A program made the position numbers and the translations under genes. DNA of 31,168 bases, taken from positions 1 through 31,168 of the IMG/VR virus record IMGVR_UViG_3300010354_000354. One strand, written 5' to 3'. Every line of letters begins with the position of its first letter. Position 1 is the stretch's first letter. The DNA is from a virus. The notes under the pieces were generated by a model. It was not told where the DNA came from, made no database searches, and was given only the letters and a program-made list of their open reading frames with translations. Below, one piece after another: positions 1 through 31,168 of this stretch.

Positions 1-329
1 ATGCGTCGGATGTGGGTCGAATCGTTGAGGCCATGGAGTTTTTTATAACGACCGTAGAGATCTCTGTGTAATGGAAGATACTGCCCGGGTGTGAACTTGT
101 TGATAGCCACACTCACATGCTCAAGTCCGCGAAAACAATCTCGTATCTGGTTGGTGAGATTGGGGATAGTTTGATCTGTTTCAAAAAAATTCCAAAGTCG
201 GATATGTTCGAGAGAATGTCCTGATGACACATACTTGTCAACCAACTCTAGATCTTTATGGTAGTCCTTTTTGAAATCCAAACATTTGACATCCTGTAAC
301 GACCAAAATGGTTCAATGTGACCAAACAT
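1..329 (-). CDS. Probable 2-oxoglutarate/Fe(II)-dependent oxygenase, N-terminal part (runs off window)
   Basis: The minus-strand frame opens with ATG at 329-327 and stays open for 109 codons to the window edge, so the 3' part is missing. Near the end is FTPGQYLPLHRDLYGRYKK (residues 79-97). Its PG-x-x-LP-x-H-x-D-x-Y pattern is what I know from phage and bacterial 2OG-Fe(II) oxygenases, with H88 and D90 as the first two iron ligands. The distal His ligand and the 2OG-binding Arg would lie outside the window, so catalytic completeness cannot be judged. The start lies 2 bases after the stop of the aminotransferase gene, and an AAGGAT-like ribosome site sits in that gene's last codons, so it is the distal gene of the gp55-gp47 transcript. 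T4-like aquatic phages often carry such oxygenases; the substrate is unknown. A DegT enzyme next door makes a role in modifying a sugar, amino acid or other small molecule conceivable, but this is inference. Confidence 0.6.
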   Translation of the reverse strand, partial: MFGHIEPFWSLQDVKCLDFKKDYHKDLELVDKYVSSGHSLEHIRLWNFFETDQTIPNLTNQIRDCFRGLEHVSVAINKFTPGQYLPLHRDLYGRYKKLHGLNDSTHIRR

Positions 330-331
330 CT

Positions 332-1006
332 CTATCTATCCTTGAAAAAATCTTTGAGTCTGAGATCAGTATAATCTTTGTGGCTCCAGGCATGGTTGGG
401 CTGATCTTTGAGTAGATTAAACAGCTTCAACCCCCGGGCAGCATCTTCGGGGATCATATGATAATGATATCCAAGTTCTTTGATGTTGTCATTGCTGTGA
501 CCTTTGGTGCGATCTCGGCCGTCTCTGACCATCCTTTGCAGTTTTTCGTAATGTTGTTTGTTGTCTAGGAATATCATTCCTCCTTTGCCTATGGGCAAAT
601 GCTTTTGATACTGGAAACTGATCACCATGTAAGTGCCGGATTCATAGCTGTTGGCTGCAAATAGTGTGGCAGCATCTACTACGGGATAAGGATCCAACCG
701 ATAAGACCCCTGCCATTTGATATCCACCAATCGATAATCTATGTTTAAAATTTCCAACGTCATGGGCACACTGACATAGGTATAACAAGGCACAGTGACC
801 GGCGATGCTGCTTTTGGCAACAGTCGCAAACACAATTCTAGTCCGTGGCTGCAACAGTCGGTGGCCACCGCATAAGGAGAACCAACATAGTCTGCTAGTG
901 TTTTTTCAAAATGATCTACCACTTGCCAGTTTTCGCTGAATGTCAATCCAAACTCTTCCAACTCTTGGATATCTGTTCTTTTGACACCTGGTAGATCCGC
1001 GTTCAT
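332..1006 (-). CDS. Compact DegT/DnrJ/EryC1/StrS-family PLP-dependent aminotransferase
   Basis: The 224-aa product has the landmarks of the DegT/DnrJ/EryC1/StrS sugar-aminotransferase family. The N-terminal segment FEKTLADYVGSPYAVATD leads into the substrate-entry block, PCYTYVSV (73-80) is the usual P-x-T-x-V strand, and D111 in VVDAA is the expected partner of the pyridine nitrogen. SFQYQKHLPIGKGG (130-143) contains the probable Schiff-base lysine K135. The helix PEDAARGLKLFNLL (187-200) matches the family's A-A-x-G-x-x-Q-L block. Family members are usually about 370 aa, so this protein keeps the PLP core and lacks most of the C-terminal small domain. Such compact versions occur in T4-like aquatic phages, and I see no frameshift. 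Its ATG overlaps the gp47 stop by four bases (ATGA), implying translational coupling. The likely role is amino transfer to a keto-sugar or related metabolite. Activity without the C-terminal domain is uncertain. Confidence 0.8.
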   Translation of the reverse strand: MNADLPGVKRTDIQELEEFGLTFSENWQVVDHFEKTLADYVGSPYAVATDCCSHGLELCLRLLPKAASPVTVPCYTYVSVPMTLEILNIDYRLVDIKWQGSYRLDPYPVVDAATLFAANSYESGTYMVISFQYQKHLPIGKGGMIFLDNKQHYEKLQRMVRDGRDRTKGHSNDNIKELGYHYHMIPEDAARGLKLFNLLKDQPNHAWSHKDYTDLRLKDFFKDR

Positions 1007-2019
1007 AAAGTTTGATAGATCTGTAGCAGCAATTTAGGATCGTAGAACTCCGATTCAATCCGGGAGATCTGATCCGTCACAATCTGGTCCACGCTTTCAA
1101 AACGCACCTCGCCAGGGGATAGATCTTCTTCCAGGGCCGATCGTTTGTTGGGGATCAAGGCCATCTCTCGCAGCCCATACTGCTGTATGAATGTCTCGCG
1201 GATGAAATTGGCTTCTTCGTAGCTGATCTCGATGTCCAGCTGCACACGCACATGCATGTTGGGCCGTAGGATAGTGGCCGCATTGTCGATCACATGCGAC
1301 AGGTTCCACACATTGTACAGTGGCTGATCGGGCCAGGCATGGAATTCGGGTTCCTGCCCCCACTCCAGAATCATACAACCTCGCTGGCTGTCACCTGCAT
1401 CAGCAAAGTTGTGTGGAAAACAGTTGCCGATGTAGGTCACGTTGTTGCGTTGTTGTCGGAGATGGAAGTGTCCCGAGAATACCCGTTCAATACCACCAAA
1501 GTGTTCGCTGCGGATCTCGCCGTGATCGGGCATCTCAACCATGGCGTTCATCTTGAAATGTGGCAGCTCAAAGTGTCCAAACATGTAACGAGCCTGCATC
1601 CGAGAGATGCGTTTGTGATCATCACCTACTAGCCAGGGCGCGATGATCACATCACCCGACTGGAACCAGTCATTGCAGATCTGGATGTTGGGAATGTGCC
1701 GAGCCCAGGCCGCACCGTGGATGTCACGGCGATCTCGGTAGTAGAGATCGTGATTGCCGGGTATGAAATAGAACTGATCAAAGGCCTGGCTCAGGCGCTC
1801 TAATGCCCCAAGGCTGAAGTCCAGAGTGTGGAGATTGATAGATGCGCGATGATGATGCCAGTCGCCTAGGAAGAAGCCAGTTTCACAGCCTTCTACTTGG
1901 GCGAGAGCAATGGCCCATTGCACAAATCGGTCGCAATCTTGGTTGTGCAAGAGGCTGTTGCTCTTGAGGCCAAAGTGTATGTCTGTGAATACCAGGGCTC
2001 GACGGAATAGATTTGTCAT
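1003..2019 (-). CDS. 47: gp47-like recombination endonuclease subunit (SbcD/Mre11-type metallophosphoesterase)
   Basis: The 338-aa product matches the length of T4 gp47 (about 339 aa) and shows all the metallophosphoesterase motifs in order: D13-x-H15, GDWHH (52-56), GNHD (88-91), GHFE (148-151) and GHFH (183-186). In T4, gp47 is the nuclease subunit that pairs with the SMC-like ATPase gp46 to process DNA ends for recombination-dependent replication and to degrade host DNA. No gp46 gene lies in this window and it may be nearby. The start ATG follows the gp55 stop by 9 bases with a weak ACGAG ribosome site, and the 3' end overlaps the aminotransferase start. The gene therefore sits inside a tight minus-strand transcript headed by the late sigma gene. 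Identification is strong; the remote alternative is another SbcD-like phosphoesterase. Confidence 0.92.
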   Translation of the reverse strand: MTNLFRRALVFTDIHFGLKSNSLLHNQDCDRFVQWAIALAQVEGCETGFFLGDWHHHRASINLHTLDFSLGALERLSQAFDQFYFIPGNHDLYYRDRRDIHGAAWARHIPNIQICNDWFQSGDVIIAPWLVGDDHKRISRMQARYMFGHFELPHFKMNAMVEMPDHGEIRSEHFGGIERVFSGHFHLRQQRNNVTYIGNCFPHNFADAGDSQRGCMILEWGQEPEFHAWPDQPLYNVWNLSHVIDNAATILRPNMHVRVQLDIEISYEEANFIRETFIQQYGLREMALIPNKRSALEEDLSPGEVRFESVDQIVTDQISRIESEFYDPKLLLQIYQTL

Positions 2020-2028
2020 CTCGTTATT

Positions 2029-2913
2029 TTACTGATCTTCCGTGGGAGTTGCAACGCTTTGTGGCTTGGTCTGGCTATATTGACGGGTCCAGCTGGGATT
2101 GAGCCCGTTGATCTCTAGTATGTCGTCGCGGATGTTCTGCATCTTTTTTTCGATGTTGAGCACCCGGGTGAAGCTGTTGGTTATGGCCGCGGTGTAGTAG
2201 GCGAATGGGTTGGAGCTCTTTGACTCGTCGAATTGTAGACCAATCTGCGATAGCTGTAGCAGTGCCTGCCCACGCATCTCTTCGTTGTAGGTGTAACCTC
2301 GCCAGTTTGAACGAGTGGCATAGCGTTCGCACAGCTTCATGAACATCATGGCCAGTTTGCGAGTCATGGTGCCGTGATCTTTGCAAAACTCACCGGAGTC
2401 AAGATCTCCCTGCCAGTGGCTTTTGCCCACGATGTAGGGCACCCGATGTTCATTCACACGATAGTGAAAAAAGGGCGGAAAGTTTACACGGATGTGTGTG
2501 GGATCTTGCACGATCTCCTCAACCAGCGTCTCGTCGGGTTCAACAGTGACATCTTCCAGGTCCAGGATATCTTCCAGACGGCGTTTCTTGGCCTGGGCGC
2601 GAGCGGGTTTTTTGGGTGCTAGTGGTATGTGTTCCCAGGTCATCACCCGGAACACCAGATCAGTGTTGGCGATCTTTTTTTCATTCACTTCCTGCCCCGT
2701 TTCGCGACTGAGTCGATCGGCTCGATTGCGGCGAGCTTCTGCTATGGTGCGTTGATTGATACGGGCCACGCTGGGCAGTATGATGTCGTACTGGTGGTCT
2801 AGTTCGCGATCGCGGAACACGCAATAGCTGTTTTTGCTCTGGTGTATTTCCTTCAGTATGTCGCGATTATTGAGATAGTTTACTTTGGCAGGTGCAGTTG
2901 TGGGGGTGGGCAT
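2029..2913 (-). CDS. 55: gp55-like late-transcription sigma factor
   Basis: The C-terminal third carries the strongly conserved gp55 block: NWRGYTYNEEMRGQALLQL, then IGLQFDESKSSNPFAYYTA, then NSFTRVLNIEKKMQNIRDD, ending with INGLNPSWTRQ. This block is characteristic of gp55 of T4-like aquatic phages. In T4, gp55 replaces sigma70 on host RNA polymerase and recognises TATAAATA, working with gp33 and the sliding clamp gp45. At 294 aa it is much longer than T4 gp55 (185 aa). The extra length is N-terminal and includes a charged linker (PKKPARAQAKKRR region) and an acidic stretch. GGAGAACGAGG before the ATG supports the start at 2913. A TAAATA-type octamer lies 21 bases upstream on the same strand, so the gene may be transcribed by its own product. 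It heads the minus-strand cluster and diverges from the baseplate genes it presumably activates. Confidence 0.93.
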   Translation of the reverse strand: MPTPTTAPAKVNYLNNRDILKEIHQSKNSYCVFRDRELDHQYDIILPSVARINQRTIAEARRNRADRLSRETGQEVNEKKIANTDLVFRVMTWEHIPLAPKKPARAQAKKRRLEDILDLEDVTVEPDETLVEEIVQDPTHIRVNFPPFFHYRVNEHRVPYIVGKSHWQGDLDSGEFCKDHGTMTRKLAMMFMKLCERYATRSNWRGYTYNEEMRGQALLQLSQIGLQFDESKSSNPFAYYTAAITNSFTRVLNIEKKMQNIRDDILEINGLNPSWTRQYSQTKPQSVATPTEDQ

Positions 2914-2934
2914 TACCTCGTTCTCCAGGGTTGA

Positions 2935-2942
2935 TATTTAGT
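2935..2942 (-). promoter_or_regulatory. Late-promoter-like octamer ACTAAATA upstream of gp55
   Basis: Read on the minus strand, ACTAAATA keeps six of the eight bases of the T4 late consensus TATAAATA. It ends 21 bases before the gp55 ATG, with a good ribosome site (GGAGAACGAGG) between. If T4 spacing holds, a leader of about 16 bases results, suggesting gp55 feeds back on its own synthesis. Confidence 0.5.
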
Positions 2943-2999
2943 ATAGCATCTGTTGTGAACCTGTCAATGGTTTTCTAAAAAATACCAGTTTAAACCGCA

Positions 3000-3007
3000 G
3001 GTAAATA
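3000..3007 (+). promoter_or_regulatory. Late-promoter-like octamer GGTAAATA upstream of gp48
   Basis: GGTAAATA ends 18 bases before the gp48 ATG at 3026. The next site on this strand is 8 kb downstream, so this one probably serves gp48, gp53, the 964-aa protein, gp5 and the 484-aa protein. The first two bases differ from the T4 consensus, as in the site before gp25. Confidence 0.5.
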
Positions 3008-3025
3008 TCACTTGAGAACACCGTC

Positions 3026-4966
3026 ATGGCATACGATCCTAAAAAGGCTGCTGCATACAATCAACTGAGACAGCAAGGGCTGTCGGAAGATGCTGCTCTG
3101 GCTCAGGCCGGCATCACCGATCCAGCTGATTATGCCGTAAATGACGTACCCGGAGACCCCAATCGCGGAACCCTGGGTCCGGCCATAATTGGTGGTGGCA
3201 AGGTGGCTGGCGTGGATTACGAAGTACCTACCACGGCTGAATTGCAAGCATCAGGTGGTTGGTTGGATCAACCCATAGTGGCCCAGTATCCAGTCAAGGC
3301 CAACTCCAGCTCTAGCACTGTGACCTATAGTTCTTACACCAATACCAGCACTGAAACTGTTTCTGGTGGTGGTAGCACCACGATCACACGATTGCCTCCC
3401 ACCCCAAATGCCAGCAGTCAGGCTCTGCAACCCAGCATAGATGCAAAGCAGGCTGAGATCAATCAATTCATACGGGACAATCCCAGTAATTTTGAACGGC
3501 AACGGCAAGGGTTGCCCCTGTTGAGCCCAGAAGAAAATCTCGCAAGGAGCCAGCAGTACAACACGTTGATCGGGCAGAGAGCCGCGTTGGTAAACCAACA
3601 GCAAGACCTACAGACCCCGGGCGGCACGTCAACAACCACAGTACCAAATACCACGACCACTACCACCACAGTGACACAGGTCACAGCGGCCACTGGTGCG
3701 GCCGTGGAACCCAACACAGATCCCAGTCTACAGCAGGCCGAAGAACAGCGACTGGGAGTGGCACCAGAATATACCGGCGGTGTGCAACAGGCTCCTGGCG
3801 GCGTTGACACGGCAGCCTTGACAGAAGCTGGCGCAGCTTTTGCTGATGAAGATACCCAGGCTTTTGCCCCTAATCCAGTAGATGATCCTGCGGCTGCTTT
3901 TGCCAATGAAGATGCTCAAGGGTTTGGCGGACAACCGGTCAACAGTCCTGCTAGTGTGCCTCCCAGTCTAGCAGGGCCCGTGGGAATTCCCTATGACGAC
4001 GAGGGCAATCTCAATCCTGGTTGGACGTTGGATGAAGAAAACAATCCAGTTTTTGTGGGTGGAAATTTTGTAGAACCTGCCACGGCAGCATCAGCGGCCG
4101 CCAGCCTCGAGCAGGCCACTCTGCTGAGAGCTCAGCAACAAGCTACACTGCAACAACGCTACAATCAAACCACTTCGGGTGCCGATTGGCGAGTGCGTAT
4201 CCGGCTAGCACCACAGGCCAATTATCTTTATCGTGCTCGGCCACCGGGCATATTGAATCCTTTGGTGCAGACAGATGGTGTGATTTTCCCCTATGTGCCC
4301 ACCATACAGACCAGTTACCAGGCTGCTTATGATCGCACACCACTCACACACAGCAATTACCAAGGTTATTTTTACAAAAACAGCTCAGTGGGTGATATCA
4401 ACATTACCGGAACTTTCACTGCCCAGGACACTAAAGAAGCTGAATACCTCCTGGCCGTGATACATTTTTTCCGCTCGGCTACCAAGATGTTCTACGGCAA
4501 GGACGAATATCGAGGAGCGCCGCCACCCTTGGTGGAGCTGTCGGGATTTGGTGCTTATCAATTCAACAACCATCCTTGCCTGATCAGTAATTTCCAGTAC
4601 TCACTGCCCAATGCAGTGGACTATATCAGAGTGAATCCCAACAACCAGGGACAGAATCTGGTTATCAATAGAAATCAAACTTCCAGTTCGCCTGTGAGCA
4701 CAATTGAAACGGCTTTGAATCGCATCAGCAGTCTGGTCAACCTGGCCACAGGGCAGGGCGTGGCACCTGGTGCTCAAGGGCGGGGCAGCACGGATTTGGG
4801 TTTCGTGGCACAGACAGTGAGCGGAACCACCCAGACTACATACGTGCCTACCAAAATCGAGATCACTGTGACATTGTTGCCGGTCCAGACACGCAGTCAG
4901 GTCAGCCAACAGTTCAGTCTAAAGAAATTCGCTGCGGGTGACCTGCTGAGAGGAGGATTCTGGTAA
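3026..4966 (+). CDS. 48: gp48-like baseplate tail-tube cap protein with long N-terminal extension
   Basis: Residues about 382-646 form the gp48 domain known from T4-like aquatic phages: WRVRIRLAP, then DGVIFPYVPTIQTSYQA, HSNYQGYFYKNSSV, FTAQDTKEAEYLLAVIHFFR and SATKMFYGKDEYRG, then a CLISNFQYSLPNAVDYIRV segment. In T4, gp48 caps the hub and starts tail-tube polymerisation with gp54, a relative of similar fold, so gp54 is the main alternative; no second copy is present here. T4 gp48 is 364 aa. The extra 380 N-terminal residues are mostly low complexity: a helical opening (AAAYNQLRQQGLSEDAALAQ), Ser/Thr runs around residues 90-125 and 200-220, and a twofold repeat of about 20 residues near 268-308. 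The start at 3026 follows a late-promoter-like octamer and only a weak TTGAGAA ribosome site. The stop overlaps the gp53 start (TAATG). Confidence 0.88.
   Translation: MAYDPKKAAAYNQLRQQGLSEDAALAQAGITDPADYAVNDVPGDPNRGTLGPAIIGGGKVAGVDYEVPTTAELQASGGWLDQPIVAQYPVKANSSSSTVTYSSYTNTSTETVSGGGSTTITRLPPTPNASSQALQPSIDAKQAEINQFIRDNPSNFERQRQGLPLLSPEENLARSQQYNTLIGQRAALVNQQQDLQTPGGTSTTTVPNTTTTTTTVTQVTAATGAAVEPNTDPSLQQAEEQRLGVAPEYTGGVQQAPGGVDTAALTEAGAAFADEDTQAFAPNPVDDPAAAFANEDAQGFGGQPVNSPASVPPSLAGPVGIPYDDEGNLNPGWTLDEENNPVFVGGNFVEPATAASAAASLEQATLLRAQQQATLQQRYNQTTSGADWRVRIRLAPQANYLYRARPPGILNPLVQTDGVIFPYVPTIQTSYQAAYDRTPLTHSNYQGYFYKNSSVGDINITGTFTAQDTKEAEYLLAVIHFFRSATKMFYGKDEYRGAPPPLVELSGFGAYQFNNHPCLISNFQYSLPNAVDYIRVNPNNQGQNLVINRNQTSSSPVSTIETALNRISSLVNLATGQGVAPGAQGRGSTDLGFVAQTVSGTTQTTYVPTKIEITVTLLPVQTRSQVSQQFSLKKFAAGDLLRGGFW
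3828..3950 (+). repeat. Twofold imperfect ~20-residue repeat inside gp48 extension
   Basis: Two neighbouring segments align at protein level: AAFADEDTQAFAPNPVDDPA and AAFANEDAQGFGGQPVNSPA. The DNA also matches in blocks (GCTTTTGC then GATGAAGATA versus AATGAAGATG). This is an internal duplication in a probably disordered, acidic linker that precedes the folded cap domain. Confidence 0.8.
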
Positions 4967-5265
4967 TGGCCACCTACGACGCCACAAGTCCCTACTACAC
5001 CACAAAGTACAGTCAGTTCTTCCTGGATGTCATGAACAATCGTGATATTCCCAAGCAGAGTGATGATATCTTGACCACTATCAGTCTTACCTATCAGTAT
5101 CGACCAGATCTCATGTCGTTTGACCTTTACGGCACGCCTGCACTATGGTGGGTCTTTTATCAAAGAAACCCCAACACCCTGACCGCACCTCCCTGGGATT
5201 TTCGTGCAGGCACTAGAATCTACCTGCCCAAAGAATCCACACTCAAATCAGTGTTGGGCTATTGA
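4966..5265 (+). CDS. 53: gp53-like baseplate wedge protein
   Basis: The 99-aa product shows the core of the gp53 family of T4-like aquatic phages: YQYRPDLMSFDLYGTPALWW (about 44-63), then VFYQRNPNTL, and WDFRAGTRIYLPKESTL near the C terminus. In T4, gp53 (196 aa) joins the wedge late, contacts gp6 and gp25, and enables wedges to assemble round the hub. This version keeps only the conserved core, as is usual in these phages. Its ATG overlaps the gp48 stop (TAATG), so translation is probably coupled, with AGGAGGA about 8 bases upstream inside gp48 as a strong ribosome site. The stop lies three bases before the next gene. The hydrophobic, aromatic-rich sequence fits a buried assembly protein. 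Confidence 0.85.
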   Translation: MATYDATSPYYTTKYSQFFLDVMNNRDIPKQSDDILTTISLTYQYRPDLMSFDLYGTPALWWVFYQRNPNTLTAPPWDFRAGTRIYLPKESTLKSVLGY

Positions 5266-5268
5266 TCC

Positions 5269-8163
5269 ATGGCAAGTCAGCCTGAACAACCAGTCACTTC
5301 AGACACAGTGCAAGGGTCAGATGCCGGCACTGATGCTCCAGTACGCACGCTCAACCAAACCCAGGGCGTGGGCTACAACCCTGATGGTTATGCAGTGGGC
5401 ACACCCCTGCAAGACGAAACCGGACAGGTCAGCAATCTCAGGATCAATCCTGAAACCGGACAATTGTATGATGCTACTGGTCTAGATCGTGCCGCGGCAC
5501 CTACGGTGTCGCCTGGAGCTGGTCAAGCCGATGATGCAGGTGCCACCACACCGCTGCAGACTGGTATTGCCGTGAATCAAGGCGGGCAAAATAACAGCGC
5601 CAACAATATTATTATCAAGCCCCAACCCAACATACTGGACCAGTACCCCAGTTACACCTATCAGATAAGCGTGTACATGCTATCGCCAGGCCAGTGGGAT
5701 CTGTTTTCAAGAAACCAACGAAAAACACTGAACCAATACAATCTCTTGTTCCAGTCTGGCGGAGCGGCCAACAATACCAATGGACCATTGGGAGCATCGG
5801 CTGGCGAGTCACAAGCTATTTTCAACAGCACAGATGGTCGAAATCCCTTCTTCACACAGGACTTTTTCATAGACAATGTCAGCCTTACTACACTGTGCTG
5901 CGGCAAGGGTACTGGTACAGCATCGGTCAGTGCAGATTTGAAATTCACTGTGTTTGAACCCAGCAATATCACGCTGCTGGATCGCATATACGATGCCGCT
6001 CAGGACCTGGCTCCCAAAACCAATGGCAAAATCAACTACAATGCCGTGGGCTATCTCATGGTGATACGGTTTTACGCCTATGACCAGGAGGGACGCTTGG
6101 TACAGGTGGGCGCAGCGGATTCTCAAAATCCACCTACCGATCGCCGGGCTCTGGTGGAAAAATACATTCCTTTCCGGGTCAAAGATATAAAGTTCAGCAT
6201 CGCTGGACGCCTAGTACAGTATGATTGGGAATGTGCACCCATACCTGTGCTGGTGGCCAGTTCCACTCGCAGAGCGACCATTCCGTTCAGTGTGGAGTTG
6301 ACTGGTAGCACGGTAGATGACATGCTGTCGGGTTCCCCGGTATATGCTGCCGGCGCACCACCAGCGGCGCAACCTGGGGCATCCTCAAACGCCTATGACA
6401 CCCAGGATCCAGAACTGCGTCGTGCGCAAAATCAGACCAATACTACACCTCCTCCTCCGCCCAAGACTTCGGGCACTGTGATCAAGCAAGGTCTAATACA
6501 GGCCATGAATGAGGAACAACAGCGACGAGTGCGGCAGAAACTGGGCGGTCAACTGGTAGCCGATGTGTACAAAATTCAGTACAGTCCTGAGGCCGAGGCG
6601 CTGATCAAGAGTGCTCGTGTTCAAAAACCCAGCGCACAAGTCAACAAAGCCGCCACATCAGCTGGAGCAGCGGTAACCGAAAACACACAGTCCGCTAGTC
6701 CCGACAAGCAGAACATGAGCACTACCAACCGTAACTATGCCATAACCGAAGGCATGCAGATGTTGCAGGCCATTGAGTTGATCATCCGAAACAGTTCTTA
6801 CATAACCGACCAGGCCAACATCGTGTTTGACGAAGTTACTAATCTACCTCGTCCCAATCCTGCAGCGGCCAATAACAAAAAAGGCATGCAATGGTTCAGC
6901 GTGGCCATGTCTGCCAGGCAATTGAACTATGACGAAGGGCGCAATGACTACGCCTATGAAATCACCTACACGGTCAATGTGTTTGCTCTGGCCGAATTTG
7001 ACAGCGAATTCTTCCCGCCACCGGCATTCCGGGGACTACACAAAAGTTATCCTTATTGGTTTACCGGACAAAACATAGCCGTGTTAGACTACAAGGAAAA
7101 CTTTGACGCTTTGTACAACCTGGTAGTGAGTGGTAGCAGTCCTGGAGACAGTCTCTATAACAAAGTGAGACAGTCAAATACCAGCAGCATGAGAGAAATA
7201 CCTTTCATAGTCTACATGCCACGCAGCACAGAAAGCAGCCAAGGAGCTCTGGGACGCGCCAATGAACTGGGCGCCAATGCAGCCGAGTCTCTGTATCATC
7301 CTGCTGCACTGGCCAATGTCAAATTGAGAATCATTGGAGATCCGGCCTGGATCATGCAGGGCAGTATGGCCGGTGTGGGTGAGTCTCGATCTTTTACCAG
7401 CAACGGATTCAATCCCGACGGTTCTATAAATTTTGACACACAGGATGTGCTGTTTGAGATAGCCTGGCAGAAACCTGAAGATTATGATCTTCAGACCGGT
7501 CTGGCCGATCCTTACGCCCGAACAGCCAGAACAACCGGCAATCGACAACCCATACAAAGCAGGGTCTACAAGGCCACTCGATGTCTGAGCGAATTTCGCG
7601 GCGGCAAATTTGAGCAGACGCTGGAAGGCGTGCTGATGCGCTATGCTCTGCCCCCCAATGCGGCCAATCGTGCGGCAGGAGCACCCCAACCCACAGTGAC
7701 CATAGGCACCAACAGTGGTGGGGCCACAGTTGATCCACAAGGTAATAATCAAACAGGTGACCAAGAACCCAGACAAGACACAGTGCCCGCCGACGTCAGA
7801 GCTCAGGCAGCAACACCATCGGCTGCTGCTATTACAACCGCGCTGACTTCGATAGTGTCACCCCAGACACCGTTACAGCCATCTGGTAATTTCTTTGGTT
7901 CAGCACTGCTGCAAAGCACAGCTGGCACCGGACCAAGACCGGCACCTGTCTTGCCTATACGCCAGGCAGCGTTGGGCAGCGGATTGTTTGCCACATTCCC
8001 AGTTACTGCCAACGATCTTGCATCACCATCGCCGCCACCGGTCTTCCCTACTAGTAATGGTGAAGACATCAGCCTTGGTGCAGTGGACCAGGCACAGTCC
8101 TTGGCCGCGGGTACGGCCCAAGCAGTGGTCAGAGATCCACAGATTATCGCGAGAGAAACCTAA
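5269..8163 (+). CDS. Large baseplate-region virion structural protein (hub-type, two folded blocks)
   Basis: This 964-aa protein has no T4 gene I can name with certainty, but it resembles a conserved structural protein of T4-like aquatic phages. Residues 1-125 are low complexity. Block 1 (about 125-350) begins YPSYTYQISVYMLSPGQWD and includes a KGTGTASVSADLKFTVFEPS strand pair and a VGYLMVIRFYAYDQEGRLV stretch. A Pro/Gln-rich linker follows. Block 2 (about 488-796) contains GLHKSYPYWFTGQNIAVLDY, GDPAWIMQGS and, at its end, SEFRGGKFEQTLEGVL, a pattern often seen at the end of hub and spike-docking proteins. Residues 797-964 are again Pro/Ala-rich. Lying directly before gp5, the protein could take the place of the gp27 hub that carries gp5 in T4; that is inference from position and the last motif. 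It follows gp53 by three bases and precedes gp5 by three. Confidence 0.7.
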   Translation: MASQPEQPVTSDTVQGSDAGTDAPVRTLNQTQGVGYNPDGYAVGTPLQDETGQVSNLRINPETGQLYDATGLDRAAAPTVSPGAGQADDAGATTPLQTGIAVNQGGQNNSANNIIIKPQPNILDQYPSYTYQISVYMLSPGQWDLFSRNQRKTLNQYNLLFQSGGAANNTNGPLGASAGESQAIFNSTDGRNPFFTQDFFIDNVSLTTLCCGKGTGTASVSADLKFTVFEPSNITLLDRIYDAAQDLAPKTNGKINYNAVGYLMVIRFYAYDQEGRLVQVGAADSQNPPTDRRALVEKYIPFRVKDIKFSIAGRLVQYDWECAPIPVLVASSTRRATIPFSVELTGSTVDDMLSGSPVYAAGAPPAAQPGASSNAYDTQDPELRRAQNQTNTTPPPPPKTSGTVIKQGLIQAMNEEQQRRVRQKLGGQLVADVYKIQYSPEAEALIKSARVQKPSAQVNKAATSAGAAVTENTQSASPDKQNMSTTNRNYAITEGMQMLQAIELIIRNSSYITDQANIVFDEVTNLPRPNPAAANNKKGMQWFSVAMSARQLNYDEGRNDYAYEITYTVNVFALAEFDSEFFPPPAFRGLHKSYPYWFTGQNIAVLDYKENFDALYNLVVSGSSPGDSLYNKVRQSNTSSMREIPFIVYMPRSTESSQGALGRANELGANAAESLYHPAALANVKLRIIGDPAWIMQGSMAGVGESRSFTSNGFNPDGSINFDTQDVLFEIAWQKPEDYDLQTGLADPYARTARTTGNRQPIQSRVYKATRCLSEFRGGKFEQTLEGVLMRYALPPNAANRAAGAPQPTVTIGTNSGGATVDPQGNNQTGDQEPRQDTVPADVRAQAATPSAAAITTALTSIVSPQTPLQPSGNFFGSALLQSTAGTGPRPAPVLPIRQAALGSGLFATFPVTANDLASPSPPPVFPTSNGEDISLGAVDQAQSLAAGTAQAVVRDPQIIARET

Positions 8164-8166
8164 GCA

Positions 8167-9669
8167 ATGGCACAAGAAATCATACGGACCAAAGGCCGTC
8201 CCACAAATTTCAAACAGGATCGAGGTGGCACTCCAGCTGAATACGGTCCATTTTTTGGCAAGGTCATGAACAACATCGACCCCACTCGCAGTGGGCGTTT
8301 ACAAGTGTACATCCAGGCCTTTGGTGACAGCAGTGAACAAGACAGCAGTAAATGGATCACAGTGAGTTACATGCCGCCTTTCTATGGCGCCACACCACCA
8401 GGCAATACCTCCAATGCCGACAAAGGACAATACCCTGGCAACCAGAACAGTTATGGCATGTGGTTCACACCCCCGGACCTGGGATTGACTGTGATCTGTA
8501 TTTTTGTGGATGGCGACCGCACCAAAGGGTTTTATATCGGTGTGGTTCCTGAAAATGGGGTAAATCACATGATACCGGCCATAGGTGCCGAGAGCAATTA
8601 CATTCCGGGCAATCCCAATCAGGAAGCCTATTTTGTAAATGCAGCACTGATGCCCGTTACAGAAATCAACACCAACAACAATCAGCTCAACAACGCAGGT
8701 AGATTTTTTGATCAAGCCAAACCAGTGCAAAGTGTGGTTGCGGCGGGCATGTTCCAGCAGGGAGTGGCCAAAGATACCGAACGTGGTCCTATACGCAGTT
8801 CTTCGCAGCGGGAAAGCCCCAGTGCCTGTTTTGGCATCAGCACGCCGGGAACCGCGATCTACCAGGGCGGACTCAAACCCCAAGACATACGTGCCAAACT
8901 CAATAGTGGTACTGTCAAACCCAGCGAACTGCAGGTAATTGGTCGCATGGGCGGGCACACCTTGGTCATGGACGATGGCGACATTGATGGTAACAATCAA
9001 TTGTACCGTATGAGATCGGCCAAAGGGCACCAGATCATGATGAATGACACCGGTAATTTCATTCATATCATACATGCCAACGGTCAGACCTGGATCGAAC
9101 TAGGCGTGGAAGGCACCGTGGACATCTACAGCAGCAATTCAGTGAACGTGCGCAGCCAGGGCGATATCAATCTGCATGCGGATCGTGACATCTCGATGTG
9201 GGCCGGGCGCGACATACGCATGCATGCCAAGCAAGATATCATACAGGAAGCAGATCGTAATTTTTCAGCATCAGCACAGGCCGATCTCAAGATCTACAGC
9301 AAGGCCACTCTCTATGTCAAGGCCGACGGTACCATGGGCATCCAGAGTGCGTCGGGCACCTGGAAGGCCGGATCGCAATTTACTGTGGAAGCGGGTGGTA
9401 TCGACCTCAACGGGCCAGCTGCTCCTGCGGTCACTGCACCCACACCCATGACCAAGACCCAGTTAGACACCGTGAAGTTCAGTACCAGTGAAGGTTGGGT
9501 GCTGGACAAGGGCAATCTAGAGTCCATCTGCAATCGAGTGCCCACACATGAACCATGGCCCTATCATGGTCTAGGTGTGAATGTCAAGATCGCCTATGAA
9601 CCTGGACAACCTACTCCGCCACCGGCAGCACCCCCTGTACCTGCTGGAGTCACTGTGAGAGCACGATGA
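8167..9669 (+). CDS. 5: gp5-like baseplate hub spike (OB-fold plus beta-helix, no lysozyme domain)
   Basis: Residues about 26-140 form an OB-fold of gp5/VgrG type, with GPFFGKVMNNIDPTRSGRLQ, a WITVSYMPPFYG strand and a GDRTKGFYIGVV strand. Residues about 225-320 hold a VIGRMGGHTLVMDDGD block. Residues 324-417 repeat a roughly eight-residue V-x-V/D-I-x-x-x-A pattern (GDINLHADRD, RDIRMHAKQD) typical of the triple-stranded beta-helix needle. T4 gp5 (575 aa) carries a lysozyme domain between OB-fold and helix. Here that span is a linker of about 85 residues with no T4-lysozyme-like sequence, so cell-wall cutting must come from elsewhere or not be needed. The C terminus (NRVPTHEPWPYH, then Pro-rich) is shared with aquatic T4-like phages. 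Its stop overlaps the next start (ATGA). Confidence 0.87.
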   Translation: MAQEIIRTKGRPTNFKQDRGGTPAEYGPFFGKVMNNIDPTRSGRLQVYIQAFGDSSEQDSSKWITVSYMPPFYGATPPGNTSNADKGQYPGNQNSYGMWFTPPDLGLTVICIFVDGDRTKGFYIGVVPENGVNHMIPAIGAESNYIPGNPNQEAYFVNAALMPVTEINTNNNQLNNAGRFFDQAKPVQSVVAAGMFQQGVAKDTERGPIRSSSQRESPSACFGISTPGTAIYQGGLKPQDIRAKLNSGTVKPSELQVIGRMGGHTLVMDDGDIDGNNQLYRMRSAKGHQIMMNDTGNFIHIIHANGQTWIELGVEGTVDIYSSNSVNVRSQGDINLHADRDISMWAGRDIRMHAKQDIIQEADRNFSASAQADLKIYSKATLYVKADGTMGIQSASGTWKAGSQFTVEAGGIDLNGPAAPAVTAPTPMTKTQLDTVKFSTSEGWVLDKGNLESICNRVPTHEPWPYHGLGVNVKIAYEPGQPTPPPAAPPVPAGVTVRAR

Positions 9670-11120
9670 GCATCTTTACTTTTACCAATCCCCTAACTGG
9701 GCAAAAATTTGAAGTGGAAACACCGGCTACCTTCACTGAAGCTCAGGCCCGGCAAATCTTTGAACAGCAGTTGAATGCAGGCAGCCTAGTTGGACTCAAA
9801 CCTGGCGATGTGATCAACAGTGCCAGCCAACTGGCGGGTGGCCTCAAGACAGCAGCCAGCCAGGTAGGACAGGCCATTTCAGGCATCGCAGGTTCTGCAT
9901 CAGGAGCATTGTCTGGTGCCTTGGACAAGGCCCGACAGGCCGCATCCGCACTGCCCAACACTGATCTTTTGGGCGCAGCACAAAGTGTGGCCAGCAAGGC
10001 TCTCACAGGCATCACCGACACAGTGAACAACCTGGTGCCCACCAACCCCATCAATATCGCCAACCTGGCCAAGCAGGCCACCAGTCTGGTGCCCATACAG
10101 AATCTCAGCCAGGTTGATGTTCGTGCTGCAATGAGCGCAGTGACTACCACCGTGAACCAGGCTGCCGGGGTGCTGTCAAACACCAAAGGCCTTGGACAGT
10201 TTGGGCTAGATGCCAGTCAATTGGAGCGATCGGGACTGCTCAAGCCCGGCACGGTCAGCAGCTATCTAGCACCGGGCACTGCCAACCTCACTTCAGTGTT
10301 GAACAGTCCCGCGGTCTGGACCGGGGTGAACGGCATATCCAGTGTGGACCAACTGCTGGCATCTCCGGCCACTCAGAATCTTGTGCAGCAGCAGCTGATG
10401 AGCCAGGGACTCAATGCCGTGAAAAGTCTGGGCATACCCACTGGCAGTCTTAGTCCAGCAGCTCTAGGTGGTGTGGCATTGAGCGCAGCCAAAAGCATCA
10501 CTGATACCCTGAGTTTGGCCAAAGGACTGCCGCTCCCATCAGACATCAAGAGCAGTTTGAGTTCGCTGGTCAGAGACGGATCTTTTGCTGTGGATTTTGC
10601 CAACAAAGCAGCCAATGATGCCGTGCTACAACAAGACCCTGCTGCCCCAGCTATAGACACGGCCAACAGAGAAACAGTAGATGCAGCAGCTACCCGAGTC
10701 ACGGGCAACCCCAAGATACCCACAGTGAACTATGGATCCTTGGAAGTTGAGCAAGTCAAAGTCAATGCCATGCAGCAGTTTTCTGACACACTAAACCAAG
10801 CAGCAGCCTCTTACCAAGAGTTGAACTCACGCGCGGCTGCCGCGACAAAATCAGCACCAAATTCTGGCACCAGCCAAGATCCGGCTGCTATCGCTGCTGC
10901 TATTGACCTTTTCAATTCGATATTGGCAGACTATTTGGCACTAGAAGGCACAATTTTGGCTCTGGAACGCCAAGGCAAGGCCTATCAAGAAAGATACAGC
11001 AGTTTACCACCAAGGTATAACACGCTGGAGACCTTGAAGTCGGCAGTGCAACGAGCCATCCAGAACATTCAAAGTTATGTACAACGACTGCAAGACCGTC
11101 TGCAGTTACTAACCTCATAG
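9666..11120 (+). CDS. Ala-rich helical protein of the baseplate hub cluster, function unknown
   Basis: I cannot assign a T4 name to this 484-aa protein. The N terminus (FTFTNPLTGQKFEVETPATF) resembles a small sorting or docking segment. Residues 50-135 are Ala/Ser/Gly-rich amphipathic helices. Around residues 170-260 is a distinct block, GLGQFGLDASQLERSGLLKP followed by GTVSSYLAP, a PAVWTGVNGISSVDQLL stretch and LVQQQLMSQGLN. I have seen this kind of block beside peptidoglycan-active domains in phage tail proteins, but no hydrolase domain is visible here. The C-terminal 60 residues look like a coiled coil. Overlap with gp5 by ATGA implies coupled translation, so a hub-associated role such as spike chaperone, tape-measure accessory or internal tail protein is plausible. 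It ends the first plus-strand transcript, 14 bases before gp25. Confidence 0.65.
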   Translation: MSIFTFTNPLTGQKFEVETPATFTEAQARQIFEQQLNAGSLVGLKPGDVINSASQLAGGLKTAASQVGQAISGIAGSASGALSGALDKARQAASALPNTDLLGAAQSVASKALTGITDTVNNLVPTNPINIANLAKQATSLVPIQNLSQVDVRAAMSAVTTTVNQAAGVLSNTKGLGQFGLDASQLERSGLLKPGTVSSYLAPGTANLTSVLNSPAVWTGVNGISSVDQLLASPATQNLVQQQLMSQGLNAVKSLGIPTGSLSPAALGGVALSAAKSITDTLSLAKGLPLPSDIKSSLSSLVRDGSFAVDFANKAANDAVLQQDPAAPAIDTANRETVDAAATRVTGNPKIPTVNYGSLEVEQVKVNAMQQFSDTLNQAAASYQELNSRAAAATKSAPNSGTSQDPAAIAAAIDLFNSILADYLALEGTILALERQGKAYQERYSSLPPRYNTLETLKSAVQRAIQNIQSYVQRLQDRLQLLTS

Positions 11121-11121
11121 C

Positions 11122-11129
11122 GGTAAATA
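11122..11129 (+). promoter_or_regulatory. Late-promoter-like octamer GGTAAATA abutting gp25 start
   Basis: GGTAAATA is identical to the site before gp48 but ends only five bases before the gp25 ATG at 11135. No purine-rich ribosome site lies between or just upstream. In T4 the late octamer covers about -13 to -6, which would put transcription start on or next to the A of the ATG. Confidence 0.45.
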
Positions 11130-11134
11130 TTGTC

Positions 11135-11509
11135 ATGACCACTTTTGTCGGATTCAGCACAGTAAATCGAGCCAAACAGTTCACACTCACGGACTATGAG
11201 CTGATCAAACAGGATCTAGTTAATGCGTTCAACATACGCCAGGGCAGCCTGCCTGGTCGTCCGGCCACGGGCACTGTGATCTGGGATTTTCTCTTTGAAA
11301 ATCAAATCGAAGAGCTGCAAAACAACATCAACAAAGAGATACAACGTGTGGTTGCCCAAGACCCCAGGATCACTGTCACTGACCTCCAGGTTTCCCCCCA
11401 GGAAAATGGCATTTTGATCCAGCTGCAAGTGGAAACAGTTTCTAGCACCACGGCTGAACAGCTGAGTGTGTTTTTTGATTTGCAGCAGCGTCGCGCATCC
11501 TATGTATAA
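11135..11509 (+). CDS. 25: gp25-like baseplate wedge protein
   Basis: The 124-aa product matches gp25/TssE-family wedge proteins in length (T4 gp25 is 132 aa). It has the aquatic T4-like opening (MTTFVGFSTVNRAKQFTLTD), LVNAFNIRQGSLPGRP with the family's conserved RxGxxxxxP region, and the TVIWDFLFENQIEELQNNI segment. In contractile tails, gp25 contacts gp6 and nucleates the first sheath ring. The start at 11135 is supported by family alignment but lacks any visible Shine-Dalgarno sequence. A late-promoter-like octamer ends five bases upstream, so a leaderless message is possible. gp6 follows after 55 bases. Confidence 0.9.
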   Translation: MTTFVGFSTVNRAKQFTLTDYELIKQDLVNAFNIRQGSLPGRPATGTVIWDFLFENQIEELQNNINKEIQRVVAQDPRITVTDLQVSPQENGILIQLQVETVSSTTAEQLSVFFDLQQRRASYV

Positions 11510-11564
11510 CTGAGCCTTTTTTGTCCTCCATAAATACTTGGAGCGACAATGAGGCCCAGCAACG
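11510..11564 (+). promoter_or_regulatory. gp25-gp6 spacer with T-run and ribosome sites
   Basis: This spacer has a run of six T (11515-11520 area) without an evident stem before it, so I do not call it a terminator. It then holds a late-promoter-like octamer, a strong GGAG (11540-11543) placed for an ATG at 11549, and a GAGG placed for the gp6 ATG at 11565. Confidence 0.5.
11529..11536 (+). promoter_or_regulatory. Late-promoter-like octamer CATAAATA upstream of gp6
   Basis: CATAAATA differs from the T4 late consensus only at the first base. It ends 28 bases before the gp6 ATG at 11565 and would drive gp6 and the coupled giant gene, an 18-kb unit with no later site until 29735. Confidence 0.65.
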
Positions 11565-14500
11565 ATGGCACAAACCACCCGACAGACTGCGATTTTTGGT
11601 GTTGAAGACTGGAAACAGATCTATCAGACCTACCGCGAAGCCGACTTTCAAAGTTATGATTTTGAAACTCTGCGCAAGAGTTTCATAGACTACCTGCGCC
11701 TCTATTACCCCGAAACTTTCAACGACTATGTGGAAAGTTCGGAGTTTATCGCGCTCTTGGATATCATCGCGTTCATGGGGCAGAGTCTGGCATTTCGCAC
11801 AGATCTGAACACTCGTGAAAACTATCTGGACACCGCTGAGCGCAGAGACAGCGTAGTGCGCCTGGCCAACTTGGTCAGCTACACAGCCAAACGCAACACC
11901 GCGGCCGAAGGTCTGCTCAAGGTATTCAACGTGACTACCACAGAGAACGTGGTAGACTACAATGGCGTGAACTTGGGCAGTGTCACGGTCAACTGGAACG
12001 ACCCTACCAACCCCGACTGGCAAGAACAGTTCACTGCGATTATCAATGCGGCTCTAGTTGACAGCCAGAAGATCGGTCGACCGGGCAACCGGCAAAACAT
12101 CCTGGGTGTGAGAACCGACGAGTATGCGATCAATCTCGTGCCAGGATTTTTGCCGGTGATCCCCTATACGTCTGTGGTAGATGGCATCAACATGCCCTTT
12201 GAAGCCATGAGTTCGACTACAGTGGGTGAAAACTATATCTACGAACCGTCGCCTCGCCCTGGTGTGAGCTTCAACATGCTGTTCCGCAATGATCAGTTGG
12301 GATTTGCCAGCGCCGATACCGGATATTTCTTTCTGTTCAAACAGGGTGTGCTGCAGAATCAAGATTTCAACTTGGCCGAACGTATAGCAAACCGCACGGT
12401 GGATATCAACATCGAAGGCATCAATAACACCGATCGTTGGCTGTTCCAGTTGGACAATGTGGGTACAATAACCAGAGAATGGGCATACACAGAAAACATC
12501 TACACCGCCGCAGGCGAACAGCAACAGCAGCTGAGACCCATCTATACCACTACCAGCCGGACCAATGATCAGATCACCATGGTGTTTGGCGATGGTGTGT
12601 TCTCAGAGATTCCCGTGGGCACTTTCCGGGCCTATGTACGCGCCAGCAATGGTCTGCAGTACATCATAAATCCCGAAGAGATGCAGAACGTGGTGTTACC
12701 TATCAGTTATATCAGCCGTAACGGAAATCTTGAAACCATTACATTCACCTGCGGCATCACCAAACCTGTAAGCAACGCCCAGGCTCGTGAAAGCATTGAC
12801 GCAATCAAGCAGAGAGCACCGGCACGGTACTATACTCAGAATCGCATGGTCAACGGTGAGGACTACAATCTATTTCCGTTCACAGCCTACAACAGCATTC
12901 TCAAGAGCAAGGCTCTCAACCGATCCAGCATAGGTACCAGTCGATATCTGGATCTGGTCGACAACACCGGCAAGTACAGTTCTACCAATACCTTTGGCAG
13001 CGACGGCGGTCTCTGGCGCGAAAACATTCTGCCCACGGTACTGTTTTCCTGGGTGAACCGTAACGAAATCGCCGACGTGATAACCAATCGGGTACAACCA
13101 AGTCTGGCAGAAACTACCATGCGCCAGTTCTACTATGCCAATTTTCCCCGGCAGAGCATGAACACACTGGACTTGATATTCACAGCGACCACAGACACCG
13201 TGAACACCATTACGCTGTCTACGGATCAACAGGACAGCTTTTTCTCGAACTATGCTTTCATAGGCCAAACTATCGTGTTTACAGGCACAGTATCGGGCGG
13301 ACTGATATCTGGACTGACCTATTACATCGTGGCCTTGGACAGCGTGAATGGCACTATCAAGGTCAGTGCTGCTCCCAATGGCAGTCCGATTACGTTGACT
13401 ACCACGCTGGCCACTATGCCGGCCACAGTAAATCTCAGCACGTTTGGCAGCACCTGGAACCAGAGCACCACGCTGGCCAACCAGACCACCGGTTATTTCC
13501 AAGATTCCGCAGGCAATCCTGTCAGCGTAGGTACCACGTCCAGCACTCGATTCAAATACGCCATAGTAGGCAGTCTAGTCAAGTTCATAGCGCCCACTGG
13601 CTATTATTTTGACCGTAACAATCGTCTACAGCTGGGTACAGCCACCAGGGCAGATGATCGCCAAGAGATCTGGGCCAGCCCCATCAGTGTGGCCGGCGAC
13701 GGCAGCAACAATGGACTTGGCAATCTCAGCAACGGTCAGGGACCGGTGGCGCTGAACAATTTTGTGCCCACTGGGGCCATAGTGGACACTATTATTCCAT
13801 TATTTGCTACGGATCTTCCTACCGCAATCGAATCACAGATGGCTGAACAGATCGAACTGTTCAAGACCTTTGGTCTGGGCTACGACAACGATGGCAGCAT
13901 CACCGGCACTCCTTATTCTTGGTACCTGATCACCAGTACCAACATAGATGTGGACGCTCCCTGGAGCCAGGAATACGCAGGCAACACATCGGGCACTAAC
14001 CTAGATGCGTCTTGGCTAGTGCAGTTCGTGGTGCAAAATCAAAACTACACCATCACGTTCCGCGGACTGGCCTATAATTTTGGTTCAGTGCTCCAGACCA
14101 GATTTTTCTTCTATGGTGGACAAAATATCTACGACAGCCGCACAGGCACAGTGATCAAGGATTTTGTAAACGTGCTTGCAGTCAACACTCAGCCCGACAG
14201 CACATCACCGCTGCCTGGAGACATCCAGATGACCATTATCGATCAGCCAGTACAGCCCGACGGCTATGTGGATGACTTCCAGGTGCTGGTGGGATTCCGT
14301 GACAATGACAACGATGGCGTGCCCGATAATCCAGACTTCTTTGATGAGATTGTGGCACCTGATGTAAGCCCAAACCAAAAACTGATTTTCCTGCAGCAGG
14401 TAGTGGACTTCGACAATCTGCAAAGATATGTGCTGGTCGAACCTGGCCGCGTGAACAGCGACTATGCTACTCTCGATGATATAGAATTGGCCAAGACCGA

Positions 14501-15260
14501 ATGGTCACCCGGACAGGTATTTTACGCCTACGGCGAATCGACCTTTTATCAGCTGTCACTGTCCACCACAGGCGTGCTGGAAGTTAATGCTGTTTCAGGT
14601 TGGCAAGCACGCACCGGCAGACAGGCCTTGTATTATCAATATCGGCACAACGCGCCTCTCACCAATCGCATCGATCCAGGTACCACCAACATCATTGATC
14701 TCTATCTGGTTACCCAGCAGTATTACACTGCCTATCAAAACTGGCTGCGTGATACTACTGGCACGGTGATCGAGCCTGAACAGCCCACTATCGGTGAACT
14801 GTCCACGGCTTATCAGGGTCTAGGTGATTACAAAATGATCAGCGACAATATCGTGCTGAACAGCGTACAGTTCAAGCCCTTATTCGGGCCCAAGGCCTCT
14901 CCTGAACTGCGAGCTACCATCAAGGTCATACGTGCAGCCAACAGCACTGCCAGCACTTCTGAGATCAAGAGCGCGGTGCTGGCACAGATGAATGCCTACT
15001 TCAGCATTGACATTTGGAATTTTGGTGACACATTTTATTTCAGTGAACTGGCGGCATATTTGCATCGCACTCTGGGTACCATTATTTCTTCAGTGGTGTT
15101 GGTACCCCTGGATCCGCAAAAGAGCTTCGGCGATCTTTATGAGATACGTAGCCAACCCAATGAAATATTTGCCAATGGAGCCACCATTGACAACATTGAC
15201 GTGATTGAGGCTCTGACCAGCACCAATCTGCGCACAGCACCCGGTAGTGGAGTAATTTGA
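11565..15260 (+). CDS. 6: gp6-like baseplate wedge protein, enlarged
   Basis: The N terminus is the conserved gp6 block of aquatic T4-like phages: IFGVEDWKQIYQTYREADFQ, LRKSFIDYLRLYYPETFNDY, ESSEFIALLDIIAFMGQSLA and FRTDLNTRENYLDTAERRDS. The C terminus (about 1147-1231) carries the second conserved block, with DTFYFSELAAYLHRTLG, SFGDLYEIRSQPNEIF and a terminal TIDNIDVIEALT. T4 gp6 (660 aa) dimerises to form the inner baseplate ring joining the wedges. At 1231 aa this protein is almost double. Extra material lies between the blocks, including a module at residues 563-618 that is repeated in the giant protein downstream. The start at 11565 has a GAGG with a long spacer, while a better-placed ribosome site serves an out-of-frame ATG at 11549. 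The stop overlaps the giant gene's ATG (TGATG). Confidence 0.92.
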   Translation: MAQTTRQTAIFGVEDWKQIYQTYREADFQSYDFETLRKSFIDYLRLYYPETFNDYVESSEFIALLDIIAFMGQSLAFRTDLNTRENYLDTAERRDSVVRLANLVSYTAKRNTAAEGLLKVFNVTTTENVVDYNGVNLGSVTVNWNDPTNPDWQEQFTAIINAALVDSQKIGRPGNRQNILGVRTDEYAINLVPGFLPVIPYTSVVDGINMPFEAMSSTTVGENYIYEPSPRPGVSFNMLFRNDQLGFASADTGYFFLFKQGVLQNQDFNLAERIANRTVDINIEGINNTDRWLFQLDNVGTITREWAYTENIYTAAGEQQQQLRPIYTTTSRTNDQITMVFGDGVFSEIPVGTFRAYVRASNGLQYIINPEEMQNVVLPISYISRNGNLETITFTCGITKPVSNAQARESIDAIKQRAPARYYTQNRMVNGEDYNLFPFTAYNSILKSKALNRSSIGTSRYLDLVDNTGKYSSTNTFGSDGGLWRENILPTVLFSWVNRNEIADVITNRVQPSLAETTMRQFYYANFPRQSMNTLDLIFTATTDTVNTITLSTDQQDSFFSNYAFIGQTIVFTGTVSGGLISGLTYYIVALDSVNGTIKVSAAPNGSPITLTTTLATMPATVNLSTFGSTWNQSTTLANQTTGYFQDSAGNPVSVGTTSSTRFKYAIVGSLVKFIAPTGYYFDRNNRLQLGTATRADDRQEIWASPISVAGDGSNNGLGNLSNGQGPVALNNFVPTGAIVDTIIPLFATDLPTAIESQMAEQIELFKTFGLGYDNDGSITGTPYSWYLITSTNIDVDAPWSQEYAGNTSGTNLDASWLVQFVVQNQNYTITFRGLAYNFGSVLQTRFFFYGGQNIYDSRTGTVIKDFVNVLAVNTQPDSTSPLPGDIQMTIIDQPVQPDGYVDDFQVLVGFRDNDNDGVPDNPDFFDEIVAPDVSPNQKLIFLQQVVDFDNLQRYVLVEPGRVNSDYATLDDIELAKTEWSPGQVFYAYGESTFYQLSLSTTGVLEVNAVSGWQARTGRQALYYQYRHNAPLTNRIDPGTTNIIDLYLVTQQYYTAYQNWLRDTTGTVIEPEQPTIGELSTAYQGLGDYKMISDNIVLNSVQFKPLFGPKASPELRATIKVIRAANSTASTSEIKSAVLAQMNAYFSIDIWNFGDTFYFSELAAYLHRTLGTIISSVVLVPLDPQKSFGDLYEIRSQPNEIFANGATIDNIDVIEALTSTNLRTAPGSGVI
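13251..13418 (+). repeat. Module shared by gp6 and the giant protein (copy 1)
   Basis: Residues 563-618 of gp6 contain FIGQTIVFTGTVSGGLISGL, then TYYIVALDSVNGTIKVS and a PNGSPITLTT segment ending at M618. The pattern GQ-x-x-x-F-T-x-x-x-x-GGL-x-x-G-x-x-YY, then VS-x-x-PNG, then a terminal M recurs in the giant protein. Related modules are scattered through tail proteins of aquatic phages. Confidence 0.75.
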
Positions 15261-18200
15261 TGGCAAGAATCAGGACCGTAGACCTACTGCCCGAGATTTT
15301 CCAGACAGACGCCAATCGCCAATTTTTGGCAGCAACACTGGACACTCTGGTTCAAGAACCCAAGTTCAAAAAAACACAGGGTTTCATAGGCCGCACAGTG
15401 GGGCCAGGAGTTGTGCCCAATGACAAGTACGTGGTTGAGCCTACCAAGACGCGAGCCGACTATCAGCTAGAACCCGGGGTTATCAGCCTCAACCCACGCA
15501 ACACCAATCAGATCCAGGATGCCATCACCTGGCCAGGCATACTTGAGGGAATCACTGCTCGCGGTGGTGACGGTACCAGGCCCGACCGTTTGTCTGCCAG
15601 CGATTATTATACTTGGGATCCTTTCTGCGATTTTGACGCATTCGTGAACTTCAGCCAGTACTATTGGCTGCCCAATGGACCCGATCCCGTGGATGTCAGC
15701 GCCACTGGCACCCCAGTCTCAGACACCTTTACTGTGACCAGAGCCAACGGTGTCTATACCTTCTCGGGTGTGCCCGGCGAGAACCCCATCCTGCAGCTGG
15801 TACGCGGCGGCAGTTATGTGTTTGATGTGTCCCAAAACAGCAAAGAAACTGTGAATTTCCGGGTCAGCAATCAGTCACTGTCGGGCTATCTTGTAGACAA
15901 TCAATTGAACCCTACCCTGACTCTGATTAGGGGCAACACCTATGTGTTCAATCTGGTATTGCGCGGTCCTTTCCCGTTCTGGATCAAGACTCAGCCCGAA
16001 CTGGGTACCAGCTTTGCCTACAACAACGGCGTCACTCGCAATGGTAGCCTCACGGGCCTGGTCACTTTCACGGTGCCCCAGGATGCGCCCAACACTCTCT
16101 ACTATGTGGCAGAAAATCAGACCAATCTACGCGGTCAGATCAACGTGATAGATGGTACCCCGGGTACCGGACCGGGATTCTGGATACAGACCGAACCAGG
16201 GGTGTCAGGAGTCAGAGCCGCCAGCCCCAACATCAGCACCCGGCAGGTCTTGGGAGTGACCAACAACGGTGAAGATCTGGGCACAGTGATTTTCAACGTG
16301 CCTACCAAAACGCAGCAGGAATACTACTATAACCTGCCGGTGTTCAGCCTCCCAGTAGATCTGGTAACCACTCTCACCATAGATGATCTCCAAGGGCAAA
16401 GCATAGATGCCATTGTGGCCACCTATGGCGGCATCGATGGCATCACCAGTCTCAACACACGCACACTGATTTTTGTGGGCACGGACACAGGCATTCCAGG
16501 ACCTGATGCCAGACAGCTATATCAGATCAACTATTTTACCAACGGCATAGATGGCATAAACTATCTCAACATAAGCAAAATTTCGGACATACCCGACGAA
16601 TGCCAGTGGACTGTGCGATATGGCGCTGAGTATTCCAATATTGCCTGGTACAAAACTGCACAGAGCACATTCAAACAGGTACCGGCACTGACCGCTGCGT
16701 TAGATGTGCTATATTATCAAGATGGCACTGATCCCGGCATCGTGGGCCAGATACAGTTGGTTGAGCCTGTAGCAAGTGCCACCATCTATATCGACAACAT
16801 ACTAGGCAAACTCAACTACGAGAGTCCTAATGGTGTGACTTTCACTAATGGTCTCAAAGTGGTATTTCGCGGCGACGTGGTGCCAGCCAGCTATGGCAGC
16901 AACACTGTGAGTTTCGTGTGCACCAGCACTACAGATCAGTTGGATCTAATCACCACCTATGACACCAGCATCCTTTATGAAGGTCAAGAACTGATTTTTA
17001 CCGCTCCTACCATCGGCGGCCTGCAGGCGGGCGTACCCTACTATGTGAATGCCGTGGTCAATGGTCAACAGTTCACCGTGTCCAGCACGCCCAACGGCAA
17101 TCGGGTGACACTGCAGGTGGGTTCAGGCACCATGAACACCACGGCCCTGAACTATCGTGAATACTATGTGGAAGGTGTAGGCGAGGCCATCCAGTTGTTA
17201 CCAGTCACTGACTTTGTGACACCTGAGCTCTATGTGGAAGACGGCGATGACAGCGTATCGGGCAATCAACCACGCGACCCCGATTACGTCACTATCAATC
17301 GTGCCAGCCCCGATCTCAACGCCTGGAGTCGCAGCAATCGTTGGTTCCATATTGATGTGATTTCGGCCACAGCCGAGTACAACAACACCATAGCTGATGT
17401 ACCCGCTTCTGCCAAGGCACGCCGCCCTATCATCCAGTTTAGATCAGGACTGCGTCTGTTCAACATGGGCACCCAGGGCAAGCAGCCAGTGGATGTGATG
17501 GACTTCACTGAAACAGACGCATTCAGTAACATAGAAGGCGCTACCAGTTATGAAGTGTATGGTTACCAGTTCGTGAATGGTACCCGGGTTATCTTCGCCA
17601 ACGACAGCGACGACGATGTGCGCAATCGCATCTATCAGGTGGAGTTTATCTATCCCGACACCATAGATCCTGTGCCCACCCAGCCAGTGATACACCTGGT
17701 TCCCACCAGTGATTCACAGGTGCTAGTGGACCAGTGCGTAGTCATACTCAACAGCGGTACCGCGCTCAATCCCATACCCACCGGGCTGATTACCACGGTA
17801 GACGGGCAAGTGCTGACCAAAGGTGAAGCTGGTTATACCTATTGGTACGACGGAGAGCAATGGATCAAAGCTCAACTCAAGACCAGTGTGCAACAGCCGC
17901 CACTGTTTGATGTTTACGATTCTGTGGGTGTGAGTTTTGGCACTGTGGCCAAGTATCCCAGCACCAATTTCGTAGGGTCCAAGCTGTTCAGTTATGCTCA
18001 GTCAGATTCGTCTGTGGCCGATGCGGTCCTGGGCTTTCCCTTGCGTTATCTCACAGTGGCCAACGTGGGCGATATCGTTTTTGACAACAATCTCTACACT
18101 GACAGTTTTATCTACACTCGCGACAATGCCAGTGCGGAGGTAAAGATCAGCACAGGCTTTCCACGCGAATACACTGATCGTACCAACTACCAACGTCTCT

Positions 18201-21200
18201 TGGGCTGGCAAACAGCAGCCACCACGTCTTTGGATTATCAGCAGTTCCGTTTCGTGTTCACCACTGTGGATCTTGAGTTGGATGTGGCAGTGAGCGATCG
18301 CACAGATGTGCCGGTGATCAAGATCTACATCAATGGCGCTTTCCTTGACCCGGCCAATTTCATCTACACAGTGCAGGGCAGTCGCACCTTGATCACGTTG
18401 AACCAGGCGCCACCTGCAGACAGCGTGATTGAAGTATTGGCCCTGAGTGATCAGACCAGCGAGTTGGGTTTTTACCAAGTGCCCATCAATCTGGAAAACA
18501 ATCCTTTCAATGCCAACAGTACCAACTTTACTCTGGGCACAGTGCGACAGCATTATCAAAGTATCTGTGAAAATCTTGTGACCTTTGACGGCAAAGTCAA
18601 TGGTCCTAACAACACCAGAGATCTTGGCAATATTGGTCCCTATGGTCTGGTCATACTGCAACAGAGCGCACCGTTGACTTTGGCCGGATATTTCCTGCGC
18701 AGTCAACAGTTCAATCTGTTCAACAGCTTGGTCTACAATGGTCGTGAATACACCAAATTCAAAAATCTCATACTGGAGAACGTGACCCAGCAGACCATAA
18801 ATTTTCAAACCGCGGCTCAGATCCTAGACACCGCCATAGAGAATGTCACAGCAGGTCGGGTGGAAACGCAGCCATTCTACTGGTCAGACATGCTGCCGTC
18901 GGGCGCGATCTATCAGGAAACCAATTACACGATCAGCTTCACTACGACCAATACCTTTGACACCCTACAGAACTACAATTACCAATCGGCCAACTATCTT
19001 GGCATGAATGTGTACCTGGACAATGTGATTTTGATACGTAATCAGGACTATGTGGTGGCCACCGACGGAGCTCGTATAACGGTGCTGGTGCCACTGACTG
19101 TGGGACAAACATTGACCCTGCGTGAATACTCCAGTACTGCGGGCAGTTTTTGTCCTAACACACCCACAAAACTGGGATTGTATCCGGCCTGGGAACCGCG
19201 TGTGGTGACACAGACCACGTCGGACGGCGAACAGGCCATGATAATTGGTCACGATGGCAGCGCCACCAAAACATTTGGTGACATCCGTGACGAAGTACTA
19301 TTGGAATTTGAACGCAGGATTTACAACAACCTCAAACTGGATGGCAATCCTGTACCTTTGACTATCGCAGATGTTCTACCTGGTGAATTCCGCAATACCG
19401 GATTCAGCCTCGACGAGGTGCAGAACATACTGAACCAAGATTTCCTCAGCTGGGTGGCCTGGAACAAATTGGACTATGTGGCACAACAGTATCAATCCGC
19501 TAACGCCTTTACCTACAATTACAGCGCCAGCCAGAGCCGGTTGGACAATGGCTATCTGCCTGGTGCCTGGCGCGGGATCAACAGATATTTCTATGACACT
19601 GTGCAACCTCAGTTTACGCCTTGGGAAATGCTGGGATTCTCAGTCAAACCCAGTTGGTGGGATCTGACCTATGGTGATGCGCCTTATACCAATGGCAATC
19701 TGGTGTTGTGGGACGACCTTGAGGCGGGCATCGTGCGCGATCCACTGGGTGCCTATGTGCTACCTCAGTATGTGCGTCCAGGCCTGACACAGGTGATTCC
19801 ATCGGGCAGCGAAGGTGAACTGCTGCCTCCCCTGGATACCGTGGTAGGCACATACGATGCTCAACAGTTTGACAAGCCCTGGGCTCTGGGTGATGGCGGT
19901 CCTGTAGAGGCCAGCTGGTGGAACAGCAGCCTTTATCCATTTGCCGTGATGCGTCTCTTGGCCCTGACTCGGCCCGCTAAGTTTTTCTCGCTGTTTGCGG
20001 ATCGCGATCTCTATCGTTACAACGATGAATTTGACCAGTATCTCTACAATGATCGCTACCGGCTGGACGCCAATGGCATACAGGTCTATGGCAATGGGGT
20101 CAGCAAGGCCAGCTTCATAGACTGGATCGTGGACTACAATCGCCAGACCGGTCTAGACAGCACCGATCAACTGCAAGCCGATCTGGCCAATCTCGACGTG
20201 AGATTGTGCTATCGCATGGCCAGCTTCAGTGACAAACAATACATCAAACTGCTGACAGAAAAAAGCACACCGGATAGCACCAATACCGGATTCACCATTC
20301 CTGACAACAGTTACGATCTACTGCTGTACAAAAACCAGCCTTTCTCTCAGACCACCTATAGCGCAGTATTAGTACAACGTGCCGCAGATGGCTATCAGGT
20401 GTTTGGTTATAGCACATTGTCGCCCTATTTCACGGCATACACCACGGGTCCCACAGGTCGCCCGGAAACTATCAGCGCCGGAGGAGAAACGGTACGGGTT
20501 AGCACTGTTTTTACCAATCAAACGGTAAGAGTGCCTTACAGCACCACATTTGCCACTACCACAGAAGTTTGCGAGTTCCTGTTGGGCTATGGACGCTGGT
20601 TGGAAACTCAAGGATTCACGTTTGATTCTGTGGCCAACGGTTATCAGTTGAACTGGCAGCAGATGGCCGTGGAATTCCTCTACTGGGCAGGACAGGGCTG
20701 GGATGAAAACACCCTTATCGCACTCAATCCTTTGGCGCAGCGCCTACAGGTCGCGCGAGCGGGAGCAGTGGTAGACAGTCTCACAGCACAGACCATGGAC
20801 AATGTTCTGCTGGACCAGAACCGCAAACAGTTGCCCACACGCAATCTCAATATCGTACGGCTTGACAATACCTTGACCGTGGAGCCCTTGGTAGATCAGT
20901 CGCTCAGCTATGTGGATCTCAACTACACCAGCTATGAGCACATGATCGTGCTGAACAATCGCAGTGAGTTTGGCGACCTGATCTATGATCCTACCACGGG
21001 TGCAAGACAGTTCCGTTTGACCTTGGTCGCTTCTAATACCACAGAGTGGAACGGCAACATAGATGCGCAGGGCTTTATTCTCAATCGTGACAATGTGGAG
21101 CAATGGACTGGACTGCGTACCTACGCCAAGGGCGAAGTGGTGCGATACAAAGGCAGTTACTGGAGCGCAGCCAAGATCGTACAGCCCGCCACCGACTTCA

Positions 21201-24200
21201 ACTACAATGATTGGCTACAGAGCGATTATGAACAGATAGAGCAGGGCCTGTTGCCCAACCTAGCCAACAAGGCCGATCAATTGCAAGTCAGCTACGACAT
21301 CAATGATGCCAATCTCGACAGTGAGGCAGATCTGTTCAGCTACGGACTGATAGGATTCCGACCACGACAGTATTTGGCCGCCCTCAATCTCGATGATGTG
21401 AGCCAGGTCAATGTGTACAGACAGTTCTTGGGCAGCAAAGGCACCATACTCAGTGCCGAGAATCTGCGTTCGGCTCGCCTAAGCAAAGAACAGGCCGACT
21501 ACGATATCTATGAAAACTGGGCGGTGCAGCGCGGTGTGTATGGTGCCAACGCCAATCGCAGCTTTTTCGAACTAAGATTAGATCGGTCCCTGTTGAACGC
21601 TAACCCCAGCACTATCCAGGTTATCAATCCTGTGGAACAGAGCCAAGCGGATCAGGCCATACAGTTGGGCAGCGTGTGGCGCGAAAGCTACAAGCTCACG
21701 TCTCCCAACATCTTGCCAGTCACCGTGGACACGCCCACAGATGTGGGATTGCCCAGTGCAGGGTATGTCAACCTTGACGACGCAGATATAACGGTATTTG
21801 ACATCAACGATCCTGCCAGTCTAGCAGCCAATCTCAACAGCATAGCCGTTGGTACCACTATCTGGGTGGCCAAAATCAACGATCATGACTGGAACATCTA
21901 TCGTGCAGAATCAGTGCCTGGCATAGTGCAACATGTGTGTGACAACCTGGATGGTACCAGCCTGGTCATCTTCAGTCAACAGCACGGCCTGATCGCGGGC
22001 GACAAGCTGATAATAAGATTCTTTGATACGGATGTGGATGGGGTTTACACTGTGCTCACAGTGCCCAATCTGACCACGGTTACCATCGCATTCCAGTTTC
22101 CAGCCGACGGCCGCACCGTGATCGATGGCTCTGGTACTGGTTTTACACTGAAAACCCAGCGAGTGGCGCAGTTCAGTGATGTGATTGATCTGCCCTATGC
22201 CAATCAGTTGATTCCTGGAGCCAGGGTTTGGGTAGACGACAACGGTGGCGATCGCTGGGCGGTCTATGAAAAACAAGACATATTCTCGCCGACCACTGCC
22301 CTGTCACCACAAAATCTTGATGCTACAGAAAATTATGGCTCGGCCGTGGCCTTGGCCGTGGATCAACAGGCAGCACTGGTAGGCAGCCCGCGCTATGGAT
22401 TCAGTACCGGAACTGAAAAAGGCGCGGTCTACACCTATGTCAAAAACTTCAACGGTGCTTATCAACCTGTAAGCCCTGTGCCAGGACTTGATGCACTGCT
22501 GGAACTGGGCACATCCGGAGCCAGAGCCTATGGAACCAGTGTGGATTTTGGTCGCCTGGACTGGGCAGTAGCTGGTGCTCCGCTGAGCCTGGGCAATAGC
22601 AGTCAAGCGGATTGTGGTTATGCCTGCGTGATTTACAGAAACACTGCCAACTACACACCTGGCACCAATCCCTATGTGAACTGGCAGTTGTTGACCACAC
22701 CGGGTGATATCAACAATGACCAAGGTCAGTTTGGTTTTGCGGTGACCATGAGCACAGACGAGCGCTGGATGTATGTGAGTGCGCCATTCAAGGGCGATGG
22801 TGAAGTATATGCCTATGCTCGAGTACAATGGCAGGATCAAACAGTCAAAGCCACCGGCGATGGTGTAACACAAAACTATGCAATTGGATCAGTGATACAG
22901 ATCGACGATGCTGATCAGATCGCGGTCACCGTGGATGGTGCCGATCAGACTCTGGGTGTGGATTACACGGTAGACATCGCGAATCTACAGGTCAACTTTG
23001 TTACCGCTCCGGCCAATGGATTGCCCATAGTGATACAGCGTCGCAGCTTGATCTCGCTGGATCCCACCGCTGGACCCACCTACGATCTGGGACAGTATTT
23101 CTTCCAGGTCAATCTGACCGACAGCACCATCTACAGTTTTCAGGTGGAGCTGAATGGCGATCTGCTGCGCCCCAATATTGATTACACTTTCAACGCCACT
23201 ACCAAGATTGTCACATTCATAGTCGCGCTCAACCCTGGTGACAGTCTACTGGCCCGTGCCAATTGGTACTGGCAGTATGTGGACACTATCACTTGCCCGG
23301 TTGGTTCCGGCAGTGCTGCCCAATTTGGCTACAGCCTTGCATGCACTACTGATGGACGACAGATTTTGATTGGAGCCAAGGATAGAGACGTTGCCGGGCA
23401 GGTAAAGGCCGGTTGTGTGTATGTGTACGACCGAGACGTGCAGCGTTTCCAGTATGGTGAAACCAGCACCATCACTTTCACAGTACTGGGCTCTGCACCC
23501 GATCCACTGGCAGTGTCTGTGTTGGTGAATGGCAGCTTTTTGGTAGCTCAGACCAGCACCACTCCTGAAACCAACAACAGTTTCGCTATCAGCGGCAACA
23601 ATGTCACGGTGTTCACAGATTTGGTCGTAGGTGACTTTGTAGAGATCGAAACCAATCAGTTCAGCCTGGTGCAGACCATCACGCAAGATCAAGTGGCTGA
23701 ATTTAGCAATTATGGTCAAGCTGTGGACATCTGTAGCAACAATTGCAGCCTCTATGTGGGAGCACCTCAAAGCAGCCTGCAGATATTCAAAGGCGGTGTG
23801 GTAGAACGTCAGGTCAATCAGAGTCGTCTCTATGGCATCATCGTAGGCACCAATCAAAACCCCACTGTGACACCGGGCGATACACTACGAGTCAACAATC
23901 AAGATGTCTTGGTGCCTGCGGCATCTGGGTCCACGACCAGTCTGCAGGGTCTTATCAACAATATCAACAGCCAGGTACCCAATGTGACTGCTGCCTTGGT
24001 CAATGGTCGAGTTCAGCTATCAGTAAGCAATTCAGCCGCGGCCCCTTACGCAAACAAGCTACAGGTTGCGCCTGGCACCCTAGGCACCACCTTTGATGAT
24101 CTAGGGTTTGAAACATTCATATTCACGCAGACTATTACCAGTCCCTACGCTGTGTCCTACGCACAGTTTGGTGGTGTTATTACCATATCAGATACAGCCA

Positions 24201-27200
24201 CTGAATTGGTGGTGGGTGCACCCACCGGCAGCACGTACCTGATCATAGAATTTGACCAAGGTGATCTGGACTTTGACGCGGGCAGCACCATATTTTTCAG
24301 TGTTACAGATCAGAGTGGTGCGGTGTATATCTATAATTACCTGCCGGCCGCCAACGCCAGTGTCACCAACCCTGACACCTTTGTACTGGGACAGCAGATT
24401 GGTATCACAGACCTAGAAGGGCAAGACAAACTGGGCCAGGCACTCAGCTACATCAGTGGCGTGTTGTTCATGGGCGCCCCTGGCAGCGACGTCATGGACA
24501 GCAGCAGTGCAGACTATGGCCGGGTCTATGTGTGGCAGAATCCCAGTCGCGCTTCAGCCTGGCAGCTCATACATGTGCAAGAACCCACTGTGGATATCAG
24601 ATTGCTCAACAGTGTGTTTCTGTACAACCTGGTCACTTCTGCTACTACCGAGTTCCTCGACTTCTTCAACCCACTACAGGGCAAGATCCTGGGAGCTGCA
24701 CGCCAAAACATTGACTATATCAGCGCAGTTGACCCGGCCGGCTACAACGCAGGACCAACTGGTATAAGAGGCAACAGCTGGGGCCAGGATCACGTGGGCG
24801 AGACCTGGTGGGATATCACCACTGTGCGATTCGTCAATCCTGAGCAGAACAACATAACCTATGCAGCTAGGCAGTGGGCTCAGGTCTTTCCCGGCAGTTC
24901 TGTAGACGTGTATCAGTGGATCGTGAGCGATCAACCTCCGGCCGCTTATACTGGTCCTGGTACGCCCCACAGCAATCTCAGTTATACCATCAACTCTGTG
25001 CTGACGGATCAAGGCACCTTTCAGACACAGTATTTCTTCTGGGTTCGCGGATTGACCACAGTGGCTACCAACAAAGGCAAAAGTCTATCTGTTTCCACGG
25101 TATCCCAGTATATCCAAAATCCCAGGGCCAGCGGAATAGCTTATCTGGCACCCATCAATGCCAGCACTGTGGCCATCTACAATTGCGAAACCCTGATCGA
25201 AGCCCAGGACACTGTATTGCACATTGAATTTGATCGTGAACTCACCCAAGATAATGTGCACGTGGAATATGAACTGATTCCGCAGGGCCGGCCCGACGGT
25301 TTCTTGACCGACAATCTCTATCGCAAGATGCTGGACAGCTTCTGTGGAGTAGACACTGCAGGCAATCTGGTACCAGATATCACGCTGAGCCCGGCTGAGC
25401 GTTATGGCGTGCAGTTTCGACCGCGCCAGAGCATGTTTACCGACAGGTTCGCAGCACTCAAGGCCTACATCATCCGCGCCAATCAAATCTTGGCCCAATT
25501 TCCCATAGCTGAGATACGCAGCTTTGCTCTGCTCAACAGTGAAGAACCCATCCCGTCCAGCACCAGTGGCGCCTACAATGACACAGTGGCCACAGTAGAA
25601 ATTTTGAGTTTTCAGAATATCTATGCGGTGCCCTTGGGCTATCGATATCTGGTGCTGAGTGACTCCACCCAGCGCGGTCTATGGACCATCTATACCGTGG
25701 AAAGCGCGGGTGTGGGCGTGCGAGAATTGGTGATCACTCGTGTGCAGAACTACCGCACTCCTGACTACTGGAGCTATGTGAACTGGTACCTGCCGGGCTA
25801 CAACAGCAGCATCAGACCAGTGACCGAAGTGCCTAACACAGCGGCCCTGGACACCATCACAGTGCCACCGGGATCCAGCGTCAAGGTCACCGCCAATGCA
25901 CAAGGCAAGTTTGAAATATATCTGCGTTTGGCCGACAGTTGGCAGCGCGTGGGTCTGCAGGATGGTACCATCGAGATCAGTGCGGAAATCTATGACTATC
26001 TGCTGGGTCGTTTTGGCTGGGACGCAGAGGTTTTTGACGCTCAATACTTTGACCAAGATCCTACCACGGAAACACGCAAAATCTTGCAGGCGCTCAACCA
26101 GGAAATCTTGGTCGATGAACTGTTGATATACCGTAATGAGCTGTTGGTACTCACATTCAATTTTGTGCTGTCAGAATTCAGTGCACCTGAGTGGTTGGTC
26201 AAAACCAGCCTGGTCGATGTGGATCACCGTGTGCGCGGTCTGCTGCCGTTCCCCAACTATCTCAGAGACAACCAAGAATTCGTTATCGACTACATCCAGG
26301 AAGTCAAACCCTATCATGTGCAGGTGCGTGAATTCAACTTGCGCTATGACGGACAGGACCAGTTTGCTGGCGACATCACCGACTTTGATCTTCCGGCCTA
26401 TTACAACACTGATCTAGACGTAGCTCAGTTTACCAGTCCCATACTGCTGCCCTACGCGGCCAGCGTGGCCACTGGCAGTGCCAGCAATATCAACAGCGAT
26501 CAACCCGCAGACAGTCCTATTTGGACCACCTGGCCCTGGAATCAGTGGTACAACAATTACCTGCTGTTGATAGACAGTATCCAGGTAGTAGAGGGAGGCA
26601 GCGGTTATACTCAACCACCTCAAGTCACGGTGGTTGGTGATGCTGCTGTGGCCACTCTGGCCGAGGCCGTGATCGCAAACGGCGAGGTTACAGCCATCAA
26701 CATTACTCGACTAGGCAGCGGTTACCGTGATCAGCCTGAAATAGTACTAAGTGGCGGCAACGGTACCGGGGCCGCGGCCTATGCGTTCCTGGTGGGACAG
26801 GGCACGGGCAAGGTCTACAATACGACCCAACTGCCAGTGAATAATACCACCTACAATTTGGCTCGCAGCATCAGAGTCAACCTCAAGTTTGATCGCTATC
26901 AATTCAACACTCAGATTGAAACCTGGAATCCCAACGGCACCTATACCGAAGGCACACTGGTGCGTTATGAAAATCGAGTGTGGGAAGCCACACCCGACGA
27001 CAGTTCCGAAGTGGTGGGACCCACGTTCGATCTAGAAAATTGGACGGCTGTGCCAGCCAGCACGCTCAGCGGTGTAGACAGGACCATGGGCTTTTATGTG
27101 GCAGGAGTAGATGCTCCTGGCCTGGATCTGCCCCTGCTGGTGGATGGTATCAGTTATCCAGGAGTGCAGGTCTGGGGCGATAATTTTGTGCCCACGCAAC

Positions 27201-29731
27201 AGCTGGATGCAATCTATCAGAGCAGCTTTACTGATCTATTTCTGGGCACCAGACCCACCGACATCAACGTGGACGGCGGCCGTTTCCTGGGACCCTTCGA
27301 AGGTCATGCTCCTGAAGAACTAGTAAACGGAGCGGAATTTGATACCATGGACATGCGAGTTTATACTCGCGCTGGGTCAGATTGGCAGCGAGACGGGCAC
27401 GGATTCCGCATCGCAGCCAGGGTGTTTACCTACTCCGCGATCAACAACAGTGGAAGCTGGGCCGATCTGCTGGAGTTTGAAGCAAACGTACTGGTCAGCA
27501 ATACCACCACCGATCGAGACCTTGCGCCAGGGGCGGATTATGAAGTCAATTGGGTAGACAAAACCGTAGAAATACTGTCATCGCCCAATGTGGCTTTGGG
27601 AGATCAGATACAGATTTCGGTCTATGGTGTGGGCGGTGGCAGCGAACTCTATCGTGCAGATTTCCTGGGCAGTGACATTCCCAGCGGCAGCTTCTTGGTT
27701 CCAGTATCCGCAGCTGAGATACAAAACATCATGATCTTGATCAACGGTCAAGCCACTACCGACTATACTTGGGATCCGTATGTGGACAGCCAAGAATGGA
27801 GCCAGCTGCAGAGCTACGCACAGAATGCCGTGGTCAATGACAGTGGCAGCGTGGGTCCCGACTACTATCGTGCCATACAACCGGTGCCTGTGGGCATCGA
27901 CATCAATGATGTGGACTATTGGTTGCCCTACACACCCACACTACAGAGTCGTGTCAGTCTGGGCAGCAGCTTCGACGACAACGACAACATTGCCGTGACC
28001 GTACTGGGCTTCAACAGTGTGGATGCCGGCGATTTTGTAGTGGGCCGTAGCTATACCATCAGTGTGGTGGGCAATACCAATTGGATCGGTATAGGAGCTG
28101 GCACTGGCACTGTGGGAGAAACTTTTGTAGCCACTGGTGTTGGTTCAGGCACTGGCCAGGCAACCACCGAATACAGCTGGAGCACCGCGCAGGTGCAGAA
28201 TCATGTGGTGGACTCTCAAACTATCAGCGTGGGCGGATTTGCTCTGACCAATTATATAGGTGGCACCAACGTGGCCAACATGGTAGTGACTCGCAATGGC
28301 CTACGTCTGACCCCGCCCAGTTGTATAGAGTGGACGGGCGACGGAACTACCAACAGCTTTGGGCTGCCGCAGCGCATGGGCAGCAGTTTTCAACAAAGCA
28401 CGATCAATGCTGTGACCGACATTCTGGTATGGGTGGACGATGTGCTTCAGACACAGAGTTTTGGTCCTACCACAGGTGACTACTCTGTGACCAACTGGGA
28501 TGGTAGCAACACTCCAGGACGGCAGGTGGTATTTGCTGACAATCCACCTGATGGTGCCAAGATAGTTATAGCGGTATGGACACTGGCAGATTATCGAATC
28601 GCAGGAACTAGCCTGCAAATACAATCGCTGTTGAACCTGGGCGACATCATCGCAGTGACCACGTGGAATGACACAGCTCAACAGGATCCACTCACTCTCA
28701 GCTTCTACGGACCGGTAGCAAGTGAAACCGTGGTAATCGTGTCAGAAGGTTATGATACCACGGTATTCAGCCCAGATACCACGTCCGGAGCCCCGGGCAG
28801 CTTCGATTACAGCACAGGCACGGTGCCGTTGGTCAACAATTTCGACCTAGGTCGTGTAGTGCCTGCTAACCGACTATGGGTTACACTGGATGGTGAAAGA
28901 CTATTTGAGGGTGAAGACTTTACCATGTCCGGCAGTGAATTGATCCTGGCATCGGGCACGATAGGATCCAATCAGATACTCACGGTGCTGATGTTCACCA
29001 ATAGCACGGTGCCTGAAGCCGCAGCATTTCGTATCTTCCAGGACATGCGTGGAGTACAGGCCACCTATCGTATCACGCAGGCCACTACCACACAGCTGGT
29101 GCAACCGCTGGCCATCACTGATGACATTATCTATGTGGCTGATGCGTCGGGCATGACACAGCCGGATCTAGCCAACGGTGTGTTTGGTGTGGTGACCATC
29201 GGCGGTGAACGCATCACTTATCGTGAAAGAGATTTGGCTCTCAACACTCTGTCTGGCCTGCGTAGGGGCACTGCAGGCACAGGTGCAGCGGACCATAACA
29301 CAGGTGATGCTGTTTATAACATCGGACGAGATAACCTGCTGTCTGAAAACTACCAAGACTACGTGGTCAGTGACACTGCTGTGGGTGATGGCAGCACCAC
29401 AGTGTTTTATGCTCCCAGCATCGGAACAGACGACTTTGACGACAGTTCATCGATCTGGGTAGAAAGTATCGAAGTGTATGTGGGAGGCGAGAGGCAATAT
29501 CGAGTGGGTGAGGCAGGCAACAGTACCTACAGCTGGATCGCTACAGATTATGATCCGGTTGCTATCGAGTTTGTGGGTCCAGCAGGCAATCCCGCACCCG
29601 CTGAGGGTGTGGAGGTCACGATTTTGCAACGCCGTGGTACCTGGTGGTACGATGTGAGCACCAGCACAGCTCGGGCTCAGGCCCTGCAGGAAAACGACAG
29701 TGTAGCCGCAAGGTTTCTTACGGACAGATAA
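15260..29731 (+). CDS. Giant mosaic baseplate/tail structural protein, 4823 aa
   Basis: One uninterrupted 14.5-kb frame, about 520 kDa. ATG at 15260 is preferred over the in-frame TTG at 15257: it overlaps the gp6 stop (TGATG), has GGAG seven bases upstream, and begins MARIRTVDLLPEIFQT as in large structural proteins of T4-like aquatic phages. In order: conserved head (1-147); cupredoxin-like pair (about 150-360); module shared with gp6 (568-625); family blocks such as GYFLRSQQFNLFNSLVYNG, FTPWEMLGFSVKPSWWDLTY and FGSYGLIGFRPR-like GLIGFRPRQYLAALNLDD; carbohydrate-binding-like module (1949-1989); seven FG-GAP-like blades (2358-3095); YWSYVNWYLPGYNSSIRP and YIQEVKPYHVQVREF blocks; GSGY repeats (near 3775-3845); two more carbohydrate-binding-like modules (3889-3931, 4180-4224); VVGRSYTI module (near 4255-4303); GERITYRE/GLRRGTAGTG block near 4645-4690; terminal AARFLTDR. 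It may fill the gp7/gp10 peripheral wedge role or be an adhesive appendage; this is unproven. Confidence 0.85.
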   Translation: MARIRTVDLLPEIFQTDANRQFLAATLDTLVQEPKFKKTQGFIGRTVGPGVVPNDKYVVEPTKTRADYQLEPGVISLNPRNTNQIQDAITWPGILEGITARGGDGTRPDRLSASDYYTWDPFCDFDAFVNFSQYYWLPNGPDPVDVSATGTPVSDTFTVTRANGVYTFSGVPGENPILQLVRGGSYVFDVSQNSKETVNFRVSNQSLSGYLVDNQLNPTLTLIRGNTYVFNLVLRGPFPFWIKTQPELGTSFAYNNGVTRNGSLTGLVTFTVPQDAPNTLYYVAENQTNLRGQINVIDGTPGTGPGFWIQTEPGVSGVRAASPNISTRQVLGVTNNGEDLGTVIFNVPTKTQQEYYYNLPVFSLPVDLVTTLTIDDLQGQSIDAIVATYGGIDGITSLNTRTLIFVGTDTGIPGPDARQLYQINYFTNGIDGINYLNISKISDIPDECQWTVRYGAEYSNIAWYKTAQSTFKQVPALTAALDVLYYQDGTDPGIVGQIQLVEPVASATIYIDNILGKLNYESPNGVTFTNGLKVVFRGDVVPASYGSNTVSFVCTSTTDQLDLITTYDTSILYEGQELIFTAPTIGGLQAGVPYYVNAVVNGQQFTVSSTPNGNRVTLQVGSGTMNTTALNYREYYVEGVGEAIQLLPVTDFVTPELYVEDGDDSVSGNQPRDPDYVTINRASPDLNAWSRSNRWFHIDVISATAEYNNTIADVPASAKARRPIIQFRSGLRLFNMGTQGKQPVDVMDFTETDAFSNIEGATSYEVYGYQFVNGTRVIFANDSDDDVRNRIYQVEFIYPDTIDPVPTQPVIHLVPTSDSQVLVDQCVVILNSGTALNPIPTGLITTVDGQVLTKGEAGYTYWYDGEQWIKAQLKTSVQQPPLFDVYDSVGVSFGTVAKYPSTNFVGSKLFSYAQSDSSVADAVLGFPLRYLTVANVGDIVFDNNLYTDSFIYTRDNASAEVKISTGFPREYTDRTNYQRLLGWQTAATTSLDYQQFRFVFTTVDLELDVAVSDRTDVPVIKIYINGAFLDPANFIYTVQGSRTLITLNQAPPADSVIEVLALSDQTSELGFYQVPINLENNPFNANSTNFTLGTVRQHYQSICENLVTFDGKVNGPNNTRDLGNIGPYGLVILQQSAPLTLAGYFLRSQQFNLFNSLVYNGREYTKFKNLILENVTQQTINFQTAAQILDTAIENVTAGRVETQPFYWSDMLPSGAIYQETNYTISFTTTNTFDTLQNYNYQSANYLGMNVYLDNVILIRNQDYVVATDGARITVLVPLTVGQTLTLREYSSTAGSFCPNTPTKLGLYPAWEPRVVTQTTSDGEQAMIIGHDGSATKTFGDIRDEVLLEFERRIYNNLKLDGNPVPLTIADVLPGEFRNTGFSLDEVQNILNQDFLSWVAWNKLDYVAQQYQSANAFTYNYSASQSRLDNGYLPGAWRGINRYFYDTVQPQFTPWEMLGFSVKPSWWDLTYGDAPYTNGNLVLWDDLEAGIVRDPLGAYVLPQYVRPGLTQVIPSGSEGELLPPLDTVVGTYDAQQFDKPWALGDGGPVEASWWNSSLYPFAVMRLLALTRPAKFFSLFADRDLYRYNDEFDQYLYNDRYRLDANGIQVYGNGVSKASFIDWIVDYNRQTGLDSTDQLQADLANLDVRLCYRMASFSDKQYIKLLTEKSTPDSTNTGFTIPDNSYDLLLYKNQPFSQTTYSAVLVQRAADGYQVFGYSTLSPYFTAYTTGPTGRPETISAGGETVRVSTVFTNQTVRVPYSTTFATTTEVCEFLLGYGRWLETQGFTFDSVANGYQLNWQQMAVEFLYWAGQGWDENTLIALNPLAQRLQVARAGAVVDSLTAQTMDNVLLDQNRKQLPTRNLNIVRLDNTLTVEPLVDQSLSYVDLNYTSYEHMIVLNNRSEFGDLIYDPTTGARQFRLTLVASNTTEWNGNIDAQGFILNRDNVEQWTGLRTYAKGEVVRYKGSYWSAAKIVQPATDFNYNDWLQSDYEQIEQGLLPNLANKADQLQVSYDINDANLDSEADLFSYGLIGFRPRQYLAALNLDDVSQVNVYRQFLGSKGTILSAENLRSARLSKEQADYDIYENWAVQRGVYGANANRSFFELRLDRSLLNANPSTIQVINPVEQSQADQAIQLGSVWRESYKLTSPNILPVTVDTPTDVGLPSAGYVNLDDADITVFDINDPASLAANLNSIAVGTTIWVAKINDHDWNIYRAESVPGIVQHVCDNLDGTSLVIFSQQHGLIAGDKLIIRFFDTDVDGVYTVLTVPNLTTVTIAFQFPADGRTVIDGSGTGFTLKTQRVAQFSDVIDLPYANQLIPGARVWVDDNGGDRWAVYEKQDIFSPTTALSPQNLDATENYGSAVALAVDQQAALVGSPRYGFSTGTEKGAVYTYVKNFNGAYQPVSPVPGLDALLELGTSGARAYGTSVDFGRLDWAVAGAPLSLGNSSQADCGYACVIYRNTANYTPGTNPYVNWQLLTTPGDINNDQGQFGFAVTMSTDERWMYVSAPFKGDGEVYAYARVQWQDQTVKATGDGVTQNYAIGSVIQIDDADQIAVTVDGADQTLGVDYTVDIANLQVNFVTAPANGLPIVIQRRSLISLDPTAGPTYDLGQYFFQVNLTDSTIYSFQVELNGDLLRPNIDYTFNATTKIVTFIVALNPGDSLLARANWYWQYVDTITCPVGSGSAAQFGYSLACTTDGRQILIGAKDRDVAGQVKAGCVYVYDRDVQRFQYGETSTITFTVLGSAPDPLAVSVLVNGSFLVAQTSTTPETNNSFAISGNNVTVFTDLVVGDFVEIETNQFSLVQTITQDQVAEFSNYGQAVDICSNNCSLYVGAPQSSLQIFKGGVVERQVNQSRLYGIIVGTNQNPTVTPGDTLRVNNQDVLVPAASGSTTSLQGLINNINSQVPNVTAALVNGRVQLSVSNSAAAPYANKLQVAPGTLGTTFDDLGFETFIFTQTITSPYAVSYAQFGGVITISDTATELVVGAPTGSTYLIIEFDQGDLDFDAGSTIFFSVTDQSGAVYIYNYLPAANASVTNPDTFVLGQQIGITDLEGQDKLGQALSYISGVLFMGAPGSDVMDSSSADYGRVYVWQNPSRASAWQLIHVQEPTVDIRLLNSVFLYNLVTSATTEFLDFFNPLQGKILGAARQNIDYISAVDPAGYNAGPTGIRGNSWGQDHVGETWWDITTVRFVNPEQNNITYAARQWAQVFPGSSVDVYQWIVSDQPPAAYTGPGTPHSNLSYTINSVLTDQGTFQTQYFFWVRGLTTVATNKGKSLSVSTVSQYIQNPRASGIAYLAPINASTVAIYNCETLIEAQDTVLHIEFDRELTQDNVHVEYELIPQGRPDGFLTDNLYRKMLDSFCGVDTAGNLVPDITLSPAERYGVQFRPRQSMFTDRFAALKAYIIRANQILAQFPIAEIRSFALLNSEEPIPSSTSGAYNDTVATVEILSFQNIYAVPLGYRYLVLSDSTQRGLWTIYTVESAGVGVRELVITRVQNYRTPDYWSYVNWYLPGYNSSIRPVTEVPNTAALDTITVPPGSSVKVTANAQGKFEIYLRLADSWQRVGLQDGTIEISAEIYDYLLGRFGWDAEVFDAQYFDQDPTTETRKILQALNQEILVDELLIYRNELLVLTFNFVLSEFSAPEWLVKTSLVDVDHRVRGLLPFPNYLRDNQEFVIDYIQEVKPYHVQVREFNLRYDGQDQFAGDITDFDLPAYYNTDLDVAQFTSPILLPYAASVATGSASNINSDQPADSPIWTTWPWNQWYNNYLLLIDSIQVVEGGSGYTQPPQVTVVGDAAVATLAEAVIANGEVTAINITRLGSGYRDQPEIVLSGGNGTGAAAYAFLVGQGTGKVYNTTQLPVNNTTYNLARSIRVNLKFDRYQFNTQIETWNPNGTYTEGTLVRYENRVWEATPDDSSEVVGPTFDLENWTAVPASTLSGVDRTMGFYVAGVDAPGLDLPLLVDGISYPGVQVWGDNFVPTQQLDAIYQSSFTDLFLGTRPTDINVDGGRFLGPFEGHAPEELVNGAEFDTMDMRVYTRAGSDWQRDGHGFRIAARVFTYSAINNSGSWADLLEFEANVLVSNTTTDRDLAPGADYEVNWVDKTVEILSSPNVALGDQIQISVYGVGGGSELYRADFLGSDIPSGSFLVPVSAAEIQNIMILINGQATTDYTWDPYVDSQEWSQLQSYAQNAVVNDSGSVGPDYYRAIQPVPVGIDINDVDYWLPYTPTLQSRVSLGSSFDDNDNIAVTVLGFNSVDAGDFVVGRSYTISVVGNTNWIGIGAGTGTVGETFVATGVGSGTGQATTEYSWSTAQVQNHVVDSQTISVGGFALTNYIGGTNVANMVVTRNGLRLTPPSCIEWTGDGTTNSFGLPQRMGSSFQQSTINAVTDILVWVDDVLQTQSFGPTTGDYSVTNWDGSNTPGRQVVFADNPPDGAKIVIAVWTLADYRIAGTSLQIQSLLNLGDIIAVTTWNDTAQQDPLTLSFYGPVASETVVIVSEGYDTTVFSPDTTSGAPGSFDYSTGTVPLVNNFDLGRVVPANRLWVTLDGERLFEGEDFTMSGSELILASGTIGSNQILTVLMFTNSTVPEAAAFRIFQDMRGVQATYRITQATTTQLVQPLAITDDIIYVADASGMTQPDLANGVFGVVTIGGERITYRERDLALNTLSGLRRGTAGTGAADHNTGDAVYNIGRDNLLSENYQDYVVSDTAVGDGSTTVFYAPSIGTDDFDDSSSIWVESIEVYVGGERQYRVGEAGNSTYSWIATDYDPVAIEFVGPAGNPAPAEGVEVTILQRRGTWWYDVSTSTARAQALQENDSVAARFLTDR
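15908..16156 (+). other. Cupredoxin-like domain in the giant protein
   Basis: Residues 217-299 contain LIRGNTYVFNLVLRGPFPFW, a TVPQDAPNTLYYVAENQ segment and a closing GQINVIDG. This R/KGxTYxFxx...PFxI...xxxP...YY layout is the cupredoxin-like beta-sandwich common in phage structural proteins. The usual copper ligands (Cys/His near the end) are absent, so it is structural. A related partial copy precedes it and its second half recurs directly after (FWIQTEPG, then VIFNVP, then EYYYNLP). Confidence 0.6.
16961..17134 (+). repeat. Module shared by gp6 and the giant protein (copy 2)
   Basis: Residues 568-625 of the giant protein contain LYEGQELIFTAPTIGGLQAG, then VPYYVNAVVNGQQFTVS and a STPNGNRVTLQ segment ending in GTM. 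They align residue for residue in layout with gp6 residues 563-618. Confidence 0.75.
21104..21226 (+). other. Carbohydrate-binding-like aromatic module 1 in the giant protein
   Basis: Residues 1949-1989 read WTGLRTYAKGEVVRYKGSYW, then SAAKIVQPATDFNYNDW. The pattern W-x(5)-Y-x-x-G-x-x-V-x-Y-x-x-x-x-W-x-A, then a closing W, resembles CBM5/12-type chitin-binding modules in spacing of the aromatic residues. The match is by pattern only. Confidence 0.55.
22331..24544 (+). repeat. Seven FG-GAP-like repeats (probable beta-propeller) in the giant protein
   Basis: Residues 2358-3095 hold seven blade-like repeats, each with [YFL]G-x-[AS]-[VL], a hydrophobic strand with GAP or a variant, and often a G-x-V-Y-x-Y strand: NYGSAVALAVDQQAALVGSP, AYGTSVDFGRLDWAVAGAP, QFGFAVTMSTDERWMYVSAP, QFGYSLACTTDGRQILIGAK, NYGQAVDICSNNCSLYVGAP, QFGGVITISDTATELVVGAP and KLGQALSYISGVLFMGAP. 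Long beta-rich inserts separate blades 3/4, 4/5 and 5/6. Seven blades is the number for an integrin-type propeller. Confidence 0.72.
26924..27052 (+). other. Carbohydrate-binding-like aromatic module 2 in the giant protein
   Basis: Residues 3889-3931 read WNPNGTYTEGTLVRYENRVW, then EATPDDSSEVVGPTFDLENW. Tryptophan, tyrosine and glycine positions match module 1 closely, and this is the best of the three matches to the CBM5/12 pattern. It follows the GSGY repeats. Confidence 0.6.
27797..27931 (+). other. Carbohydrate-binding-like aromatic module 3 in the giant protein
   Basis: Residues 4180-4224 read WSQLQSYAQNAVVNDSG, then DYYRAIQPVPVGIDIND, then DYWLPY. The first W, the Y-x-x-x-x-V and the Y-x-A-x-x-x-V-P-x-G signature fit modules 1 and 2, but one glycine is replaced and the second W is Y. 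It is the most divergent copy. Confidence 0.5.
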
Positions 29732-29734
29732 CCG

Positions 29735-29742
29735 GATAAATA
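29735..29742 (+). promoter_or_regulatory. Late-promoter-like octamer GATAAATA upstream of the 51-aa gene
   Basis: GATAAATA differs from the T4 consensus at the first base only. It begins four bases after the giant gene's stop and ends seven bases before the ATG at 29750, so with T4 spacing the leader would be about two bases long. Confidence 0.6.
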
Positions 29743-29749
29743 ACTCATC

Positions 29750-29905
29750 ATGGCCAAGAATGAATCCAATTTGAACACTGCACCAATGGCTCCAGCGCCC
29801 ATTGCTGCTAAGAGACCCAACGAAGCCGGCACCATCCGGGTAGAAGCTCACATGCGTATTTTTGACCCAAAAACTGGTCAGACTCTAGTGGAGGGGCGAG
29901 CATGA
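29750..29905 (+). CDS. 51-aa small protein related to the start of the next gene
   Basis: ATG at 29750 opens 51 codons ending in TGA at 29903-29905, overlapping the next ATG (ATGA). The N-terminal half (MAKNESNLNTAPMAPAPIAA) is low complexity. The C-terminal part HMRIFDPKTGQTLVEGRA is similar to FVRIHDPKTGEVLVDKRNA at the start of the 201-aa protein, and the DNA matches too. I recall similar very short proteins ending soon after a D-P-x-T-G motif in aquatic T4-like phages, so this is probably a real gene and not a broken copy. Function is unknown. Its position between two virion protein genes, and the coupled stop-start, suggest it is made together with the 201-aa protein and could be a partner or regulator of it. 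A late-promoter-like octamer lies seven bases before the start, and no good Shine-Dalgarno sequence is visible. Confidence 0.7.
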   Translation: MAKNESNLNTAPMAPAPIAAKRPNEAGTIRVEAHMRIFDPKTGQTLVEGRA

Positions 29906-30507
29906 TCCTGCCGGGGCTATGCAAAATACAGGGTTTTGTGCGTATCCATGATCCCAAAACCGGTGAAGTTTTGGTGGACAAGCGTAACGCGATCCATTAC
30001 GAAAATATGAGTATCGCCATGGCACAGAGTCTCAGTGATAGAAACCTGGGGTATATCTACAGCATGGCCTTTGGCAACGGCGGCAGTTCGGTAGATCCCA
30101 CTGGTGTGATCACCTATTTGCCCCCAAACACCACGGGGCAGAATGCCGATCTTTACAATGAGACCTACTCAAAAGTGGTCAATGACAACAGTGCAGCTGA
30201 CACCGACCCCCTCAACAACAAAATGACGGTGTTGCACACCGCAGGCAATGTGTACACCGACATATTGGTCACTTGCTTGCTGGACTACGGCGAACCACCA
30301 CAGCAGCAGGCCTTTGACAACAGCACAGATTTCAACGGTGAATTCGTTTTTGACGAACTGGGGTTGAAGGCCTGGAATGGCAGTGCAGACGATCTGCGTC
30401 TGATCACGCATGTGATCTTTCACCCGGTGCAAAAGAGTCTGAACCGGCAGATACAGATAGATTACACGTTGCGGATCCAGACTCTCAGCAATATAAATGC
30501 AGTATAA
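29902..30507 (+). CDS. Conserved T4-like aquatic phage virion protein, 201 aa
   Basis: The sequence RNAIHYENMSIAMAQSLSDR (about 28-47), then MAFGNGGSSVDPTGVITYLP, then DILVTCLLDYGEPPQQQAFD, FVFDELGLKAW and ITHVIFHPVQKSLNRQIQID is very well conserved in structural gene clusters of aquatic T4-like phages, where it is usually annotated only as a structural protein. The even spacing of beta-type segments and the lack of signal peptide or membrane helices fit a baseplate or fibre-attachment component. The start at 29902 overlaps the 51-aa gene's stop, and GAGGGGCGAGC just upstream is a good ribosome site. Its stop codon sits inside the next late-promoter octamer (TATAAATA). I cannot give a T4 equivalent. 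Confidence 0.75.
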   Translation: MILPGLCKIQGFVRIHDPKTGEVLVDKRNAIHYENMSIAMAQSLSDRNLGYIYSMAFGNGGSSVDPTGVITYLPPNTTGQNADLYNETYSKVVNDNSAADTDPLNNKMTVLHTAGNVYTDILVTCLLDYGEPPQQQAFDNSTDFNGEFVFDELGLKAWNGSADDLRLITHVIFHPVQKSLNRQIQIDYTLRIQTLSNINAV

Positions 30508-30510
30508 ATA
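30503..30510 (+). promoter_or_regulatory. Late promoter octamer TATAAATA (exact T4 consensus)
   Basis: TATAAATA is identical to the T4 late promoter core. It overlaps the TAA stop of the 201-aa gene and ends 24 bases before the ATG at 30535, leaving a leader of about 18 bases with a weak AGGATATTGATCGGG ribosome region. Confidence 0.75.
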
Positions 30511-30534
30511 TAGGATATTGATCGGGCGACCCAC

Positions 30535-31168
30535 ATGGCATATACCATAACACTAACTGACGGTACAGTTTTTGCTACCGTGACCGACGGCACAGTAAAT
30601 CAATCCAGCAGCGTGGCATTGATTGGTAAAAATTATGCTGGTTACGGAGATTTCCTGGATGAAAACTTTATCCAGATGCTGGAAAATTTCAGCAGCGACA
30701 GCAGCGGTGGCAACCCCACATCCAGCAAACTCAGCAGTCCGTTGCTAGGCCAGTTGTGGTGGGACAAGACCAATAGCCTGCTGAAAATTTGGGCAGGTTC
30801 GTCATGGAAAACTATCAGTGCGGCAACAGCATCTTCCAGCACCCCTACCAACAATGTCACAGGCGACCTATGGTTTGATACTACCAATCAGCAGCTGAAA
30901 GTCTGGACCGGTGCTGCGTTTCTGGTAGTAGGCCCGGCCTATAGCGCCAGTCAGGGCACTTCGGGCGCCATACCCGAAACCATACTTGACTCAGTTGGTG
31001 CTACCAAATATATCACCAGCCTGTATGTGAACAACAATCGTGTGGCTATCGTGTATGATGGTGCCAGTTTTGTGCCTCAGGCCTCGCTCTTGGCCACGTT
31101 TCCCACGATCTATCCCGGTATCACGCTGACCACTACCAACAGTCCCATATTTGCTGGCACAGCCAATA
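30535..31168 (+). CDS. Tail-fibre-like structural protein, N-terminal part (runs off window)
   Basis: ATG at 30535 opens a frame of at least 211 codons that continues past the window end. It starts MAYTITLTDGTVFATVTDGT and continues VALIGKNYAGYGDFLDENF, the opening of a widespread tail-fibre or appendage protein family of aquatic T4-like phages. Two short repeats follow: GQLWWDKTNSLLKIWAGSSW and GDLWFDTTNQQLKVWTGAAF, each of the W-x-D-x-T-N-x-x-L-K-x-W-x-G type that recurs in fibre shafts and collars. Next is an LVVGPAYSASQGTSGAIPE stretch. The preceding exact late promoter gives it its own transcription unit. The distal receptor-binding part lies outside the window, so fibre function rests on family resemblance. 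Confidence 0.75.
   Translation, partial: MAYTITLTDGTVFATVTDGTVNQSSSVALIGKNYAGYGDFLDENFIQMLENFSSDSSGGNPTSSKLSSPLLGQLWWDKTNSLLKIWAGSSWKTISAATASSSTPTNNVTGDLWFDTTNQQLKVWTGAAFLVVGPAYSASQGTSGAIPETILDSVGATKYITSLYVNNNRVAIVYDGASFVPQASLLATFPTIYPGITLTTTNSPIFAGTAN

Follow-up and report, generated by a model that had tools for sequence, protein, structure and literature searches.

Results

Genes and signals at the gp55 locus

The DNA analyzed in this work (the window) is a 31,168-base IMG/VR virus record, a fragment contig that is, judged by its gp55, a relative of the RaK2/PA5oct-type jumbo phages. The gp55 query matched 423 phage records, with Pseudomonas phage MIJ3 (41.5% identity) and PA5oct (41.1%) at the top. 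The gp55 gene (2029..2913, minus strand) encodes a sigma factor for late transcription, of the kind found in jumbo phages, with 294 amino acids (phrog_12791, E 2.1e-76; phrog_234, E 2.8e-23). A profile of 28 sequences matches the T4 gp55 chain 7d7c_F with an E of 1.5e-9, residues 179-255 of the profile aligning to residues 38-116 of the chain. The protein is a member of the late-sigma family by the homology of its sigma region 2 to T4 gp55, for which the limits of region 2 are those given in PMC2988020. It is longer than its T4 counterpart, with about 290 amino acids in this group compared to 185 in T4.

Behind gp55, across a gap of 9 bases in the window, lies a gp47-like SbcD-type nuclease subunit (1003..2019, minus strand; phrog_100, E 1.4e-54), the second gene behind the gp55 promoter. 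The position of gp47 downstream of gp55 recurs in relatives and in isolates, where intervening genes are possible, as in Phosso. A DegT-type aminotransferase of 224 amino acids (332..1006, minus strand; PF01041, E 9e-17) overlaps the gp47 stop. The original prediction had the aminotransferase and an oxygenase raised together with gp55. The tight arrangement behind gp47 agrees with this for the aminotransferase, which, like the small open reading frame after it, would share the promoter of gp55, but no match to the aminotransferase was found at E 1e-4 within the fetched stretches of 80 relatives, and the name oxygenase finds no support in Pfam or PHROGs. The minus-strand segment 3-1006 of the window, with the short DegT aminotransferase and a small open reading frame after gp47, occupies the place of gp46 in the relative L003. 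There, the gene is gp46-like (SbcC; phrog_77, E 2.8e-97) and is followed by a radical-SAM gene (phrog_21308); L002 has a similar open reading frame of 587 amino acids. Since the window has other genes at this place, the gp46 of this phage would be located elsewhere or missing.

On the opposite strand, the tail operon opens with a virion structural gene (3026..4966, plus strand; phrog_12050 'virion structural protein', E 3.1e-48). We take it to be gp48-like from its position and from the gene content of T4, not from a match to a profile of that name. It is followed by a gp53-like baseplate wedge subunit (4966..5265, plus strand; phrog_7145 'baseplate wedge subunit', E 1.6e-20). Further along, a single open frame of 4824 amino acids (15257-29731) comes after the gp6-like gene and is, by position, a putative very long tail-region protein.

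The start codons of gp55 (2913, minus strand) and of the gp48-like gene (3026, plus strand) are separated by exactly 112 bases (2914-3025). Two TAAATA hexamers lie within them, at 2940..2935 on the minus strand and at 3002..3007 on the plus strand, each aimed at its own gene. When the 112 bases are dinucleotide-shuffled 20,000 times, such a divergent, outward-facing pair arises in 0.25% of the shuffles and a single TAAATA on the gp55 strand in 5.6%. The divergent layout and the pair are thus as originally proposed. The proposal of an outward-facing octamer for each gene holds for the hexamer core only: the full 8-mers, ACTAAATA on the gp55 side and GGTAAATA on the gp48 side, share the core of the T4 octamer TATAAATA and differ from it outside the core. 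Across the whole window TAAATA is found 6 times against 5.99 expected by chance; with no excess, we dropped the number as evidence and used position in its place. All six copies stand just before a start codon and in sense (gp55, the gp48-like, gp25-like and gp6-like genes, and the open reading frames at 29750 and 30535), which argues that TAAATA is a credible late core in this phage.

A GGAG ribosome-binding site of gp55, read from the sequence, lies at 2923..2926 on the minus strand. The region also carries an inverted repeat, TAAATATCA with GAGAAC, with one copy on each side (2920-2940 and 3002-3019). Single-strand folding of the 112 bases pairs both copies together with GTTCTC/GAGAAC near the ribosome sites (z of -2.2; 4 of 200 shuffles fold equally well). 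We set this fold aside because, among the relatives listed, none carries TAAATATCA twice, once per side; L061 has the copy on the gp48 side.

The divergent order is conserved. Searching viral contigs with gp55 yielded 80 loci, among which a gp48-like match was found in 68, divergent from gp55 in every one; the other 12 either break off at or shortly upstream of gp55 or show no match in the at most 1.8 kb available. In the isolates PA5oct, RaK2, 121Q, Munch, Kae01, SNUABM_44, Atu_ph07 and Phosso, gp55 is divergent from tail genes in all cases; the tail side of Atu_ph07 and Phosso opens with a gene for a cytidylyl- or adenylyltransferase. Munch equals Kae01 in this region, so that the eight isolates represent seven distinct cases, and all conservation counts given here take related phages as independent events.

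The predicted early promoter of gp55

A near-consensus sigma70 promoter, which the original prediction had missed, overlaps the TAAATA facing gp55. Its -35 element TTGACA (2962..2967, minus strand) is separated by a 16-base spacer from the -10 element TATACT (2940..2945, minus strand) with a TG extension, and the predicted start is near 2933. The last T of the -10 element is the first T of the hexamer, a one-base overlap. The promoter (2967-2940) agrees with 11 of the 12 positions of the sigma70 consensus in addition to TG. Of the 14 matches that the scan threshold admits in the first 12 kb, it scores highest; shuffles yield 11.2 at this threshold. Shuffling the 112 bases produces TTGACA with a -10 element of at least 5/6 on the gp55 strand in 0.18% of cases.

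Conservation was followed in 63 non-duplicate regions (the window and 62 relatives), after exclusion of L052 (11 bases upstream), L051 and L081 (start off the contig) and 15 duplicates. In all 63, the best sigma70 match covers 9/12 positions or more and has the 16-base spacer. The match reaches 11 or 12 of 12 in 56 regions, TG is present in 57 and exact TTGACA in 58; the four regions at 9/12 at best (L059, L060, L065 and L080) have a poor -35 element. A strict form (TTGACA with a -10 element of at least 4/6) was compared with 100 shuffles of 61 regions: it occurs 56 times on the gp55 strand and once on the other, for a shuffle mean of 0.46 and a maximum of 3. Among the isolates, 121Q, RaK2, Munch, Kae01 and SNUABM_44 have a TATAAT -10 element on the gp55 strand and PA5oct has TTGACT-17-TAAAAT, while Atu_ph07 and Phosso show weak sigma70-like matches only. 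Intergenic early promoters of the TTGAC type in the contigs G004, G008 and G001 (L122-L159) lie on a single strand per contig (34/34, 15/15 and 19/19), and the strand of these 68 promoters is that of gp55 in all three contigs.

By its elements (TTGACA, a spacer within 16-18 bases and a TATAAT-like -10), the site at 2967-2940 is a predicted sigma70-type early promoter, and gp55 most likely starts from such a host-type promoter. The original prediction had gp55 raise its own synthesis through a late-promoter-like site before its gene, and had named, as the finding that would refute this, gp55 transcripts starting only at an early sigma70-type promoter. At the level of sequence the loci come close to that finding. 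The conserved element is of the sigma70 type in 63 of 63 regions, while TAAATA is present in 12 of 63 regions and in none of the eight isolates; as the main reading, a late promoter for gp55 is not sustained.

A similar arrangement has been described in the jumbo phages CBB and GAP32, for which PMC5259590 gives three promoter classes. In CBB, the gp55-like gene is located just downstream of a promoter of a second, non-late class, many other members of this class precede DNA-synthesis genes, and an ATAAATA motif precedes structural genes (PMC5259590). The CBB class has a TGAAACG -35 element, unlike the consensus TTGACA, 16-base spacer and TG extension seen here.

The predicted late promoter of the tail operon

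The late octamer facing the gp48-like gene, GGTAAATA (3000..3007, plus strand), is 18 bases before the start codon, with a predicted start near 3013. All 62 testable loci, the window included, and all 8 isolates have TAAATA on this side. The 62 come from 65 non-redundant loci, the contigs of L040, L052 and L081 ending 62 bases or less from gp55. On the gp48 strand TAAATA is found in 58 of 61 regions, for a shuffle mean of 8.6 and a maximum of 17. According to PMC1524935, late octamers span -13 to -6. A TAAATA core that occupies -11 to -6 in sense, ahead of a structural gene, makes the site, by sequence, a predicted late promoter of the T4 type. The claim that the baseplate genes have a gp55-type late promoter is supported by these counts.

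The likeness to the T4 system (gp55/gp33/gp45) comprises the TAAATA core upstream of structural genes and the gp55 homologue with its sigma region 2. T4 has TA before the core, unlike this group, in which the two preceding bases are mostly GG, CA, AA or TA. The profile of the clamp family (PF02916) matched 0 of 8 records, and the control was equally silent.

A further difference lies upstream of the core. In relatives, the block TATAAACTnnGCCGTTTTT precedes the gp48-side TAAATA by 8-9 bases; in the window the corresponding positions (2976..2993, plus strand) are degenerate, with a score of 3.3. A clear block (score 24.6) is found in the window at 11505-11522, ahead of the late hexamer (11531..11536, plus strand) of the gp6-like gene, which is identified by phrog_10646 and phrog_219, baseplate wedge subunit. 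The training set of the block model was 34 gp6 promoters of relatives, each represented only by the 24 bases that precede TAAATA at -26 to -3. It places 58 of 62 gp48-side sites above 99% of 188 TAAATA sites away from starts. The block was also tried as a general feature of late promoters and rejected, as the model recognizes 0 of 37 gp25 sites and 1 of 34 other upstream sites; on the gp55 strand it recognizes 0 of 18. In a whole-contig search the block core has 0-2 copies per contig and is present in 7 of 8 contigs, with none for the reversed control.

The block would lie at about -37 to -20 relative to the predicted late start. T4 late promoters have a -35 region without sequence conservation (PMC2988020), unlike the gp48 and gp6 promoters of this group, which bear the block. 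In relatives, the predicted gp48 promoter does have a conserved element at this place, shared with gp6. The site thus resembles a late promoter of T4 to which a block has been added, one that is degenerate in the window. The block suggests an extra DNA-reading factor, which is not described for T4.

The late hexamer of the gp25-like gene (phrog_43 and phrog_261, E about 1e-11) is located at 11124..11129 on the plus strand, 5 bases from the start. Among 42 loci, 37 have the gp25 TAAATA at 4-5 bases from the start codon, and three more have this spacing to an upstream ATG. This spacing puts the predicted late start on or beside the ATG, and the late mRNA of gp25 is predicted to be leaderless. 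Relatives also have a second divergent pair, in which late octamers stand face to face (L031 18811-18836, CCTATAAATATAGTTCTACTTATGGG; L003 18380-18403; and others). The minus-strand site of this pair, before a baseplate-hub gene (phrog_150), reads TAAGTA in ten loci and TAAATA in L003 and L027.

The hexamer facing gp55

The late-like 8-mer facing gp55, ACTAAATA (2935..2942, minus strand), overlaps the -10 element. At its position TAAATA is found in 12 of 63 regions, TAAGTA in 46 and other sequences in 5, and neither TAAATA nor TAAGTA follows the gp55 -10 element in any of the eight isolates, which are like the window in their divergent order and in the TAAATA on the tail side (8/8). By these counts, the site facing gp55 is not a TAAATA kept at the orthologous position. 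In the comparison with shuffles, TAAATA on the gp55 strand is found in 16 of 61 regions, slightly above expectation (mean 7.7, maximum 15), and TAAGTA in 44 of 61 (mean 5.7, maximum 12).

Within the relatives the hexamer is a constrained feature. Of 63 regions, 58 have TAA(G/A)TA after the gp55 -10 element, and the 66 other early promoters compared all lack it. These 66 come from three contigs, with 19 from a contig that has the hexamer at gp55 and the remainder from G004 and G008, in which gp55's own promoter is without it. As a general extension of early promoters TAA(G/A)TA is therefore unsupported. The columns of the hexamer are almost as constrained as the -35 element, and far more than the columns that follow. 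Its presence at gp55 and absence from the 66 others suggest that selection at this place may act on something more than an ordinary early promoter.

One explanation is a composite promoter, in which sigma70 would start gp55 early and the overlapping AATAA(G/A)TA (ACTAAATA in the window) would sustain a low, gp55-driven expression later. The constraint and the restriction to gp55 speak for it, within the limits of the comparison set given above. The identity of the fourth base speaks against it. That base is A in 62 of 62 sites at gp48 and 41 of 42 at gp25, whereas at gp55 it is A in 12 and G in 46; a Fisher test of the late sites (103 A, 1 G) against gp55 gives p 6e-28, with related phages taken as independent. 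Nor does TAAGTA behave as an ordinary late core. Its upstream and antisense counts are 31 and 7, compared to 49 and 15 for the control hexamer TAACTA and 106 and 7 for TAAATA, with no general enrichment. Despite this, TAAGTA stands before the baseplate-hub gene of the second pair in the ten loci noted above, and it stands 18 bases before gp25 in L053, the only one of 42 loci without TAAATA there. The exact 8-mer of the window, ACTAAATA, precedes gp25 in L004, a near relative, and GCTAAATA precedes gp25 in L020, L054 and L056, so both forms have counterparts at late sites. Among lineages without the hexamer, 2 of 5 have a TAAATA in the promoter spacer, compared to 1 of 56 others; the Fisher value of 0.016 comes from three loci only. 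Together with the absence of the hexamer in all eight isolates, these observations leave the composite promoter a possible and rather doubtful reading.

A second explanation is that the TAAATA facing gp55 has no late function and is a G-to-A change within a discriminator sequence, this sequence being kept for reasons of the early promoter. The hexamer sits at -7 to -2 of the sigma70 promoter and interchanges with TAAGTA. On the gp55 tree (from an alignment without L065) at least five changes between A and G are required, which counts for this explanation and against the composite promoter; the clade of the window (the window, L002, L003 and L004) has TAAATA throughout. The surroundings of the site point the same way. 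By dinucleotide score the site ranks at or below the 1% level of the 164 upstream training sites, and the 22 bases in front of it score under all 164 (L053:9970 and the sites of the window itself were excluded from the training set). The 5.6% frequency in shuffles also leaves room for chance. Against this explanation are the constraint on the hexamer relative to the columns that follow, its absence from other early promoters and the presence of the same 8-mer at the gp25 late site of L004. We regard it as plausible, at somewhat under an even chance.

The base before the hexamer bears on both explanations. In Aeromonas phage Aeh1 the late consensus is CTAAATA (PMC1524935 and PMC2988020), and ACTAAATA fits this consensus. 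In this group, unlike Aeh1, CTAAATA seldom stands upstream of a gene (5 of 49 occurrences, and 4 of 103 upstream TAAATA sites of relatives). The late sites here are mostly preceded by G or A, with ATAAATA upstream of a gene in 82 of 98 cases.

Discussion

From the sequences, orientation, conservation and spacing of these promoters we infer polymerase use, start sites and timing as follows. Host RNA polymerase with a sigma70-type factor would read gp55 and the genes behind it from TTGACA-16-TGnTAnnnT, starting near 2933. The gp55 protein would then direct RNA polymerase to GGTAAATA on the opposite strand, with a start near 3013, and the tail operon would be turned on. The order would be early sigma, then late tail genes, with no need for gp55 to act on its own gene. 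That the early sigma70-type promoter is the main driver of gp55, and that gp55 then turns on the tail operon, is in our assessment very probable.

The predicted starts are 80 bases apart. At the footprint sizes of RNA polymerase, polymerases at the two sites would partly overlap at their upstream edges, so that hindrance is as likely as help. In a mutual-exclusion reading, the gp55 polymerase at the gp48 promoter would block the overlapping early promoter, and gp55 synthesis would be self-limiting. The spacing is consistent with this, as 60 of 61 regions have 31-38 bases between the -35 element and the gp48-side TAAATA, but the upstream block of the gp48 promoter could instead explain why this spacing is so tight. 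We consider mutual exclusion quite unlikely.

The preferred reading, early transcription of gp55 from a sigma70-type promoter, bears on the positive feedback loop that was originally proposed, in which a little early gp55 would raise its own synthesis. Such a loop is not needed, as the early promoter would suffice; a weaker, secondary input through TAA(G/A)TA is possible. In its most specific form, the gp55 promoter would be two promoters in one: a sigma70 -10 element ending in a late octamer of reduced strength, AATAAGTA (in some lineages AATAAATA or ACTAAATA), read by sigma70 and then faintly by gp55. We hold this form to be unlikely. If true, it would be a tuned positive loop, the strength of which evolves by a single A/G change. 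In the open-licence PMC literature we found no account of gp55 autoregulation.

Autoregulation should not be read from the mere presence of TAAATA next to a sigma gene, since here the bases in question are also covered by a host promoter close to consensus. The late promoters of this group present differences from those of T4 that can be tested: the upstream block at gp48 and gp6 of relatives, and the predicted late starts on the start codon of gp25. The early sigma gene placed back to back with late tail genes would be one architecture across the RaK2/PA5oct-type jumbo phages examined.
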